64,000 bases of DNA. Source: Oscillospiraceae bacterium (GTDB lineage Bacteria; Bacillota; Clostridia; Oscillospirales; Acutalibacteraceae). The notes under the pieces were generated by a model. That model ran no database searches. It had not been told where the DNA came from and saw nothing but the letters and a program-made list of their open reading frames with translations. Below, piece by piece: positions 1 to 64,000 of this stretch. How positions within the stretch are numbered: position 1 is the stretch's first letter; every line of letters starts with the position of its first letter. Position numbers and translations under genes: made by a program. The stretch spans positions 1 to 64,000 of the forward strand of contig SVOQ01000003.1 in NCBI GenBank assembly GCA_015066345.1. The letters are read 5' to 3'.

Positions 1-2
1 TA

Positions 3-128
3 CCTGAAGTTGTTGTAGCAGTTGTGGATTCCGGTGTAGATTTAAATTGTAAGTATTTACAAGATAGATTGATACCGAAAGGCTTCAATAATGCAGGTGA
101 TGGTGTCAAGGGTTCAGAACAAGACTAA
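3..128 (+). pseudogene. 3'-truncated subtilisin-family (S8) protease fragment
   Basis: The frame is open from the window edge and stops at 126-128. It encodes about 41 residues that include VVVAVVDSGVD, the characteristic segment around the catalytic aspartate of S8 peptidases. The catalytic His and Ser regions that should follow are missing: the frame stops about 30 residues after the Asp. The start lies outside the window. The stop falls where the converging Toprim gene begins, so the protease was probably broken by insertion or deletion at the edge of the mobile element. Identification rests on one motif and is moderately sure; the truncation is directly visible. Confidence 0.6.
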
Positions 129-1034
129 TTGGACCATCCACTTTTTATCAACCTCCTGTTTAGAAAATAATAAATCCTCATTCCAATCTTTTAATGTTGG
201 AACGAGGATTTCTGATTTAATGCCTTTTATAAATAGTTTATCCGAAAGTCTTTGTGCGGCTGTTTGACCTGCGTTATCATTATCAAAACAAATATAAACT
301 TGTTCAATATGATTGTTATCTCCAAGACATTGAAACAAAACATTATCTGCAACAGAACATGCCGCCGCATAGCTGTTGTTTCTCCATTCAATGGGATGCA
401 TTGATATAAATGAAAGCATATCTATTGGTGCTTCAAATAAATAAATTTCTTTTCCTGTTCCATGCCAATGAAAACTAAATTTGTTATCACTACCTGCAAC
501 ATTTCTTTTATAGGCACTTTCTTTAGCTGTTCCTCGTTTGTGAATATGTCTTGGAACACCATCGGAATCATATCCGATAAACAATACATTATGATAATCT
601 GCTGATTCTCGAAGCATTTTAGCATGAACAAATGCAGTGATTATATCTCTACTAATCCCTCTATCTTTCATAAGATATTCATATAATCTTCTCATATTAG
701 AATTTGTTTGAGGCAATATTAATTCTTTTGTATGTTTTTGAGTAGGGGAGGAGTATGATATAACAGTACCATTTTCATTAAGTAAATACTCCATTGCTTC
801 ACTGTATGTTTTATTAAAAAACTTTTGAAGAAAACTAACAACATTACCGCCTTCTTGCTCGTAATGGTGATACCAAACATTGTTTCTAATAGATACCTTT
901 CCAGTAGGACTTTCCCATATATATTCATTCCCACACCGATTTAACTTCTCACCTTGTTTACGTAAGAGTTCTGCAATATCCATATGATATGCTTTGTCTT
1001 TTTGTTCTGGAGAAAAGTGTATATAATTTGACAT
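114..1034 (-). CDS. Toprim-domain primase-like protein (DUF3991/Toprim type) of a mobile element
   Basis: The protein is about 306 aa from the ATG at 1034, which has a GAAAGAAGG ribosome site just upstream; an in-frame start at 1085 adds 17 residues without such a site. The N-terminal third is a primase-like zinc/DNA-binding region (EYIWESPTGKVSIRNN). The second half has a Toprim core with EIYLFEAPIDMLS and QVYICFDNDNAGQ, supplying the acidic metal-binding residues. Such proteins are carried by conjugative and mobilizable elements and probably prime plasmid-like replication. The last residues after KDWNEDLL run into the broken protease sequence, so the native C-terminus may have been replaced. 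It belongs with the DUF3800, relaxase and kinase genes that follow. Confidence 0.75.
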   Translation of the reverse strand: MSNYIHFSPEQKDKAYHMDIAELLRKQGEKLNRCGNEYIWESPTGKVSIRNNVWYHHYEQEGGNVVSFLQKFFNKTYSEAMEYLLNENGTVISYSSPTQKHTKELILPQTNSNMRRLYEYLMKDRGISRDIITAFVHAKMLRESADYHNVLFIGYDSDGVPRHIHKRGTAKESAYKRNVAGSDNKFSFHWHGTGKEIYLFEAPIDMLSFISMHPIEWRNNSYAAACSVADNVLFQCLGDNNHIEQVYICFDNDNAGQTAAQRLSDKLFIKGIKSEILVPTLKDWNEDLLFSKQEVDKKWMVQLVLF

Positions 1035-1104
1035 TGTAGAACCTTCTTTCAAAAAAAATAACAGGTTGATTGTAGATTCAATCAACCTGTTTAATAAAAA
1101 CTAC

Positions 1105-1788
1105 TTATTTTTTTATGAATTTCTTTTTTTCTACAGACTTAATATAATTTTTATATAATTCTTGCGGTTTGTAGAAAAAGTTAGTTTCAGATTTTGTGAG
1201 TAAATTGCTTTCTCTTTTTTGTTTGAGCAATTCTATTGAACAAATAAAATCAGCAGATTGCAACAACTGATACTGCTTCGGAGAGGCATTTTTAAACTCA
1301 ATAGCTGTTAATTTAGCGTGCATAATCACATTAAGAATGTAACTCAATTCGTTTTGACCATTGTCATAATATACAACAATCCTGTCAAACGAAAAGAAGT
1401 ATTCTTGGTTATCTTCTATGAATCTCGATAGTTGCTTAGATATACTTGCCGATAAAGCGTGTCTATCTTTGCATTCTCGTTTGTTAACAATAATATTGAA
1501 ATATCTTATCGGACAACTGATAGTAAAACGCAACATTTTGTTTAAAATCCTTCTGCGTTCATCAATATTCAAATTGTTATACGGGGATTCTTTTCGGATG
1601 ATAGGGTGTGTATGTACGTATTCATCCTGTATGTCACATTCAGCAAGCCAAGATTTCAGTCGCGTTATATTGTTAGTGATGTCGTCAGCTTGATTGTGAA
1701 AGACAAGTGTCACAATATAGAAAGGGGATTGATTTACCGCATCTCCAAAATCGCCTGACTCATCAATAAATATACTTAGTTCCTTCAA
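1105..1788 (-). CDS. DUF3800 domain protein
   Basis: About 227 aa, beginning KELSIFIDESGDFGD. The IDESGDFG segment is the hallmark of DUF3800 proteins, a family of predicted RNase-H-fold enzymes often found on mobile elements and in defence neighbourhoods; no reaction is established for them. An AGAAGG ribosome site directly abuts an ATG at 1797, so the TTG at 1788 (9 bases spacing) is the better start; the ATG would add three residues. A strong promoter and about 100 bases of structured leader lie upstream. Conserved acidic residues are also visible in VVYYDNGQ and near LLQSADF. Family is sure, function unknown. Confidence 0.8.
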   Translation of the reverse strand: MKELSIFIDESGDFGDAVNQSPFYIVTLVFHNQADDITNNITRLKSWLAECDIQDEYVHTHPIIRKESPYNNLNIDERRRILNKMLRFTISCPIRYFNIIVNKRECKDRHALSASISKQLSRFIEDNQEYFFSFDRIVVYYDNGQNELSYILNVIMHAKLTAIEFKNASPKQYQLLQSADFICSIELLKQKRESNLLTKSETNFFYKPQELYKNYIKSVEKKKFIKK

Positions 1789-1797
1789 GATAAACAT

Positions 1798-1904
1798 CCT
1801 TCTATAAATAAAAAATGGCGAGGAATATACTCCCCGCCTGCGATGGCCCCAGAGTTTACACCCAAGCCAATGCATTTCGGATACTGCGTATCCCTTTTGC
1901 ATCA
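1798..1904 (-). ncRNA. Structured 5' leader RNA upstream of DUF3800 (candidate DUF3800-type RNA motif)
   Basis: Three consecutive hairpins can be drawn on the minus strand between the promoter and the DUF3800 start. The first is 1870-1902: a 5-bp stem, a symmetric 4/4 internal loop, a 6-bp stem (GGATAC/GTATCC) and a 3-nt loop. The second is 1844-1869, closed by TGGC/GCCA. The third is 1817-1838, an 8-bp stem (GGCGGGGA/TCCTCGCC) with a 6-nt loop. The predicted transcription start falls at the edge of the first stem, so the RNA would be nearly all structure. Conserved RNA motifs named after DUF3800 genes are known from comparative work; I have not matched this one to a specific class. Confidence 0.55.
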
Positions 1905-1906
1905 TT

Positions 1907-1935
1907 ATTGTACCACAAAAATAGTATAGTGTCAA
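1907..1935 (-). promoter_or_regulatory. Sigma-A promoter of the DUF3800 gene
   Basis: On the minus strand TTGACA (1935-1930), a 17-base spacer and TACAAT (1912-1907). This is a near-consensus vegetative promoter, unusually strong for this element. Confidence 0.8.
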
Positions 1936-2028
1936 TAATGTATGAGTGATAAACCATAATGTTTTTTAAGTTACCACTATTATATACTATGCACACATTA
2001 AATTCAAATATACAAACAAAAATAAATT

Positions 2029-3273
2029 TTACATTTTTAATCCCTGAGCATATTTCTTTTCTTGAATCTTTTTAAGAACCTTTCTATCAACTTGTTGATC
2101 AGTCTGATTATCTTCTTCGAGCTTGTCTTGTATTGTTTGAGTTAACCTTGCGAATAATCTTGCAGAAGAAAGTGCTATATCAGTTTTCCAATGATACTTT
2201 TTAGGTGGTTGAAATGTAGGTGGAAGAGTAGGGATTTTAACTTTTCCGGGTAAATATATCTTCTCTACATTTTCATCTATAAAAGGATATTCAGATATAT
2301 CTTTGAGTCTAAGTGCTTCTTGCAGAACTGCATTTCGAATACTTTTGAATTCTTTGTTGGAAGATAATGGTACACGAGGTGGCATTTCTTCACGATAGAT
2401 TTTAACTATCATTTCCCTTTGTTCATACCAAAGCTCATATAGTTCTTTTATTCTCTCATCTGATGCCATCTCATCAACTATTCCATCAATTAAATTTTTA
2501 GCTCTTTTGGGAAGATAACCATACATCATTCTTCCTGAATAATTATCTAATTCGCTTACCAATTGTTTTAATAAGTCCGCGACAATGGGATTAGAATAGT
2601 GACCTTCATTTATTAAAGAAACCACTTCTTCAATCTTGTTTTTAGCTTCTTTTCGCAACTCATTTCGTCTGTCTGTTTGTTCAACATATATATTGTGCAT
2701 CTCAGAAGAAAAAATATCTTTTGCAAAAGTTCTTTTAAGATCATCTAAACGTTTCTCAGTTATGTATGGGTCTCTACCTACAGAATAAGCAACCAAATGT
2801 ATATGTGGATGATATGTTTCATTATGAAAAGCCGCATACCATCTTAAATCTGATGGAGAAATGTTCATTGATTTTGCTATAGCAATCGTGTTTCTTTTTA
2901 ACAACTCTTTCCATCTAATTGAACGAGCATAGTCCAAGGCTTCTGCATCATTTCGTTTCAAAGACATTATTGTAGTGAAGACTAAACCATCGTGATTAGC
3001 AATATCTTTTGCAACACTTTCAAGATTTATTTCTTCATCATGAAGTGAAAATAAACCATGTGTTCCTTGCTTTTCTACTCGTGGTCGCTTTGCAATATAA
3101 CCAATATAGTTTTCTTTTTTATCTATTAAATCAAAGTATTCTTCCAGTGTATCATCAATGAATTCACTAGCTAATCCCTTCGTTTTGTTTGATAAATAAT
3201 TCTCTGTATACAGATTCATCTTCAAACATAGCATATTCAGAAGAAAGTCGCATACCGAATTCTTCGTCATCAA
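2029..3273 (-). pseudogene. MobP3-type (MobL) relaxase, N-terminally damaged
   Basis: From residue 30 on, the product reads like MobP3 relaxases: TKGLASEFIDDTLEEY, NYIGYIAKRPRVEKQGTHG, LRWYAAFHNE and the metal-binding HPHIHLV histidine motif, followed by the helical region ending near PLSSNKEFKSIRNAVL. The family normally has about 60 more residues in front. Here that part is replaced by a short unrelated stretch, and the upstream bases encode an acidic peptide in another frame. No ribosome site precedes the ATG at 3273. The nickase is therefore probably inactive or made from a non-standard start. The C-terminal Sel1-type repeats present in some relatives are absent. Confidence 0.7.
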
Positions 3274-3337
3274 ATTCTACTGTATCAAATTCAATTCTGT
3301 CACGAAGCATTTCATAAAGAAGTGTAGGAGAAAACAT
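3167..3337 (-). other. 56-codon acidic open frame overlapping the relaxase 5' end (gene remnant)
   Basis: ATG at 3337 to TAG at 3169-3167, in a different frame from the relaxase. The product is rich in Asp/Glu (EFDTVEFDDEEFG) and has no recognised family. There is no clear ribosome site, and the frame stays open upstream of the ATG to a nearby stop. It is best read as the remnant of another gene joined to the broken relaxase, or as the original relaxase 5' region after a frameshift. Confidence 0.3.
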
Positions 3338-3485
3338 TTGAGGGTTTACATCAAAAATATATTATATTAATAAAAACGAACAATTTCAAATAACATCAAT
3401 TAATCTTTTTCTGAAAGATAGATAGGATAAAACGTTTGCAAAATCTATGTATTCTTATCATTTGAATTATTATTTAATAGTTTTA

Positions 3486-4982
3486 TTAAGACACCATCCA
3501 ATCTACTAAAGGATTGGGTGGTATTTTTCTTTGAAGTCGAAATCGTTCTTCACAATGTATAAAATTTGAAATGTGCATTACGAGGAACAATTTTCCCGAC
3601 CTCTCAACCGCAAATAAACCACATAGCAATTGAAAAAACTTTTCATTCTTTGCTAAATATTTTCTAAGTACATACACAATGTGTAAAATAGGGGCTTTTA
3701 TCACAGGACTTTCATGATTGCATAAATCTTTAATATCCCTCAATAATTCTACACAATGATAGTCGCAACATGAACAGAAGAATTTTTTGATACGTGCCGT
3801 TATATCTCTGCAGACATATGGGATTTTATGGTTATCCAAAATAGTGCTTAATTCATCGTATAATGCTTTATCCTTTGGGACATCGAGGTTCAATGCTTTG
3901 TATGATTGTCCATTGATATACGAGTTCGATTCAGATTTAAATTTACGGAAACAGTAATCTAACACAAAAGTCTGAAACAGCAAATTTTGTATAGATTCAT
4001 CAACATCATATAACGTATTGCGATGATAAATAGTATTAAGTTCTTCCAATTTTTCATCAGGTAAGTTTTCGAAAATGTACTGTCCTAAAAGTATGTCCTG
4101 AGTTGCTTGTGTTATAATCGTATCTTCTTGATCCTTGGAATAACCAGTATCTTCTATAGGATAGATCGATGCTTTAATGTCTTCGATTTTATCCTTTATT
4201 TCACCTTCGAGCAAATATAGTTCCGTTAATATTTCATCAATATTAGGACGAAGTTCAGGGTTTTGAATTCTGCATTTCTGTACAATACTATCTAATGGAA
4301 ATAGAAGTGGATTTTTATCTGCAATTGTTAAAAAATCTTCTCCAGATGGATTCTGTTTGGTAAAAAGCTCATTTATAATTCTTCCTAGAGCATATATATC
4401 GCATGCAGTGGTGACATCATCTGTTGCCAATTGTTCTGGGGCGGCATAGCGACGATTGCCTAACCAATCCCTTGTTTTGGTTTTTGTGGAATCCTCAAAA
4501 TGTGCAATACCAAAATCAGTCAAAACCAACGTGTTTTCATCATCTACAAGTATATTCTCAGGTTTCAAATCCCTATGAATAATACCAGCACTATGATTAT
4601 GAATAAACCGAAGAGCTTCGCACAACTGAATAATGTAGTCCAACAATACAAATGAATCGTTCTCTTCAGCAATAATAGAACGAAGATTTCTTGAATAATA
4701 CGGCATAACACAAAACGCTTTGCCTTTTTCCGTAACATAATCAAAAATTTTGATAATATGTTTGTGATTGGCATATTTACAAAACTGACACTCTCGTTCA
4801 AATCGAGTAAGTTTCACTTTGTTTTTATCATTTTCTTTATTCAAGAATTTTACAGCATATACGCAAGAATCACCCTTCACTTCAGCTTTCCACACAGTGC
4901 CATTTCCGCCGTCATCAATCCATTCCGTAATTGTATAATTATTTGATTCTAACTCTAAATTTGTTCCGACTTGAACTTCCAT
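3486..4982 (-). CDS. Serine/threonine protein kinase with unknown C-terminal domain
   Basis: 498 aa with a complete Hanks-type kinase domain at about residues 15-265: a glycine loop (DDGGNGTVW), Lys45 in YAVKF, the HRDLKPEN catalytic loop (Asp138), DFG (Asp156), APE and the late ELRPN arginine. The remaining 230 residues are helical, contain several Cys and His residues (CSCCDYHC), and belong to no family I recognise. There is no membrane segment and there are no PASTA repeats, so it is a soluble kinase, unlike the housekeeping PrkC. It has its own promoter, and the ribosome site AAGGAG lies 5 bases from the ATG. Its place on a mobile element next to DUF3800 is compatible with phage defence (compare staphylococcal Stk2), but that is inference. 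Confidence 0.85.
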   Translation of the reverse strand: MEVQVGTNLELESNNYTITEWIDDGGNGTVWKAEVKGDSCVYAVKFLNKENDKNKVKLTRFERECQFCKYANHKHIIKIFDYVTEKGKAFCVMPYYSRNLRSIIAEENDSFVLLDYIIQLCEALRFIHNHSAGIIHRDLKPENILVDDENTLVLTDFGIAHFEDSTKTKTRDWLGNRRYAAPEQLATDDVTTACDIYALGRIINELFTKQNPSGEDFLTIADKNPLLFPLDSIVQKCRIQNPELRPNIDEILTELYLLEGEIKDKIEDIKASIYPIEDTGYSKDQEDTIITQATQDILLGQYIFENLPDEKLEELNTIYHRNTLYDVDESIQNLLFQTFVLDYCFRKFKSESNSYINGQSYKALNLDVPKDKALYDELSTILDNHKIPYVCRDITARIKKFFCSCCDYHCVELLRDIKDLCNHESPVIKAPILHIVYVLRKYLAKNEKFFQLLCGLFAVERSGKLFLVMHISNFIHCEERFRLQRKIPPNPLVDWMVS

Positions 4983-5027
4983 TGGTGCTCCTTTCCTTGA
5001 ACCATCGCAAAAAAATTTGGTTTATTA

Positions 5028-5056
5028 ATTATATCATAGGAGTAGGCAGTTTTCAA
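5028..5056 (-). promoter_or_regulatory. Sigma-A promoter of the kinase gene (extended -10)
   Basis: Minus strand TTGAAA (5056-5051), 17-base spacer, TGATATAAT with the -10 hexamer at 5033-5028. Confidence 0.75.
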
Positions 5057-5068
5057 CGGATATAAAAA

Positions 5069-5091
5069 TACCCACTCAAACAGAGTGGGTA
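5069..5091 (-). terminator. Rho-independent terminator
   Basis: 9-bp stem TACCCACTC/GAGTGGGTA with a 5-nt loop. On the minus strand it is followed by ATTTTTATA. It would shield the kinase promoter from upstream minus-strand transcription. Confidence 0.6.
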
Positions 5092-5121
5092 AATACAATT
5101 GTTCTGAACGATATTGTAAAA

Positions 5122-5150
5122 AAATACGCAATCAAAATGATTGCGTATTT
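5122..5150 (-). terminator. Strong Rho-independent terminator behind the tRNA-like sequence
   Basis: Perfect 13-bp stem (5122-5134 with 5138-5150) and a 3-nt loop. On the minus strand it runs directly into a T-rich tail. It begins 3 bases after the CCA end of the degenerate tRNA. Confidence 0.75.
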
Positions 5151-5152
5151 TA

Positions 5153-5225
5153 TGGTGGAGCATAGGGGCGAACCCTGATCTCTTGGCTGTTAGTCAAACA
5201 CTCATCTCAGTTGAGTTAATGCCCC
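5153..5225 (-). pseudogene. Degenerate tRNA (resembles tRNA-Ala), likely pseudogene
   Basis: On the minus strand the sequence has a 7-bp acceptor stem (GGGGCAT with ATGCTCC), a discriminator A, an encoded CCA, a D-stem (ACTC/GAGT), a TTCG in the T-loop position and an anticodon-like loop CTAACAG. The T-arm is about 4 bases short, the D-loop lacks the GG pair, and the anticodon stem has a mismatch. It resembles a Clostridial tRNA-Ala(GGC) that has lost bases and gained mainly G-to-A changes; the loop would now read AAC. A terminator follows directly, so it was once, or still is, a transcription unit. It is unlikely to charge normally. Confidence 0.55.
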
Positions 5226-5727
5226 GTGTAGTATTGTGTTTTAGCTTTGTTTGATATCAATCATCTCGCTCATAGCAACTATAGCCATTGTAGTACTGGT
5301 TATGACGGACAAAGAACACTATAATAATGTTAAGAAACTTTTAATTGATGAAAAGGTCTAATAAAAAAATCAAATAAAAAAATCAACTAAAAAAATCAAA
5401 TAAATAACATTGTTTAGTTGTGAATAGAATAATTTTGTGTGTGGATATGTAGTTGTTATTTTAAAAACAATACACTTGCTTTATATTATTATAAGGACGG
5501 TTGTTATGTGTTAACTTTCCTCAGCATATGTATTTTATAATTGTATGTACGTGTTTTTATAGTTTTACTTACTCGTGTTATAGAAGCGTTTGCATTGGTG
5601 TTTAAAGGCGACATGTGAGTTGCAAACTTTTAGCAAGCGAAGTTTTTAGGCTTTTATTTAACCTGTATAATAAAATACCTATAGTGTTTAATGTATGTGA
5701 TTAGTATTAACGAAACGAATGTAACAT
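5226..5727. other. AT-rich intergenic region between the element and the spoVA remnant
   Basis: No convincing gene. A plus frame ending at the stop near 5360 encodes a short hydrophobic stretch followed by MTDKEHYNNVKKLL. It could be a tiny membrane peptide or the tail of a lost gene, but it has no clear start or ribosome site. The region also holds the 13-bp tandem repeat described separately. Confidence 0.4.
5362..5400. repeat. Three tandem copies of a 13-bp AT-rich unit
   Basis: Unit TAAAAAAATCAAA repeated three times without gaps (5362-5374, 5375-5387, 5388-5400). The only difference is the last base of the middle copy (C). Confidence 0.85.
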
Positions 5728-5754
5728 TTACGCTGATGTGTAAATGTTACATTC
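5717..5754. terminator. 15-bp perfect inverted repeat, terminator-like
   Basis: GAATGTAACATTTAC (5717-5731), an 8-nt loop, then its exact complement (5740-5754), with ATTTTG following on the plus strand. The stop codon of the truncated spoVAD frame lies inside it. It may be a terminator or the end of an inserted or deleted segment. Confidence 0.5.
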
Positions 5755-6471
5755 ATTTTGTTTAATGTGTCTCCTTTCTTGAAATTGATTGTGTAGAAAG
5801 ACCATACCTTTTGTATATGGTCTTAGTTTAACATTAACAGGTGCCATTGCTGCGCCCATATTGTTGGAGTCAGTTATATTTAAATCACGAACTTCCCCGA
5901 TAATTGCTTTATCAATTATAGGGGAATTGTTTTCTTTTTGTGTATTACTGACGATGGCACAACCGGCACCGGTTACTGTCCATTGTGCGGCAGGGGTTCT
6001 TTGTCCGCCGTATTCAAGGGGGAATCTGTATTGTCGTTCTGCGGAGCAGAAATGTGACGATGCGGCGGCTACTGCGTTTGTGACGGCACCCGAATCAACG
6101 AGGATTCCCGACATTATAAGGGATAGAGCCATTGTAGAACACGCACCGTATAACCCCGAAAAAGGGATTTTTAAGTCACGCATACCAAAAGATGAGCCGA
6201 TACATTGATTTAAAAGGTCACCTGCAAAGGCACATTGAATATCAGTCTTATTTAAACCTGCTTTTTTCAAAGCGGTGGTAATAGCGGATTTTTGTAAATG
6301 GGTTTCGGCTTTTTCAAAGGATTTTTCACCACAGAATTCATCGGTAAAAATTTTATCAAAATATTCTCCGAGAGGTCCCTCGGATTCCATTTTACCAACG
6401 GCGGCTGCATAGCCGATAATATTGGGTTTGTTTGTAAAAGTTATGGTGTAATTACCTGTTCTTTCGGCCAT
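5728..6471 (-). pseudogene. spoVAD: Stage V sporulation protein AD, 3'-truncated
   Basis: From the ATG at 6471 (GAGGAAG upstream) the product matches SpoVAD: FTNKPNIIGYAAAVGKMESEGPLG near the N-terminus, YGACSTMALSL with the thiolase-fold cysteine, SHFCSAERQYRFPLEYGGQR, and the later NNMGAAMAP block. SpoVAD helps move dipicolinic acid into the spore and is usually about 340 aa. Here the family match stops after MAP (base about 5835). The next 37 or so codons are unrelated, so roughly the last 100 residues are missing. The usual downstream spoVAE genes are also absent. A 9-bp hairpin at 5798-5824 lies just past the junction. Probably non-functional unless another copy exists. Confidence 0.8.
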
Positions 6472-6551
6472 AAAATACTTCCTCAAATTATAGTGGAAAT
6501 ATTTTTTGTAATATGACTCAGAATATACGAATCCTTTAAAAAATGAAAACA

Positions 6552-6580
6552 TTTACAAAATTATATAAATATGATATTAT
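6552..6580 (+). promoter_or_regulatory. Sigma-A promoter of the lipoprotein gene
   Basis: TTTACA (6552-6557), 17-base spacer, TATTAT (6575-6580), about 20 bases before the coding start. It overlaps the upstream region of spoVAD on the other strand. Confidence 0.65.
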
Positions 6581-6600
6581 GACGAAGAGGAGTGGTGTGT

Positions 6601-7269
6601 ATGAAAAAAATACATTTAATTATACCTGTTCTTATAGTATCTATTATGTTTTTAGGTTGTTTTGGCGGTAAGAAACAGGCGGAAGAAGTTTCAACAACAA
6701 CTCAACCGGAAACAACCACAGAATCTACCGGCTCAATAGAGGTAATTGACAAAGACCCCGTTGAAAATACCCAACTTTCCGAAGTTGAATGGGATTTGAA
6801 TTTACCGATACCTCAAGGCTCAATGGATTTTACATTCAGTAGCGGTGCAGGCGGTTGGGGTACGGTTATGACCCTTAAGGATGACGGCTCCTTTACGGGT
6901 GAATACCACGATTCCGAAATGGGTGATATGTCGGAAGAATATCCCAATGGTACTGTTTATGTATGTAATTTTTCAGGTAAGTTTGAAAATATAAAGAAAG
7001 TTAACGAGTATACATACAAAATGACTTTGTCATATATTGACAAAGAGGAAACCTATGGCGAAGAATGGATTGAGGACGGTATAAGATATATAGGCGCTAA
7101 CCCCTATGGTCTTGAGTCAGGTAAGGATTTTTACTTCTATCTTCCCGAAACACCTGTGCACGAGCTTTCAGAAGGCTTTATGACCTGGTCACCAAACTAT
7201 TATTCGGGCTACACTCTTGAGTATTACGGTATCTGGAATGTGGAGAATGACTACGGATTTTTCGGATAA
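6601..7269 (+). CDS. Secreted lipoprotein of unknown function
   Basis: 222 aa from the ATG at 6601, with GAGGAG 8 bases upstream; a GTG nine bases earlier is less likely. A short signal peptide ends in the lipobox IMFLGC, so the mature protein should be lipid-anchored on the outer face of the membrane. A Thr/Glu-rich linker (TTTQPETTTESTG) follows, and then a beta-rich domain with many Gly and Tyr residues and no family I recognise. It is the first plus-strand gene of the accessory block inserted between spoVAC and spoVAD. Confidence 0.75.
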   Translation: MKKIHLIIPVLIVSIMFLGCFGGKKQAEEVSTTTQPETTTESTGSIEVIDKDPVENTQLSEVEWDLNLPIPQGSMDFTFSSGAGGWGTVMTLKDDGSFTGEYHDSEMGDMSEEYPNGTVYVCNFSGKFENIKKVNEYTYKMTLSYIDKEETYGEEWIEDGIRYIGANPYGLESGKDFYFYLPETPVHELSEGFMTWSPNYYSGYTLEYYGIWNVENDYGFFG

Positions 7270-7286
7270 TTAATTTGCTTTTGTGG

Positions 7287-7316
7287 TTGACTTTATTAAA
7301 TCTTAATAAATAATAC
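7287..7316 (+). promoter_or_regulatory. Promoter of the pnuC transcript
   Basis: TTGACT (7287-7292), 18-base spacer, TAATAC (7311-7316), immediately before the structured leader. Confidence 0.5.
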
Positions 7317-7321
7317 TTTTA

Positions 7322-7409
7322 GTAACTGCCACCGGGTAGTAAGATGCAAATAGCATCCGTTTACACATCGTTAGGTCTTAGAAGATGTGTATACGGATGC
7401 TTGTTTTTT
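7322..7409 (+). ncRNA. Candidate NAD+-II (pnuC motif) riboswitch with terminator
   Basis: The leader has a small hairpin CTGCC-ACCG-GGTAG (7326-7339) and a second, GATGC-AAATA-GCATC. The second competes with a long terminator stem (7353-7369 with 7384-7400, 16 bp with one mismatch) that ends in TTGTTTTTT and is followed at once by the ribosome site AGGAG. Use of the same GCATC strand in both folds makes it a switch. Its position directly before pnuC fits the pnuC-motif NAD+ riboswitch class, but I have not checked it against a covariance model. The switch architecture is clear; the ligand is inference. Confidence 0.6.
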
Positions 7410-7420
7410 AGGAGAATTTT

Positions 7421-8101
7421 ATGAGAAAAGCAATAAACTATTTTTCAAAATTTGAACTCGCACTATGGATAACGTCGGTGCTTCTGATTACAGTATCATT
7501 TTTAGCTTTCGACAGAACAAATTATCTTACCTTGTGTGCGTCACTTATAGGTGTTACATCACTTATTTTTTGTGCTAAAGGGAATCCCGTAGGGCAAATA
7601 TTTATGATAATTTTCAGTTTGCTCTATGGGGTTATATCCTACGGGTTTTCGTATTATGGTGAAATGATAACATACCTTGGTATGACTATGCCAATGGCAG
7701 TTTTTTCGTTAATTTCGTGGCTTAAAAACCCGTATAAAGGTAAGAAAAGCGAGGTTAAAGTAAGTAAACTGAAAAACAGTGAAAAAATAATAATCTCAGT
7801 TTTGACTGTATTGGTTACAACTCTTTTCTACTTCATTTTAAGTTACTTTAACACCGCGAATATTTTACCAAGTACCGTTTCGGTTACCACAAGCTTCGCC
7901 GCAGCCACTCTTACATTTCGCAGAAGTCCGTATTTTGCGTTGGTTTATGCTATGAATGACGTTGTGCTTATAGTATTATGGGTGTTAGCGAGTATGAGTG
8001 AACCCAGGTATATTTCAGTGGTAGTGTGTTTTGTAGCATTTTTCTTTAATGATGTTTATTGCTTTGTGAATTGGCAGAAAATGAAAAGAAGACAAAAATA
8101 G
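7421..8101 (+). CDS. pnuC: Nicotinamide riboside transporter PnuC family protein
   Basis: 226 aa, about seven hydrophobic helices, with the family's conserved FCAKGNPVGQIFMIIFSLLYG segment and the C-terminal MNDVVLIVLWVLA helix. PnuC proteins bring nicotinamide riboside (or a related vitamin) across the membrane by facilitated diffusion for NAD synthesis. The ATG at 7421 has AGGAG 6 bases upstream. It is expressed from its own leader switch, so it is likely turned down when NAD-type metabolites are plentiful. The gene ends one base before the convergent oxidoreductase. Confidence 0.85.
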   Translation: MRKAINYFSKFELALWITSVLLITVSFLAFDRTNYLTLCASLIGVTSLIFCAKGNPVGQIFMIIFSLLYGVISYGFSYYGEMITYLGMTMPMAVFSLISWLKNPYKGKKSEVKVSKLKNSEKIIISVLTVLVTTLFYFILSYFNTANILPSTVSVTTSFAAATLTFRRSPYFALVYAMNDVVLIVLWVLASMSEPRYISVVVCFVAFFFNDVYCFVNWQKMKRRQK

Positions 8102-8102
8102 T

Positions 8103-8573
8103 TTAAGCCTCGTTTACGAGTTTACCCGTCATATGCTCGATTTCAAGGCACATAACGATAGTGTTTTTTTGAAATTTATCTATTTCACTATTTATGTACT
8201 CCATATCATCGGTAAATCGTTTGCAAAAGGAAACCATCATATCACGTGACCAGTTTTCGGTAATGCTTATTTTACCGAAAACAATAACACTTTTTATATT
8301 GAGCGACCAATGGTTATCCTTATGATATCCTTTGTCATATACGCAGAAGGATGCTTTGTTGTTTTTCTTAATAGAATCCAACTTATGCCCCTCTTTACCC
8401 GTATGAAAATAAATTTTATTTTCGGTAGCGTCATAGTAAAAGTTTATCGGTAAAGCATAGGGATAATTATCGTCACCTATAACGGACAAAACACCTCTCG
8501 GTTCATTTAATAAAATTGCTTTGCACTCGTCTTCGGATAATTGTTGTTTGATTCGTTTTAATGGCCTGAACAT
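8103..8573 (-). CDS. Pyridoxamine 5'-phosphate oxidase-family flavoprotein (Nim-like)
   Basis: 156 aa, starting MFRPLKRIKQQLSEDEC at the ATG at 8573 with GGAG 7 bases upstream; a TTG four codons earlier overlaps that ribosome site. The split-barrel flavin fold is shown by GVLSVIGDDNYPYALPINF, IYFHTGKEGHKLD and the late VMCLEIEHMTGK. Members bind FMN or F420; Clostridial relatives are annotated as nitroimidazole-resistance or general flavin reductases. The exact substrate cannot be told. It is the only intact minus-strand gene of this accessory block. Confidence 0.8.
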   Translation of the reverse strand: MFRPLKRIKQQLSEDECKAILLNEPRGVLSVIGDDNYPYALPINFYYDATENKIYFHTGKEGHKLDSIKKNNKASFCVYDKGYHKDNHWSLNIKSVIVFGKISITENWSRDMMVSFCKRFTDDMEYINSEIDKFQKNTIVMCLEIEHMTGKLVNEA

Positions 8574-8677
8574 TTCTTGCTCCAATCAAAGATTAAAATT
8601 TGAAAATATTATAATATATGTACAATGAAAGCACAAGTGTGGTATAATGAAAATAATTAAAAAGCGGTGGTGTTAAT

Positions 8678-8905
8678 GTGACTAAAGAAGAGTTTTTGGA
8701 TTCACTTAAAAATAAAGGTGTATCAACGGATATTATCCATTTTGAAAACGCCGTTGCAGACGGATACTACGTTATCAAAAACTATCATCGATGGGAAGTA
8801 TCTTTCCGCGAAAGAGGAAAAGATTACGATTGTTTGGGTTTCCCCTCTGAAAGTGATGCGTTGGAATATTTGTATGAAGTATTATTGAAACGTTTAATGA
8901 AATAA
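8678..8905 (+). CDS. Small immunity-like protein of unknown function
   Basis: 75 aa from a GTG at 8678; an ATG two bases earlier is followed at once by a stop in its own frame. It contains GYYVIKNYHRWEVSFRERG and SESDALEYLYEVLLKR. The pattern of an aromatic-rich strand, ERG and a final Ser/Glu helix is typical of small immunity proteins that accompany polymorphic toxins. No toxin gene is nearby. The upstream -10 region TGTGGTATAAT (8640-8650) is identical over 11 bases to that of the gene at 12058, hinting at a shared origin. The function assignment is weak. Confidence 0.5.
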   Translation: MTKEEFLDSLKNKGVSTDIIHFENAVADGYYVIKNYHRWEVSFRERGKDYDCLGFPSESDALEYLYEVLLKRLMK

Positions 8906-8949
8906 AAAATAGAACATTATTTTGAAACATTAATTGGGGTAGAAGAAAG

Positions 8950-9441
8950 ATGAGGATAAACTTACATGAAAACACACCTATAAAAGATTGGAAGAAATGG
9001 AGATTTATCATAGTGTGTTTTTCGATATTTTTATACTGTATACCCGTGTTATTGGCGTGTCTGTTTTTTATAGAAGCCAAAGCAATTGTAGCAGGTATAT
9101 TAACTCTGGCTTTACCGGCATTTTTAATAACAATATTGCTTCGTTCTTTTTTTCGTATGGTAAAATCCTATGCGGAATTTGATGATGAAAAAGTTACGGT
9201 AGTTGAATTTTTTGCTTTTAGAAAAAAGACAACGAATATCCCGCGTTCCGAACTAAAACAACGTAAGAGCGAATCTGCCTCGTACAGTCCGGGCAGAGGG
9301 TTACATACTCCAAGACGATTTCGACAGTTTTTGGATTTCAGGTACATTGTTTTTCGAAATGCAGAAGGTGAATATTTATTTAAAATATTGGACACTCCCG
9401 AAGGCAATCAGTGGGCGGATAAGTTGATGAATAATCAATAA
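8950..9441 (+). CDS. Small membrane protein with PH-like cytoplasmic domain
   Basis: 163 aa. Two hydrophobic segments (about residues 18-38 and 46-68: FIIVCFSIFLYCIPVLLACL and the next) are followed by a soluble beta-rich region (YAEFDDEKVTVVEFFAFRKK) that resembles bacterial PH-like domains. GAAGAAAG precedes the ATG at 8950. No enzyme motif is visible. It lies between an immunity-like gene and another protein of the same architecture at 9497, so it may protect against or sense something at the membrane; this is inference. Confidence 0.6.
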   Translation: MRINLHENTPIKDWKKWRFIIVCFSIFLYCIPVLLACLFFIEAKAIVAGILTLALPAFLITILLRSFFRMVKSYAEFDDEKVTVVEFFAFRKKTTNIPRSELKQRKSESASYSPGRGLHTPRRFRQFLDFRYIVFRNAEGEYLFKILDTPEGNQWADKLMNNQ

Positions 9442-9496
9442 ACAATCCCTTGAATACCACGTATAACAGGAGCGTGGATAGTGTGAGGTGTGGGAA

Positions 9497-9985
9497 ATGA
9501 AAGTAAAAGCAGTTTTATCTGCCATCATGGGCTTCTTCTTTGGATTAACAACTTATTTCGTATTACGATACATTGAAGAACCCGATGCTTTTTTATTTGC
9601 AGTTATTGGTGGTTTGTTTTTTTACCTTGTGCTGTTTGTGTTTCTAATAACTCACGAAAAGGTAATGAACAAAAAATACGCTGAATTTGAAAAGAAAATT
9701 CTTTCTCCTGTTTTTCATAAAACTAACGGAAATTTTAAACTCCATAACGGTAAAATTAAAAATGCAAACATATATTTCTGTGAGGATGGCATCGCTCTAA
9801 TTTCGTTAGACGAAAAACCTTTTATTATGGAAGAAATACAGAGAAGCAACATCTATAGAATTCAGTGTGATGATATACATTTCAACATAAATACCAGCGA
9901 TGGAAAGGTTTATATCATAACAATGCCCGATGCGAAAGAAGTGTTTCAAAAACTGAAAGAAAAAGATTGGATTATTCAAATATAG
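9497..9985 (+). CDS. Small membrane protein with soluble C-terminal domain
   Basis: 162 aa from the ATG at 9497; an upstream GTG-type start at 9488 would add three residues. Two transmembrane helices (about residues 5-22 and 32-54) are followed by a beta-rich cytoplasmic domain containing ANIYFCEDGIALISLDEKP and a lysine-rich tail. It has the same layout as the product at 8950, though sequence similarity is low. The gene ends just before a strong hairpin and the first spoVAC tail copy. Function unknown. Confidence 0.6.
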   Translation: MKVKAVLSAIMGFFFGLTTYFVLRYIEEPDAFLFAVIGGLFFYLVLFVFLITHEKVMNKKYAEFEKKILSPVFHKTNGNFKLHNGKIKNANIYFCEDGIALISLDEKPFIMEEIQRSNIYRIQCDDIHFNINTSDGKVYIITMPDAKEVFQKLKEKDWIIQI

Positions 9986-9986
9986 A

Positions 9987-10016
9987 AAATGGGCAGCCAA
10001 ATTCGGCTGCTCATTT
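9987..10016. terminator. Bidirectional terminator hairpin
   Basis: AAAATG-G-GCAGCC, a 6-nt loop, GGCTGC-T-CATTTT: 12 paired bases plus one G-T pair, with A/T tails on both sides. It ends the 9497 gene and overlaps the end of the minus-strand spoVAC tail copy. Confidence 0.75.
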
Positions 10017-10196
10017 TAGCATCTGACATATCCAATAAATCAATCCATACATCACACTTGCCAGCGTGCCGTAGACAATAAAGGGTCCCGCAATGGTAAA
10101 CATCTTCGCTCCAACGCCTAAGATGAAACCTTCTGATGATGTCAAGTTAGGACCCATTTTTTGAATTATCGCAGGAATATTGTTATTTATTGACAT
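10011..10196 (-). pseudogene. Detached copy of the 3' end of spoVAC (copy A)
   Basis: A 61-codon frame whose last 40 codons encode EGFILGVGAKMFTIAGPFIV and on to the end. This is the same C-terminal transmembrane tail as the full spoVAC at 12580, with several residue changes (FIVYGTLASVMYG) and a different last four residues (CQMLK-type end). The front part of SpoVAC is missing; upstream the frame gives only a loose match. An ATG exists at 10196 but no ribosome site is seen, and it overlaps the -35 box of the next plus-strand gene. Best read as a displaced gene end, not a functional gene. Confidence 0.75.
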
Positions 10197-10218
10197 GCTC
10201 TATCAGAAAGGCTAAAAT
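10190..10218 (+). promoter_or_regulatory. Sigma-A promoter of the TPR-nuclease gene
   Basis: TTGACA (10190-10195), 17-base spacer, TAAAAT (10213-10218), 30 bases before the ATG. It starts inside the upstream edge of spoVAC tail copy A. Confidence 0.75.
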
Positions 10219-10248
10219 GAAATAATAAATGATTGAGAGGTAATCATT

Positions 10249-11745
10249 ATGACTGATCAACAATTGCAAGAACTCTTCATAAATGAGTTCCCCTCCAGCA
10301 TGCCTATAGCAGAAGTTATCAATAAATTTGATAATATGCCAGAATCGCAGAACAAGCGGTTTCTTCGTTTGCAATACTGTAATTGGCTTGTAACAGTTTT
10401 AACGAAGAATTATATTAAGTATGATTTTGATCAAATCGACATTAAAGATATCGGTATACAATCGTTTTTAAAAAATGCAGTAGAATTAGACAAGCAAGAA
10501 TATTTTTATTGGGCCTTTTTTCATTTTCTAAAGGGGGAGTATGCGTTGTGCAAGCAACAGATCCATGCACTCTTGCAAAGTCTGGATTTCTCAGAAGAAC
10601 CTTTTGGCGAAACAGATTTTGCTGATTTGTTAATCGTACCTTTCAAAAACGGTTTTGAAGGTTTTTGGGCATTTGTTGCAAGTGAAATAAAGTGTGTTGA
10701 ATTTAAAAAAGGTGTTGTTGAACTTTGTAGTGTTATAGATCTGTACTATAACAGCATAAGTAACGAAGAGATTCTTCAAGCATTGCAGAAATATATCCAA
10801 AACCACCCCACGTCTGGTATTGCTACTGAACTTTTAGGATTTACATACTATTCCATGTCAATGTGGAATAATGCCATCGCATATTTAGAAAGAATTGATA
10901 CATCTGTATTTTTCTATCCGGATGAAATATACTGGATGCTTGCTTGGTCGTATGGTAAGATCAAAAACTATGTTGATGAGGAAAACTGTTATCGAAAGTG
11001 TATTGAGATATACCCTGATAGAGAGTTTCTTCTCAACAATCTTGGATATTGCCTGCTAAAGCAAAAAAAGTATGGTGAAGCGGAAAAGCTTTTTAAGAAG
11101 TGTATTGAGCAGCATATAGATTTACCCTATGCAGCCAATAACTATATTCGTGTTTTAATTGCTACCGGAAGAAATACCGATGCAAAAAACTTTGTCAAGA
11201 ATGCGGATTGCCCTATCAGTAAAACTCTCAAAGATAAAGTTTCTAAACTTCCACTCACAAATACACCGTTAAAAAAGAATGTTCCTGTAATCGAAGTTGC
11301 TCAAGATGATGACCACACAAAAGTAATTGCGCAGTCTATAGGTATTAAACGTCAGCAATTCTCTAGTGAAAAGTTACTGGAAGATGAACTAACCGCACGA
11401 CTTGAAGCTGGAGTACCAGTTTTTGATCTCAATCTTAAAATATATAGGCGTCGAGGTGAGTATGGACGGCAATATATTATTCCGGTAGGTAGATTAGATT
11501 TATTGTGTGAAGATGATAATGGATATCTATACATTATTGAACTAAAAAAAGATAGCGGTTATGATGATGCATACAAACAAACTGCAGAGTACTTAGAATG
11601 GTTTGAAAACAGTGAAAAATTCAAAGGGAAGCGGGTATATGGTATTATTTGCTTAAACAATCCGACCCAAGAATTAATCAGCAAAGTACATAGTGATAAA
11701 CGTATGAAACTGTATGAGTATTCGATTTCTTATACAGAACGTTAG
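10249..11745 (+). CDS. TPR-repeat protein with C-terminal PD-(D/E)XK (NucS/DUF91-like) nuclease domain
   Basis: 498 aa. The middle (about residues 165-330) contains TPR-like helical pairs, for example NNLGYCLLKQKKYGEAEKLF and the preceding FYPDEIYWMLAWSYGK. The last 150 residues form a PD-(D/E)XK-type nuclease core: GRLDLLCED (Asp417) and YIIELKK (Glu431, Lys433), then a QTAEYLEW helix, as in NucS/DUF91 endonucleases. A scaffold-plus-nuclease layout suggests a defence or DNA-repair role, but no partner is encoded. GAGAGG precedes the ATG. The gene sits alone between spoVAC tail copies A and B, as a single-gene cassette. Confidence 0.75.
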   Translation: MTDQQLQELFINEFPSSMPIAEVINKFDNMPESQNKRFLRLQYCNWLVTVLTKNYIKYDFDQIDIKDIGIQSFLKNAVELDKQEYFYWAFFHFLKGEYALCKQQIHALLQSLDFSEEPFGETDFADLLIVPFKNGFEGFWAFVASEIKCVEFKKGVVELCSVIDLYYNSISNEEILQALQKYIQNHPTSGIATELLGFTYYSMSMWNNAIAYLERIDTSVFFYPDEIYWMLAWSYGKIKNYVDEENCYRKCIEIYPDREFLLNNLGYCLLKQKKYGEAEKLFKKCIEQHIDLPYAANNYIRVLIATGRNTDAKNFVKNADCPISKTLKDKVSKLPLTNTPLKKNVPVIEVAQDDDHTKVIAQSIGIKRQQFSSEKLLEDELTARLEAGVPVFDLNLKIYRRRGEYGRQYIIPVGRLDLLCEDDNGYLYIIELKKDSGYDDAYKQTAEYLEWFENSEKFKGKRVYGIICLNNPTQELISKVHSDKRMKLYEYSISYTER

Positions 11746-11782
11746 AAGCACTATCTGAGACATGCCATCCACAACCTTCTTT

Positions 11783-11825
11783 CCAACACTATCAACGGGT
11801 ATGCACCCTATGTGGTGCACACCCG
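11783..11825. terminator. Hairpin behind the TPR-nuclease gene
   Basis: CGGGT-A-TGCACC, loop CTATGT, GGTGCA-C-ACCCG: 11 paired bases with one mismatch (within 11797-11825). It lacks a clear T-run, so terminator function is likely but not certain. It takes the same place as the hairpins between the other accessory genes and spoVAC tails. Confidence 0.5.
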
Positions 11826-11848
11826 TACTACTGTAATTAATTATTTCA

Positions 11849-11995
11849 CTAAAAAAGTGTTATTATCCAATATATTATTCCATAAATGACACTTGCACTA
11901 ACGCCATACACAATAACTGGTCCTGCAATGGTGAACATCTTTGCCCCAACTCCCAAGACAAAACCCTCTGCTGCTGTCAATATAGGACACACCAT
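11849..11995 (-). pseudogene. Detached copy of the 3' end of spoVAC (copy B)
   Basis: A 48-codon frame that aligns codon for codon with the last 39 codons of the full spoVAC. By my count 20 of the 39 codons differ silently and only 4 change the amino acid, all conservatively. It also shares its upstream edge (GTCCTA, TTGACA, CAGCAGAG-type bases) better with copy A than with the full gene. Further upstream, FAN-like codons appear in another frame. The pattern means it descends from a diverged but selected spoVAC rather than a recent local duplication. No ribosome site; not expected to be functional. Confidence 0.8.
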
Positions 11996-12006
11996 TTGCA
12001 AAAAGA

Positions 12007-12035
12007 TTTACATTACATTGGCGGTGTGGTATAAT
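12007..12035 (+). promoter_or_regulatory. Sigma-A promoter of the 161-aa immunity-like gene
   Basis: TTTACA (12007-12012), 17-base spacer, TATAAT (12030-12035) preceded by TGTGG, giving an extended -10. Confidence 0.7.
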
Positions 12036-12057
12036 CAAATGAAGTGAGGTGTGGTAA

Positions 12058-12543
12058 ATGAAATATACTTCAACAAATATCTTTTCGGATTTTGAGTTTC
12101 ACGACGCTTATTTTAAATTAGAAAGCATCAAAGACAATACATTAACTATTTCTGTTCGATACTTGAATATCCATAAAGGCACTGAACAAAACCCCTATAA
12201 TACCGATATGGAAATTGAGATTGCACAAATCACTTTTAGCAATTTTAAATTTATTTCATTTGAACCCGGCAGATCATGGAAACAAGATGCAAACGGAAAA
12301 CTCTACACCGATGAACCACAGGTTGTTTTTGAAGGACAAACCGCAGAAGACAAGTTGCTAAATGAACTTCGTATTGGCTCAACTGTTTTCGAATTTGGAA
12401 CACTCGAAAATGGTAACTATTATTTTGATGGTGCTGGTGATGAGCCTTGGTTCCAAGCGCAGTTCTTATTTGATTCTGTTACAATTCAGTGGGATGCGTT
12501 TAGAAAACCAGCTTGGTATGAAGAAAGACCATTTAAGACATAG
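12058..12543 (+). CDS. Immunity-like protein, family not recognised
   Basis: 161 aa, ATG at 12058 with GAGGTG 8 bases upstream. The protein is acidic, soluble and beta-rich: NIFSDFEFHDAYFKLESI, VRYLNIHKGTEQNPYNTDME, GRSWKQDANGKLY, WDAFRKPAWYE. No catalytic motif or membrane segment is seen. Size, charge and isolated position resemble orphan immunity proteins found in cassettes of gut bacteria, but no toxin partner is present. It is the single gene between spoVAC tail copy B and the complete spoVAC. Confidence 0.6.
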   Translation: MKYTSTNIFSDFEFHDAYFKLESIKDNTLTISVRYLNIHKGTEQNPYNTDMEIEIAQITFSNFKFISFEPGRSWKQDANGKLYTDEPQVVFEGQTAEDKLLNELRIGSTVFEFGTLENGNYYFDGAGDEPWFQAQFLFDSVTIQWDAFRKPAWYEERPFKT

Positions 12544-12545
12544 AA

Positions 12546-12576
12546 AAAATGCGGCACTAATTTAGTGCCGCATTTT
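12546..12576. terminator. Bidirectional terminator between the immunity-like gene and spoVAC
   Basis: AAAATGCGGCAC, a 7-nt loop and GTGCCGCATTTT form a 12-bp stem with A and T tails on both sides. It serves the converging genes at 12543 and 12580. Confidence 0.85.
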
Positions 12577-12579
12577 ATA

Positions 12580-13020
12580 TTAGAACAATGTTGTTATCCA
12601 ATAGATGAATCCGTAAACAACACTCGCACTTACGCCGTAGACGATGACCGGGCCCGCTATTGTGAACATCTTGGCGCCGACGCCCAAGATAAAACCCTCT
12701 GCTTTAAATTCTACTGCGGGGGATACTACCGAGTTTGCGAAGCCTGTAATGGGTACGGCGGTGCCTGCACCCGCGTGTTTTGCTATTTTATCAAAAATAC
12801 CCGAGCCTGTAAGTATTGCGGTTATTATAATAAGTGTTGCACAGACCGCGAGTTTCACTTCATCCGTATTAAGTCCTAAACGGGTGTAAAAAAATTTTAA
12901 AACCTCACCGAAGCAACATATACCGCCACCGAAAATAAAAGCCATAAAACAGTTTTTGATAATAGGGGATTTTGGTGTTTCTTTGCTTACGAGGTCCTTG
13001 TACTGAGATTTATCCGTAAT
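12580..13020 (-). CDS. spoVAC: Stage V sporulation protein AC
   Basis: The product is membrane-bound with the SpoVAC signature AGAGTAVPITGFANSVVSPA followed by EGFILGVGAKMFTIAGP. SpoVAC forms the mechanosensitive channel that carries dipicolinic acid during sporulation and germination. An ATG at 12945 gives only 121 aa. In-frame family-like sequence (DKSQYKDLVSKETPKSPIIK) extends upstream to an ATT at 13020 preceded by AAAGGAAG, giving 146 aa, close to the usual 150. No ATG, GTG or TTG exists there, so an ATT start is proposed. The gene normally precedes spoVAD; here 6 kb of accessory genes separates them. Confidence 0.8.
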   Translation of the reverse strand: MTDKSQYKDLVSKETPKSPIIKNCFMAFIFGGGICCFGEVLKFFYTRLGLNTDEVKLAVCATLIIITAILTGSGIFDKIAKHAGAGTAVPITGFANSVVSPAVEFKAEGFILGVGAKMFTIAGPVIVYGVSASVVYGFIYWITTLF

Positions 13021-13075
13021 AACACTTCCTTTGTTTTTTAGTATTTTGCCACTTGAGTTTAGTTATATTCAGTAC

Positions 13076-13104
13076 TTGATTATAATAGAAAGATATAGTA
13101 TAAT
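13076..13104 (+). promoter_or_regulatory. Sigma-A promoter of the hydEGF operon
   Basis: TTGATT (13076-13081), 17-base spacer, TATAAT (13099-13104). A leader of about 120 bases follows. Confidence 0.75.
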
Positions 13105-13110
13105 AAATTT

Positions 13111-13218
13111 GTACCTGACATAAAGGTTTATTCCTGAGTGAAAGGTGCGGTAAAATACTTGAGTTTATTTAAATGTTGTATTGCCGTACCTTCTCGAGGT
13201 GCGGCAATTTTGTGTTTT
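13111..13218 (+). ncRNA. Attenuator leader of the hydrogenase-maturation operon (possible riboswitch)
   Basis: A terminator stem (TTGCCGTACCT 13181-13191 with AGGTGCGGCAA 13197-13207, followed by TTTTGTGTTTT) shares its left arm with an earlier hairpin: GGTGCGGTAAAATAC (13144-13158) can pair with GTATTGCCGTACC (13178-13190). The first pairing prevents the second, so the leader can be read through or stopped. The upstream 30 bases (GTACCTGACATAAAGG) could pair alternatively and act as sensor. I recognise no known ligand class. Confidence 0.6.
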
Positions 13219-13232
13219 AAGGGGGCGTTTTT

Positions 13233-13490
13233 ATGGCTTCAAGAGTTGGTGTTATCAGCATAATAGTTGAAAACGGCGATTCCGTCGAGGAGCTTAACGC
13301 TATTTTACATAAATACGGCGAATATATCGTTGGAAGAATGGGTATTCCTTATCGGCAGAGGAGTATAAGCATTATTTCTGTTGCGGTGGATGCACCACAG
13401 GATGTAATATCCACCTTAAGCGGTAAAATCGGCAATCTTAAGGGTGTCAGTGCGAAAACCGTACTGTCAAATGTAATAAGCGATGAGTGA
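13233..13490 (+). CDS. TM1266-family iron-only hydrogenase system regulator
   Basis: 85 aa, small ACT/NikR-like alpha-beta fold: MASRVGVISIIVENGDSVEE, GEYIVGRMGIPYRQRSISII and a C-terminal GVSAKTVLSN. This family is found with [FeFe]-hydrogenase maturation genes and is thought to bind a metal or amino acid-type effector; it has no DNA-binding domain of its own. GGGGGCG upstream of the ATG is the ribosome site. The gene overlaps hydE by 8 bases, implying translational coupling. Confidence 0.85.
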   Translation: MASRVGVISIIVENGDSVEELNAILHKYGEYIVGRMGIPYRQRSISIISVAVDAPQDVISTLSGKIGNLKGVSAKTVLSNVISDE

Positions 13491-14544
13491 TGTATTAAAA
13501 CTTGCCGAAAAGCTTTATGAAAACCGCTCGCTGAGCGTTGATGAGTATGAAAAGCTTATAATATATCGTAATGATGAATGTACCCGCTATATTATGGCTA
13601 AAGCGGGTGAAGTCCGAAAGAATATTTACGGTAACTCCGTTTTCATAAGAGGGCTTATTGAAATAAGCAACATCTGTAAAAACAATTGTTATTATTGCGG
13701 TATAAGGGGCGGTAATACTAATTGTGAGCGTTACAGACTTACTCCCGAGGAAATACTTGATTGTTGCAAGGATGGCTACGCTTCGGGTTTTCGTACCTTT
13801 GTTTTACAGGGTGGCGAGGATAACTTTTTTACGGATGATGTTCTTTGTGAACTTATCGGTAAAATAAAATCCCTTTTTCCCGACTGTGCCGTTACACTTT
13901 CCCTTGGGGAAAGAAGTAAAGAAAGTTACCAAAAACTTTATGATGCAGGGGCGGACAGATACCTTTTACGTCACGAAACTGCTGACGAGGTTTTGTATAG
14001 TAAACTTCATCCTGTGGGAATGAAACTTCAAAGCCGTTTGGAATGTCTTAAAAACCTTAAGGAAATCGGGTTTCAGACGGGTTGCGGTTTTATGGTGGGT
14101 GCACCTTTTCAGACCGTTTCACATATAGCGAAGGATTTAAAATTTATTGAGGAATTCCAACCCCATATGTGCGGTATAGGTCCTTTTATACCCCATAAGG
14201 ATACGGTTTTTAAAGATGAAAAATCGGGTAGTGCAGAACTTACCTGCTACCTTTTATCCATCATAAGGCTTATTTGTCCCAATGTGCTTTTACCCTCAAC
14301 CACCGCTTTGGATACGGTTGATGAAAAGGGATGCGAAAAGGGAATTCTTTCGGGTGCAAACGTAGTTATGCCCAATCTTTCACCCGAAAATGTAAGGGGA
14401 AAATATAATCTTTATAATAATAAAAAATTCACCGGTGTACAAAGTGCCAAGGATTTGGAAAGCCTTAAAAACCGTATGAAAAAAATCGGTTTTCAGGTTC
14501 TTTGTGACCGCGGTGACGTAATAAAAATATCTGACGGAAAGTGA
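13483..14544 (+). CDS. hydE: [FeFe]-hydrogenase H-cluster maturase HydE (radical SAM)
   Basis: 353 aa radical-SAM TIM barrel with the CX3CX2C cluster motif CKNNCYYC (Cys65, 69, 72), followed by GGEDNFF and a TLSLGERSKESYQ segment typical of HydE. It works with HydG and HydF in the cytoplasm to build the di-iron subcluster of the hydrogenase active site, acting on the HydG-made Fe(CO)2CN-cysteine complex. It sits second in the operon, overlapping the small regulator, with hydG 28 bases downstream. A catalytic hydrogenase gene must lie elsewhere in the genome. Confidence 0.93.
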   Translation: MSDVLKLAEKLYENRSLSVDEYEKLIIYRNDECTRYIMAKAGEVRKNIYGNSVFIRGLIEISNICKNNCYYCGIRGGNTNCERYRLTPEEILDCCKDGYASGFRTFVLQGGEDNFFTDDVLCELIGKIKSLFPDCAVTLSLGERSKESYQKLYDAGADRYLLRHETADEVLYSKLHPVGMKLQSRLECLKNLKEIGFQTGCGFMVGAPFQTVSHIAKDLKFIEEFQPHMCGIGPFIPHKDTVFKDEKSGSAELTCYLLSIIRLICPNVLLPSTTALDTVDEKGCEKGILSGANVVMPNLSPENVRGKYNLYNNKKFTGVQSAKDLESLKNRMKKIGFQVLCDRGDVIKISDGK

Positions 14545-14572
14545 AAGCTGACCCAAAGAGAGGAGAAAATTT

Positions 14573-16021
14573 ATGGCTATTTATAATCCAAAATCATTAA
14601 AAGCAGAAGAATTTATCAACGACGGCGAAATTCTCGAAACAATAAAATATGCCGAGGAAAACAAGAATAATTTTGAACTTATTGACTCAATTCTTGAAAA
14701 AGCAAAACCCCTTAAAGAGGGTAACGGTTACCGTTGTACGGGTCTTACTCACAGGGATGCGGCGGTGCTTCTTGCCTGTGACGACCCTCAGAAAATCGAG
14801 GAAATGTACGCTCTTGCCAACGATATTAAACAGAAGTTTTACGGCAACAGAATTGTTATGTTTGCCCCGTTGTACCTTTCAAACTATTGTGTAAACGGTT
14901 GCGTGTACTGCCCTTATCACCTTAAAAATAAGCACATTGCCCGTAAAAAACTTACTCAGGAAGAGGTTAAAAACGAGGTAATTGCACTTCAGGATATGGG
15001 TCACAAGCGTCTTGCCATTGAAGCGGGTGAGGACCCGAAGAATAATCCTATTGAATACATACTCGAATGTATCAAAACCATTTATAGCGTTAACCATAAA
15101 AACGGTGCAATTCGCCGTGTTAATGTTAATATTGCCGCAACCACTGTTGAAAATTACCGTAAACTTAAGGATGCGGGTATCGGTACATATATTCTTTTCC
15201 AGGAAACATACCATAAGAAAAGTTACCTTGAACTTCACCCCACAGGTCCTAAGCACGATTACGATTACCATACCGAGGCTATGGACAGAGCCATGGAGGG
15301 CGGTATTGACGACGTAGGTCTTGGTGTGCTTTTCGGACTCGAGAGATATATGTATGAATTTGTAGGACTTCTTATGCACGCAGAACATCTTGAAGCGGTT
15401 CACGGTGTAGGTCCTCATACAATAAGCGTTCCTCGTCTTAAACGTGCGGACGATATTGACCCCGATACATTTGACAACGGTATAAGCGACGAGATGTTTA
15501 AAAAAATTATCGCTTGTATTCGTATTGCCGTTCCTTATACAGGTATGATTATCTCAACCCGTGAAAGTGAAAAGGTCCGTGGCGAGGCACTTCACCTCGG
15601 TATATCACAGATAAGCGGTGCTTCACGTACATCCGTTGGTGGTTATACTGAAGAGGAACGTCCCCACGATTCGGAACAGTTTGATGTTTCCGACCAACGT
15701 ACTCTTGACGAGGTGGTTCGTTGGCTTATGCTCAATGGTCATATTCCCTCATTCTGCACCGCTTGTTACAGAGAGGGCAGAACGGGTGACAGATTTATGA
15801 GCCTTTGCAAAAGCGGTCAGATTCTTAACTGTTGCCATCCCAACGCACTTATGACTCTCAGCGAGTATCTTGAGGACTATGCTTCACCCGAAACTAAAAA
15901 AGCAGGATACGAAATGGTGGCAAAGGAACTTGAAAACGTGCCACTTGAAAAGGTTCGTAATATTGCAAAGAAGAATATTGAAGATATTAAAAATTCAAAC
16001 AGACGTGATTTCAGATTTTAA
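14573..16021 (+). CDS. hydG: [FeFe]-hydrogenase maturase HydG (tyrosine lyase)
   Basis: 482 aa. The radical-SAM cluster motif CVNGCVYC (Cys106, 110, 113) is near the N-terminus, and the HydG-specific C-terminal cluster site is in FCTACYREGRTGDRF with CC in QILNCCHPN. HydG cleaves tyrosine to supply CO and cyanide ligands bound to iron. The length is normal for the family and both cluster sites are intact. GAGAGGAG lies upstream of the ATG. Codon use is highly biased toward -CTT/-CGT codons, like the pyr and pur genes, consistent with strong expression. Confidence 0.95.
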   Translation: MAIYNPKSLKAEEFINDGEILETIKYAEENKNNFELIDSILEKAKPLKEGNGYRCTGLTHRDAAVLLACDDPQKIEEMYALANDIKQKFYGNRIVMFAPLYLSNYCVNGCVYCPYHLKNKHIARKKLTQEEVKNEVIALQDMGHKRLAIEAGEDPKNNPIEYILECIKTIYSVNHKNGAIRRVNVNIAATTVENYRKLKDAGIGTYILFQETYHKKSYLELHPTGPKHDYDYHTEAMDRAMEGGIDDVGLGVLFGLERYMYEFVGLLMHAEHLEAVHGVGPHTISVPRLKRADDIDPDTFDNGISDEMFKKIIACIRIAVPYTGMIISTRESEKVRGEALHLGISQISGASRTSVGGYTEEERPHDSEQFDVSDQRTLDEVVRWLMLNGHIPSFCTACYREGRTGDRFMSLCKSGQILNCCHPNALMTLSEYLEDYASPETKKAGYEMVAKELENVPLEKVRNIAKKNIEDIKNSNRRDFRF

Positions 16022-16044
16022 TACGTACAGATTAAGGTGATTTT

Positions 16045-17244
16045 ATGGGATTAAATGAAACTGTATCTGCCGAAAGAATACACATAGGTTTTTTCGGTTT
16101 GCGTAATGCGGGTAAATCAAGCCTTGTTAATGCGGTTACGGGTCAGTCGCTTTCGGTAGTATCGGATGTTAAAGGTACTACCACCGACCCTGTTAAAAAG
16201 GCAATGGAGCTTTTGCCCTTGGGTCCCGTTGTGATTATTGATACCCCCGGTATTGATGACGAGGGCACTCTCGGTGAAAAGAGGGTTGAAAAGGCCAACG
16301 AAATACTTTCTAAAATCCATATTGCAATAATTGTAACGGATGTTAGTGTTGATTTAACCGCAAAAGAAAAGGAACTTATTGAACTTTTCAAAAAACGTGA
16401 TATTCCCTACATAGTGGCTTACAACAAAAGCGATATCTCCCAAAAGGAAATCATTTTAAAAGAAAACGAAATCCTTGTAAGTGCTTTGAGAGGCGAAAAC
16501 ATTAATTTACTTAAAGAAAAAATAGGTCAGTTGGCTAAAACGGTTTCATCACCGCGTTATATCGTTTACGATAAACTTAATGAGGGCGATACGGTAATTA
16601 TGGTGACGCCCATTGATGAATCCGCCCCAAAGGGAAGAATTATTCTACCCCAACAATTGACCTTAAGGGAAATTCTGGATAGGAATTGTACAGCCATAGT
16701 TTGCCAACCCGAGCAGTTAAAGGGTACTGTTGAGGGCTTGAAAAATAAACCTAAACTGGTTATTACGGATTCGCAAGTCTTCGGTAAAGTTGCAAAAATT
16801 TTACCGCCCGACCAGCTCCTTACATCCTTTTCAATACTTATGGCACGTTACAAAGGTGACCTTGATGTGCTTGTGGAGGGTGCAAATAAACTTTCAAAAA
16901 TCAAGGATGGGGATAAAATTCTCATAAGCGAGGGTTGTACCCATCACCGCCAATGTAACGATATCGGTACGGTTAAAATGCCCCAATGGATAAGGGATTT
17001 CACTAAAAGTGAACCTGAGTTTTCCTTTACCTCGGGTGGTGAATTTCCCGATGATTTAAGCGAGTTTTCACTTATTGTTCATTGTGGCGGTTGTATGCTT
17101 AATGAAAAGGAAATGAAGTACCGCCTTACTTGTGCAAAGGCGCAGGGTGTACCAATAGTAAATTACGGCGTCGCCATTGCACAGATGCACGGTATTTTAA
17201 AAAGAAGTCTTGAAATATTCCCTGAAATTGCTGAAAGGATTTAA
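16045..17244 (+). CDS. hydF: [FeFe]-hydrogenase maturation GTPase HydF
   Basis: 399 aa. The N-terminal GTPase domain has the P-loop GLRNAGKSS (residues 18-26), the DTPG switch and a YNKSD-type base motif. A middle dimerisation domain and a C-terminal iron-sulfur domain follow, with cluster ligands in EGCTHHRQC and VHCGGC. HydF is the scaffold on which HydE and HydG products assemble the H-cluster precursor before delivery to the hydrogenase. All expected motifs are present. It is followed after 2 bases by a small unknown gene, so the operon continues. Confidence 0.95.
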   Translation: MGLNETVSAERIHIGFFGLRNAGKSSLVNAVTGQSLSVVSDVKGTTTDPVKKAMELLPLGPVVIIDTPGIDDEGTLGEKRVEKANEILSKIHIAIIVTDVSVDLTAKEKELIELFKKRDIPYIVAYNKSDISQKEIILKENEILVSALRGENINLLKEKIGQLAKTVSSPRYIVYDKLNEGDTVIMVTPIDESAPKGRIILPQQLTLREILDRNCTAIVCQPEQLKGTVEGLKNKPKLVITDSQVFGKVAKILPPDQLLTSFSILMARYKGDLDVLVEGANKLSKIKDGDKILISEGCTHHRQCNDIGTVKMPQWIRDFTKSEPEFSFTSGGEFPDDLSEFSLIVHCGGCMLNEKEMKYRLTCAKAQGVPIVNYGVAIAQMHGILKRSLEIFPEIAERI

Positions 17245-17246
17245 GT

Positions 17247-17648
17247 ATGAAAGTTATAATTTGCCTTGATGATAACGGGGGAATGCTCTTTAATAACCGC
17301 CGTCAGAGTCGGGATAAAGAGGTTCTTAAAGATATTATCAATAATCTTAAGGGTGAAAAACTTTTTATATCACCGTTTTCGGAAAAGCTTTTTGACGATT
17401 ACAGTGAAAATGTAATTATTGACGAAGAATTTTTGATTAAAGCAAGTGAAAATGATACATGCTTTGTTGAAAATAATACTTTAAAAGCTGTTTCGGGAAT
17501 AAACGAGATTGTAGTTTATAAATGGAATAGGGTTTATCCTACGGACTTTAAATGCAGTGTGGATTTATCCGAACTTGAATTGGTTGAAACCATTGATTTT
17601 AAAGGCTTTTCACATGAAAAAATCACAAAAGAAACCTACAAAAGGTGA
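17247..17648 (+). CDS. Conserved hypothetical protein following hydF
   Basis: 133 aa, starting MKVIICLDDNGGMLFNNRRQ with later SPFSEKLF, a Val/Trp-rich strand (IVVYKWNRVYP) and a final GFSHEKITKETY. The product is soluble with no cysteine cluster. Similar proteins occur in Clostridia and are sometimes labelled ribonuclease Z, but no metallo-beta-lactamase motif is present and I do not accept that name. Tight spacing to hydF (2 bases) and to the nuclease gene (5 bases) puts it in the same transcript. Function unknown. Confidence 0.6.
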   Translation: MKVIICLDDNGGMLFNNRRQSRDKEVLKDIINNLKGEKLFISPFSEKLFDDYSENVIIDEEFLIKASENDTCFVENNTLKAVSGINEIVVYKWNRVYPTDFKCSVDLSELELVETIDFKGFSHEKITKETYKR

Positions 17649-17653
17649 GATTT

Positions 17654-18592
17654 ATGAAAAATAAAAGGTTCTTAACCCCGATTATTATAGTAATAGCAAT
17701 ATTCAGTCTTATGTTGGGCGGTTGCCTCGGTTCAGGCTCCGAGTCCGTTGAAACAACCACGGTTGCAACTACTGTTTCCGAGAATACAACGGGTGTTTCT
17801 TTTGCAGATGTGGATAAAATACCCGAGTTCAAGGGTGAGGCATATTATGTTATTAACAATAATATGCCCGATTTGTCGGTAGAGGATGCGGATAAAACAT
17901 ATTTTGAAAATTACGCACCCCTCGATAACCTTGGCAGATGCGGTGTTACCTTCGCTTGTCTTGGATTAGAAACTATGCCAACCGAGGACCGTGGCGAAAT
18001 CGGTCAGGTTAAGCCAAGCGGATGGAAAACCGCAAAGTATGATTGTGTCGATGGCAAATATCTTTATAATCGATGCCATCTTATAGGCTTTCAGTTGTCA
18101 GGCGAAAATGCCAACGAAAGAAATCTTATTACAGGCACAAGATATATGAATGTACAGGGAATGTTACCGTTTGAAAATATGGTTGCAGACTACATAAAAG
18201 AAACGGGTAACCATGTTTTATACAGAGCAACCCCGATTTTTAAAGGTGATGAACTTGTAGCACGCGGTGTGCAGATGGAGGCTTTATCCGTTGAGGATGA
18301 GGGCGACGGAATCTGCTTTAACGTATATTGCTACAATAACCAACCGGGTGTAAAATTAGATTATGCTACGGGCGAAAGCGTCGCATTTGACGATGACCCC
18401 GCACTTAATTACGGCAAGGATACCGCCGACGAAAAGTGCGATTACGTGCTTAACACCAATTCTAAAAAAATACATCTTCCCGATTGTTCATCGGCAAAAT
18501 CAATGAGTGATAAAAACAGAGAAGAATACTTTGGTACAAAAGAAGAACTTTTAAATAAAGGTTATACCGAATGCGGTCAATGTAACCCATAA
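17654..18592 (+). CDS. Secreted DNA/RNA non-specific endonuclease lipoprotein
   Basis: 312 aa from the ATG at 17654 (AAAGGTGAG upstream; the GTG within that site is not the start). The signal peptide ends in a lipobox-like MLGGC, then a Thr-rich linker. The nuclease domain carries YNRCHLIGFQLSG with the catalytic His and the metal-binding Asn in ANERNLITG, as in the NucA/EndA family. The C-terminal 50 residues form a Cys-containing module (YVLNTNSKKIHLPDC with CGQCNP) common on secreted Clostridial proteins. It probably degrades extracellular DNA for nutrients or competence. It ends the hyd-led gene series before a strong terminator. Confidence 0.85.
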   Translation: MKNKRFLTPIIIVIAIFSLMLGGCLGSGSESVETTTVATTVSENTTGVSFADVDKIPEFKGEAYYVINNNMPDLSVEDADKTYFENYAPLDNLGRCGVTFACLGLETMPTEDRGEIGQVKPSGWKTAKYDCVDGKYLYNRCHLIGFQLSGENANERNLITGTRYMNVQGMLPFENMVADYIKETGNHVLYRATPIFKGDELVARGVQMEALSVEDEGDGICFNVYCYNNQPGVKLDYATGESVAFDDDPALNYGKDTADEKCDYVLNTNSKKIHLPDCSSAKSMSDKNREEYFGTKEELLNKGYTECGQCNP

Positions 18593-18630
18593 AAAGACCT
18601 TGTTCTCTACGGAGAACAAGGTCTTTTTTT
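18591..18630. terminator. Strong bidirectional terminator
   Basis: 17-bp stem (18591-18607 with 18612-18628), loop TACG, with A and T tails on both sides. It lies between the converging nuclease and HAD genes. Confidence 0.9.
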
Positions 18631-19271
18631 TAATAAAGTAAATCTTCTGGTTTCTTGAGTATATAAGTTGCACCGGCGTTTGTCAGTTCTTCTTCGGTGC
18701 CGAAACCGTAAACTGCACCTGCACTGTCAACGCCAACACCTTTAGCACCGTCTATATCGTAAAAACGGTCGCCAACCATAATAACTTCATCTTTTTGGGG
18801 ATTTCCGAAAAATTCAAAACAAGCATTAATAAGGTCTTTTTTACTTGAATGGTTGTTTTTAAAATCCTCGGCGGATATGAAATCATAATAAACATCAATG
18901 CCGTGATATTTTGAAATTTCTTCTACGAATAAACGGGGCTTCGATGATGCTATTGCGATTTTTTTACCCCGATTTTTAAGTTCTTTAAGTAAATCAACTA
19001 TACCGTCATATAAAGCGGATTCTTCGGCGGCTTTGGTTTTATACCGTTCGCGGTATTTAGCTATGAGCCAATTTGCAGCCTCGTCGCTGACGTTATAAAT
19101 AGTCTTATATGACTCGAAAAGGGGAGGACCTACGAAGAAATTGAGTTTTTCTCTGTTTGTTTCCTCAATACCGTAGCATTCCAGTGAGTAAATTATGGAG
19201 TTGAAAATACCTTCGGTAGTGTCACACAATGTGCCGTCAAAATCAAAAAAGTAATAATTATATTCTTTCAT
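18630..19271 (-). CDS. HAD-superfamily phosphatase (phosphoglycolate phosphatase-like)
   Basis: 213 aa. HAD motif I DFDGTLCDT near the N-terminus, motif II in IAIASSKP, and motif III/IV Lys and Asp in the KKDLIN and VGDRFYDIDGA segments. A helical cap domain lies between motifs I and II, as in phosphoglycolate phosphatase and PpaX-type enzymes. It likely removes phosphate from a small metabolite in the cytoplasm; the substrate cannot be read from the sequence. It is monocistronic between terminator 18591 and the divergent transhydrogenase operon. Confidence 0.85.
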   Translation of the reverse strand: MKEYNYYFFDFDGTLCDTTEGIFNSIIYSLECYGIEETNREKLNFFVGPPLFESYKTIYNVSDEAANWLIAKYRERYKTKAAEESALYDGIVDLLKELKNRGKKIAIASSKPRLFVEEISKYHGIDVYYDFISAEDFKNNHSSKKDLINACFEFFGNPQKDEVIMVGDRFYDIDGAKGVGVDSAGAVYGFGTEEELTNAGATYILKKPEDLLY

Positions 19272-19357
19272 AAAATCACCGTATTTATTTTATAATGTTT
19301 TTTAGAAAAAGTAAATAAATCAGAGTAAATATTATACGTTTTTAGTGTAATTTACTA

Positions 19358-19386
19358 TTGCAAGAAACTGAAGTGTGATGTAAAAT
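19358..19386 (+). promoter_or_regulatory. Promoter of the bifurcating transhydrogenase operon
   Basis: TTGCAA (19358-19363), 17-base spacer, TAAAAT (19381-19386), about 34 bases before the GTG start. Confidence 0.6.
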
Positions 19387-19419
19387 TTATATTAATGTGT
19401 TTTGAAAGAAGGCGGCTTT

Positions 19420-19896
19420 GTGGCTGGGAAATTTGAAATTAAAATTGATGAAATATTAAATAAATATTCTGCACCCGATGAGAGCCTTATTGCTATTTTG
19501 CAAGAGGTTCAGGCTTTTTGTGGCTATATTTCAAGGGATGCAGTTGAATATATTACGGCAAAAACAGGTATTCCCTCGAGTCGTATTATGGGCGTTGCGT
19601 CATTTTACGCGGGATTCAGACTTAAACCCGTTGGTAAATACAGAATTATGGTCTGTATGGGTACGGCTTGTCACGTAAACGGCAGTGAGCGTATTGGTGA
19701 TACGGTTAAACGTGTTTTAGGTATAGAAGCCGGTGATGTTACCGAGGACGGTCTTTTCTCATGGGAAGAGGTTGCCTGTCTCGGTTGTTGCAGTATTTCA
19801 CCCGCTATGATGATAAATGACACGGTGTACGGCACCCTTACTCAACAAAAGGTTATTGATATTATTGAAAATATTAAAAGGGGTGAGGGCAAATGA
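19420..19896 (+). CDS. NuoE/HydC-like [2Fe-2S] thioredoxin-fold subunit (StnA-like)
   Basis: 158 aa from a GTG at 19420 placed 7 bases after AAGAAGG; a TTG at 19402 would add six residues but lies upstream of that site. The four cluster cysteines are in VCMGTACHVNG and ACLGCCS, as in the 24-kDa subunit of complex I and HydC. This subunit passes electrons between the flavin subunit and partner clusters. It overlaps the next gene by 4 bases (ATGA), so the three genes are co-translated as one soluble complex. Confidence 0.9.
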   Translation: MAGKFEIKIDEILNKYSAPDESLIAILQEVQAFCGYISRDAVEYITAKTGIPSSRIMGVASFYAGFRLKPVGKYRIMVCMGTACHVNGSERIGDTVKRVLGIEAGDVTEDGLFSWEEVACLGCCSISPAMMINDTVYGTLTQQKVIDIIENIKRGEGK

Positions 19897-21650
19897 GATT
19901 TCTTTTAGGTTACGGTTCCTGTGGTATAGCATCGGGAGCAAATGATGTTCTCGAGGGTCTTAACGAGGCTTTTTCGGGTACTGAGTACACCGTTGAAAAG
20001 GTTGGTTGTAACGGTCTTTGTTTCGCCGAGCCCATTGTTGAGGTTATTACTGATTCGGGCGATAGTATTCTTTATGGCAGACTTAATAAGGATAGTGCCG
20101 TTAATTTTGCAGAGAAGATAAAAAAGGGCGAATTGCCCCTTGAAAACAGACTTAGTGAAGATGAACTTAAGTTTTTAAACGGTCAAAAAAGAATTGTTTT
20201 ATCAGGTTGCGGTAAAATCGACCCTGAGAATATTGATTCGTATATAGAAAACGGCGGTTATAAAGCATTGGAAAAAGCCATTCGAATGGGTTCAGATAAA
20301 ATAATCGAAGAAATAAAAATTTCGGGCTTACGCGGTAGAGGTGGAGCAGGCTTCCCCACCCATTTTAAATGGCAGGCGGCTAAGAGTGCTCAGTCCGATG
20401 AAAAATATATTGTTTGTAATGCGGACGAGGGTGACCCGGGTGCGTTTATGGACAGAGCCGTTTTAGAGGGTGACCCCCATAGAGTGCTGGAGGGTATGAT
20501 GATTGCAGGTATTGCTATCGGTGCCGAAAGTGGCGTTATATACGTAAGAGCCGAATATCCTCTTGCGGTTAAACGTTTGAAAATTGCCATTTCCCAGATG
20601 CACGAAAAGGGATATCTTGGTAAAAATATTTTAGGAAGTAATTTTAATTTTGATTTCCATATTATGATGGGCGCGGGTGCATTTGTTTGCGGTGAGGAAA
20701 CGGCACTTCTTGCATCCCTTAGCGGTAACCGAGGTATGCCTGTTACAAAACCTCCCTTCCCCGCACAAAAAGGATTCAGAAAAAAACCTACTAATATCAA
20801 TAATGTTGAAACTTTCGCCAATGTTTCCTGGATTATTGATAACGGTGGCGAGGCTTTCGCATCAATGGGTACCGAGGGTAGTAAGGGTACAAAGGTTTTT
20901 GCCCTTGCGGGTCGCGTAAAAAGAGGCGGACTTGTTGAAGTTCCTATGGGACTTACTATAAATGATATTGTTTTCGGTATCTGTGGCGGTATAAAAAATG
21001 ACGCCAAAGTAAAAGCCGTTCAGATGGGCGGTCCTTCGGGCGGTTGTATACCCGCAAATATGCTTGATACGGTTATTGACTATGAAAATATCGCTAAAAC
21101 AGGGGCTATTATGGGCTCGGGCGGTATGATAGTTATGGACGAAAAAACCTGTATGGTGGATATGGCGAAATTCTTTATGGATTTCACCAGTAAAGAAAGC
21201 TGCGGAAAATGTGTTCCTTGCCGTATAGGTACTACGCGTATGCTTGAAATTCTTAAAAGAATTACAGATGGCGAGGGTACTTGTGAAGATATTGATACCC
21301 TCGTTGAGTTGGGTGAAAGTATAAAAGTGGGTGCGTTGTGCGGTCTCGGTAATTCCGCACCTAACCCCGTTCTTACAACTATCAGATACTTCAGAAATGA
21401 GTACGAAGAACATATAAATAACAAATGCTGTCCCGCTAAAAAATGCACGGCACTTATTCAATACCGTATTGATGAAAGTATGTGTCGCGGTTGTTCACTT
21501 TGCAGTAGAAGATGTCCTGTTGATGCTATAAGCGGTGTTGTTAAATCGCCTTATAAAATAGATAGCGAAAAATGTGTTCGTTGCGGTCAGTGTATTGATA
21601 GTTGTAAATTCAATGCAATTAATGTTTTAAGTGGGGAGGAGAGTAAATGA
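19893..21650 (+). CDS. NuoF/HydB-like NADH-, FMN- and Fe-S-binding subunit (StnB-like)
   Basis: 585 aa. Domains in order: an N-terminal thioredoxin-like [2Fe-2S] region (GYGSCGIASGA to CNGLC); the 51-kDa flavin/NADH domain with GLRGRGGAGFPTHFKW and CNADEGDPGAF; an SLBB segment; the cluster site ESCGKCVPCRIG; and two C-terminal ferredoxin clusters (CRGCSLCSRRCP and CVRCGQCIDSC). This matches the HydB-type subunit of electron-bifurcating hydrogenases and of Stn transhydrogenase. It oxidises or reduces NAD(H) at FMN. The partner that follows is a GltD-like protein instead of a hydrogenase. Confidence 0.92.
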   Translation: MRFLLGYGSCGIASGANDVLEGLNEAFSGTEYTVEKVGCNGLCFAEPIVEVITDSGDSILYGRLNKDSAVNFAEKIKKGELPLENRLSEDELKFLNGQKRIVLSGCGKIDPENIDSYIENGGYKALEKAIRMGSDKIIEEIKISGLRGRGGAGFPTHFKWQAAKSAQSDEKYIVCNADEGDPGAFMDRAVLEGDPHRVLEGMMIAGIAIGAESGVIYVRAEYPLAVKRLKIAISQMHEKGYLGKNILGSNFNFDFHIMMGAGAFVCGEETALLASLSGNRGMPVTKPPFPAQKGFRKKPTNINNVETFANVSWIIDNGGEAFASMGTEGSKGTKVFALAGRVKRGGLVEVPMGLTINDIVFGICGGIKNDAKVKAVQMGGPSGGCIPANMLDTVIDYENIAKTGAIMGSGGMIVMDEKTCMVDMAKFFMDFTSKESCGKCVPCRIGTTRMLEILKRITDGEGTCEDIDTLVELGESIKVGALCGLGNSAPNPVLTTIRYFRNEYEEHINNKCCPAKKCTALIQYRIDESMCRGCSLCSRRCPVDAISGVVKSPYKIDSEKCVRCGQCIDSCKFNAINVLSGEESK

Positions 21651-23971
21651 GCATAGTCAAAATATTTATAAACGGCAAAGAATACTCTGCCGATACCACT
21701 AAAACACTTCTTGATAATATACTGGATAACGGTATATATTTGCCCCATCTTTGCCATAACAAAGAACTTGAAAGTTACGGCGGTTGCGGTTTGTGTCTTG
21801 TAGAAGTAGAGGGCATCAGAAAGCCCTTGCGAGCCTGTTCAACAACTGTTAGTGACGGTATGAAAGTTACCACAAGCACACCCGAGCTTGAAAAGAGCCG
21901 AAAAATCAGTCTTTCTCTTATAATGTCGGACCACGGCGGTGACTGTAAAGCCCCTTGTTTTATGGCTTGTCCTACTCATCAGGATGTGCAGGGGTATGTA
22001 GGTCTTATTGCTAACGGTAAGGAGCGAGAGGCTCTTGAACTTATAAAAAAAGATAACCCCTTACCTGCATCAATAGGTAGGGTGTGTCCTCACCCTTGTG
22101 AGGAGAAATGTCGCAGAAAACACCTTGAAGGTGCGGTGTCAATCTGTGCTCTTAAACGTTTCGCCGCAGATTCATATATGGATTATGTTCCTGAGTGTGC
22201 GGAACTTAACGGTAAAAAAATTGCAGTTGTTGGCGGTGGACCTGCAGGTCTTTCCTGTGCTTATTTCTTGGCGTTAAAGGGTTACAAAGTCAAGATTTTT
22301 GAGGCTCAGAGTCACTGTGGCGGTATGCTCAGATACGGCATCCCTGCATACAGATTACCTAAAAATACACTCGATGAAGAAATAGATGTCATCAAAAAAA
22401 TGGGTGTTGAAATTATCTGCAATACCGCTTTGGGCAAGGATTTTACTGTCGAATCACTTCAGAAAGAATTTGACGCAGTATTCCTTGCAACCGGTGCGTG
22501 GCGTTCAACTAAATTGGGTTGTGACGGGGATTCAAGTGACGGTGTTGTAGGCGGTATTGATATGCTCTACCGTGTTGCAAATGGTGAAAAAGTAGACTTG
22601 GGTAAAAAGGTTGCCGTTGTAGGTGGAGGTAATACTGCCATTGACGCAGTGAGAACTGCCGTTCGTCTTGGTGCCGAGAATGTTACACTTATTTACAGAC
22701 GTACCGAAGCGGAAATGCCCGCGGAAATTGAAGAAATAAGGGATGCAAAAGCAGAGGGTGTGGAATTTAAATTCCTTGTATCACCTCTTGAGGTTGTGTC
22801 CGAAAACGGTAAAGTTAAAGGCTTGAAACTTCAAAAGATGGCTTTGGGTGAGCCCGATGCTTCAGGTAGAAGAAGTCCCGTTGCCATTGAAGGAAGTACG
22901 GAAATAATTGATTGCGATACAATAATTTCTGCTATCGGTCAAAGGGTAAAAGCGGAGGATATTGACTCTGTCGAATTAACCAAAAAGTCAACTATTGCCG
23001 TGGATGAAAGAACTTATCAGACATCACTTAAGGGCGTTTTTGCCGCAGGTGATGTTATAAATAAGGGACCCGACATTGCCATAAAAGCAATAGCAGGGGG
23101 TAAGTACGCCGCACGTTCAATTGACTGTTATCTTAAGGGTGTTGAAGTACCCCCGGAACTTCCTGTGTATTCTGTTAACAAGAGTTTTGACGCAAAAGTT
23201 CTTGAGGGCACACCCGAGATTAAAAGATGCGAAGTAACACTTACGGATGCACTTGAAAGAAAAACTAATTTCCACGAGGTTGCCTTTACTTTTACAAAAG
23301 AAGATGCAATTAAAGAGGCTTCACGTTGCCTTGAGTGTGGTTGCTCGGCGGTATATTCCTGCGAGTTGTTGCCCTTAATGAGGGATTATGATGCACTTTC
23401 CCTTACTCTTAACGGCAAAAGTCGTCAGTATCCTAAAGACAAAAGCCATCCTTTTATCGTAAGGGATAATAATAAATGTATTTTGTGCGGTCAGTGTGTA
23501 CGTGCCTGTTGTGAAATTTCGGGAACGGAGAATCTTGGACTTTTTGGTAGGGGATTCGGCACTATACCTATGAGTGCATTTGATTTACCCTTGGGAGAAA
23601 GTAAATGTGTTTCCTGCGGTGCTTGTGTTAATGTTTGTCCTACGGGGGCGTTAGTAAGCATAACTCCCACGGTTAAAAATCCGCCACTTCCCTTTGAGGA
23701 TGAAGATTATATCTGCACTTTTTGTGATAAAAATTGCCGATTCACAAAACGCAGTATAAACGGCACAATAGTTAAAATGATTCCTGAAAAGATTTCTGAA
23801 GTATGTTCTTTGGGTGTTTTCGGACTTCCCGCAATTAATAATATGAATGCGTATAAAACGGACGAAGAAAAGCAGAAAATCAAGGAATGTATATTGGGTT
23901 CTATGAAAAATTATCAGGGTGAAATTGATAAAAATATAACTTTTGATGAATTGAGCAATAAACTTTGTTAA
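21647..23971 (+). CDS. Fused [2Fe-2S]/GltD-like FAD-NADPH/ferredoxin subunit (StnC-like)
   Basis: 774 aa. Domains in order: a plant-type [2Fe-2S] ferredoxin (CGLCLVEVEG), a Cys-rich linker (CKAPCFMACP), a GltD/NfnB-like oxidoreductase with FAD motif GGGPAGLSCAY and NADPH motif VVGGGNTAIDAV, a CLECGC site, two [4Fe-4S] ferredoxin motifs (CILCGQCVRAC and CVSCGACVNVCP), and a final FCDKNC site. There is no H-cluster motif, so this is not a hydrogenase. With the NuoE- and NuoF-like neighbours it matches the three-subunit Sporomusa-type Nfn (StnABC), which couples NADH, NADPH and ferredoxin by electron bifurcation. Strong by architecture; not tested by alignment. Confidence 0.85.
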   Translation: MSIVKIFINGKEYSADTTKTLLDNILDNGIYLPHLCHNKELESYGGCGLCLVEVEGIRKPLRACSTTVSDGMKVTTSTPELEKSRKISLSLIMSDHGGDCKAPCFMACPTHQDVQGYVGLIANGKEREALELIKKDNPLPASIGRVCPHPCEEKCRRKHLEGAVSICALKRFAADSYMDYVPECAELNGKKIAVVGGGPAGLSCAYFLALKGYKVKIFEAQSHCGGMLRYGIPAYRLPKNTLDEEIDVIKKMGVEIICNTALGKDFTVESLQKEFDAVFLATGAWRSTKLGCDGDSSDGVVGGIDMLYRVANGEKVDLGKKVAVVGGGNTAIDAVRTAVRLGAENVTLIYRRTEAEMPAEIEEIRDAKAEGVEFKFLVSPLEVVSENGKVKGLKLQKMALGEPDASGRRSPVAIEGSTEIIDCDTIISAIGQRVKAEDIDSVELTKKSTIAVDERTYQTSLKGVFAAGDVINKGPDIAIKAIAGGKYAARSIDCYLKGVEVPPELPVYSVNKSFDAKVLEGTPEIKRCEVTLTDALERKTNFHEVAFTFTKEDAIKEASRCLECGCSAVYSCELLPLMRDYDALSLTLNGKSRQYPKDKSHPFIVRDNNKCILCGQCVRACCEISGTENLGLFGRGFGTIPMSAFDLPLGESKCVSCGACVNVCPTGALVSITPTVKNPPLPFEDEDYICTFCDKNCRFTKRSINGTIVKMIPEKISEVCSLGVFGLPAINNMNAYKTDEEKQKIKECILGSMKNYQGEIDKNITFDELSNKLC

Positions 23972-24018
23972 TGCGTTGGTAGAAAAAAACACTGTTATTT
24001 TGTTTAAAATGCCGAAAT

Positions 24019-24054
24019 GCCCCAAAAACCGCGAAAAATCAAGGTTTTTGGGGC
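24019..24054 (+). terminator. Inverted repeat behind the transhydrogenase operon
   Basis: 12-bp stem GCCCCAAAAACC/GGTTTTTGGGGC with a 12-nt loop. No long T-run follows, but it is the only strong hairpin between the operon and the next gene. Confidence 0.5.
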
Positions 24055-24223
24055 AAAACTATCGTTTTGAAAAGTTAAAAAAACCGCCACTAAAAGTAAA
24101 ATATCTGTTGACATTCAAGGCTGTTTGTAATATAATCTCTTTAGGCTATAAGTGTCGGTATATCTATGCCCACGTGTTAGCAATGGGTTTATCCCCACAT
24201 TTTCATGTAAAGGAAAGATTTTA

Positions 24224-25294
24224 ATGAAGAAAATACTTGCGATTTTTCTTTCCGCACTTCTTATCTGCATCAGTGTTGCGCCGATGAGTATTGCGGCTGA
24301 AACTCCCGTGCTTACTACATTAGTAACCGAGGGTGATTACGCAGAATCTGCTTCTCAGGTTGCTGCGGTATCAACAACTACTTTCACAGTTGTTCTTAAA
24401 GCCCCCAAGGGTATTAAAAAGCTTGTCGGCGTTAACTTGTATTTTGAATTTGACCCCACCGTTATCAGTGTTGCTAAAGCAGGTCTTGCCGGTGCAGATG
24501 ACGGTTCGGGTAATATAACTCCCAACTTCAACGGTCTTCTTGTTTCGGGTCTTAAGTCCGGTACTGACAACCAGTACGCAATGGCTTGGATTCCTTCAGG
24601 CGACGGTGTAAGTAAAAATCAGTCCCGTGACCTTCTTTTCATCACATTCAATGTTCGCGACACATCAAAGCTTTCAACTTCCTTGAATCTTTATATTGAT
24701 GAGTTCCGTACAGACGATAAAGTTGAAAATGATATCACAACAACAACTCTCTACGAAAACAGAGTTATCAATTTCAACTTCCCGCCCGATACACCCCCTG
24801 TAACTGAGGGTGACACCTCAACAGGTGAAGGCGACAGTTCAGAAGTAGGCGAAATCAATGGCCTTCTTCAGGTTATCAGAGATATGCTTTCCGGTAACGG
24901 CGTAACATTCGCAGACTTTGCAGATGCTATTGCAAACGTTCTCGGTAACGCAGAAATCACTGATATCATCGAACAGTTGATTGATGAGGATATCGATATT
25001 TCCGATTTGTTCCAGAAAATCCTCAGTGGTCTTGGTCTTGACTTCGGTTCATTCGAAGACCTTCTTAATAAGATTATTGAGTTTCTTTCAAACCTTTTCG
25101 GTGGCGGTAGCGGTGACGGTGATAAGACAACTGCCGTAGCAACAACAAATGCGGCTGCTGCTTCAACAACTGCCAAGGCTTCCTCTTCAGAATCCGAAAA
25201 GACAGGTGACGTAGGTATTGCCCTCGCAGCAACAGTTTGCGTAGTTTCAACTGCTGCATTCGTACTTACAAGAAAGAAAAAAGAAATTTTATAA
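24224..25294 (+). CDS. Cell-surface protein with cohesin-like domain and C-terminal anchor
   Basis: 356 aa from the ATG at 24224 (AAAGG upstream). A signal peptide (MKKILAIFLSALLICISVA) is followed by a beta-sandwich of about 150 residues with cohesin-like features: FTVVLKAPKGIKKLVGVNLY, LYFEFDPTVISV, and a late LFITFNVRDTS strand. After a Thr/Glu-rich linker and an amphipathic helical stretch (about 190-290) comes a Ser/Ala/Thr linker and the tail EKTGDVG + hydrophobic helix + RKKK. That tail resembles sortase-type anchors but lacks a full LPXTG. It may be a scaffold for dockerin enzymes or a structural surface protein; no dockerin is seen here. Confidence 0.7.
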   Translation: MKKILAIFLSALLICISVAPMSIAAETPVLTTLVTEGDYAESASQVAAVSTTTFTVVLKAPKGIKKLVGVNLYFEFDPTVISVAKAGLAGADDGSGNITPNFNGLLVSGLKSGTDNQYAMAWIPSGDGVSKNQSRDLLFITFNVRDTSKLSTSLNLYIDEFRTDDKVENDITTTTLYENRVINFNFPPDTPPVTEGDTSTGEGDSSEVGEINGLLQVIRDMLSGNGVTFADFADAIANVLGNAEITDIIEQLIDEDIDISDLFQKILSGLGLDFGSFEDLLNKIIEFLSNLFGGGSGDGDKTTAVATTNAAAASTTAKASSSESEKTGDVGIALAATVCVVSTAAFVLTRKKKEIL

Positions 25295-25324
25295 TAAACG
25301 AAATCGCAAGTTCGTAAAATAATC

Positions 25325-25352
25325 AAAGCCCCGTTCGTTGAACGGGGCTTTT
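25325..25352 (+). terminator. Rho-independent terminator
   Basis: AAAGCCCCGTTC, loop GTTG, AACGGGGCTTTT: 11-bp stem with T tail, 30 bases after the cohesin-like gene. Confidence 0.85.
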
Positions 25353-25467
25353 AAATTAATAATGAATAATTTGGGGAGGTGTTGCTTCAAAACTTTTTTT
25401 GCAACGCTTCGCTTAGTATTGTATTACATTTGAAAAAGGTTTATAATTATACGTGGGTGGTGATTTT

Positions 25468-26319
25468 ATGAGAACAGAAAAAACAAACGGCGTTTCTGTA
25501 CCATACAATCAGTCAATTGAAGAACTTGAAACAATATTATCCACCGGCGATATGAGTGGATTTGTTGTTGCTTGTGAAGCACTGTCATATAAATCAGATG
25601 AAAAGGCTTTTGATTTACTTAGAAGCTATATTACACATAAAGATAAATATAAAAGGCTTTGTGTTTTAAAAACAATATTCAGACATCCTATGTCTAAAAA
25701 TATTAAAACATTTCTTGAAGAATCAATTTTGTCCGATGATATATTATTTGCTGATAATGGACTGAAAGTTGTTTGCGAATATAAAATCCCCATATCCGAA
25801 AAAATCATTTTATCAGCGGTATTTAAACATCTCGACAATTTATATTTTACACATTTATATGCTTTAGAGTCGCTTAGTGTAAATGAAGATAATTTTTCGA
25901 AATTGGTTTTCTTGTTCAAGAAATCTAAAAAATGTGGACAAAAAGAAGTTCTGAGTGAAATTTTATGTAACAAATATCTTCCTTTAAAGGAAGTCGAATT
26001 ATTTGATTTGTTTTCATCAGATAATTTTTCAAAAATAAGAAAGTATGCTTCTCAAAGACTAAAAGAAACGATGAATCGCTACTATGTAAAAGTAATTGAT
26101 GTTTTTTGTAAAGATGGATATTTTCATGTAAAACCTGAGTATGGAAAATACGATATGATTTATCGGGCAGCCAGAGGTGTATATTGGGACGAAGACACAC
26201 AAACACTTTATTATAAGGGTGAAGTGTCAAAGGAAGTAGCTTTAAAGTTCATTTCTAAGGCAATGAAAGAGGAGTATTATACTATCCTTGATTATGATTC
26301 GCTCGAAAATAGAGTATAA
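25468..26319 (+). CDS. Hypothetical helical-repeat (HEAT-like) protein
   Basis: 283 aa from the ATG at 25468; GGTGGTGA upstream is a weak ribosome site, and a GTG at 25453 is an alternative. The sequence is almost all helical with repeated Leu/Phe/Lys helices of about 30 residues (AFDLLRSYITHKDKYKRLCV, KTIFRHPM, LYALESLSV), which suggests HEAT-type repeats. The last 70 residues look different, with Tyr-rich strands (GVYWDEDTQTLYYKG). It is more AT-rich than its neighbours, hinting at acquisition by transfer. It stands alone between terminators. Function unknown. Confidence 0.55.
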   Translation: MRTEKTNGVSVPYNQSIEELETILSTGDMSGFVVACEALSYKSDEKAFDLLRSYITHKDKYKRLCVLKTIFRHPMSKNIKTFLEESILSDDILFADNGLKVVCEYKIPISEKIILSAVFKHLDNLYFTHLYALESLSVNEDNFSKLVFLFKKSKKCGQKEVLSEILCNKYLPLKEVELFDLFSSDNFSKIRKYASQRLKETMNRYYVKVIDVFCKDGYFHVKPEYGKYDMIYRAARGVYWDEDTQTLYYKGEVSKEVALKFISKAMKEEYYTILDYDSLENRV

Positions 26320-26381
26320 AATTAAAATGATATCACCTCCCTAAAGTAGGGTGATAAGTTTATCCTTATTCATTTTTCGTT

Positions 26382-26410
26382 ATTCATCATTCATCATTCA
26401 TTATTCATTA
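26382..26410. repeat. ATTCATC/ATTCATT short tandem repeat
   Basis: Imperfect tandem heptamers (ATTCATC, ATTCATC, ATTCATT, ATTCATT) directly before the terminator. A heptamer run of a different unit occurs at 46164. Confidence 0.7.
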
Positions 26411-26411
26411 A

Positions 26412-26440
26412 AAAAGCCTCACCTTTTCGGTGAGGCTTTT
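26412..26440. terminator. Bidirectional terminator
   Basis: AAAAGCCTCACC, loop TTTTC, GGTGAGGCTTTT: 12-bp stem between converging genes at 26319 and 26446. Confidence 0.88.
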
Positions 26441-26445
26441 GCATT

Positions 26446-27324
26446 TTACATACCAAGCATTGAGGATAACATACCTTTTTTCTTGCTCTTTTTAGGTTTG
26501 TATACGGGGGGATTTTCAAGACGCATTCTTGCGCTCTTGCTTTTTGCAAGATAATTAATGATTTCTGTAACAGGCTCTTTCATAGTATCGCTGAAGTATT
26601 CCTGTGCAGTTTCAAGAAGGTCCATATTTGCTGCAATGGTACTACCGAGAATTGTAACACCAACAAGGCTCTGTGTATCATTAGTACCGTCTTCGTAAAT
26701 GTCGTTGAGTAATTTGAAAAGTTGACGCATTTTGATTTTATCGTTTTCACGAAGTGTCTGAAGTACGAGAGCATTACCGTGGTTAACGAAAAAGTCTTCT
26801 GCTAAAAATTCGCCGTAGTTTTCAATATTTCTTTTGTATTCATCACGAAGTTGAGGATAAATTGTTGTGAAACGGCTACCAAGTGTATTTGCATCGTAAG
26901 CGAGTGCACCACTTTTGGCCTGTGTTCTTGATACAGGTGTGGGAGTTTTTTTGCCACTATAAGGGGATTTTGATGAGAAATTCTTTTTGAAAGATTCTGC
27001 ATAATCCTCTGCAAGATATTTTAAATCTTTTTCGTTGAATGTTTCCAAATCAAGGAGTGAAAGAGAAACACGACGCATATCGTCATCTGGAGTGTCACTT
27101 TCGTTAGCACGTGCACAGTGAAGAGATATTTTGTCTCCGTTATGTTCAACTCTGATTCTGCCGTTTTCACCGCGGAACATAATAATTGACTTTGAACCTA
27201 CGCTTTTTATAGGAAGTTCGGGAGGTCTTACACCTTCGGGGTATTCAACCTTGAATCCGTATTCCTCGGAGGTTTTTTCGACTGTTTTTATAATAAGTTC
27301 AAGAGCATTGTTTAATTCAAGCAC
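26446..27324 (-). CDS. Conserved hypothetical protein
   Basis: 292 aa, soluble. The N-terminal 90 residues form an alpha-beta domain (VEYPEGVRPPELPIKSVG, MFRGENGRIRVEHNGDKISL). A Ser/Pro/Lys-rich linker follows, and then a helical C-terminal half with GNALVLQTLRENDKIKMRQL. The protein ends in a very basic KPKKSKKKGMLSSMLGM tail. I recognise no catalytic motif. It is transcribed alone between tex and a terminator. Probably a housekeeping protein of Oscillospirales; function unknown. Confidence 0.6.
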   Translation of the reverse strand: MLELNNALELIIKTVEKTSEEYGFKVEYPEGVRPPELPIKSVGSKSIIMFRGENGRIRVEHNGDKISLHCARANESDTPDDDMRRVSLSLLDLETFNEKDLKYLAEDYAESFKKNFSSKSPYSGKKTPTPVSRTQAKSGALAYDANTLGSRFTTIYPQLRDEYKRNIENYGEFLAEDFFVNHGNALVLQTLRENDKIKMRQLFKLLNDIYEDGTNDTQSLVGVTILGSTIAANMDLLETAQEYFSDTMKEPVTEIINYLAKSKSARMRLENPPVYKPKKSKKKGMLSSMLGM

Positions 27325-27402
27325 TTTTTAGTACCTCGCATTCATTAAAATCCAAGTTATTATAACATAAACTTATTTGTTTGTCACTATATATTTTAAA
27401 TC

Positions 27403-29556
27403 TTATTGATTTACGCCTTTCATTGTCAAGGAAATGCGTTTTTTGTTTGCATCAACGCCTAAAACCTTAACATTAACAACCTCGCCGACTTTAAGAACTT
27501 CGGAAGGATGCTTTATGAAACGGTCGCAAATCTGTGAAATATGAACGAGACCATCCTGATGAACGCCGATATCAACGAATACACCGAAGTCAATAACATT
27601 ACGAACAGTACCCGTTAATTCCATACCTTCTTTTAAATCATTCATATCCATAATATCTGAACGGAGCATGGGCTTTGGTAAATCGTCACGGATATCGCGA
27701 CCGGGTTTTTCTAATTCACCGATAATATCAGTAAGGGTGGGTGTACCTACGCCACATTCCTCGGCGGCTTTAGCCAAACCGTAATCTTTTACCTTTCCGC
27801 AGATACCCGAAGCACCATTGGTAGCCACATCGTTTTGGGAATAGCCGAATAAATCAAGAAGTTTCTTTGCGGCATCATAGCTTTCGGGATGTACGCCCGT
27901 ATTATCGAGGGGTGTTTTACCCTTAGGAATACGCAAGAATCCCGCACATTGCTGGTAAGCCTTAGGACCGAGACCTTTAACCTTTTTGAGTTCACTTCTG
28001 CCTGAGAATGCACCGTTTTCTTCACGGTAAGCGACTATATTCCTTGCAGTTGAAGAGCTGATACCTGAGATGTATTTTAAAAGAGAGACTGATGCGGTGT
28101 TAAGGTCAACACCCACGGAGTTTACGCAATCCTCAACAACACCCGAAAGGGATTCTTCGAGTCTTGCAGGGGGGACGTCATGTTGATATTGTCCTACACC
28201 TATACTCTTAGGCTCGATTTTTACAAGTTCAGAAAGGGGGTCTTGTAAACGTCTTGCAATAGATACGGCGGAACGAACCGAAACATCAAAATCGGGGAAT
28301 TCTTCAGCACCTAATTTTGAAGCAGAGTAAACTGATGCACCCGCCTCATTAACAACCATATATGATACGGATCTGGTTGATTTTTTGATAGTATCGGCAA
28401 TGAAGATTTCACTTTCTTTACTTGCGGTACCATTACCGATTGAAATACAGTCAATTTTATATTTATCAATTAGTTCAAGAACCTTTTTTTCAGATTCGAG
28501 TATTTTTGATTGAGGGGGAGTGGGATAAATAACCCCGGTGAAAAGTACGCGACTGTTACCGTCAACAACCGCGAGTTTACAACCTGTTCTGTAAGCAGGG
28601 TCAACTGCAAGAACAGTTTTGTTTTTAATAGGTGGTTGCATAAGAAGGGGCTTCAGGTTACTACCAAACATTTTAATAGCCTGTTCATCGGCTTTTTCCG
28701 TAAGATTAGTACGGGTTTCCCTTTCGAGAGAGGGTAGTATAAGACGCGAATAGCTGTCGGTAGCAGAATCTCTACAAAATTCAGTTGAAGAACTACCTTC
28801 TTTTATGAAAAGTTGATTAATAAGAGAAAGTGCGGTATCCTCTTCAACTTCAACGCTCACTTTTAAAAATCCCTCTTTTTCACCACGATTTATGGCGAGA
28901 ATACGGTGAGACGGGATTTTAGAAACAGGTTCCTGATATTCGTAGTACATAGAGTAAACGCTATCATCCTCCGTTTTAGCAACGGATTTAATAACACCGC
29001 GTTTTGTTATAAGGTCTTTAAGTACGCGACGAACATCGGGCGAATCGGAAATTCGTTCGGCAATAATATCGGAAGCGCCTTGTAAGGCTTCTTCGGGGGT
29101 TTCAACGCCTTTTTCGGGGTCAACGTATTCAGTGGCAATTTCGTTTAAATCCACACCCTTGAGAGTGAATGACAAGAGAAGGTCGGCTAAAGGTTCAAGA
29201 CCTTTTTCCTTAGCTACTGAAGCACGTGTTTTGCGTTTTTGTTTATAAGGTCTGTATATATCTTCTACTTCTGCGAGAGTAACAGCTTCGGCTACGGCTG
29301 CAGAAATTTCCTCGGTTAATTTACCTTGTTCTTCAATGGAGGATAAAACTTCCTCTTTGCGTTTTTCAAGATTTCTTAAGTATGTGAGACGGTCATTGAT
29401 TTCTCTGAGTTTTTGATCGTCACAAGAGCCGGTCATCTCTTTACGATAACGGGCAATAAACGGGATGGTATTGCCATCATCAATAAGCTCAACAATATTT
29501 TTGATGTGAGTGTCACTGACGGCAAATTCAGTACATAGGGTCTTTAAAATGTCCAT
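27403..29556 (-). CDS. tex: Tex-family RNA-binding transcription accessory protein
   Basis: 717 aa, full family length. In order: an N-terminal helical Tex domain (FIARYRKEMTGSCDDQKLRE), a YqgF/RNase-H-like domain (VLAVDPAYRTGCKLAVVDG), helix-hairpin-helix repeats (SRSELKKVKGLGPKAYQQC-like region near residue 520) and a C-terminal S1 RNA-binding domain (GTVRNVIDFGVFVDIGVHQD). Tex binds nucleic acid and is tied to transcription and ribosome-related quality control. All domains are intact. It is monocistronic. Confidence 0.93.
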   Translation of the reverse strand: MDILKTLCTEFAVSDTHIKNIVELIDDGNTIPFIARYRKEMTGSCDDQKLREINDRLTYLRNLEKRKEEVLSSIEEQGKLTEEISAAVAEAVTLAEVEDIYRPYKQKRKTRASVAKEKGLEPLADLLLSFTLKGVDLNEIATEYVDPEKGVETPEEALQGASDIIAERISDSPDVRRVLKDLITKRGVIKSVAKTEDDSVYSMYYEYQEPVSKIPSHRILAINRGEKEGFLKVSVEVEEDTALSLINQLFIKEGSSSTEFCRDSATDSYSRLILPSLERETRTNLTEKADEQAIKMFGSNLKPLLMQPPIKNKTVLAVDPAYRTGCKLAVVDGNSRVLFTGVIYPTPPQSKILESEKKVLELIDKYKIDCISIGNGTASKESEIFIADTIKKSTRSVSYMVVNEAGASVYSASKLGAEEFPDFDVSVRSAVSIARRLQDPLSELVKIEPKSIGVGQYQHDVPPARLEESLSGVVEDCVNSVGVDLNTASVSLLKYISGISSSTARNIVAYREENGAFSGRSELKKVKGLGPKAYQQCAGFLRIPKGKTPLDNTGVHPESYDAAKKLLDLFGYSQNDVATNGASGICGKVKDYGLAKAAEECGVGTPTLTDIIGELEKPGRDIRDDLPKPMLRSDIMDMNDLKEGMELTGTVRNVIDFGVFVDIGVHQDGLVHISQICDRFIKHPSEVLKVGEVVNVKVLGVDANKKRISLTMKGVNQ

Positions 29557-29765
29557 AAAATCTTCCTTTTAATAATATTGTATATATAATACCATATTAG
29601 CAAAAAAATGTCATTAAAAATAGGCGAAATAATGATAGAACACAAAAATAACACAATTTGTTCACAAATTGTTTACAAAGTTGTGAAATTGTTGCAACAT
29701 TGGTGTGTTATATAATAGTTAGACATTTTGATTGCTCAACATTTCATTTTCTCTTTCCAAAAGAA

Positions 29766-29800
29766 AAACCCTTCGTTTCGACGAGGGGCTTTTTCTTTTT
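29766..29800. terminator. Terminator at the end of the glycyl-radical operon
   Basis: CCCTTCGT, loop TTCG, ACGAGGGG (8 bp including one G-T pair), flanked by A-rich and T-rich runs on both sides. In the minus direction it follows the stop of the 29805 gene. A plus-strand TATAAT at 29711-29716 could make it end a short plus transcript too. Confidence 0.75.
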
Positions 29801-29804
29801 CTGT

Positions 29805-30455
29805 TTATAGAGTTTTTATATAGTTCATAAGCCTTTCGGGTGTTTTCAGGTAATCAGGTGTAGCATCCTTTCTGAAAACTAAATCCAGGAAGAAGTATTC
29901 ATCTGCTTTTATGATTGATTTAATGCGTTTTTTAAGCATTTCTGCGGTTTTCTCGTCGTTATTACGTTGAGCCATAATAAGAGTGCCAATGTTTTCATAA
30001 AGACGGTCTTTGCGTAATCCTAAATCGGTTTCACCGTAACTTAAATTAAGTTCTTTTTCCATTTCCTCGGAATAAGTGAAATCGTCTCTTAATAAAAGTA
30101 TACGTAATAAAATACCGTGAACACCACCGAAACTAACGTTGTTGAGTTCGTATTTTTTATAAGCGGTGTAGGCTTTTATGAAATTCTCTTTATATCCTTC
30201 GTAAAGTTCACCTAAGCGGTAATAAACAAGAGCCTTATAGTGTGTTGATTCAACGTCGAAATACTGTTGAGTAGCACAAATGAGTATAATTTCCGCAGAT
30301 GCGATACTTTCGTCGTCCCCTTTTTTGAAAATATGGGGCATAATGTTATAAATTATTTCGCATTTTTCTTCATTTGTGAAATCTTTAAGATATTGAAAGA
30401 ATCTTTCATTGCATTTGGAATTCCAGACTTTTTCTTTTAAGAGTTCATTAATCAT
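29805..30455 (-). CDS. Hypothetical protein, last gene of the glycyl-radical operon
   Basis: 216 aa from the ATG at 30455 with a strong GGAGG 7 bases upstream; an earlier in-frame start at 30485 lies inside manA. The protein is helical with TPR-like pairs (YKALVYYRLGELYEGYKENF, KAYTAYKKYELNNV). No membrane segment or catalytic motif is visible. It begins one base after the manA stop, so it is co-transcribed with manA and the kinase. Its role in the pathway is unknown. Confidence 0.65.
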   Translation of the reverse strand: MINELLKEKVWNSKCNERFFQYLKDFTNEEKCEIIYNIMPHIFKKGDDESIASAEIILICATQQYFDVESTHYKALVYYRLGELYEGYKENFIKAYTAYKKYELNNVSFGGVHGILLRILLLRDDFTYSEEMEKELNLSYGETDLGLRKDRLYENIGTLIMAQRNNDEKTAEMLKKRIKSIIKADEYFFLDLVFRKDATPDYLKTPERLMNYIKTL

Positions 30456-30456
30456 A

Positions 30457-31515
30457 TTAAACCTCCGGAGGAAGACATACTGCAAGAGTAAGGTTGCCTT
30501 GAGTTTTTACACTGTACTGTTGGTTACAGGAATGGGGCATAAAGAAGTAGTCGCCTTTTTTTAAGGGTTTTTCGTAGTTATTACCTGATAAAAGACCCTC
30601 GCCCTCTGTAACAACATAAACACAAGGACCTGAAAGTTTTTCGGTTTCTCCGTTAATTATAACATAACGCTCTACACCAAAACAAGGGGTGTCATCTTTA
30701 CCTATAAGACATTCTTTTTTGCATCCGTCCGCCTCGTATATAATGGTGGGCGTTTTTTTGCATTCTTTAAGAACTTTGTCTAAATTATAAGAATAGTCAT
30801 AAACGCTTAATGCCGTTTCTTTATCAAGACCTATATACATTTCATTATCCGAAAGTTTGTAATCACCGCACCAACGTTCAGGTTGAATGGTGAAATCTGT
30901 CGGTTCCTGAACCTCAAGAATGAGACATCCGTATCCTATGGCGTGAACTGCCTTGGCGGGTATGAAGTAAACATCACCGGGTTTTACGGGAATTTTATTG
31001 AGAAGTTTTTCCATAGCGGTTTTATCGGTTTCGCTTTTTGCTACCGCATCCTCAAAATCCTCGGGAGTAACGCCATCTTTGAACCCAAAGTAAATACAAG
31101 CCCCCTCTCTTGCACCTAAAACCAACCAAGATTCGGCTTTTCCGAAATTGGAGTTGAAATTTACTCGTGAAAAGGCTTTGTCGGGGTGTGCCTGAACAGG
31201 TAAACGGATAGCGGAATCGAGGGCTTTTACAAGAACGTCAAGTCCGTCTCGGCCTCCTAACATAAGTTCTTTTTGCTCTGCTAAAAGTTCATTGAAATGG
31301 ATTTTAGTTCCTTTTACTGTTGAAAGTCCTTCAAATTCGTCGGTACTTCCTTCATTCAGGGCTTTTGTTGAGGAGCAAATCCATTCCTCGGGATAAAAAC
31401 TGTCTTCACTGTTGTCACCGAAAAATTCACTGAAAAGTTTACCGCCCGTATAAACGCGGAAAACTCGATTTTTCTCGAAAAATACAGGATTTGAAGCTAT
31501 TTTAACAGTATCCAT
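30457..31515 (-). CDS. manA: Class I mannose-6-phosphate isomerase
   Basis: 352 aa cupin-type isomerase. Zinc-site motif PVQAHPDKAF, then FGKAESW (in place of the common GKTE-W), and KAVHAIGYGCLILEVQEPTD with the second metal His. It interconverts mannose-6-phosphate and fructose-6-phosphate, or a similar aldose/ketose phosphate. Its place between an FGGY kinase and an unknown gene, with 1-3 base gaps, suggests it feeds a phosphorylated sugar formed by the kinase into central metabolism. The family is sure; the true substrate in this operon is open. Confidence 0.85.
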   Translation of the reverse strand: MDTVKIASNPVFFEKNRVFRVYTGGKLFSEFFGDNSEDSFYPEEWICSSTKALNEGSTDEFEGLSTVKGTKIHFNELLAEQKELMLGGRDGLDVLVKALDSAIRLPVQAHPDKAFSRVNFNSNFGKAESWLVLGAREGACIYFGFKDGVTPEDFEDAVAKSETDKTAMEKLLNKIPVKPGDVYFIPAKAVHAIGYGCLILEVQEPTDFTIQPERWCGDYKLSDNEMYIGLDKETALSVYDYSYNLDKVLKECKKTPTIIYEADGCKKECLIGKDDTPCFGVERYVIINGETEKLSGPCVYVVTEGEGLLSGNNYEKPLKKGDYFFMPHSCNQQYSVKTQGNLTLAVCLPPEV

Positions 31516-31518
31516 AAT

Positions 31519-32880
31519 TCACCTCAGAAGAGCATCGCGGGATGCTTTAATATCAGTATAAATTCCACTTGCACAACAGGCAAAAACACAAGCACCAACT
31601 GCTGCCTCTTCACTGTGTAAGGGCAACTCCGTAGGCAGAGAGAAATCTCTTTCAAAAATCTGTCGCCAAAGAGGACTTTTCCTTAAGCCGTTACCCGAGC
31701 AGACTAATTTTTGGGGAGCATTTTCCAAAAGATTACAAGCACCTGTGTACATATCCTTAAGTTCTGTTGAAACGCCCTTTAAAACGCCGTAAGTAAGGTT
31801 TTCGGGGGTAAAGTTATTATCACCTATATTATCAATAAAACCACGTTTTAAGGGGTTTTCACGAGTACCGCAGAATTCACAGTTAACTATTATTTTATCG
31901 TTGGAGTTAATAGAGTTTTCGGCAAGTGAATCCATTTTTTTATACAGGTCATCACCTGAACCACCGAGAAATTCTGCACATAAAGAATAGAAATTCTTTA
32001 AAATAGCGTAAGCTCTGCCACCGCAAAGGGATGCACCTACAAAAATGTATTCATCATTTGTAAGGTGGCGTATTTCACCGCCCTCGGGACAGGTTACAGA
32101 CTTTGTTACAAAAGAAACCTGACTTCCTGTGCCAACGTTTACCAGTACGGAAGTTTCCGGCTCGGCAACAGAACCCAGAAAACTTGCCTGATTATCACCG
32201 ATAGCAACTGCAACGGGAATACCTGAGGGTAAGAAGTCGCAGTTAGTTTTACCTGCAATTACGGCTTGTGAGAAAACCTTAGGTAAAAATGTGGGGTCAA
32301 TACCTGCAATTTCTAATGCATTTTTATCAAAACAAAGATTCTTTAAATCTAAGAAGCCGAGACTTCCCGCGTCACTTGAATGAGTGACGGGTTTTTCATT
32401 TGTTAAAACAGACGCAAGGTAATCGTGAATGGTTGAAAGCATAACTGCACTTTGGGGTACAAGCCCGTTTTTAAGATTATAAAAATGAGTGGTCAGACCA
32501 AAACCCGACGCGGCTTTTATTCCCGTAACACGGGTAAGGTATTGAGCGTAGGTTTCGCCATTTTCAAAAATTTCGTTACCACGTTCATCCTGCCATATCA
32601 TAAGAGGGGAGCAGGGTTTGTTGCTTTCGTCAAGGTAAAGGATACCGTGCATTTGTCCCGTGATACCTATGGCATCGGGTATTACATCAACACAAACCTC
32701 TTTTATACCTGTTTTAACTGTATTTATTATTGTTTCGGGGTTCTGAAGTTTTTCAAAGGATTTACCCTCAATAAAACTGTCATTTTTTAAAGTACAAGAC
32801 TTTATAACCTGCTTTTTATCAGTATCAAGTATAAGGCAGGTTACGGTAGTAGTACCTATATCAATTCCTAAAATATTCAT
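31519..32880 (-). CDS. FGGY-family carbohydrate kinase (sedoheptulokinase-like)
   Basis: 453 aa from the ATG at 32880 (NILGIDIGTTTVTCLILD). ATP-phosphate motif DIGTTT is near the start, ITGQMHGILY and WQDERGNE form the sugar site, and NVGTGSQVSF the second phosphate loop. This spacing and the GASLCGGRAYAILKNFY segment resemble sedoheptulokinase-like FGGY members rather than xylulokinases. The gene starts 4 bases after the glycyl-radical enzyme stop without its own clear ribosome site, so it depends on coupled translation. It phosphorylates a sugar or polyol. Subfamily by resemblance only. Confidence 0.75.
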   Translation of the reverse strand: MNILGIDIGTTTVTCLILDTDKKQVIKSCTLKNDSFIEGKSFEKLQNPETIINTVKTGIKEVCVDVIPDAIGITGQMHGILYLDESNKPCSPLMIWQDERGNEIFENGETYAQYLTRVTGIKAASGFGLTTHFYNLKNGLVPQSAVMLSTIHDYLASVLTNEKPVTHSSDAGSLGFLDLKNLCFDKNALEIAGIDPTFLPKVFSQAVIAGKTNCDFLPSGIPVAVAIGDNQASFLGSVAEPETSVLVNVGTGSQVSFVTKSVTCPEGGEIRHLTNDEYIFVGASLCGGRAYAILKNFYSLCAEFLGGSGDDLYKKMDSLAENSINSNDKIIVNCEFCGTRENPLKRGFIDNIGDNNFTPENLTYGVLKGVSTELKDMYTGACNLLENAPQKLVCSGNGLRKSPLWRQIFERDFSLPTELPLHSEEAAVGACVFACCASGIYTDIKASRDALLR

Positions 32881-32884
32881 ATTT

Positions 32885-35251
32885 TTAACACATAACTGCG
32901 GTGGACGCAGGGTCAAGACGACGGATAATATCCTGTTGAATAGCGGGTGAAAGGTCTAAGAAGTTAACAAATGTGCCGTGTATTCTCATAATGTAAACCC
33001 CTGAGGGTGCATATTTCTGAGGCTCTGCAAGTACCTTTTTGAGAATTTCGGCAGTTGTAACGTTAACATAGAGGTAGAAAGGAGCAACATTTTTATTAAG
33101 CTCGTTGAAGAATAAGGGTTTCATAACCTTGTCACGGAATTCAACACCCTTGCCCTCATAATCTTTAGCTATAAAGTATTTGGGGTCAATGCCGAAATGG
33201 GATGCATAACCACCGCACATTTTGTTAAATGGGAGTTTCATAAGTGAAAGTGTACGGAAACCAAGACCGTTCTGTGCTTCGCCGTAAAGGGGGTCTACAC
33301 CGTAGTTGAGCATATCTCGTGATTTTCTGCCACAGGGAAGTGCACCAACCCAGTATCCATAAAGAAGGTGTGTTGAGGGGGTGGAGAAATCAGGTCTGAA
33401 ATTATTGCCGAGATAGTTCTTTTGTGCACGTACCATATCGGCGATTTTTGATGTTACTTCGGCAGTTTCACGGTCAACTTCGTCAATATTGTTACCGAAT
33501 TTAGGTGCGGAAAGTAAGAATTCTCTTAATTCGTCGTAGCCTTCAAAATTATTTTTAAGAGCATCAAGAAGATTTTGTGCAGCTTCGGGTCTTTCATTCA
33601 AGAGTTTATCAATAGCGATAAAAGAGTCTGCAACAACACTTGAACCGTGAATAAGGCAACCGCTACCATTGTACTTTGTACTTTGGTGGTTGATATCACG
33701 GGTGTCGTAACCGCTTTCAATACCACCCATAACAGTACTGAGGAAGGGTACGGGTAAGTGGGAAATGGCTCTTGAGGCACCGTTTGCGGCTTTAACCATT
33801 TCGTCACAGAAATACTGTGCGTTTTTATAGAAAAGCTCACGGATATTTTTAAGTAAAGTAAGAGCATCACTTTCCTCGCAAACAGTACCGATTTTTTCAC
33901 CGGTTATTGTTGAATAACCATTGTTAAGGGTAAGTTCGAGTACTTTACCTAAATTGAACCAACTGTTTGTGGTGTTGCCGTTGTCTTTACCCATAATGAG
34001 AGGCTCCTGACAACCTGCAATAGAGGTATCCTCAACATCATCAATATCAATTCCTGCCTCAGGTAATACCTGAAAGAGGGAATCGTCATTAAAGAAAGAG
34101 GGTGTGAGACAACCGGGTGTGAAAAGGAATCTGCCAAGTTCTTCGTAAAGTTTCTGAGGAGTGTTTTTATGTAACTTTACAGAAAGTATGGGTTGGGGTA
34201 AATTCATATCGTAGTACGCATCCAGAAGTGCGTAGGTTGAGTCGTTTGTAAGGTCATTTCCGCCCTTGTCGCGACCGCTTACAATAAGGTTTTGTGATAT
34301 AGCCCAACTTCTGTCGGCAACGTTAAAGAATACAAGCAAATGCTTGAAGAGTGCGGCGGTTTCATCTCTTGAAAGACCGTCAGCAGCTCTGTAAGGCTCA
34401 AAAATTCTGTCTGCGTTACCAACGGAAAAAGCAAAGGGGTTTGGGGCTTGTTCAAGACACATAATCTCCCATAAAAGAATAAAACTCTGGATTGCTTCGT
34501 AGAGAGTTTGTGCGCCGTTTTCAGGGACTTTTGCGAGTGTTTCTGAGAGAAGTGTTAACTGTTCTTTTCTTTCACCCTCGGAGTTAAGAAGTTTTTCGTC
34601 GGCAATTTCTTTATATCTTTTTGCAAGAATAAGAACGCAGTCAAGGGCAATTTTCATTGCCTCATAGTTTTCGTTTTGCTCTGGATTTGCAGTTTTCTGT
34701 TTTTCTTCAATATCTTCGAGCATCTTTTTGACACCGTGTTTTAATGCGTAACGCATATCGGGGATAAGGTGACCCGTTACCTGCTCAATAAAGAATGCAA
34801 CTTCACCTGTAAGGGTTTCGCAGTTTTTGTAAACTTCACTTAAGGATTTAACATAATCACTTTGTTTGTCAAGTTCGCGAAGTGCATTGATACGCTCTGC
34901 AGTAAATTCCTCCGTAGGGTCAATATCATCATATACTGCGGTAGGGTCACAATAACCTGCGAAGGTTTCAACGCGGAATGAGGGGTTAATAAGAGCGTAG
35001 CTTCTTGCGAAAGCATCCCTTTGTGTACCGGCAAAAACCGCATAATCACTTATGGATAAGGGGAGGATTTTAACTGCCTCGCGGAATTTTTCGGCAGCCC
35101 TTTTCATAGGGGGTAAGTCCGAATATTTTTCGTTATATTTCTGCTCGGTTTCTTTTATAATAAACCAACCCTCAAGATGGTTTATAGCTCTTTCTTCTTT
35201 AAAAAGAAGCTTAGCAGATTCGGTTGTTTTTATAGGGTCAAAATTATACAT
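32885..35251 (-). CDS. Glycyl-radical enzyme of the pyruvate formate-lyase/diol dehydratase superfamily, function unknown
   Basis: 788 aa. The active-site cysteine is Cys414 in IAGCQEPLIMG with Glu416 as likely base. Dehydratase- and lyase-type family members usually read GCVE there. The glycyl radical is Gly759 in RIHGTFVNF, followed by the usual IQQDIIRR helix. The Cys-X-Glu pattern points to a dehydratase- or lyase-type reaction on a hydroxylated substrate rather than pyruvate formate-lyase, which has paired cysteines. The activase is encoded 9 bases upstream, and a sugar kinase and a phosphosugar isomerase follow. The substrate may therefore be a deoxy or amino sugar or polyol, but this is inference. 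Confidence 0.85.
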   Translation of the reverse strand: MYNFDPIKTTESAKLLFKEERAINHLEGWFIIKETEQKYNEKYSDLPPMKRAAEKFREAVKILPLSISDYAVFAGTQRDAFARSYALINPSFRVETFAGYCDPTAVYDDIDPTEEFTAERINALRELDKQSDYVKSLSEVYKNCETLTGEVAFFIEQVTGHLIPDMRYALKHGVKKMLEDIEEKQKTANPEQNENYEAMKIALDCVLILAKRYKEIADEKLLNSEGERKEQLTLLSETLAKVPENGAQTLYEAIQSFILLWEIMCLEQAPNPFAFSVGNADRIFEPYRAADGLSRDETAALFKHLLVFFNVADRSWAISQNLIVSGRDKGGNDLTNDSTYALLDAYYDMNLPQPILSVKLHKNTPQKLYEELGRFLFTPGCLTPSFFNDDSLFQVLPEAGIDIDDVEDTSIAGCQEPLIMGKDNGNTTNSWFNLGKVLELTLNNGYSTITGEKIGTVCEESDALTLLKNIRELFYKNAQYFCDEMVKAANGASRAISHLPVPFLSTVMGGIESGYDTRDINHQSTKYNGSGCLIHGSSVVADSFIAIDKLLNERPEAAQNLLDALKNNFEGYDELREFLLSAPKFGNNIDEVDRETAEVTSKIADMVRAQKNYLGNNFRPDFSTPSTHLLYGYWVGALPCGRKSRDMLNYGVDPLYGEAQNGLGFRTLSLMKLPFNKMCGGYASHFGIDPKYFIAKDYEGKGVEFRDKVMKPLFFNELNKNVAPFYLYVNVTTAEILKKVLAEPQKYAPSGVYIMRIHGTFVNFLDLSPAIQQDIIRRLDPASTAVMC

Positions 35252-35260
35252 AAAATCACC

Positions 35261-36004
35261 TCAGGTGTTAATTACATTAAGATTTGCATTTTTAAATTCT
35301 TGTAACAGAGTTTTTATATCTTCATCCGTGACATAACCGTCTGTAACGGTATATTCCATATTGAGTTTAGCGTATTTCTCTTTACCGAATTCGTGATAAG
35401 TGAGTATTTCAAAGAAAAGATTTTCGTTACCTGTTCTTTTTAATTCTTCAAAAAACTTTATAAAATCTTTTGCGGTTTCTTCGCCACAGTTAAAGAATTT
35501 TATAAGCGGAATACGAACGAGGAGTGGTTTTTTGGTTTTGGCTCGGTATAAAAGATTTTTCTTTATAATTTCAATGTTACCGCCAATATAAGATATTTTT
35601 TCTTCGTATGGTGATTTAAAATCAGCTATCATATAATCAACGGTATCAAAAATTTCTTCACATCCCGAAAGGGAAGCGTTGGTTTCGATACAGGTGTGAA
35701 TACCATTTTTTTTGAGTTCTTTTAAAACGGTGATAACGGCATTTTTCTGGCAGGTAACCTCGCCACCCGTAAGGGTGACACCGCCACCGTCTATGAAAAT
35801 CATCTTAGAGGAAAGAGCCTCTTTTATAATATCGTTTACAGAAAGCTTTTGAGAGTTTTCGGTTATTTTTAAACCCTCGGGATTTGAACACCAGGGGCAA
35901 TTGAGATTACACCCTGAAAGGTGATAAACAAGGCGGTTCCCCGGTCCGTCCTGGGAATAGTTAAAGCCTTTCTGGAATATGTATATGAAATCATCTTTTC
36001 CCAA
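35261..36004 (-). CDS. Glycyl-radical enzyme activating protein (radical SAM)
   Basis: 247 aa. Radical-SAM cluster motif CNLNCPWC (Cys32, 36, 39), preceded by DGPGNRLVYHLSG, which is typical of activases, and followed by GGGVTLTGGEVTCQK. No extra ferredoxin insert with additional clusters is present, so it is the short form. It removes hydrogen from Gly759 of the neighbouring enzyme using S-adenosylmethionine. First gene of the five-gene minus-strand operon; two dyads lie 20-75 bases upstream. Confidence 0.9.
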   Translation of the reverse strand: MGKDDFIYIFQKGFNYSQDGPGNRLVYHLSGCNLNCPWCSNPEGLKITENSQKLSVNDIIKEALSSKMIFIDGGGVTLTGGEVTCQKNAVITVLKELKKNGIHTCIETNASLSGCEEIFDTVDYMIADFKSPYEEKISYIGGNIEIIKKNLLYRAKTKKPLLVRIPLIKFFNCGEETAKDFIKFFEELKRTGNENLFFEILTYHEFGKEKYAKLNMEYTVTDGYVTDEDIKTLLQEFKNANLNVINT

Positions 36005-36026
36005 TTTATCACCACCCGTAACTATA

Positions 36027-36075
36027 ATAGTTTATTTTAAACTATAAGTAAAATATATTCAATAATATATTGAAT
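36027..36075. promoter_or_regulatory. Two evenly spaced dyads upstream of the glycyl-radical operon
   Basis: ATAGTTTA-TTT-TAAACTAT (36027-36045) and ATTCAATA-ATA-TATTGAAT (36057-36075): both are perfect 8-3-8 inverted repeats of 19 bp with centres exactly 30 bp apart, about three helix turns. They look like operator sites or paired hairpins in the control region. Confidence 0.5.
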
Positions 36076-36199
36076 TTCATATTGACGAAAATAGATGGTG
36101 GGTTTTGGTGATTTTTACAATAAAAATCTTTGGTTAATTTTTACAAAAATATTATGCGAAATCGTATGCGGTTTTGAGTGAGAAAAGGGTGTAATTCTA

Positions 36200-36228
36200 T
36201 TGACAAAAACATAGTTCTTTGGTATTAT
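36200..36228 (+). promoter_or_regulatory. Sigma-A promoter of the pyrimidine operon
   Basis: TTGACA (36200-36205), 17-base spacer, TATTAT (36223-36228). A leader of about 130 bases follows. Confidence 0.8.
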
Positions 36229-36235
36229 ATTTAAG

Positions 36236-36351
36236 ATCTTTAAGACGGTACGAGATATCGGCAAGATTGAAATATAAATTTATTCGGTACAGGTGCGACT
36301 GTATCAATGTTTTTGTGTGTTCGAGCCTTGCCGTGTGCAAGGCTTTTATTT
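36236..36351 (+). ncRNA. Attenuator leader of the pyrimidine operon
   Basis: A terminator (AGCCTTGC 36324-36331 with GCAAGGCT 36337-36344, followed by TTTATTTTTT) ends just before pyrC. CGGCAAG at 36259-36265 is exactly complementary to CTTGCCG (36327-36333), the left arm and loop of the terminator, and can form an antiterminator. PyrR-type control would fit, but I cannot match the PyrR-binding consensus with confidence. Confidence 0.65.
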
Positions 36352-36367
36352 TTTGAAAGGGATTATT

Positions 36368-37597
36368 ATGACAGAGCAACTTAAGGCAAAAATCGTGAAT
36401 ACAGCTGCAATGGGAATAGACGCTCAGGCGTTCTGTTCAGATGTTGCGGCTCATTTGTGTTCTGATAATGGTATTGCTGTTTTTAATTCACCTGAATATA
36501 TTATTTTTCCCGGCTTTTGCGACGTGCATGTGCATTTTCGTGAGCCGGGCTTTTCTTATAAAGAGACCATAGAAACGGGTTGCAAGAGTGCCGCTCACGG
36601 TGGATATACCGCGGTTTGCACAATGCCTAATTTGAATCCCGTTCCCGATAGTGCGGAGCACCTCAAGGCTCAGACAGATATTATTAAAAAAGATGCTTTC
36701 ATCCACGTTTACCCTTATGCATCTATTACAGTTGGTCAAAAGGGCGAGGAACTTTCCGATATGGCAGATATGAACGAGGATTGCTTCGCTTTCTCTGATG
36801 ACGGTAGGGGAGTTCAGAGTGAAGAACTTATGCGTCAGGCTATGCTTGAAGCCAAAAGACTCGGTAAAGCAATAGTTGCCCATTGTGAGGATAACTCACT
36901 TCTTTACGGTGGGTATATTCACGACGGTGATTATGCAAAAGAACATAATCACAAGGGCATTTGCAGTGAAAGTGAATGGAAACCTATTGAGAGAGATTTG
37001 CGTCTTGTAAAAGAAACGGGTTGTAAATACCACGTTTGCCACATCTCCGCAAAAGAGAGTGTTGAACTTATACGAAAAGCCAAGGCGGAGGGTCTCGACG
37101 TTACTTGTGAAACGGGTCCTCATTACCTTGTGCTTGATGATAATGACCTTGAAGAAAGCGGAAGTTTCAAAATGAATCCGCCACTTCGCTCCGAAGCGGA
37201 TAGACTCGCTCTTATAGAGGGTATAAAGGACGGCACAATTGATATGATTGCCACCGACCACGCACCCCACTCGGCAGAGGAAAAAAGCAAAGGTCTTGCA
37301 GGTAGTGCTTTCGGTATAGTGGGTCTTGAAACCGCTTTTCAGGTTATGTATACAAACCTTGTTAAAACAGGGGTAATAACCCTTGAGAAACTTATAGAGC
37401 TTTTAGCAATAAATCCCCGAAAGAGATTTAATATTCCTTTAGGCACGGATTACACCGTATGGAAATTGGACGTGGATACGGTTATTGATTCAAACGACTT
37501 TTTATCCAAAGGAAAGGCAACACCCTTTGAGGGAATGCCCGTGCAAAGTGAATGCGTACTGACCGTTTGTGATGGTAAAATTGTTTACAAAAAATAA
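36368..37597 (+). CDS. pyrC: Dihydroorotase
   Basis: 409 aa from the ATG at 36368 (GAAAGGGA upstream), 16 bases past the attenuator; the longer frame start lies inside the leader. Amidohydrolase metal motif DVHVHFREPG, the NLNPVPD region, HCEDNSL, the metal His pair in CHISAKES, and catalytic Asp in ATDHAPHS. It closes carbamoyl-aspartate to dihydroorotate in the third step of UMP synthesis. First gene of the pyr operon, so it sets the operon's expression through the leader. Confidence 0.93.
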   Translation: MTEQLKAKIVNTAAMGIDAQAFCSDVAAHLCSDNGIAVFNSPEYIIFPGFCDVHVHFREPGFSYKETIETGCKSAAHGGYTAVCTMPNLNPVPDSAEHLKAQTDIIKKDAFIHVYPYASITVGQKGEELSDMADMNEDCFAFSDDGRGVQSEELMRQAMLEAKRLGKAIVAHCEDNSLLYGGYIHDGDYAKEHNHKGICSESEWKPIERDLRLVKETGCKYHVCHISAKESVELIRKAKAEGLDVTCETGPHYLVLDDNDLEESGSFKMNPPLRSEADRLALIEGIKDGTIDMIATDHAPHSAEEKSKGLAGSAFGIVGLETAFQVMYTNLVKTGVITLEKLIELLAINPRKRFNIPLGTDYTVWKLDVDTVIDSNDFLSKGKATPFEGMPVQSECVLTVCDGKIVYKK

Positions 37598-37650
37598 AAT
37601 ATAATCGGTGATGTTATGTTCTCCGGGACTGAAGAATAACCGTAAGAGAA

Positions 37651-37706
37651 CTACCCACCACCGCTAACGCGGTCCCCCTCCCTATTTCGGCAAAGCCAAA
37701 ACAGGG
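37651..37706. repeat. REP/MITE-like double hairpin between pyrC and carB
   Basis: ACCGC-TAAC-GCGGT (37660-37673) followed by a hairpin CCCT-A-TTT-C-GGC, loop AAA, GCC-A-AAA-C-AGGG (37680-37706). The second hairpin has two symmetric mismatches. GC content is much higher than in the flanks. The form is that of a dispersed palindromic element. Confidence 0.6.
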
Positions 37707-37758
37707 ATGATAAAATTGTTAATAATTGATTTCGATATATATTAAGGAGGCTTCTCAA

Positions 37759-40700
37759 ATGGCAAAGAGAACAGACATTAAGAAAGTTTTAATTATAGGT
37801 TCAGGTCCTATTGTTATCGGTCAGGCGGCAGAGTTTGACTATGCAGGTACTCAGGCTTGTCTTGCTCTTAAAGAGGAAGGTTACGAGGTTGTGCTTGTTA
37901 ACTCCAACCCTGCTACAATTATGACTGACACAATTATTGCAGATAAAGTATATATGGAGCCCTTGACTCTTGAATACGTTGCTAAGATTATCCGTCACGA
38001 GCGTCCCGATGCTATTATTCCCGGTATCGGCGGTCAGACAGGTCTTAACCTTGCTATGCAGCTTGAGAAAAAAGGTGTTCTTAAAGAGTGTAACGTTGAA
38101 CTTCTCGGTACTTCAAGTGCATCTATTGAACGTGCAGAGGACCGTGAAATGTTCAAAGAACTTTGCGAATCCATAGGAGAACCCGTTATTCCTTCAGAAA
38201 TTACTTACTCATTGGAGGAGGCAATAGCTGCGGCAAACCGTATCGGTTATCCCGTTGTTGTTCGTCCTGCATTTACTCTTGGCGGTACAGGCGGCGGTTT
38301 CGCTTACAATGAAGAAGAACTTATTGAAATCGGTACTAATGCATTTAAACTTTCACCCGTTCATCAGGCTCTTATCGAAAAGAGTGTTAAGGGTTATAAA
38401 GAAATCGAATTTGAAGTTATGCGTGATACCAACGACCACGCAATTACCATCTGCGGTATGGAAAATATCGACCCCGTAGGTGTTCATACAGGTGACTCAT
38501 GCGTTGTAGCACCCATTATGACCCTCAGCAAAGAGGATGAGAAGATGCTCAACGATTCAGCTATCAAGCTCATCAAGGAACTTAAAATTGAGGGCGGTTG
38601 TAACGTTCAGTTTGCTCTTAACCCCCATACTTCAGAGTACTATCTTATTGAGGTTAACCCCAGAGTTTCACGTTCTTCCGCACTTGCTTCAAAGGCTTCG
38701 GGTTATCCCATTGCGAGAGTTACTGCAAAAATTGCCGTAGGTATGGCTCTTGAAGATATTCAGATTGCTAACACTAACGCAGCATTTGAACCCAGACTCG
38801 ACTACGTTATTGCTAAATTACCCCGTTTCCCATTCGATAAGTTTACATCTGCTACAAATAAACTTGGCACTCAGATGAAGGCTACCGGTGAAGTTATGGG
38901 TATCGGTTCCAACCTTGAAGAGGCTCTTCTTAAGGGTATCCGTTCCCTTGAAATCGGTGCTAACCATATGTACCTTTCTAAATTTGATAATATGAGCGTT
39001 GATGAACTTCTTGAGTATATTTCAGAGTTCCGCTCCGATAATATCTTCGCTATTGCAGAGCTTATTTATCACGGTGTTTCTCTTGAGAAAATTCACGAAA
39101 TCACTATGATTACACCCTACTTCCTTCAGGCTTTCAAAAATATCATTGATATGGAAGAAAAACTTCGTGTTAATAAGGATTTCGAAATTCTCGTTGCCGC
39201 AAAGAAGATGGGCTTCAGCGATAAATATATTGCACGTCTTTGGAACTGTAATGAATCCGATGTTTACGCAATGCGTAAGGAAAAGGGTCTTTTTCCTGCA
39301 TTCAGGATGGTTGATACCTGTCACACAAATGCGTACATTCCTTATTTCTATTCATCATATACAGGCGAGAATACATCACGTCTTACGGATAAGAAAAAGA
39401 TTATCGTTCTTGGTGCAGGTCCTATCCGTATCGGTCAGGGTGTTGAATTTGACTATTCAACCGTTCACGCAGTTATGACAATTAAAAATGCCGGTTACGA
39501 GGCAATTATTATCAACAACAACCCCGAAACCGTTTCAACCGACTACACAACTGCGGACAAACTTTACTTTGAACCCCTTACTCCCGAAGATGTTATGAAC
39601 ATTATCGAGTTCGAAAAACCCGAAGGTGTTATAACAACTCTCGGTGGTCAGACCGCTATTAACCTTGCACAACCCCTTTATGACCGTGGCGTAAAAATCA
39701 TCGGTACTGACTGTGCAGCCATTGACCGTGCAGAAGACCGTAATGCTTTTGAAAATCTTCTTAATGAATTAAACATTCCCCGTGCAAAAGGTAAGGCAGT
39801 TACTAATCTTGAAGACGGTCTTGCAGCCGCTGCAGATATCGGTTATCCCGTTCTTGTTCGTCCCAGTTTCGTTCTTGGCGGACGTGCTATGCAGATTGTT
39901 GCTAATGAAGACCAACTTCGTCATTACCTTAAAACCGCCGTTGAAATTGACGAGGACAAGCCCGTTCTTGTTGATAAATACATTCAGGGTAAAGAGGTTG
40001 AGGTTGACGCTATCTGCGACGGTAGAGATGTATTCGTTCCCGGTATTATGGAACTTGTTGAAAAAACAGGTATTCACTCAGGTGACTCCATAAGCGTATA
40101 TCCCTCATTCAGTATCTCTAATAAAGTTAAGGGTATCATACTTCAGTATGCTAAAAAACTCGGTCTTGGTATAGGCATTGTGGGTCTTTACAACATCCAG
40201 TTCATTGTTGATGAAAAAGACGATGTTTATATTATCGAGGTTAACCCCCGTTCATCAAGAACTGTTCCCTTCCTTTCAAAGGCAACAGGATACTCACTTG
40301 CAGATATTGCAACTGAGGTTATTATGGGCAAGAGCCTTAAAGAACAGGGTATATTCGATATCTATCCCGAAGAAAAGAAACGTTGGTATGTAAAAGTTCC
40401 CGTATTCTCATTCAATAAAATCCGCGGACTTGACGCTTACCTTTCACCCGAAATGAAGTCAACAGGTGAAGCTATCGGCTACGATGATAAACTTAACAGA
40501 GCTCTTTACAAGGCTCTTCAGGCATCCGGTATGCACCTTCAGAACTACGGTACTGTTTTTGTAACCGTTGCAGATAAGGATAAAGAAGAGGCACTTCCTC
40601 TTATCCGTCGTTTCTACAACCTTGGTTTCAATATTCAGGCTACAATCGGTACTGCTAACTTCCTTAAGGAAAACGGAATCCGTACTCACGTTCTCAAGAA

Positions 40701-40929
40701 ACTCAGTGACGGTAGTGACGAAATTGCAGATGCTCTTCGTCAGGGCCATATTGCTTACGTTATCAATACTAAGGATATTGACTCAACAGGTTCTGCAAAC
40801 GATGGTCTTGAAATCCGTCGTTACGCTATTGAAAATAACGTAACAATCTTTACTGCCCTCGATACAGTACGTGTTCTTCTTGATGTTCTTGAAGAAACAA
40901 CACTTACAATTTCAACAATTGATGCTTGA
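37759..40929 (+). CDS. carB: Carbamoyl-phosphate synthase large subunit
   Basis: 1056 aa from the ATG at 37759 with AAGGAGG 9 bases upstream. Two homologous halves: each begins with a GxGPIxIGQxxEFDY motif (SGPIVIGQAAEFDYAG; AGPIRIGQGVEFDYS) and each carries an ATP-grasp domain (VVRPAFTLGGTGGG; LVRPSFVLGGRAM). A C-terminal MGS-like allosteric domain (RTHVLKKLSDGSDE region) follows. It makes carbamoyl phosphate from bicarbonate, two ATP and ammonia channelled from the small subunit. carA, normally just upstream, is missing here and must be elsewhere. Confidence 0.95.
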   Translation: MAKRTDIKKVLIIGSGPIVIGQAAEFDYAGTQACLALKEEGYEVVLVNSNPATIMTDTIIADKVYMEPLTLEYVAKIIRHERPDAIIPGIGGQTGLNLAMQLEKKGVLKECNVELLGTSSASIERAEDREMFKELCESIGEPVIPSEITYSLEEAIAAANRIGYPVVVRPAFTLGGTGGGFAYNEEELIEIGTNAFKLSPVHQALIEKSVKGYKEIEFEVMRDTNDHAITICGMENIDPVGVHTGDSCVVAPIMTLSKEDEKMLNDSAIKLIKELKIEGGCNVQFALNPHTSEYYLIEVNPRVSRSSALASKASGYPIARVTAKIAVGMALEDIQIANTNAAFEPRLDYVIAKLPRFPFDKFTSATNKLGTQMKATGEVMGIGSNLEEALLKGIRSLEIGANHMYLSKFDNMSVDELLEYISEFRSDNIFAIAELIYHGVSLEKIHEITMITPYFLQAFKNIIDMEEKLRVNKDFEILVAAKKMGFSDKYIARLWNCNESDVYAMRKEKGLFPAFRMVDTCHTNAYIPYFYSSYTGENTSRLTDKKKIIVLGAGPIRIGQGVEFDYSTVHAVMTIKNAGYEAIIINNNPETVSTDYTTADKLYFEPLTPEDVMNIIEFEKPEGVITTLGGQTAINLAQPLYDRGVKIIGTDCAAIDRAEDRNAFENLLNELNIPRAKGKAVTNLEDGLAAAADIGYPVLVRPSFVLGGRAMQIVANEDQLRHYLKTAVEIDEDKPVLVDKYIQGKEVEVDAICDGRDVFVPGIMELVEKTGIHSGDSISVYPSFSISNKVKGIILQYAKKLGLGIGIVGLYNIQFIVDEKDDVYIIEVNPRSSRTVPFLSKATGYSLADIATEVIMGKSLKEQGIFDIYPEEKKRWYVKVPVFSFNKIRGLDAYLSPEMKSTGEAIGYDDKLNRALYKALQASGMHLQNYGTVFVTVADKDKEEALPLIRRFYNLGFNIQATIGTANFLKENGIRTHVLKKLSDGSDEIADALRQGHIAYVINTKDIDSTGSANDGLEIRRYAIENNVTIFTALDTVRVLLDVLEETTLTISTIDA

Positions 40930-40956
40930 TCTATGATACGGTTTAAGGAATAAATT

Positions 40957-41694
40957 ATGAAACAAAGTATTTTTAAAATAATTGAGAATACACAACTTAC
41001 TGCAACAGTTTTTAAAATGAAACTCCAAGGTGATGTGAGCGAAATCACATCACCCGGTCAGTTTGTGAACATTAAACTTCAGGGTCTCTTTCTCAGACGT
41101 CCCATATCCGTGTGCGATAGCGAAAACGGAATTCTTACACTTATTTATAAAGTTGTAGGAAAAGGTACTGAGCAGATGTCAGAAATGACCGAGGGAGAAG
41201 AGCTTGATGTTCTTACAGGTCTCGGAAACGGCTACAACACCGCTCTTTCAGGCGAAAAGCCCGTTCTTTTAGGTGGTGGCGTAGGTGTTCCGCCCCTTTA
41301 TATGCTTGCTAAAAAACTTATTGCCGAAGGCAAAAAGGTGACCGTAATACTCGGCTTCAACACAAAGGAAGAAATTTTCTGTGAAGAGGATTTCAAGGCT
41401 CTCGGTGCTGATGTAATTGTGTCAACTGCAGACGGTTCTTATGGTGTTAAGGGCTTCGTTACGGATGCTTTAAAAGATGTGGATTATACTTATTTTTACA
41501 CTTGTGGTCCCGAACCCATGCTTAAGGCACTTTATAAAGCCACTTCTACAAGCGGACAGTTTAGTTTTGAAGAACGTATGGGTTGCGGATTCGGTGCGTG
41601 TATGGGATGTTCCTGTAAAACAATTACAGGCTACAAGCGTATATGTAAAGACGGTCCCGTTCTTGAAAAGGAGGAGATTTTATGGGCAGATTAA
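40957..41694 (+). CDS. pyrK: Dihydroorotate dehydrogenase electron-transfer subunit PyrK
   Basis: 245 aa. Ferredoxin-reductase fold with FAD motif RRPISVCD, NAD-site LLGGGVGVPPLY, and the C-terminal [2Fe-2S] cysteines in GCGFGACMGCSCKT and KRICKDGPV. It transfers electrons from PyrD to NAD+, which makes the dehydrogenase the anaerobic type 1B enzyme. The gene overlaps pyrD by 13 bases, ensuring equal synthesis of the two subunits. Confidence 0.93.
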   Translation: MKQSIFKIIENTQLTATVFKMKLQGDVSEITSPGQFVNIKLQGLFLRRPISVCDSENGILTLIYKVVGKGTEQMSEMTEGEELDVLTGLGNGYNTALSGEKPVLLGGGVGVPPLYMLAKKLIAEGKKVTVILGFNTKEEIFCEEDFKALGADVIVSTADGSYGVKGFVTDALKDVDYTYFYTCGPEPMLKALYKATSTSGQFSFEERMGCGFGACMGCSCKTITGYKRICKDGPVLEKEEILWAD

Positions 41695-42593
41695 GTGTTG
41701 ACCTTTGCGGAATAACCCTTGATAATCCCGTTATCCCCGCAAGCGGAACTTTCGGTTTCGGCTACGAATTCGCAGAACTTTATGATATAAATGTTCTCGG
41801 TACATTCTCGTTTAAGGGTACTACAAAAGACCCTCGCTTTGGTAATCCTACACCCCGTATTGCAGAATGTAATGCAGGTATGATTAACGCCGTAGGTCTT
41901 CAGAATCCCGGTGTTGAAAAGGTTATAAGTGAAGAATTACCTAAACTTAAAAAATGTTTTGATAAAAAGGTTATGGCTAATGTCAGCGGTTTTGCCGTTG
42001 AAGATTATGCATATACCTGCGAAAAACTCGACAAAGAAGAACAGGTGGGTTGGCTTGAAGTTAATGTCAGTTGCCCCAATGTTCACGGTGGCGGTATGAG
42101 TTTCGGTACAAACCCCGAGGCTGCGGCGGAAGTGACCGCGGCGGTTAAAAAGGTGACTGCCAAGCCCGTAATCATTAAACTTTCACCCAATGTTACCGAT
42201 ATTGTTGCGATAGCTAAAGCATGTGAAGATGCAGGTGCGGACGGCATAAGCCTTATTAATACGCTTCTCGGTATGCGTATTGACCTTAAAACCAAGAAAC
42301 CCGTTATTGCAAATAAAATGGGCGGTTTTTCAGGCAGTGCGATTTTCCCCGTGGCAGTAAGAATGGTTTATCAGGTTGCAAATGCGGTTAATATCCCCGT
42401 AGTTGGTATGGGTGGCGTTTCAAGTGCAGAAGATGTAATTGAGCTTATGCTTGCAGGTGCTACCGCAGTCGAAGTAGGTGCGGCAAACCTTATTGACCCA
42501 TACGCTTGTCGCGATATTATCAACGACTTGCCGAGGGTAATGGATAAATACGGAATTAATAATTTAAGTGATATAATCGGAGGAGTAAAATAA
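41682..42593 (+). CDS. pyrD: Dihydroorotate dehydrogenase, catalytic subunit (class 1B)
   Basis: 303 aa FMN-binding TIM barrel: PVIPASGTFGFGYEF, GLQNPGVEKV, EVNVSCPNVHGGG with the class 1 catalytic cysteine, and the phosphate-site VVGMGGVSSAEDV. It oxidises dihydroorotate to orotate, pairing with PyrK. AAAAGGAGG lies upstream of the start inside the end of pyrK. Its stop overlaps the pyrF start (TAATG). Confidence 0.95.
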   Translation: MGRLSVDLCGITLDNPVIPASGTFGFGYEFAELYDINVLGTFSFKGTTKDPRFGNPTPRIAECNAGMINAVGLQNPGVEKVISEELPKLKKCFDKKVMANVSGFAVEDYAYTCEKLDKEEQVGWLEVNVSCPNVHGGGMSFGTNPEAAAEVTAAVKKVTAKPVIIKLSPNVTDIVAIAKACEDAGADGISLINTLLGMRIDLKTKKPVIANKMGGFSGSAIFPVAVRMVYQVANAVNIPVVGMGGVSSAEDVIELMLAGATAVEVGAANLIDPYACRDIINDLPRVMDKYGINNLSDIIGGVK

Positions 42594-43294
42594 TGGGTAG
42601 AGACGTAATTGTTGCTTGTGACTTTGCAAGTGCTCAAAAAGTTTATCAATTTCTTGATAAATTTGAAGGCGGAAGAAAGCCTTTTGTGAAAATCGGTATG
42701 GAACTTTTCTATGCCGAAGGTCCTCAGATTGTTCGTGAAATCAAAAAACGCGGACACAAAATCTTCCTTGACCTTAAACTTCACGATATCCCCAATACAG
42801 TAAAAAAATCAATGTCGGTGCTTTCAAATCTTGATGTTGATATTACAAACCTTCACGCATCAGGTACTTGCCGTATGATGGAGGCTGCTCTTGAGGGTCT
42901 TACCCGTGAGGATGGCTCCAGACCCCTCCTTATTGCGGTTACTCAGCTTACATCCACAGACCAGGAGAGTATGGAGAACGACCTTCTTATCAAAGAACCC
43001 ATTGACAAGGTAGTTATGCACTATGCTCACAATGCAAAGCTTTCCGGTCTTGACGGTGTTGTTTGCTCACCCCTTGAGGCAGGTAAGGTTCACGATACTT
43101 GCGGTAAGGATTTCCTTACAATTACTCCCGGTGTACGTTTTGCAGACGGTGATATAGGCGACCAGAAACGTGTTATGACACCCGCACAGGCTAAGGAAAT
43201 CGGTTCCGACTACATTGTTGTCGGAAGACCTATTACTGCAGCCGAAGATCCCGTTGCAGCATATAATCGTTGCGTAGCAGAATTCTGCGATTAA
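42593..43294 (+). CDS. pyrF: Orotidine 5'-phosphate decarboxylase
   Basis: 233 aa. Catalytic network in FLDLKLHDIPNT, with Lys and Asp in the family's DxKxxDIPNT pattern. Substrate-binding VKIGMELFYAEG, and the C-terminal phosphate site TPGVRFADGD and DYIVVGRPIT. It produces UMP from OMP. This is the short PyrF type of Firmicutes. Start by TAATG coupling to pyrD. Confidence 0.95.
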   Translation: MGRDVIVACDFASAQKVYQFLDKFEGGRKPFVKIGMELFYAEGPQIVREIKKRGHKIFLDLKLHDIPNTVKKSMSVLSNLDVDITNLHASGTCRMMEAALEGLTREDGSRPLLIAVTQLTSTDQESMENDLLIKEPIDKVVMHYAHNAKLSGLDGVVCSPLEAGKVHDTCGKDFLTITPGVRFADGDIGDQKRVMTPAQAKEIGSDYIVVGRPITAAEDPVAAYNRCVAEFCD

Positions 43295-43315
43295 TAAGAG
43301 GAGGATTTAATTACT

Positions 43316-43972
43316 ATGGAAGCTTACAAAAGAGAATTTATACAGTTTTTAGAGGGTGCAGGCGTTCTTAAATTTGGTGATTTTACTGCAAAAAGCGGTA
43401 GAAAAATCCCTTATTTCATTAACGCAGGTGATATTAAAACAGGCGAACAGATTTGCAAATTAGGCGAATTCTATGCAAAGGCATATTTCGAAAAAGTAGG
43501 TAACAAAAAAACAGTTCTTTATGGTCCTGCATATAAGGGTATTCCCATTGCAGTATCCGTTGCAGTTGCTCTTGCAAAGAATGGTCTTGATGTACCCTTC
43601 TTCTTTAACCGTAAGGAAGAAAAGGACCACGGTGAAGGTGGCGTATTCGTAGGTTACAAACCTCAGGCAGGGGAAGAAATCGTTATTGTTGAGGACGTTA
43701 TTACTGCGGGTACAGCTATCCGTGAAAGTATGTCAATTCTTTCAGGTCTTGAGGGTACAAAGGTTGCCGCAACTTTCGTTATGGTTGACCGTAAAGAAAA
43801 AGGTAAAACTGATAAATCTGCAATGGCAGAAGTTGGCGAGGAATACGGTTTCCCCGTGTACTCCGTTGTTGATGTTTACGATATTATCGAATATCTTGAA
43901 GAGGACGAGAAAAACAGAGAGAACGTAGAACGCATCAAAAATTATCTCGCAATTAACGGAGCAAAAGAATAA
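43316..43972 (+). CDS. pyrE: Orotate phosphoribosyltransferase
   Basis: 218 aa. PRPP-binding motif [13 protein letters not shown] and the [13 protein letters not shown] start region of the family. A Lys/Glu-rich loop ([14 protein letters not shown]) covers the active site. It joins orotate to PRPP to make OMP, the substrate of the preceding pyrF product. GAGGAGG lies upstream of the ATG. Confidence 0.95.
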
Positions 43973-43992
43973 TCCGAAAGGAACAAATTTTT

Positions 43993-44913
43993 ATGAGAAG
44001 TCTTATTGATATTCTTGATTTTTCAGTTGAAGAATTAAATGAGCTTATTGGTGTGGCGAATGATATTATCGCTAATCCTGGGGCATATTCGGAAAAATGT
44101 AAGGGTAAAAAGCTTGCGACACTTTTCTTTGAACCCTCTACAAGAACAAGGCTCAGTTTTGAGGCGGCTATGCTTGAATTGGGCGGTAGTGTTTTAGGCT
44201 TTTCCGAGGCTAATTCCTCATCTGCAGCTAAGGGTGAAAGTGTAGCGGATACGGCTAAAACCATAAGTTGTTATGCGGATATTATTGCTATGCGCCATCC
44301 CAAAGAGGGTGCGCCCCTTGTTGCTTCGCAGAATGCGAGTATCCCCGTTATAAATGCAGGTGACGGCGGTCATAATCACCCCACTCAGACCCTTGCAGAC
44401 CTTCTTACAATCAGTCGTGAAAAAGGCGGTTTCAATAACCTTACAGTGGGTTTCTGTGGTGACCTTAAATTCGGCAGAACCGTTCACTCACTTATTACCG
44501 CTCTTTCAAGATATGAGGGGTTAAACGTAGTACTTATTTCACCTGAGGAGCTTAAACTCCCCAGTTACGTTAAAAAAGACGTTCTTGCTAAAAATAATAT
44601 TCCCTATAAGCAGACTACTGACCTTGAGTCGGTTATGCCCGAACTTGATATTCTTTATATGACACGTGTTCAACGTGAAAGATTCTTTAACGAAGAGGAT
44701 TACTTGCGTCTTAAGGACAGTTATGTACTTGAACCCAAGAAACTTAAGAATGCAAAAAAAGATTTGTGCATTATGCATCCGCTTCCCAGAGTTAATGAGA
44801 TTTCAGTAGCGGTGGACAGTGACCCCAGGGCTTGTTATTTCAAACAGGTGCTCAACGGTAAATATATCCGTATGGCACTTATACTTAAGCTTTTGGAGGA
44901 GGCAAAGAAATGA
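43993..44913 (+). CDS. pyrB: Aspartate carbamoyltransferase catalytic subunit
   Basis: 306 aa. Carbamoyl-phosphate loop [12 protein letters not shown], the [12 protein letters not shown] loop, [13 protein letters not shown], and the aspartate-site [10 protein letters not shown]. It forms carbamoyl-aspartate, the second step of UMP synthesis. The catalytic chain overlaps pyrI by 4 bases, so the two are made together as the allosteric PyrB6-PyrI6 holoenzyme. Length is normal. Confidence 0.96.
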
Positions 44914-45326
44914 ATATAGATTCCATTACAAACGGCTTTGTTATAGACCATATCACTGCGGGCAGGGGTATGCGTATATACGAACTTTTAGGTCTTGATA
45001 ATCTTGATTGCTCCGTCGCAATTATAAAAAACGTAACGAGCAAAAAATTGGGTAAAAAAGACATTATAAAAATTGATGCGGATATAGATATAGATTTTGA
45101 TGTTATTGGCTACGTTGACCCCGGTATCACCATAAATATTATCCGTGATTGCAAGAGGGTTGAAAAGCTTACCGTAAGCCTTCCCGAAAAGCTTATAAAT
45201 GTTATTAAATGTAAGAATCCCCGTTGCATTACAAGCACCGAGCAGGAGATAAATCATATCTTTAAACTCACCGATAAAGAAAAGGCTGAATACCGTTGCT
45301 TGTACTGTGAAACCAAGGCACAATAA
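44910..45326 (+). CDS. pyrI: Aspartate carbamoyltransferase regulatory subunit
   Basis: 138 aa. N-terminal nucleotide-binding fold ([21 protein letters not shown]) and a C-terminal zinc domain with four cysteines (CKNPRC and CLYC). It binds CTP or ATP and adjusts PyrB activity. Last gene of the pyr operon. A zinc-binding PyrI of this type is widespread in gut Clostridia. Confidence 0.95.
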
Positions 45327-45394
45327 AACTGAAATTCATTATTAGCATTTTGACCATATATATTAAGAATTATAATTATTATACTTAATGTGCC

Positions 45395-45423
45395 TTGACA
45401 CCAATTTTTCAAAATGGTAAAAT
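45395..45423 (+). promoter_or_regulatory. Sigma-A promoter of the purine operon
   Basis: TTGACA (45395-45400), 17-base spacer, TAAAAT (45418-45423), just before the ZTP riboswitch. Confidence 0.8.
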
Positions 45424-45438
45424 TATTACGATATAAAG

Positions 45439-45614
45439 AGTCTCGCCTGTGACTGACGGTTTTATGTGGAGCACCACAAAGGAGCAGGTTTTATGTCGGG
45501 AATTTTATTGCTTTTGAAACATAGTTTCCGGCAGTTAATATTTTGACTTTAGCCGACCGTCTGGGCACACTTGTTCTCTTTGAACAAGTGCGTCCGGTTT
45601 GTTTTTTGTCGGTG
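45439..45614 (+). ncRNA. ZTP (ZMP; pfl motif) riboswitch with terminator
   Basis: The 5' domain TCGCCTGTGACTGACGG with the following GTGGAGCACCAC hairpin, and the 3' domain GCCGACCGTCTGGGCA, match the conserved parts of the pfl/ZTP aptamer. The two are joined by a variable linker (45490-45550). Next comes the hairpin CACTTGTTC/GAACAAGTG with TTTGTTTTTT, a terminator whose formation is blocked when ZTP/ZMP is bound. It controls the purine operon in response to AICAR-type intermediates that rise when 10-formyl-THF runs low. Confidence 0.88.
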
Positions 45615-45641
45615 TAATATACACGTTGAAAGGATGTTTTT

Positions 45642-46136
45642 ATGAAAAAAGTTGGCATTATTATGGGTAGCGACAGCGATTTACCCGTAGTAGAAAAAGC
45701 GATAAACACACTTAAAGAATTTGATGTTCCTTTTGAGGTTCACGTTTTTTCTGCTCACAGAACTCCCGTTGAAGCAAAAGATTTCAGTGCTAATGCCCGT
45801 GAAAATGGTTTCGGTGTTATTATTGCCGCGGCAGGTATGGCGGCTCATCTTGCAGGTGCCATTGCTGCTAATACAACTTTACCCGTTATCGGTATCCCCA
45901 TTAAGTCACAGAACTTAGGTGGTATGGAAGCACTCCTTTCAACAGTTCAGATGCCTTCGGGTATCCCCGTAGCAACCGTTGCAATTGACGGTGCAGTTAA
46001 TGCGGCACTTTTGGCAATTGAAATACTTTCACTTGGCGAACCCGAGCTTGAAAAAAAGCTTGCTGATAAAAGAGCGAAGGACACCGCAACGGTTCTTGAA
46101 AAGAACAAAGCGGTTGAAGATAAATATAATTCATAA
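45642..46136 (+). CDS. purE: N5-carboxyaminoimidazole ribonucleotide mutase
   Basis: 164 aa class I PurE: GIIMGSDSDLPV, the active-site SAHRTPVEAKDF, and AAGMAAHLAGAIAANT and VIGIPIKSQNLGGMEALLS. It moves the carboxyl group to form CAIR. purK is not in this cluster, so carboxyaminoimidazole must come from a gene elsewhere, or the enzyme uses CO2 directly. The ZTP switch terminator ends about 28 bases before the ATG. Confidence 0.95.
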   Translation: MKKVGIIMGSDSDLPVVEKAINTLKEFDVPFEVHVFSAHRTPVEAKDFSANARENGFGVIIAAAGMAAHLAGAIAANTTLPVIGIPIKSQNLGGMEALLSTVQMPSGIPVATVAIDGAVNAALLAIEILSLGEPELEKKLADKRAKDTATVLEKNKAVEDKYNS

Positions 46137-46137
46137 T

Positions 46138-46152
46138 CGGAAACGGAGTTTC
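46138..46152. repeat. Small hairpin at the start of the purE-purF spacer
   Basis: GGAAAC-GGA-GTTTCC directly behind purE, followed by the heptamer repeat. The pair looks like a dispersed palindromic scar and not like a terminator. Confidence 0.4.
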
Positions 46153-46163
46153 CCCGAAATTCT

Positions 46164-46191
46164 GCATTTTGCATTTTGCATTTTGCATTTT
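46164..46191. repeat. GCATTTT tandem heptamer, four copies
   Basis: Four perfect copies of GCATTTT between purE and purF. It resembles the ATTCATC heptamer run at 26382 in period but not in sequence. Confidence 0.85.
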
Positions 46192-46205
46192 CACAGAGGT
46201 GTAAC

Positions 46206-47639
46206 ATGGGCGGTTTTTTTGGCGTGGCATCTAAGAATGATGCCGTTCTCGATACTTTCTTCGGTGTTGACTATCATTCCCACTTGGGTACTCGTCGTGC
46301 AGGTATGGCGGCGATGGATGAAGAATTGGGTATGCAGAGAAAAATTCATAAAATAGAAAATTCACCTTTCAGAACAAAGTTCGAAAGGATACTTGATGAA
46401 ATGGAAGGTAAGTCGGCGGTAGGTTGCATTAGCGACGCTGATGCACAACCCTTGCTTATCCGCTCCAATCACGGTCTTTATGCTATATGTACTATCGGCA
46501 TAATTAATAATAGCGATGCACTCGTAAAACAGTATCTTGCATTCAGTGGCGGTCACTTCGGTGCAATGACTACAACGGGTGTTACGGGTATTAACGCATC
46601 CGAACTTGTTGCGGCTATGATTGACCAGAAAACAGATTTTTCAGAAGGCATTAAGTTCGCTCAGGATGTTATAGACGGTACGGCTTCAATCCTTATCCTT
46701 AAAGAGGACGGAAACCTTATTGCCGCAAGAGATAAAATGGGCAGAATTCCTGTTCTTATAGGTAAGCGTGACGACGGTTTCTGCGTATCATTCGAGGATT
46801 TTGCTTATAAAAAATTAGGCTATGAGGACTATAAAGAATTAGGTCCCGGTGAAATAGTTGAGATTTCCTCGGATGGTGTTAAGGTTCTTTCTCCCGCACG
46901 TAATAAAAAGAAAATATGTGCTTTCCTTTGGTCGTATTACGGATATCCCACTTCGTGTTACGAGGGTGTGAATGTTGAAGTAATGCGTTACAGAAACGGT
47001 CAGATTATGGCTAAGACTGACAAGGGTCTTAACATTGCTCAGGATATTGACTACGTAAGCGGTGTTCCCGATTCCGGTACACCTCACGCCATAGGCTACG
47101 CTAACCAAAGCGGTATTCCTTTTGCAAGACCTTTTATTAAATATACACCTACATGGCCCCGTAGTTTTATGCCGTCAAATCAGCGTGAACGCAGCAGGGT
47201 AGCTAAGATGAAGCAGATTCCCGTTCACGAATTGATTAAAGATAAAAAGCTTCTTTTTGTTGACGACAGTATCGTAAGAGGTACTCAACTTCGTGAAACT
47301 GTTGAGTTCCTTTATGAAAACGGAGCTAAAGAGGTTCATATGCGTTCAGCTTGTCCCCCAATTATGTATGGTTGTAAATACCTTAACTTCTCAAGAGGTA
47401 CTTCCGATATGGATTTGATTTCAAGAAGTACTATATTGGAGCTTGAAGGCGAAGAAGGATTCAAACACCTTGATGAATACAGCGACGCATCCACAGAACG
47501 CGGTATAAAAATGCGCAAGGCAATTTGTGAAAAACTTCATTTTGCTTCACTTGAATTCCAGTCACTTGAAGGCATTGTTGAGGCAATAGGACTTCCGGCA
47601 GACGAGCTTTGTACTTATTGCTGGAATGGTAAGGGTTAA
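46206..47639 (+). CDS. purF: Amidophosphoribosyltransferase-like protein lacking the N-terminal cysteine
   Basis: 477 aa from the ATG at 46206 with AGAGGTG upstream. The C-terminal half has the PRPP loop LLFVDDSIVRGTQL and the MPSNQRERSRVAKM region of PurF. The N-terminal half keeps the Ntn glutaminase fold (HSHLGTRRAGMAAM, SNHGLYAICTIGIINN). PurF normally starts M-C-G-I, with Cys1 as nucleophile after Met removal. This protein starts MGGFFGVASKN and has no cysteine near the N-terminus. It may use free ammonia or be a regulatory paralog. It is the only PurF-like gene in the operon. Confidence 0.85.
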   Translation: MGGFFGVASKNDAVLDTFFGVDYHSHLGTRRAGMAAMDEELGMQRKIHKIENSPFRTKFERILDEMEGKSAVGCISDADAQPLLIRSNHGLYAICTIGIINNSDALVKQYLAFSGGHFGAMTTTGVTGINASELVAAMIDQKTDFSEGIKFAQDVIDGTASILILKEDGNLIAARDKMGRIPVLIGKRDDGFCVSFEDFAYKKLGYEDYKELGPGEIVEISSDGVKVLSPARNKKKICAFLWSYYGYPTSCYEGVNVEVMRYRNGQIMAKTDKGLNIAQDIDYVSGVPDSGTPHAIGYANQSGIPFARPFIKYTPTWPRSFMPSNQRERSRVAKMKQIPVHELIKDKKLLFVDDSIVRGTQLRETVEFLYENGAKEVHMRSACPPIMYGCKYLNFSRGTSDMDLISRSTILELEGEEGFKHLDEYSDASTERGIKMRKAICEKLHFASLEFQSLEGIVEAIGLPADELCTYCWNGKG

Positions 47640-47676
47640 TTAATCACTTAAACATAAAACGTAAGGAGAAAGAATA

Positions 47677-48726
47677 ATGAAGAACTCTAGATCAGAAAGC
47701 TACGCAGCTGCAGGCGTTGACATTACTGCAGGTTACAAAGCTGTTGAACTTATGAAAAAACACGTTGCAAGAACTCGTAATGAAGGTTCTTTGGATGACG
47801 TTGGTGGTTTCGGCGGTTGCTTTGACCTTAAATGTGCTCTCGGTATGGAGCATCCTATTTTGGTTTCAGGTACTGACGGTTGCGGTACTAAAGTTAAATT
47901 AGCTATCCTTATGGATAAACACGATACAATCGGTATTGATGCAGTAGCAATGTGCGTAAATGATATTATTTGTGTCGGTGCAAAGCCCTTATACTTTCTC
48001 GACTATATTGCTTGTGGTAAAAATATTCCCGAGAAAATTGCAGAAATCGTTAGCGGTGTCGCAGAAGGTTGCGTTCAGTCCGGTTGTGCTCTTACCGGTG
48101 GCGAAACTGCAGAGCATCCCGGCCTGATGCCCGTTGAAGATTACGACCTTGCAGGTTTTGCGGTTGGTATAGTAGATAAACCGAAGATGATTGATAATAG
48201 CAAAATGTCCGTTGGTGATGTTGTTATTGCTCTTCCTTCTACCGGTATCCATTCCAACGGCTTCAGCTTATGCCGTAAGGTTTTTGATATTGATAACAAT
48301 AATCCCGAACTTTATGTAGAACGCGAAGAATTAGGTGGCAAAAGTATTGCTGAGGCTTTACTTGTTCCCACTAAGATTTATGTTAAACCCGTTCTCGCTC
48401 TTTTAGAAAAAGTTAATGTAAAGGGTATTTCCCACATTACCGGCGGCGGTTTCTACGAGAATATTCCCCGTTCAATTCCTGACGGATTATGTGCAAAGAT
48501 AGATAAGTCCGCAGTTAAGGTGCTTCCCATCTTTGATGTAATTGCTAAATGGGGCAATATTCCCGAACGTGATATGTTCAACACCTACAATATGGGCGTT
48601 GGTATGAGCATCGTTGTTCCTGCTGACCAGGTTGAGCTTTCACTTTCAGTCCTTAAGGATAATGATATCGATGCATACGTAATCGGTGAAATTATCGAAG
48701 GCGAAGACAAGATAATTCTTGAATAA
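47677..48726 (+). CDS. purM: Phosphoribosylformylglycinamidine cyclo-ligase (AIR synthetase)
   Basis: 349 aa. PurM signature: VSGTDGCGTKVKLAILMDKH, DAVAMCVNDIICVGAKPLYFLDY, GCALTGGETAEHPGLMP. It closes FGAM to AIR with ATP. GTAAGGAGAAAG lies upstream of the ATG. Full length, in operon order after purF. Confidence 0.95.
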   Translation: MKNSRSESYAAAGVDITAGYKAVELMKKHVARTRNEGSLDDVGGFGGCFDLKCALGMEHPILVSGTDGCGTKVKLAILMDKHDTIGIDAVAMCVNDIICVGAKPLYFLDYIACGKNIPEKIAEIVSGVAEGCVQSGCALTGGETAEHPGLMPVEDYDLAGFAVGIVDKPKMIDNSKMSVGDVVIALPSTGIHSNGFSLCRKVFDIDNNNPELYVEREELGGKSIAEALLVPTKIYVKPVLALLEKVNVKGISHITGGGFYENIPRSIPDGLCAKIDKSAVKVLPIFDVIAKWGNIPERDMFNTYNMGVGMSIVVPADQVELSLSVLKDNDIDAYVIGEIIEGEDKIILE

Positions 48727-48736
48727 GGTGAATAAA

Positions 48737-49366
48737 ATGTCAGCTAAAAATATAGTTGTACTCGTTTCCGGTGGCGGAACAAATTTACAAGCCCTTATTG
48801 ATGCACAGAAAAACGGGGAGCTTGGATGCGGTAAAATTACCTGCGTTATATCCTCTAAGGCGGATGCCTATGCTCTTACGAGAGCCTCGGATAATGGTAT
48901 CAAAACCCGTGTGCTTGTAAGAAAAGATTATTCCGATATTGCGTCGTACAGTAAAGCAATGCGTGACGCATTATTGGAAGAAAAAGCGGATTTGATAGTT
49001 TACGCAGGGTTTATGACAATTCTTGATGAAAATGTATGTGATGCATTTCAGAATAAGATGATAAATGTTCATCCTGCTCTTATACCTTCGTTCTGCGGTA
49101 AAGGCTTTTATGGGCTTCACGTTCATGAATGTGCTTTGGAAAAGGGCGTAAAGGTGTCCGGTGCTACGGTTCATTTCGTAACCGCCGAATGTGATGCAGG
49201 TCCCATTATTCTTCAGAAAGCAGTTGAAGTCTTAGAAGGGGATACTCCCGAAAGTTTACAGAAAAGAATTATGCAGGAGGCAGAGTGGAAAATTCTTCCT
49301 AAGGCGGTACAACTTTTCTGTGATGATAAAATAACAGTTAAAGACGGTAAAACCATTATTAAGTAA
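48737..49366 (+). CDS. purN: Phosphoribosylglycinamide formyltransferase
   Basis: 209 aa from the ATG at 48737, with AAGGTG just before it; the longer frame overlaps purM. Core motif VLVSGGGTNLQALID, folate site INVHPALIPSF (catalytic Asn-His region) and VTAECDAGPIILQ. It adds a formyl group from 10-formyl-THF to GAR. The folate-using step is consistent with ZTP control of the operon. Confidence 0.93.
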   Translation: MSAKNIVVLVSGGGTNLQALIDAQKNGELGCGKITCVISSKADAYALTRASDNGIKTRVLVRKDYSDIASYSKAMRDALLEEKADLIVYAGFMTILDENVCDAFQNKMINVHPALIPSFCGKGFYGLHVHECALEKGVKVSGATVHFVTAECDAGPIILQKAVEVLEGDTPESLQKRIMQEAEWKILPKAVQLFCDDKITVKDGKTIIK

Positions 49367-49379
49367 AGGAAAGTTTATT

Positions 49380-50096
49380 ATGGAAATCAGAAATCTTGAA
49401 AATGAACTTAATTCTCTCCCTTATCACGGTAGAGGTATTATCATAGGCAAAAGTGCCGACGGCAAAAAGGCAGTTACTGCATATTTTATAATGGGCAGAA
49501 GCGAAAACAGTCGTAACCGCGTTTTCGTTGAAGATGGTGAGGGTATCAGAACTCAGGCTTTTGATGAGTCCAAAATGGTTGACCCCCATCTTATTATCTA
49601 CGCTCCCGTCAGAGTTCTCGGCAACAAAACCATCGTTACAAACGGTGACCAGACCGATACTATCTACGAATTAATGGATAGACAGATGACCTTTGAACAG
49701 GCTCTTCGTACCCGTGAGTTTGAGGATGATGCTCCTAACTTTACACCCCGTATTTCGGGTATTATCCGCCTTGAAAACGGCGATATGAATTACGCAATGT
49801 CCATTCTTAAATCTGCAGACGGCGACGGTTCATCCTGTCAGAGATACACATTTGCTTATTCAAATCCTCTTCCCGGTAAAGCAAAGTTTATTCATACATA
49901 TAAATGTGACGGTAATCCGCTTCCCAGTTTTGAGGGTGAGCCCAAAACACTTGAACTTCCCGATACGGATATCGACACATTGACAGATATTATCTGGAAG
50001 AACCTTAATGAAGATAACAAAGTTTCTCTTTTCGTAAGATATATTGACCTTGAAACAGGAAAATATGATTCAAGAATCATAAACAAGAATAAATAA
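49380..50096 (+). CDS. purO: IMP cyclohydrolase (PurO family)
   Basis: 238 aa. Matches the archaeal-type IMP cyclohydrolase family (PF07826-like): YHGRGIIIGKSADGKKAVTA, FIMGRSENSRNRVF, and YAPVRVLGNKTIVTNGDQ, with a late FTPRISGI segment. It closes FAICAR to IMP, the last step of the pathway. In most bacteria this activity is the N-terminal domain of PurH. Here it is a separate enzyme placed directly before the AICAR transformylase gene. AAAGGAAAG is upstream. Confidence 0.85.
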   Translation: MEIRNLENELNSLPYHGRGIIIGKSADGKKAVTAYFIMGRSENSRNRVFVEDGEGIRTQAFDESKMVDPHLIIYAPVRVLGNKTIVTNGDQTDTIYELMDRQMTFEQALRTREFEDDAPNFTPRISGIIRLENGDMNYAMSILKSADGDGSSCQRYTFAYSNPLPGKAKFIHTYKCDGNPLPSFEGEPKTLELPDTDIDTLTDIIWKNLNEDNKVSLFVRYIDLETGKYDSRIINKNK

Positions 50097-50103
50097 GGAG
50101 TAA

Positions 50104-51294
50104 ATGGCAATGAAAGAGTTTGAATTAAAATACGGTTGTAATCCCAACCAGAAACCTGCTAAGATTTTTATGGCTGACGGTAGTGAACTTCCCATTGAAA
50201 TTCTCTGTGGCAGACCCGGTTTTATAAATTTCCTTGATGCTTTTAACAGTTGGCAGTTGGTAAAGGAGCTTAAAGAGGCTCTCGGTCTTCCTGCCGTTAC
50301 ATCCTTTAAACATGTAAGCCCCACATCTGCGGCAGTTGGTATCCCTCTTTCCGATAAACTTAAAAAGGCTTGTTTCGTTGACGATATTGAAGGTCTTGAC
50401 GAGTCACCCCTCGCTTGTGCGTACGCAAGAGCAAGAGGTACTGACAGAATGTGTTCTTTCGGTGACTGGGTTGCTCTTTCAGATGTTTGCGACGTTACAA
50501 CCGCTAAGCTTATTCAACGTGAGGTTTCCGACGGTATTATTGCTCCCGGTTATGAACCCGAAGCTCTTGAGATTCTTAAATCCAAGAGAAAAGGTAACTA
50601 CAATATAGTTAAAATTGATCCCGATTATGTTCCTGCTCCCATTGAGCATAAGCAGGTTTACGGTATCACCTTTGAACAGGGTAGAAATAATTTCGAAATT
50701 AACCGCGAACTTCTTACAAATATTGTTACAGAGAATAAGGATATGCCCGAAAGTGCAATCCGTGACCTTATAATTTCTCTCATTACACTTAAATATACAC
50801 AGTCAAACTCCGTTTGCTACGCAGTTGACGGTCAGGCAATCGGTGTCGGTGCAGGTCAGCAGTCAAGAATTCACTGTACACGCCTTGCAGGTACTAAGGC
50901 AGATACCTGGTTCCTTCGTCAGCACGAAAAGGTACTTAATCTTCCCTTTAAAGATACCCTCGGCAGACCCGACCGCGACAATGTTATTGACGGATACATC
51001 AACAAGAATGAAGAGGATGTTTGTGCGGACGGTAATTGGCAGAAATACTTCACCGAAAGACCCGAACCCCTTACAGATGAAGATGTAAAGGCATATTTCG
51101 AAACAATCGACGGCGTTGCTCTCGGTTCCGATGCTTTCTTCCCCTTTAGCGATAATATTGAACGTGCAAAACGCAGTGGTGTTAAATACATCGCAGAACC
51201 CGGCGGTTCAATCCGTGATGATGTTGTTATTGAATGTGCAAATAAATACAATATGTCAATGGCATTTACAGGTATGAGACTTTTCCATCACTAA
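50104..51294 (+). CDS. purH: AICAR transformylase (stand-alone PurH C-terminal domain)
   Basis: 396 aa (394 if the second ATG at 50110 is used; AAGGAG lies 9 bases before it and only 3 before the first). ELKYGCNPNQKPAKIF at the start, SFKHVSPTSAAVGIPL, GQQSRIHCTRLAG, and SDAFFPFSDNIERA are the transformylase core with the catalytic Lys-His pair. The N-terminal cyclohydrolase domain of normal PurH is absent and is provided by purO. It formylates AICAR (ZMP), the very ligand sensed by the riboswitch. Confidence 0.92.
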   Translation: MAMKEFELKYGCNPNQKPAKIFMADGSELPIEILCGRPGFINFLDAFNSWQLVKELKEALGLPAVTSFKHVSPTSAAVGIPLSDKLKKACFVDDIEGLDESPLACAYARARGTDRMCSFGDWVALSDVCDVTTAKLIQREVSDGIIAPGYEPEALEILKSKRKGNYNIVKIDPDYVPAPIEHKQVYGITFEQGRNNFEINRELLTNIVTENKDMPESAIRDLIISLITLKYTQSNSVCYAVDGQAIGVGAGQQSRIHCTRLAGTKADTWFLRQHEKVLNLPFKDTLGRPDRDNVIDGYINKNEEDVCADGNWQKYFTERPEPLTDEDVKAYFETIDGVALGSDAFFPFSDNIERAKRSGVKYIAEPGGSIRDDVVIECANKYNMSMAFTGMRLFHH

Positions 51295-51322
51295 GGGAAT
51301 TTGAGTAAAATTGCCCATAGCA

Positions 51323-51375
51323 CCTGTTTAGCCTCGGGGCAGTATCTTCATACAGCACCGCTCGACTAAACAAGG
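51323..51375. repeat. Imperfect 53-nt hairpin between purH and purD
   Basis: CCTGTTTAG (51323-51331) pairs with CTAAACAAGG (51366-51375). Inner GTAT/ATAC (51342-51353) and GC pairs extend it. No T-run follows. Either a REP-like insert or a processing hairpin. Confidence 0.45.
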
Positions 51376-51447
51376 CACTCTGAACAATTTTCTTTCAAAT
51401 TCTATAAACAAGAAATCATATATATTAAACCAAAGATGGTGATTTAG

Positions 51448-52716
51448 TTGAAAATTATGGTTGTCGGCGGTGGCGGACGCGAACACGCCATCATTAAGAA
51501 GATAAAAGAAAATAAAGAAGTTTCCGAGATTTTTGCACTTCCCGGAAACGGTGGTATTGCAAGTGATGCAACCTGTGTCAATATCGGTGCAAAGGATATT
51601 GAAAAAATTGTTGAGTTTGCAGTTGAAAATAAAATCGATTATGCAGTTGTGGCACCCGATGACCCGTTAGTTTTGGGTTGTGTTGATGCTCTTAACGAAA
51701 AGGGTATTCCTTGCTTCGGTCCTGAGGGTAAAGCGGCAATAATCGAGGGTAGTAAGGTTTTCTCAAAAAATCTTATGAAAAAATACGGTATTCCCACTGC
51801 GGCTTACGAAGTGTTCAACGATATGGAGAAAGCCCTCGAATATCTGGAAACTGCTCCTATTCCCACAGTTATTAAGGCGGACGGTCTTGCACTCGGTAAA
51901 GGCGTTATTATTGCCATGACCCGTGATGAGGCAAAAGCCGCGGTAGTTTCAATGATGCAGGACAAGATGTTCGGTACAAGCGGTGACAATGTAGTTATCG
52001 AGGAATTCCTTACAGGTCCTGAGGTCTCCGTACTTGCATTTACCGACGGTAAAACCGTTGCTCCCATGGTTTCATCAATGGACCACAAGAGAGCAGGGGA
52101 TAATGATACAGGACTTAATACAGGCGGTATGGGTACAATTGCTCCCAATCCCTGTTATACTCCCGAGGTTGCATCAGTGTGTATGGAAAAGATTTTCCTT
52201 CCCACAATTGACGCTATGAATAAAGAGGGTAGAACCTTTAAGGGTTGCCTTTACTTCGGACTTATGATTACTCCCGATGGACCCAAGGTTATTGAGTATA
52301 ACTGCCGTTTCGGTGACCCTGAAACACAGGTTGTTTTACCCTTGCTCGAAAGCGATTTGCTCACTATTATGATGGCAACAACCAACGGCACACTTTCAGA
52401 AACTGAAGTTAAATTCAGTGACAAAAGTGCTTGTTGCGTAATTATGGCTTCCGAGGGTTATCCCGTTAAATATGAAAAGGGTTATGAAATAAACATCCCC
52501 GAAGAAATAAGCGGAAATGTTTATGTTGCGGGTGCAGAGCTTAAGGATGGCAAACTTCTTACAAACGGCGGACGTGTTTTAGGCGTTACCGCAGTTGAAG
52601 AAAACCTTAAATCGGCAATAGATGCATCATACAAACTTGTGGATAAAATCAGTTTCGGTAATGCTTTTTACCGTCATGATATAGGTGCTAAGGCACTTGC
52701 AGTTATGGAGGACTGA
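51448..52716 (+). CDS. purD: Phosphoribosylamine-glycine ligase
   Basis: 422 aa from a TTG at 51448 (MKIMVVGGGGREHAI), with GGTGA 5 bases upstream; the ATG three codons later is too far from that site. ATP-grasp motifs VIKADGLALGKGV and VIEEFLTGPEVSVLAFTDG, and the metal site IEYNCRFGDPETQ. It joins phosphoribosylamine to glycine. The PRA used is made by the purF product. Confidence 0.94.
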   Translation: MKIMVVGGGGREHAIIKKIKENKEVSEIFALPGNGGIASDATCVNIGAKDIEKIVEFAVENKIDYAVVAPDDPLVLGCVDALNEKGIPCFGPEGKAAIIEGSKVFSKNLMKKYGIPTAAYEVFNDMEKALEYLETAPIPTVIKADGLALGKGVIIAMTRDEAKAAVVSMMQDKMFGTSGDNVVIEEFLTGPEVSVLAFTDGKTVAPMVSSMDHKRAGDNDTGLNTGGMGTIAPNPCYTPEVASVCMEKIFLPTIDAMNKEGRTFKGCLYFGLMITPDGPKVIEYNCRFGDPETQVVLPLLESDLLTIMMATTNGTLSETEVKFSDKSACCVIMASEGYPVKYEKGYEINIPEEISGNVYVAGAELKDGKLLTNGGRVLGVTAVEENLKSAIDASYKLVDKISFGNAFYRHDIGAKALAVMED

Positions 52717-52720
52717 AAAT

Positions 52721-55700
52721 ATGGTATACAGAGTATATGTTGAAAAGAAAAAAGAACTTGCTAATGAAGCAAAGTCACTTTTAGGTGAAGCCCGTTCTCT
52801 TTTGGGTATTAATAACCTTGAAGATGTACGTGTAATCAACCGCTACGATGCAGAAAATATTACTGAAGAACTTTTTGATTATGCTATCAAAACTGTTTTT
52901 TCAGAGCCTCAGCTTGATATTGCTACTGCAGAGGTTGATTTAAGCGGTGCAACTGTTTTTGCCGTTGAGTTTTTACCCGGTCAGTTTGACCAACGTGCAG
53001 ACTCAGCCGCACAGTGTATCCAGATTATCTCTCAGGGTGAGCGTCCCACAGTAAAGAGTGCAAAGGTTTATGCTCTTTACGGTGACCTTTCCGAAAGTGA
53101 TATTGCAGAAATCAAAAAATACGTTATCAATCCTGTTGAAGCAAGAGAAGCAACACTCGAAAAGTACGAAACTCTTGCAATGCAGTATGATATTCCCACA
53201 GAGGTTAAAACTCTTGACGGTTTCATTGACCTTGACAGAGCGGGTCTCGAAAGTTTCGTTAAAGAGTACGGCCTTGCAATGGATGCAGACGATATTGCTT
53301 TCTGTCAGAATTATTTTAAATCTGAAAATCGCAACCCCACAATAACAGAAATCAGAATGATTGATACATATTGGTCCGACCATTGCCGTCATACCACATT
53401 CCTTACTGTTATTGATAATGTTGAGTTTGAAGATGAGCTTCTTCAGAAAACTTACGAAGAATACATTGCAACAAGGGAAGAATTAGGCAGAACAAAGCCC
53501 ATTTGCCTCATGGACCTTGCAACAGTTGCAGTAAAATATCTTCGTGTGAACGGTAAACTAGATAAACTTGATGAATCCGAAGAAATCAACGCTTGTACAG
53601 TTAAAATCAATGTTGATGTTGACGGCGTAAGCGAACCCTGGCTTCTTCTTTTCAAAAATGAAACCCATAACCACCCCACAGAAATTGAGCCCTTCGGTGG
53701 TGCAGCTACTTGTATCGGCGGTGCTATCCGTGACCCGCTTTCAGGTCGTGCTTATGTTTACGGTGCAATGCGTGTTACGGGTGCTGCTGACCCCTTAAAG
53801 CCCGTTAGCGAAACAATTAAGGGTAAACTTCCCCAGAGAACAATTGTTACAACTGCGGCGGCAGGTTACTCATCCTACGGTAACCAGATTGGTCTTGCAA
53901 CAGGTATTGTTGACGAGATTTATCACCCCGGTTATGCGGCAAAACGTATGGAAATCGGTGCAGTTGTTGCGGCGGCTCCTCAGGAAAATGTACGTCGTGA
54001 ATGTCCCGACCCCGGTGATATAGTTATCCTTCTTGGTGGTTCAACCGGTCGTGACGGTTGCGGTGGTGCAACAGGTTCATCAAAATCCCATACAGCAACA
54101 TCTCTTGAAACCTGCGGTGCAGAAGTTCAGAAAGGTAATGCTCCCGAAGAAAGAAAGCTTCAGAGATTATTCAGAAATAAAGAAGCAACACTTATGATTA
54201 AGCGTTGTAATGACTTCGGTGCAGGCGGTGTTTCCGTTGCTATCGGTGAACTTGCAGATGGTCTTGAAATCGACCTTAACGCAGTTCCTAAGAAATACGA
54301 AGGCCTTGACGGTACAGAACTTGCAATTTCCGAATCTCAGGAAAGAATGGCAGTTGTAGTTGAAAAGGAGAATGTTGACAGATTCCTTCAACTTGCCGCT
54401 ACTGAAAACCTTCAGGCTTGTCCCGTAGCTAAAGTTACTGAGGAAGCAAGACTTGTTATGCATTGGAACGGCAAGGTTATTTGCGATATCAGTCGTGAGT
54501 TCCTTAACTCCAACGGTGCGGACAAGCACGTTGACGTTGTAACCGCAAAACCCGAGAACTTTGACAAAGAAATCAACGGTACATTCACCGACAATATGAA
54601 GGCTATGGCGGATGACCTTAATATCTGTTCAAAACGTGGTCTTTCAGAGCGTTTCGACTCAACTATCGGTGCAGGTACAGTTCTTATGCCTTTCGGCGGT
54701 AAAAATCAGCTTACACCCATTCAGGCAATGGTTCAGAAGATTTCAGTTGAAAAGAAACACACAGATGACTGTTCACTTATGTCCTGGGGTTATAATCCCT
54801 TTATCACCGAAAAGAGCCCCTACCACGGTGCATACTTTGCAGTTGTTGAATCAATCTGTAAGCTCATCGCAACAGGTGCTAAATTCGAGGATGTATACCT
54901 TACATTCCAGGAATATTTTGAACGCGTAAACAAAGAGCCTAAACGTTGGGGTAAACCCCTTGCAGCACTTCTTGGTGCATTCAAGGCACAGAAAGAACTT
55001 TCAGTCGGTTCAATCGGCGGTAAGGACTCAATGAGCGGTACATTCGAGGATATTGACGTTCCTCCCACACTCGTTTCTTTCGCAGTTACTACTGAAAAGG
55101 TAAAAGATATTGTTTCACCTGAATTCAAAAAAGCAGGTAACAAGGTTTATATTATTAAACCCGAATTTGATGCAAACGGCTTACCCGTAACATCATCACT
55201 TGTTGAAGTATTCAATAAAATTACTGATCTTCTTCGTGAGGGTAAAGCGGTTTCTTGCTATACACCCGGTATGGGCGGTATTGCAGAAGCAGTTATGAAA
55301 ATGGCATTCGGTAACGGTTTCGGTTTTGAGTTTGCCGACTCACTTACACTTACTGATGTTTTCGGTTACAATTATGCATCATTTATCCTTGAAGCAACTG
55401 AGGATATTGATGGTGAATACATTGGTACAGTTACAGAAAATGCAACATTCACTCTTAAGGGTGAAACAGTTGATTTCACAGAAATTCTCGCTATTTACGA
55501 AGATAAACTTGAGAGCGTATACAGTTGTAATATCCCCGATACCAATACACCTGTTGAAAACTTCTCATACTCCGTAACAGAGCGTAAGGCTCCCGCAATC
55601 AAGGTTGCAAAACCCAAGATTCTTATTCCCGCATTCCCCGGTACAAACTGCGAATTTGACAGTGCAAAAGCCGTTCGTGATGCAGGTGCCGAGCCTGAAA

Positions 55701-56407
55701 TTATAGTTATTAAGAACCGTACTTCCGCAGGTATTACCGAGAGCGTAAATGAGTTTGCAACAAAACTCAAGGATGCTCAGATGATATTCATTCCCGGTGG
55801 TTTCTCAGGCGGTGACGAGCCCGATGGCTCAGGTAAATTCATTACCGCATTCTTCCGTAATGCCGCTATTAAAGACGGTGTTACAGACCTTCTTGAAAAC
55901 CGCGACGGTCTTATGTGCGGTATCTGTAACGGTTTCCAGGCGCTTATTAAACTCGGTCTTGTACCTTACGGCAAAATCATCGACACTGATGAAAATTGCC
56001 CCACTCTTACTTACAACACAATTGCACGTCACCAGTCAAGAATTGTAAGAACAAGAGTTGCTTCAAATAAGTCACCCTGGCTTGCACTTACCGAGGTTGG
56101 CGATATCTACAACGTGCCCATTTCACACGGTGAGGGTAGATTCCTTGCAAGTGAAGAACTTGTGAGAAAACTTGCTGAAAACGGCCAGATTGCAACACAG
56201 TATGTTGACCTTGACGGTAATGCAACAGTTGACGTACACTTTAACCCCAACGACTCAATGTTCGCTATTGAGGGTATTACATCACCCGACGGACGAGTAT
56301 TCGGTAAAATGGGTCACAGCGAGCGTATCGGTGATGGTCTTTATAAGAACGTTCCCGGTAACTACGACATTCAGATGTTCAAAGCCGCTGTTAAGTATTT
56401 TAAATAA
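52721..56407 (+). CDS. purL: Phosphoribosylformylglycinamidine synthase, single-chain form
   Basis: 1228 aa from the ATG at 52721, 4 bases after the purD stop, with GGAG upstream. N-terminal PurS-like and linker domains (VYRVYVEKKKELANEAKSLL, DTYWSDHCRHTTFL), two ATPase-like halves (FKNETHNHPTEIEPFGGAAT; GRDGCGGATGSSKSH), and a C-terminal class I glutaminase (IPAFPGTNCEFDSAK, GICNGFQALIK with the catalytic Cys, HGEGRF). It converts FGAR to FGAM with glutamine. The active Cys is present, unlike in the operon's PurF. Confidence 0.94.
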   Translation: MVYRVYVEKKKELANEAKSLLGEARSLLGINNLEDVRVINRYDAENITEELFDYAIKTVFSEPQLDIATAEVDLSGATVFAVEFLPGQFDQRADSAAQCIQIISQGERPTVKSAKVYALYGDLSESDIAEIKKYVINPVEAREATLEKYETLAMQYDIPTEVKTLDGFIDLDRAGLESFVKEYGLAMDADDIAFCQNYFKSENRNPTITEIRMIDTYWSDHCRHTTFLTVIDNVEFEDELLQKTYEEYIATREELGRTKPICLMDLATVAVKYLRVNGKLDKLDESEEINACTVKINVDVDGVSEPWLLLFKNETHNHPTEIEPFGGAATCIGGAIRDPLSGRAYVYGAMRVTGAADPLKPVSETIKGKLPQRTIVTTAAAGYSSYGNQIGLATGIVDEIYHPGYAAKRMEIGAVVAAAPQENVRRECPDPGDIVILLGGSTGRDGCGGATGSSKSHTATSLETCGAEVQKGNAPEERKLQRLFRNKEATLMIKRCNDFGAGGVSVAIGELADGLEIDLNAVPKKYEGLDGTELAISESQERMAVVVEKENVDRFLQLAATENLQACPVAKVTEEARLVMHWNGKVICDISREFLNSNGADKHVDVVTAKPENFDKEINGTFTDNMKAMADDLNICSKRGLSERFDSTIGAGTVLMPFGGKNQLTPIQAMVQKISVEKKHTDDCSLMSWGYNPFITEKSPYHGAYFAVVESICKLIATGAKFEDVYLTFQEYFERVNKEPKRWGKPLAALLGAFKAQKELSVGSIGGKDSMSGTFEDIDVPPTLVSFAVTTEKVKDIVSPEFKKAGNKVYIIKPEFDANGLPVTSSLVEVFNKITDLLREGKAVSCYTPGMGGIAEAVMKMAFGNGFGFEFADSLTLTDVFGYNYASFILEATEDIDGEYIGTVTENATFTLKGETVDFTEILAIYEDKLESVYSCNIPDTNTPVENFSYSVTERKAPAIKVAKPKILIPAFPGTNCEFDSAKAVRDAGAEPEIIVIKNRTSAGITESVNEFATKLKDAQMIFIPGGFSGGDEPDGSGKFITAFFRNAAIKDGVTDLLENRDGLMCGICNGFQALIKLGLVPYGKIIDTDENCPTLTYNTIARHQSRIVRTRVASNKSPWLALTEVGDIYNVPISHGEGRFLASEELVRKLAENGQIATQYVDLDGNATVDVHFNPNDSMFAIEGITSPDGRVFGKMGHSERIGDGLYKNVPGNYDIQMFKAAVKYFK

Positions 56408-56409
56408 AA

Positions 56410-56444
56410 GAAAAGCCTCTCGCATCAAGCGAGAGGCTTTTGTC
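56410..56444. terminator. Terminator of the purine operon
   Basis: AAAAGCCTCTCGC, loop ATCAA, GCGAGAGGCTTTT: 13-bp stem, T tail on both strands. It also serves the converging gene at 56445. Confidence 0.92.
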
Positions 56445-57911
56445 TTATGCAAAGGGATTTTCTGTTTTGTAGGGGAGGGACTTGGGTTGGTTATAACCAA
56501 TCTTTTCAACTCCCAGATATTTGAAGATTTCAAACAAAGCTTTACCGTGGTGACCGAAAGCAACTGCACCGTGGTGGGGATAATTATCTTCAATAAGCAC
56601 GTGACGGTAGAATCTTCCCATTTCAGGGATTGCGAATACGCCTATACCACCGAATGAACGTGTTGCTACGGGAAGAACCTCGCCTTCAGCAACGTAAGCT
56701 TTAAGGTGACTGTCGGCAGTTGACTGAAGTCTGAAGAATGTAATATCACCGGGTACGATATCACCTTCGAGAGTACCGTTAGTGAACTCTTTGGGGAGGG
56801 ATCTTGCCATAATCTTCTGGTATTTCATTTCGCAGAAACTAAGCTTACAAGCGGGAGTGTTACCGCAATGGAATCCCATAAATGTGTCAGTAAAGCTATA
56901 AGGAGTTTTACCGCTGATTTCTTTGTCATACATATCTCTGGGAACGGAGTTGTTAATATCAAGAAGTGTAACTGCATCTTCACTTACACAAGCACCGATA
57001 TATTCGGAAAGAACACCGTAAATATCAACCTCGCAAGATACGGGGATGCCTCTTGAAGCAAGTCGGCTGTTTACGTAACAGGGAACAAATTTGAATTCCG
57101 TCTGGAATGCAGGCCAACATTTACCTGAAATAGCAACATACTCTCTTGAACCTTTGTGAGCTTCAACCCAGTCAAGGAGTGTAAGCTCGTACTGAGCGAG
57201 TTTTTCGAGGATTTCAGGCTTTTTATTACCTTCACCAAGCTCTTTTTCCATATCTTTTACAACTTCAGGAATTCTTTCATCACCCGCGTGAGCGTTAAAT
57301 GCGGCAAAAAGGTCAAGTTCACTGTTTTCCTCAATCTCAACACCTAAATCGTAAAGGCGTTTGATGGGTGCGTTACAAGCAAGGAAATCCTGAGGTCGGG
57401 GACCGAAAGAAATGATTTTAAGGTTTTTAAGTGCAAGGATTGTTCTTGCAATGGGAAGGAAATCCTTAATCATTTTAGCACAGTCAACCGCATCACCAAC
57501 GGGATATTCGGGTATGTATGCTTTAATCTCTCTTAATTTAAGGTTGTAACTTAAGTTAAGTACACCACAGTAGGCGTCGCCTCTACCGTCAAGAAGGTCG
57601 TTTTCACTTTCTTCTGCGGCTGCACAATACATTACAGGACCGTCAAAAAGTTTTGCAAGAAGTGTTTCGGATGACTCAGGACCAAAGTTACCGAGATAAA
57701 TAACAAGGGCGTTACAACCTGCGGCTTTAACATCCTCTAATGCCTTGAGCATATCTTTTTCGTTTTCAATACAAACGGGGCATTCATAAATCTCGCCCGT
57801 TTTGGAATACTCTTTAACAATAGCGCTTCTTCTGCCCTCTGAAAGTGTCATAGGGAAGCAGTCACGTGAAACGGCAACTATACCGAGTTTTACTGTGGGT
57901 ATATTTTTCAT
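56445..57911 (-). CDS. L-fucose/L-arabinose isomerase family protein
   Basis: 488 aa. Member of the FucI/AraA isomerase fold by length and by the segments ALVIYLGNFGPESSETLL, ISGKCWPAFQTEF, GIPVSCEVDIYGVLSEYIG (metal Glu region), and FHCGNTPAC with HHGAVAFGHHGKALFEI near the end. These proteins interconvert aldose and ketose sugars; which sugar cannot be decided. Strong promoter at 57945. With GH29 fucosidase nearby, fucose is a plausible substrate, by inference. Confidence 0.8.
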   Translation of the reverse strand: MKNIPTVKLGIVAVSRDCFPMTLSEGRRSAIVKEYSKTGEIYECPVCIENEKDMLKALEDVKAAGCNALVIYLGNFGPESSETLLAKLFDGPVMYCAAAEESENDLLDGRGDAYCGVLNLSYNLKLREIKAYIPEYPVGDAVDCAKMIKDFLPIARTILALKNLKIISFGPRPQDFLACNAPIKRLYDLGVEIEENSELDLFAAFNAHAGDERIPEVVKDMEKELGEGNKKPEILEKLAQYELTLLDWVEAHKGSREYVAISGKCWPAFQTEFKFVPCYVNSRLASRGIPVSCEVDIYGVLSEYIGACVSEDAVTLLDINNSVPRDMYDKEISGKTPYSFTDTFMGFHCGNTPACKLSFCEMKYQKIMARSLPKEFTNGTLEGDIVPGDITFFRLQSTADSHLKAYVAEGEVLPVATRSFGGIGVFAIPEMGRFYRHVLIEDNYPHHGAVAFGHHGKALFEIFKYLGVEKIGYNQPKSLPYKTENPFA

Positions 57912-57944
57912 AAGTAATACCTTCTTTACATAAATAATATATAT

Positions 57945-57973
57945 ATTTTACTTTGAACGGCTTGTTATGTCAA
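57945..57973 (-). promoter_or_regulatory. Sigma-A promoter of the isomerase-family gene
   Basis: Minus strand TTGACA (57973-57968), 17-base spacer, TAAAAT (57950-57945). Confidence 0.75.
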
Positions 57974-58006
57974 TATTTAAACAGGTTTTAAGGGAAAATA
58001 TTGCTA

Positions 58007-58035
58007 TTGACATATCATTTTCAGGGTGCTATAAT
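58007..58035 (+). promoter_or_regulatory. Sigma-A promoter of the T-box/trpB transcript
   Basis: TTGACA (58007-58012), 17-base spacer, TATAAT (58030-58035). Full consensus. Confidence 0.88.
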
Positions 58036-58041
58036 CTATTC

Positions 58042-58330
58042 AAATTTAAAAGTAAACCGTTGAAGCGGAAGTAACGGCGATGATGCCTTTACAGAGAGCC
58101 CGTGTAGCTGGAATCGGGCAAGAAACAATTCGTCAAATGGGCCGCTGAGGGTGCAGTCAAATGCTTAAAATGAGCAAAGTATTCTGCAACGTTATGGCAT
58201 ACGTTAGTTGTCGGGGGTATGTTTGTACTCCGCTAAGAGTGCGATTTTTCGCAAATTCAGGGTGGCACCGCGGATAAGTTTTATTCGTCCTTGACAGATA
58301 CTAAAATTCTGTCAAGGGCTTTTTGTTTTT
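58042..58330 (+). ncRNA. T-box leader (predicted tRNA-Trp-sensing)
   Basis: The conserved T-box GGGTGGCACCGCGG lies at 58260-58273, followed by the terminator pair CCTTGACAGA/TCTGTCAAGG and TTTTTG. Upstream is the AGAGAG and CCCG..CGGG apical stem of Stem I. TGG at 58138-58140, in the 3' side of Stem I, is the likely Trp specifier. When tRNA-Trp is uncharged it would pair with the T-box and allow trpB expression. Confidence 0.88.
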
Positions 58331-58347
58331 TGAAAAGGAGTAAAATT

Positions 58348-58383
58348 ATGTTATTAACTAAACGATGGCGAAACTGCTTTTGA
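58348..58383 (+). CDS. 11-codon open frame with a Trp codon between T-box and trpB
   Basis: MLLTKRWRNCF, ATG at 58348 with AAAAGGAG 7 bases upstream, ending TGA. It is placed after the T-box terminator and 45 bases before trpB, and has one Trp codon. It could be a leader peptide adding a second layer of Trp control, or the remnant of a lost gene start. Translation is not proven. Confidence 0.35.
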   Translation: MLLTKRWRNCF

Positions 58384-58428
58384 ACCTTAACTTTTAATTA
58401 AATTTATTGATTTTTGGAGGAAATAAAA

Positions 58429-59649
58429 ATGTTATATAACGGTATTGATTTTGATACATATTTTAATAATTATCCCGATAAAGACGGTTATTTCGGAAAA
58501 TACGGCGGAGTTTATATTGACGATAAACTCAAAGCCGCTATGGCGGAGATTACTGAGGCTTACTACTCAATCTGTCAGTCAAGAAAGTTTATTGCAGAGC
58601 TTCGCAGAATCAGAAAAGAGTTTCAGGGCAGACCCACACCCATTACACATCTTGAAAGACTTTCCGATGCTTTGGGCGGTAAAGTTCAGCTTTACGCAAA
58701 ACGTGAGGATTTAAACCATTCGGGTGCTCATAAACTCAATCACTGTATGGGTGAGGCACTTCTTGCTAAATATATGGGCAAGAAAAAGGTTATTGCCGAA
58801 ACAGGTGCGGGTCAACACGGTGTTGCCCTCGCAACTGCTGCCGCATACTTCGGACTTGAATGTGATATTTATATGGGTTCTGTTGATATTAAAAAACAGG
58901 CTCCCAACGTTGCAAGAATGAAAATTCTCGGTGCAAACGTGGTAGAGGTTACCCACGGACTTCAGACTCTTAAAGAGGCGGTTGACGCGGCTTTTGACGC
59001 ATATAGTAAAGAATATAATGATAGTATTTACTGTATCGGTTCTGTTTTAGGACCTCATCCCTTCCCCATGATGGTGCGTGATTTCCAGAGTGTTGTTGGT
59101 ATCGAAGCAAGAGAACAGTTTATTGAAATGACCGGTAATCTTCCTACATCAATTGTTGCTTGTGTAGGTGGCGGTTCAAATGCCGCAGGTCTTTTCGCGG
59201 GATTCCTTAATGACCCCGTTGATATTTACGGCGTTGAACCTCTCGGCAGAGGTCCTAAGCTCGGTGACCACGCCGCAAGTCTTAAATACGGTACAGAGGG
59301 CGTTATGCACGGTTTCAACAGTATTATGCTTAAGGATGAAAATGGTGAACCTGCTCCCGTTTACTCCGTTGCAAGTGGTCTCGACTATCCTTCATCAGGT
59401 CCTGAACACGCTTTCTTACAGGATATCGGCAGAGTTAAATATGATGTTGTTGATGATGAAGAAACCATCGACGCATTCTTCAGACTTTCACGTCTTGAGG
59501 GTATTATCCCCGCTATCGAAAGCTCTCACGCCGTTGCTTACGGTATGAAACTTGCTCAGACAATGGACCACGGCTCAATCCTTATTAATCTTTCGGGTCG
59601 CGGAGATAAGGATATGGATTATATTATCGAGAACTATGGAATAAGATAA
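58429..59649 (+). CDS. trpB: Tryptophan synthase beta chain, solitary
   Basis: 406 aa from the ATG at 58429 with GGAGG 7 bases upstream. PLP Lys102 in [11 protein letters not shown], phosphate site [14 protein letters not shown], and [20 protein letters not shown]. It condenses indole and serine to tryptophan. No trpA or other trp gene is adjacent, so the enzyme probably salvages indole (abundant in the gut), or TrpA is elsewhere. Controlled by the T-box, so made when tRNA-Trp is uncharged. Confidence 0.94.
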
Positions 59650-59657
59650 AAAATATA

Positions 59658-59699
59658 CGGTGCAATTAATCTCATTAAGAAGATTAATTGCACCGTTTC
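59658..59699. terminator. Bidirectional terminator between trpB and the fucosidase
   Basis: CGGTGCAATTAATCT (59658-59672), 7-nt loop, exact complement (59680-59694), followed by a T-rich tail. Confidence 0.85.
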
Positions 59700-59704
59700 C
59701 GTTT

Positions 59705-61051
59705 TTAATACACTTTAATCCATTCCATATCAGGCACATCGCGGGATGCCATAATACGTATTTTTATTTCATCTGTTTCCGTAAGGGTGATTTTTACGAT
59801 TTTTCTACTACCTACGGTTGTGCTTTGGGCGGCTTTATTGTAATAGCCGTCCTTATTTTTAGTGAATATTGCAAAGTTGGAAATGCGTTGACCCTCGCTT
59901 ATTCTTTCCGCAAGTTCAACGTATTTTACTTTTTTTACACCATTTAATTTAATAATATATTCGGGTTGAGTTTCGCCGTAACCTGTAAGAGTTTCAATTT
60001 CGCAGTTTTCGGCTAAGTTTGTGCCAAACTCATTTTCGAGCATTTCCCCAAGTTCTAAAAGCCTTTTAACGTCTTCATCATTGAATTTTCCGTTGGGCAT
60101 AGGCGGAATATTAAGATTAAATGTAGTGTTATTGCCAACTGAATTAATATATGTATTGAAAAGTCGTTCTAAGGAATGGGGCTTTTCATCCTCGTGATAA
60201 AACCAACCGGGTCTTATGGACATATCAGTTTCCGCAGGAGCAAAAACGAGACCCTTTGAATATATTATTGTTTCAAGTGAACCGATTGCAATATCACTGT
60301 TATAACTGAAACTCAAATCACCCTCTACGAGAGCACCCTGGGTCTGGGGTTTGTTCATTGAGCAAAGTTCAACGGGTACTACCGCCCATTGTGCGTATGG
60401 AGCGGCACCTGCTTCGTTACCGCACCAACGTATAATTCCCGTATCGTGGAATATTGCTGCATTGGGTTGGTATTTCTCAATTAATTCAATATAACCTTTA
60501 AAGTCATAAACCTGTTTTTTACCGTTAGGACCTTCGCCACAAGCCCCGTCAAACCATACGTAGAAAATTTCACCATAGTTTGTCAGAAGCTCCGTTAACT
60601 GATTTTTGTAATAGGTGTTGTATTCGTCCGAGCCGTAAAGTTTTGAGTTTCTGTCCCAGGGAGAGAGGTAAAATCCGAATTTTAATCCGTGTTTTTTACA
60701 GGCATCCGCGGTTTCTTTTACTATATCACCTTTGCCGTTTTTATAGGGACTGTTTTTCATACTGTGTTCGGTGTATTTTGTCTGCCAGAGGCAAAAACCG
60801 TCGTGGTGCTTTGCCGTAAGAACTACACCTTTCATACCCGCACTTTTAATAGCCTTTACCCATTGTTCGCAATCAAGTTCAGTCGGATTAAAAATGGCGG
60901 GGTCTTCAGTGCCGTCGCCCCATTCTAAATTTGTATATGTGTTAGGGGAGAAGTGTACAAAGGCATAGAACGGGGTTTCTCTTAACATTTGTAGTTGATT
61001 AGTGGTGGGTTTTACGTGGGCGGCATTCTGCAAAAATTTTTTGAGTTCCAT
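59705..61051 (-). CDS. Glycoside hydrolase family 29 alpha-L-fucosidase
   Basis: 448 aa. GH29 TIM barrel: FVHFSPNTYTNLEWG, LTAKHHDGFCLW and the nucleophile Asp168 in YVWFDGACGEG. No signal peptide is seen, so it acts inside the cell on imported fucosyl-oligosaccharides, or is exported otherwise. The C-terminal 100 residues form a beta-sandwich. It is followed by two more minus-strand glycan genes, and the isomerase-family gene nearby could use the released fucose. Confidence 0.88.
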   Translation of the reverse strand: MELKKFLQNAAHVKPTTNQLQMLRETPFYAFVHFSPNTYTNLEWGDGTEDPAIFNPTELDCEQWVKAIKSAGMKGVVLTAKHHDGFCLWQTKYTEHSMKNSPYKNGKGDIVKETADACKKHGLKFGFYLSPWDRNSKLYGSDEYNTYYKNQLTELLTNYGEIFYVWFDGACGEGPNGKKQVYDFKGYIELIEKYQPNAAIFHDTGIIRWCGNEAGAAPYAQWAVVPVELCSMNKPQTQGALVEGDLSFSYNSDIAIGSLETIIYSKGLVFAPAETDMSIRPGWFYHEDEKPHSLERLFNTYINSVGNNTTFNLNIPPMPNGKFNDEDVKRLLELGEMLENEFGTNLAENCEIETLTGYGETQPEYIIKLNGVKKVKYVELAERISEGQRISNFAIFTKNKDGYYNKAAQSTTVGSRKIVKITLTETDEIKIRIMASRDVPDMEWIKVY

Positions 61052-61087
61052 TATTAGATTTGTACCTTTCGTGAATTAGCAATCTTT

Positions 61088-62824
61088 TTATATTGCTTTT
61101 ATTCTGTAAACTTTAACTCCGTGAGCAGGAACAAGGTCAACAATGTCGTCGCAAAGAACTTCGGTTGTGTTTTCCCATAAATCCTTAACTTCGTATGTCT
61201 TAGTAATGGGTAAATCAACATATACCTCGTTATGAAGTTTTGTTAAATTTACAGACATTTGCTTGGTTTCGTTGGATTTGTTGAGTAAACAAATTGCTAA
61301 TTCTCTGTTTTCAAGGGGTTTAACAAGGATATCCTGTAAACCGTTTGAAAAAATGCGTTTTGCCTGTAAACCGCATTTATCCTGGTCAACTGCAATGAGT
61401 TCTTTATTTTTAAGAATATCGAGAACTTTGTTATCTGTTTGGGCACTACCGTCGGGGTTGATGAATTGTCTTATGTCATTACCTAAAATTAGGGGAGCCG
61501 CCATCATACACCAAAGGGAGAAATGAGTGCGGTTTTCTTCCACTGTAAGGTTTCCTACCCCAACCTCAAGCATATCGGGGTCATTCCAACCACCGGGAGA
61601 TGCGTATTTATAAAGGCGTACATTTACCTCGTAAATACCTATCATCGAAAGCCAAGTGGGTTTTATATCAGGTGTGGTACGCCACAGATTACCTGCTTTT
61701 GAACCCCATTTCCAAGGTCTGTTTAACCCCCATTCACATATTGAATAGCATATGGGCTTTTCTTCGGTGTCGTTCTTTTGTGCGTATTCCTTTGTAGCAC
61801 GTTTAAGCTCGTAACCCATATTGGTATACTGACGTTGTGCAGAATCCATTCTGTTGGCTACGGGGTTATAAAAACGTAATGTGTTAATTCCTTTTTTTAG
61901 TTCAACGATTATCTGAAGTCTGCCGTCGGGTGTAAAGCCCTTTGACTCGGGGAAATAACAATCGTATTCTTTTTCGTTATTAACTTTACAAACAAGGAAT
62001 TTTTTACGGTTACCGCCTTTTCTGAAAACTATTGTTACAGAATACTCGCCATCTTCGGGTACATCAATAGTGTCAAACTCCAATTCTCCAAGACCGCCAC
62101 AAAGACCGCCTACAACGTGACCGCCATCAACTTTAGCATCCTCAAAAACTTTGGCATCTTTGATGGTTTTACCGTGTTCGGCTTGTATTTCTATGAAATC
62201 AGCTTCGTTAACCTTACCCACATATATTTTTATAAGTTCGGGTGCTATTGTGGGGATTGATTCATTGTGGCAAAAATCGTATTTGAAGTATTCCACACCC
62301 CATTCTGCAAGTGTGTCAGCGTCAATTGCTTCGTGGTATAAACTTGCGGGTAAATCCTCGCAGGTAAGTGTACCGTTGGATGTGTAAAGACCTACTTTAA
62401 ATCCTGATTTATTTAAATCTTCTATCAAGGGTTTCATACCACGGGGAAAACGTGTTAGGTCGCCCTGTAGTTTACCGTCGGGTGTTCTCATAGAGCTTTG
62501 CCAACAGTCATCAAGATTTACATATTGATAACCCGCATCAAGAAGTCCCGTCTTTTTTAAAGCCGTAGCCATATCGGTGATGAGGTTTTCGTCGATTGTG
62601 TTACGGAAAGTGTTCCAACTACTCCAACCCATAGGGGGAGTGAGAGCAACGCCATTGTTGTATTTTTCTTTGTCCTGAACGTGTAGTTTTGTGGAAGCGG
62701 CAGCTTTCTTTACAACACAGGTGGGACAAATATGCTTAGCCTTAAGGGTTTTACCTATAAGTGCACCGGCACCTACACCCGCACCTATACCGGCGAGTAA
62801 CGCAAGGGGTTTTATAAACTTCAT
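61088..62824 (-). CDS. GH27 alpha-galactosidase with inserted carbohydrate-binding-like domain and N-terminal anchor
   Basis: 578 aa. A Gly-rich hydrophobic N-terminus (PLALLAGIGAGVGAGALIG) is a likely membrane anchor. GH27 core: LTPPMGWSSWNTF, nucleophile Asp183 in VEYFKYDFC, then the acid/base region GGWNDPDMLEVG (Asp417). A beta-rich stretch at about residues 205-335 interrupts the barrel, with IEIQAEHG at its start and GINTLRFYNPVANR at its end; this is typical of a CBM35/6-like module. It cleaves terminal alpha-galactose from oligosaccharides. The anchor would hold it at the cell surface. Confidence 0.85.
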   Translation of the reverse strand: MKFIKPLALLAGIGAGVGAGALIGKTLKAKHICPTCVVKKAAASTKLHVQDKEKYNNGVALTPPMGWSSWNTFRNTIDENLITDMATALKKTGLLDAGYQYVNLDDCWQSSMRTPDGKLQGDLTRFPRGMKPLIEDLNKSGFKVGLYTSNGTLTCEDLPASLYHEAIDADTLAEWGVEYFKYDFCHNESIPTIAPELIKIYVGKVNEADFIEIQAEHGKTIKDAKVFEDAKVDGGHVVGGLCGGLGELEFDTIDVPEDGEYSVTIVFRKGGNRKKFLVCKVNNEKEYDCYFPESKGFTPDGRLQIIVELKKGINTLRFYNPVANRMDSAQRQYTNMGYELKRATKEYAQKNDTEEKPICYSICEWGLNRPWKWGSKAGNLWRTTPDIKPTWLSMIGIYEVNVRLYKYASPGGWNDPDMLEVGVGNLTVEENRTHFSLWCMMAAPLILGNDIRQFINPDGSAQTDNKVLDILKNKELIAVDQDKCGLQAKRIFSNGLQDILVKPLENRELAICLLNKSNETKQMSVNLTKLHNEVYVDLPITKTYEVKDLWENTTEVLCDDIVDLVPAHGVKVYRIKAI

Positions 62825-62837
62825 AGTATACCATCCT

Positions 62838-63989
62838 TTATTTCTTTTTTAATTTACGTACAAGTGTTACAATTCCTGTAATTGCGGCGGCCCCTGCGGT
62901 AATACCCGCAGTGGCATATCCTATTTTATGCATAGCGATACTTTGCTTATCGGTTATGCGTTTTTCAATGGGACCGAGGCAGGTGGGTTCAAGACCCAAT
63001 TCTTTAAAATGATATATTTTTGAATTAACTTTCCAGGGGTCGTCTTCGTTTATGGTGGTGATTCTTATAGCGGAGCGACAACCGTCCGTATAACAACAAA
63101 AACCGCTTGTTTTATTCTGTCCCAACATAATTCCGTCAACATACCCTGTAAAGTCATTTGTGTGGTCGTGTCCGAAAAATGCGGCAATTACATCGCCTGT
63201 TTTTTTCCAACTTGCAAATTGACCGCCATTGTAACAGGGAGAGCAGGGACCTTCACCTAAATATCCCTCAACTCCATCCTTGAGCATATATTTATTATCA
63301 CTGAATAAATGATGTCCCTCAACTGCACTAAAGGGTATTTCGTGGGGTTTCGCTTTTCTTAAAAGCTCGTATTCCTCGATAACTGGGGTGTGTTGGAAAA
63401 GTATTGCGGGTACGGTTTTTCCGCCGTGTGAGATTTTAATTTCAGTAGCCTTTTTTTCATACCATTCAATCTGGTCCTGATGAACCCAGTCATAAACGGA
63501 AATATCACGGTCGTCGCAACAGTTATTAGAGTCTATAAACCAAAGGTTAAGAATATCTTCAGTACCTGCGGTGTTTTTTACAAGCAAATTACAATTGAAG
63601 TTACCACGCGGACAAGTGGGGTCATTTTCACCAATGCAGTTTTCAATTTCTTTGTATGCATTTACAATAAGTTCTTCCTGACTCTGGTCGTGTTCGTGAT
63701 TACCTAAAACGTAACAAAAGGGTATATCTGAGTCAATGACAGGTTTAAGAATTTCCCTCAAAGCCTGTTTGTACTTAACAAAACCTTCGGAGTCATCCTT
63801 ATGATTGAGTGTGTCACCCAAAAGTACGATTAAATCGGGCTTAAATGCAAGTATACCCATTTTTACAAGGTTATGCATATCGTGGCGACGGTTAATTTTG
63901 TCGCGGGAGTCAAGCTCAATATTTTCGTGCAAGTCGCCCAAGGTCATTATTGTAAATTTACCGTCATTAAATTTTAATTGATTAACCAA
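62838..63989 (-). CDS. Calcineurin-like metallophosphoesterase with C-terminal membrane anchor
   Basis: 383 aa as read from a TTG at 63989; the frame stays open to the window end, so the true start may lie further upstream. Metal-site motifs TLGDLHEN, VLLGDTLNH, LGNHEHD and FFGHDHTND are all present. The last 30 residues are a hydrophobic helix (GYATAGITAGAAAITGIVTL) followed by RKLKKK, a tail anchor similar in style to the N-terminal anchor of the galactosidase next to it. It hydrolyses a phosphate ester or phosphodiester; substrate unknown. Confidence 0.8.
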   Translation of the reverse strand: MVNQLKFNDGKFTIMTLGDLHENIELDSRDKINRRHDMHNLVKMGILAFKPDLIVLLGDTLNHKDDSEGFVKYKQALREILKPVIDSDIPFCYVLGNHEHDQSQEELIVNAYKEIENCIGENDPTCPRGNFNCNLLVKNTAGTEDILNLWFIDSNNCCDDRDISVYDWVHQDQIEWYEKKATEIKISHGGKTVPAILFQHTPVIEEYELLRKAKPHEIPFSAVEGHHLFSDNKYMLKDGVEGYLGEGPCSPCYNGGQFASWKKTGDVIAAFFGHDHTNDFTGYVDGIMLGQNKTSGFCCYTDGCRSAIRITTINEDDPWKVNSKIYHFKELGLEPTCLGPIEKRITDKQSIAMHKIGYATAGITAGAAAITGIVTLVRKLKKK

Positions 63990-64000
63990 AAATATCCCAT

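Follow-up and report, generated by a model that had tools for sequence, protein, structure and literature searches.

In integrons, single-gene cassettes that can be exchanged are arrayed at one site; integrons depend on a tyrosine integrase and folded attC sites, and their cassette genes are mostly promoterless. The SCC elements of staphylococci encode a CcrA/CcrB pair or CcrC and are multi-gene islands that form arrays. Closer in layout are the ssrA islands of Dehalococcoides, which follow one another behind the 3' end of a single conserved gene and are bounded by repeats of that end; a 15-bp motif that is not alignable to the intact gene stands beside each repeat, and 16 islands have an integration module with a serine recombinase while 15 are without (PMC3146451). 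The authors suggested that the module-less islands might be cis-mobilizable elements moved by accretion (PMC3146451). CIMEs, as described, have lost their integration and transfer genes, kept their attachment sites and are found stacked with integrative elements at a gene end (PMC5704250). In ICEs with three serine integrase genes, the integrases cluster by gene position in their tree and the repeats are very short, 2-8 bp; the streptococcal targets named for these elements are mutT, traG and hsdM (PMC4701971). One paper deals with spoVA genes as cargo. In the literature searched, partly as titles and abstract starts, spoVAC was not met as a cassette integration site or prophage attB; titles and abstract starts on integron-like cassettes of Clostridia, serine recombinases with gene cassettes, CIME accretion, integrase triplets and composite SCC showed nothing on a spoVAC site. 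Here we describe a stack of genes next to spoVAC in the window, the whole 64,000-nucleotide stretch of DNA analysed. We think it probable that its units are CIME-like single-gene cassettes, arrayed at an attachment site for serine recombinases within spoVAC and moved by a recombinase trio.

The intact spoVAC of the window (12580..13020, minus strand), recognised by its frame and start, has an ATT start codon, encodes 146 aa and matches Pfam PF03862 (SpoVAC) over the whole profile (E 3.4e-39). Two displaced spoVAC tails lie on the same strand: tail B at 11849..11971, with 40 codons and a stop (copy B being also given to 12001), and tail A at 10011..10136, with 41 codons and a stop (copy A also to 10196). 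Both copies exceeded the SpoVAC cut-off in a genome search; this search and the Pfam match agree with a first-pass annotation, which had described a complete spoVAC with two tail copies pointing the same way. Over 40 aligned codons, spoVAC and tail B showed 16 identical, 20 silent and 4 replacement positions, the same 24 changed codons, 20 of them silent, that the annotation had counted. Comparison with tail A over 36 codons gave 14 identical, 16 silent and 6 replacement positions. The window's insertion site is flanked by spoVAC and, on the other side, by an N-terminal part of its usual neighbour spoVAD (5830..6471, minus strand), a gene cut by another element.

Between spoVAC and cassette gene 1 (12058..12543, plus strand; 161 aa, no Pfam family), the scan placed a terminator hairpin of 14 pairs (12546..12576). 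The promoter of this cassette, TTTACA-17-TATAAT (12007..12035, plus strand), has 11/12 matches in the scan, and a recombination-type motif, GTCCTATATTGACAGCA (11972..11988, minus strand), closes it. The whole cassette is also found in genome G007, with 92% identity over 731 bp and 96% in the body. Tail B is followed by a hairpin picked out by eye (11795..11826) and by cassette gene 2 (10249..11745, plus strand), which encodes 498 aa with TPR repeats and a NucS-C-like nuclease domain; its promoter is TTGACA-17-TAAAAT (10190..10218, plus strand; scan, 11/12 matches) and its closing motif GTCCTAACTTGACATCA (10137..10153, minus strand). After tail A come a terminator hairpin found by scan (9993..10010) and a third-unit gene (9488..9985, plus strand; 165 aa), a unit resembling cassettes in L015 (69%) and L157 (90% over 501 bp). 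The older part of the spoVAC-spoVAD insertion (6592..9441) holds an NMN-transporter-like gene (7421-8101), a pyridoxamine-oxidase-like gene (8103-8585) and other genes. No spoVAC tails were found in this part; a cassette gene similar to the NMN-transporter-like one occurs in L142 and, by eye, also in L170.

The annotated succession of a hairpin and then an opposite-strand gene after each tail was recovered, two hairpins by scan and one by eye. Own promoters, also annotated, were recovered in part: the two best promoter-like sites in 9900-13100 (11/12) are located precisely upstream of cassette genes 1 and 2, and the scan of that interval as a whole was at chance level (13 promoter-like sites versus 12.5 expected). 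Terminator-like sites in the interval numbered 3 versus 2.1 expected, likewise not above chance. No recombinase was found within the window stack, in line with the annotated lack of an integrase.

A 17-nt motif, GTCCTANNNNGACANMA, stands directly before each displaced tail and is absent from intact spoVAC. It stood before each of the 17 displaced tails that were detected purely by protein similarity, with 0-2 mismatches of 13 fixed letters; sites classed as intact (n=113) had at least 4 mismatches, with a median of 8. Searching the window's own genome (2.33 Mb) at up to 3 mismatches gave two motif matches, both in the stack, and one for the backwards-read control. The displaced tails all begin at the same spoVAC codon, just past the motif. 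Across 56 aligned displaced sites, partly found with a model that included the motif, GTCCTA was conserved at 0.96-1.0 per position; the first tail codon at these sites was GCA (93-98% per position) and was variable in 35 intact genes. GA was common to both sets (n=56 and n=35). The motif was also present in cassettes whose gene is sense-oriented. Because the tail boundary is fixed, cassette acquisition looks site-specific. As read from these alignments, the order of a unit is spoVAC tail from codon 107, stop, terminator, usually one gene, and motif, and the last 40 codons of the window's spoVAC are the tail of the newest cassette. The boundary at the 56 displaced sites, together with the two ends of the G509 element described below, points to GA in the Glu-108 codon of spoVAC (12698..12699, minus strand) as the proposed crossover dinucleotide.

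Motif-bearing displaced tails occurred in 27 of 398 family genomes, in 16 genera, and in at least 14 of 394 order genomes, in 8 families; G620 and G699, two of 16 order-level early-model-start matches, had no clear motif on inspection and were left out of the count. An empty site, with spoVAD at most 160 bp after spoVAC, was seen in 13 of 79 loci. We delimited 67 complete units in 42 loci (median unit 1121 bp). The cassette gene is mostly antisense to spoVAC and often has its own promoter, promoter-like sequence being present at 39 of the 56 displaced sites. By blastp (E 1e-3), the 88 ORFs of complete units resembled none of the serine or tyrosine recombinases gathered in this analysis. Of 82 Pfam families in 79 cassette proteins, 25 were listed, and among these the only mobile-element-related one was IS200-like Y1_Tnp; its three members among the 79 proteins were taken as cargo. 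In this the units agree with those of a CIME array, which lack a recombinase and follow one another behind a gene, bounded by attachment-type sites.

The same cassette recurs in different genomes, at different array positions and in different neighbourhoods. In four pairs the cassette bodies were 96.0, 96.0, 87.6 and 94.5% identical versus 72.2, 62.7, 66.5 and 57.7% for the 300 nt of spoVAC that precede the site; the other three of the seven pairs had body/spoVAC identities of 77.6/73.6, 71.2/61.1 and 62.1/69.3. The occurrence of the same units across genomes, with bodies at 88-96% against spoVAC at 58-72% in four of seven pairs, argues that cassettes move horizontally. A tandem duplication of the gene end on the spot, followed by divergence, would fit the direct orientation of the tails beside the gene and the nearly identical tails or tail starts of a few genomes (L166, L170, L142). 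It is nevertheless very improbable: 41 within-genome pairs of gene end and displaced tail had 440 silent versus 186 replacement codon differences, where random single changes would give 2676 versus 8349, the tails mostly enclose unrelated genes, and the same units are met elsewhere too. In the window itself, the silent-change pattern and the shared cassette already contradict it. The silent excess upholds the first-pass view that the tails come from a diverged, selected spoVAC. The extra tails that it proposed to seek in relatives exist, as counted above, and neither of the outcomes it had named against itself, local duplication and invariant gene content, was seen; gene content at the spoVAC site differs between relatives. 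Its reading as repeated acquisition of tail, hairpin and gene with renewal of the spoVAC end stands, except that the unit also has the motif and often a promoter and that, although the stack has no integrase, serine-recombinase trio elements occupy the same site elsewhere.

Four mobile elements (L237, L238, G157 and G509) have three large serine recombinases in tandem, here called the trio, immediately ahead of the motif and a displaced tail. The exact motif pattern matched two IMG/VR contigs, each with the trio in this position; the closest genome relatives, G157 (56%) and G509 (54%), read trio, motif, tail and then spoVAD. The trio is complete in L237, L238 and G157, and in G509 the contig breaks off within its first gene. 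Pfam Resolvase and Recombinase domains are present in each of the six trio proteins of L237 and L238, and the spoVAC trio proteins form clades of their own (support 100/100), with three members at position 1 and four at positions 2 and 3. L237 runs trio, tail, cassette, partial tail, cassette, tail, placing trio and cassettes on one contig. G157 and G509 retain no more of the motif than its inner half, ACTTGACACAAGCAGARGG; inner motif and tail start are identical in trio elements and cassettes. In G509 the spoVAC match ends after codon 106/107 and both element ends share GA. They also share AA just before it, the only left trio-element end seen being on a separate G509 contig; the candidate end repeat, GA (or AA), comes from one element with ends on two contigs, and because AA is also shared, the choice of GA rests on that element and the GCA codon at displaced sites. 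G509, the one trio element with both ends seen, breaks spoVAC, and cassettes leave it whole.

Few genomes or contigs have a trio of this clade: 1 among 398 from the family, 1 among 394 from the order, and 2 contigs in IMG/VR. In the 27 array genomes the third trio protein found at best distant relatives, in 5 genomes at 34-36% identity, and a search of viral contigs for loci related to it returned L237 itself only. It matches 8 phage and 2 plasmid records at E 1e-60; one of the phages, MT837168.1, is 52% identical, and its record ends before the expected site. A trio-bearing integrative element uses the cassette site, in L237 also beside a unit, as in CIME stacks, and the trio proteins are likely the enzymes of cassette stacking.

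It is rather doubtful that cassette movement depends on another trans-acting recombinase, for example the XerC-like protein of the host or some unseen helper, with trio elements only sharing the site. A XerC-like protein (327-373 aa; label assigned here) was present in 10 of 10 array genomes tested and accounts for the sole tyrosine recombinase match in each of G000 and G007, on contigs other than the array's. Such a protein is expected, however, in nearly every genome, for chromosome resolution, and the identity of inner motif and tail start in trio elements and cassettes also speaks against this alternative. Tyrosine recombinases were set aside as movers, since G000 and G007 had none but the XerC-like protein; a resemblance between the motif and a dif half-site was noted and then dropped.

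Shared cassettes have tails of 67-82% identity (126 nt) and bodies of up to 96%. Tail positions ~6-66 are more alike within than between genomes (0.79-0.94 versus 0.59-0.82 per bin; 41 versus 1919 pairs); the first ~60 nt are host-like in many genomes, a pattern not expected from simple stacking. The place where a tail switches is variable, ranging by eye from about 52 to over 110 nt for the left switch point, and this spread led us to drop a target duplication of ~60 nt. Nor are such mosaics accounted for by one fixed crossover at either tail end. Were the crossover fixed at codon 107/108, tails should be transferred in full with their cassettes; since tails are less alike than bodies, some homologous exchange between tails must, on this comparison, act as well. 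Homologous recombination alone, with tails serving, after a first cassette was in place, as homology arms through which imported DNA or circles recombine via RecA to give stacks and shuffling, would explain the variable switch points and host-like starts, as well as the array of G007, a genome with no serine recombinase match. We hold it to be unlikely, as tails of such low identity over 126 nt are a poor substrate, the motif is conserved though it is not spoVAC sequence, also in sense-gene cassettes, and a motif of this kind also ends the trio elements.

In the trio-driven reading that we prefer, the recombinases would act at GA of the Glu-108 codon, and a trio element would insert in front of an array, at the end of spoVAC. 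Excision through the left end of the trio element and a more distal motif would yield one circle with the trio and one or more cassettes, which could integrate in a new host. The trio would then exit alone via the proximal motif, leaving donor tail, gene and motif. This would restore spoVAC and displace the host's former tail. By keeping spoVAC intact while supplying an expressed gene, cassettes may persist.

The locus resembles the Dehalococcoides ssrA arrays in its tandem units at a gene 3' end, end repeats, motif and serine recombinase. It differs in its protein-gene target, a repeat of ~40 codons versus 20 bp, mostly one-gene units (median 1121 bp) often with their own promoter, three full-length recombinases and exchange across genera. 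Like CIMEs, the cassettes are recombinase-free, have attachment-type sites and are stacked at a gene end; CIMEs are described as decayed, whereas spoVAC units are regular single-gene cassettes common to several genomes (PMC5704250). Trio elements share with triplet ICEs three tandem large serine recombinases that cluster by position, but target spoVAC and have a cassette array on the same site. Serine recombinases, insertion at a conserved gene's end and composite islands recall SCC, although SCC inserts at the end of rlmH (orfX). With integrons the arrays share exchangeable single-gene cassettes at one site; here, however, serine recombinases are proposed, promoter-like sequence is frequent, a spoVAC tail and 17-nt motif form the boundary, and no intI tyrosine integrase lies beside the array in G000 and G007. 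We offer only tentatively, as somewhat short of an even chance, the broader idea of a serine-recombinase counterpart of the integron: a pool of promoter-bearing single-gene cassettes shared by spore-forming Clostridia at one spoVAC codon, with a dedicated trio and with the tail brought by each cassette serving as both attachment site and gene repair. If true, this would be an unrecognised platform, outside the integron, that trades single genes among mostly uncultured Clostridia and ties gene exchange to a sporulation gene. Motif plus tail would be a ready marker for collecting cassette genes, and the origin and movement of non-integron single-gene cassettes would become directly testable.

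Intact spoVAC in the window (12580-13020, minus strand) is followed downstream by tails B and A, each a copy of its last ~40 codons, and the stack lies between spoVAC and an N-terminal portion of spoVAD. Both tails begin at the same position, codon 107 in the SpoVAC of the window, which precedes Glu-108. A conserved 17-nt motif immediately precedes each tail (GTCCTATATTGACAGCA at tail B and GTCCTAACTTGACATCA at tail A), and neither sequence is present in the intact window gene. Each unit contains a single opposite-strand gene between tail and motif, flanked towards spoVAC by a hairpin and, next to the motif, by a promoter-like sequence of 11/12 matches (the scan as a whole was at chance level). 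Our recount of silent and replacement changes between spoVAC and the tails agrees with the counts in the first-pass annotation. The spoVAC start codon is apparently ATT (13018-13020); ATT occupies the same position in the two closest relatives (L005 and L006), and ATG is found in the more distant L007, L010 and L020. The genes upstream of spoVAC (13233-17244) are presumably a hydrogenase maturation cluster (HydE, HydG, HydF).

One SpoVAC search of genome contigs gave 79 loci, 13 of which have the empty arrangement, with spoVAD starting ≤160 bp after spoVAC. Protein similarity alone identified 17 displaced tails, 15 in nine of these loci and two in the window. All 17 carry the motif with 0-2 mismatches among its 13 fixed letters, while the 113 sites classified as intact show no fewer than 4 mismatches (median 8). 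A sequence-only model built from 15 displaced tails was searched against whole genomes. Counted by eye among the matches listed, motif-including matches occur in at least 2 of 22 genomes of the genus, at least 27 of 398 of the family (16 genera) and at least 16 of 394 of the order. Each of the three sets includes the source genome, and some genomes are common to the family and order draws. The fetched sites of the 27 family genomes have 0-3 motif mismatches; GTCCTACTTGACCACAA is a common variant. On inspection 14 of the order genomes stand, from eight families; G620 and G699 were dropped, as a clear motif was not seen. At several sites (L082:5464-5511, L014:12564, L022:11622, L171:9369 and 14505, and L237:7022) the motif is accompanied by only the first ~26-35 nt of the tail; either the tails have decayed there or these sites belong to a shorter class.

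Displaced sites are present in 42 loci, whose site rows comprise 71 of displaced type and 39 others. These loci supplied 67 complete units ≥300 bp long, with a median length of 1121 bp. By a simple longest-ORF rule, 53 of the 67 contain a single ORF of ≥70 aa and three contain none. The principal ORF runs opposite to spoVAC in 50 units and in the same direction in 14. An antisense promoter-like sequence lies left of the motif at 39 of 56 sites, compared with 2.8 expected from shuffles. When incomplete units are counted as well, 42 of 110 have a GGCTTGNCC hairpin after the tail. Grouping of the 88 unit ORFs gave 67 groups, 13 with members in more than one cassette, and none of the ORFs showed resemblance to the serine and tyrosine recombinases collected here. 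Pfam analysis of 79 proteins (78 of these ORFs and the third window gene) gave, among the 25 of 82 families listed, regulators (AraC, MerR), YitT membrane proteins, oxidoreductases, a transporter and others. PADLOC matched cassette proteins to 27 families, most with one matching member.

Comparison of gene ends with displaced tails of the same genome (41 pairs, 35 codons) revealed 440 silent and 186 replacement codon differences and one stop. Since random changes would give silent and replacement differences at ~1:3, the displaced tails were once ends of functional genes. The first window cassette is the second cassette of G007, an array-bearing genome, with 92% identity across all 731 bp. For seven of the shared cassette pairs, identity was set against that of the 300 spoVAC nucleotides preceding the site. 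Cassette versus spoVAC identities were 96.0 vs 72.2%, 96.0 vs 62.7% and 94.5 vs 57.7% in three pairs, 77.6 vs 73.6% and 71.2 vs 61.1% in two, and 87.6 vs 66.5% in another, where spoVAC came from a different contig of that genome. The remaining pair is reversed (62.1 vs 69.3%), its two units differing by internal insertions, and does not speak for transfer. In shared cassettes similarity rises abruptly only close to the tail end or at the terminator. In the set of 42 loci, positions ~6-66 of the tail resemble each other more within a genome than between genomes, which may reflect gene conversion or recirculation in a lineage, aided by selection on the working gene end. Tail starts are homogenised within many genomes and the tail end and terminator are not; the L142 copies are alike over ~55-68 nt.

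An IMG/VR search with the motif pattern returned two short contigs, L237 and L238, each with a gene for a small DUF6870 protein and a tandem trio of large serine recombinases that ends just before a motif and displaced tail. By eye, L238 continues from the tail into a spoVAD-like start. The best family relative of the third trio protein is in G157 (56%), all others reaching ≤39%, and matches at E 1e-60 or better occur in 61 of the family's 398 genomes. Among the 394 genomes of the order, only G509 (54%) reaches E 1e-120 or better. In both G157 and G509 the trio is followed immediately by the motif's inner part, then by a displaced tail and spoVAD. In a tree of 25 recombinases, whose small comparison set came from seven other stretches, the spoVAC trios fall into clades with 100/100 support, the one for position 1 having three members and those for positions 2 and 3 having four. 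The spoVAC front part of G509 ends after codon 106/107 on a different contig from the trio, a break interpreted as the trio element's left end. GA is common to the two ends, as is AA just ahead of it, and with either dinucleotide the empty site is in frame; GA is the preferred choice, since codon GCA precedes GA at nearly all displaced sites. In G509 the trio element leaves the spoVAC end unrestored, whereas the cassettes restore it.

The shared site, the clade specificity and one composite contig suggest that trios and cassettes are linked. In L237 cassettes are located behind the trio, the arrangement predicted by an accretion cycle in which the trio would drive the build-up of cis-mobilizable (CIME-like) cassettes. 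Against such a link, trios are much rarer than arrays, and G007 gave no serine recombinase match. No spoVAC front part was found in the 59.9 kb of G157 read; a Pfam search of this genome recovered the tail together with a single complete family member on contig C4 that, judged by eye, is the SpoVAE-type paralogue. A second, ~297-aa type of tyrosine recombinase was not found in G000, G007, G231 or G195, where the search recovered only the longer XerC-like one. spoVAD is itself split, its N-terminal part lying within positions 1-6552 of the window and its C-terminal part on contig C38, where by eye its neighbours are one large serine recombinase and a small protein resembling DUF6870. Some frames in 1-6552 look primase-, relaxase- and kinase-like by eye, and a second mobile element seems to lie within spoVAD there.

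The nearest published case is the Dehalococcoides ssrA island array, which resembles the spoVAC array in having a serine recombinase, a motif next to each repeat and units without a recombinase, the last considered possible CIMEs (PMC3146451). The CIME and accretion concept is the same as that in PMC5704250, and serine recombinase triplets are known from PMC4701971. As far as the literature searched goes, what is new at spoVAC is that the units hold single genes and often a promoter, that the site is a sporulation gene with its 40-codon tail as a renewable end, that the system spreads across many genera, and that the trio is target-specific.
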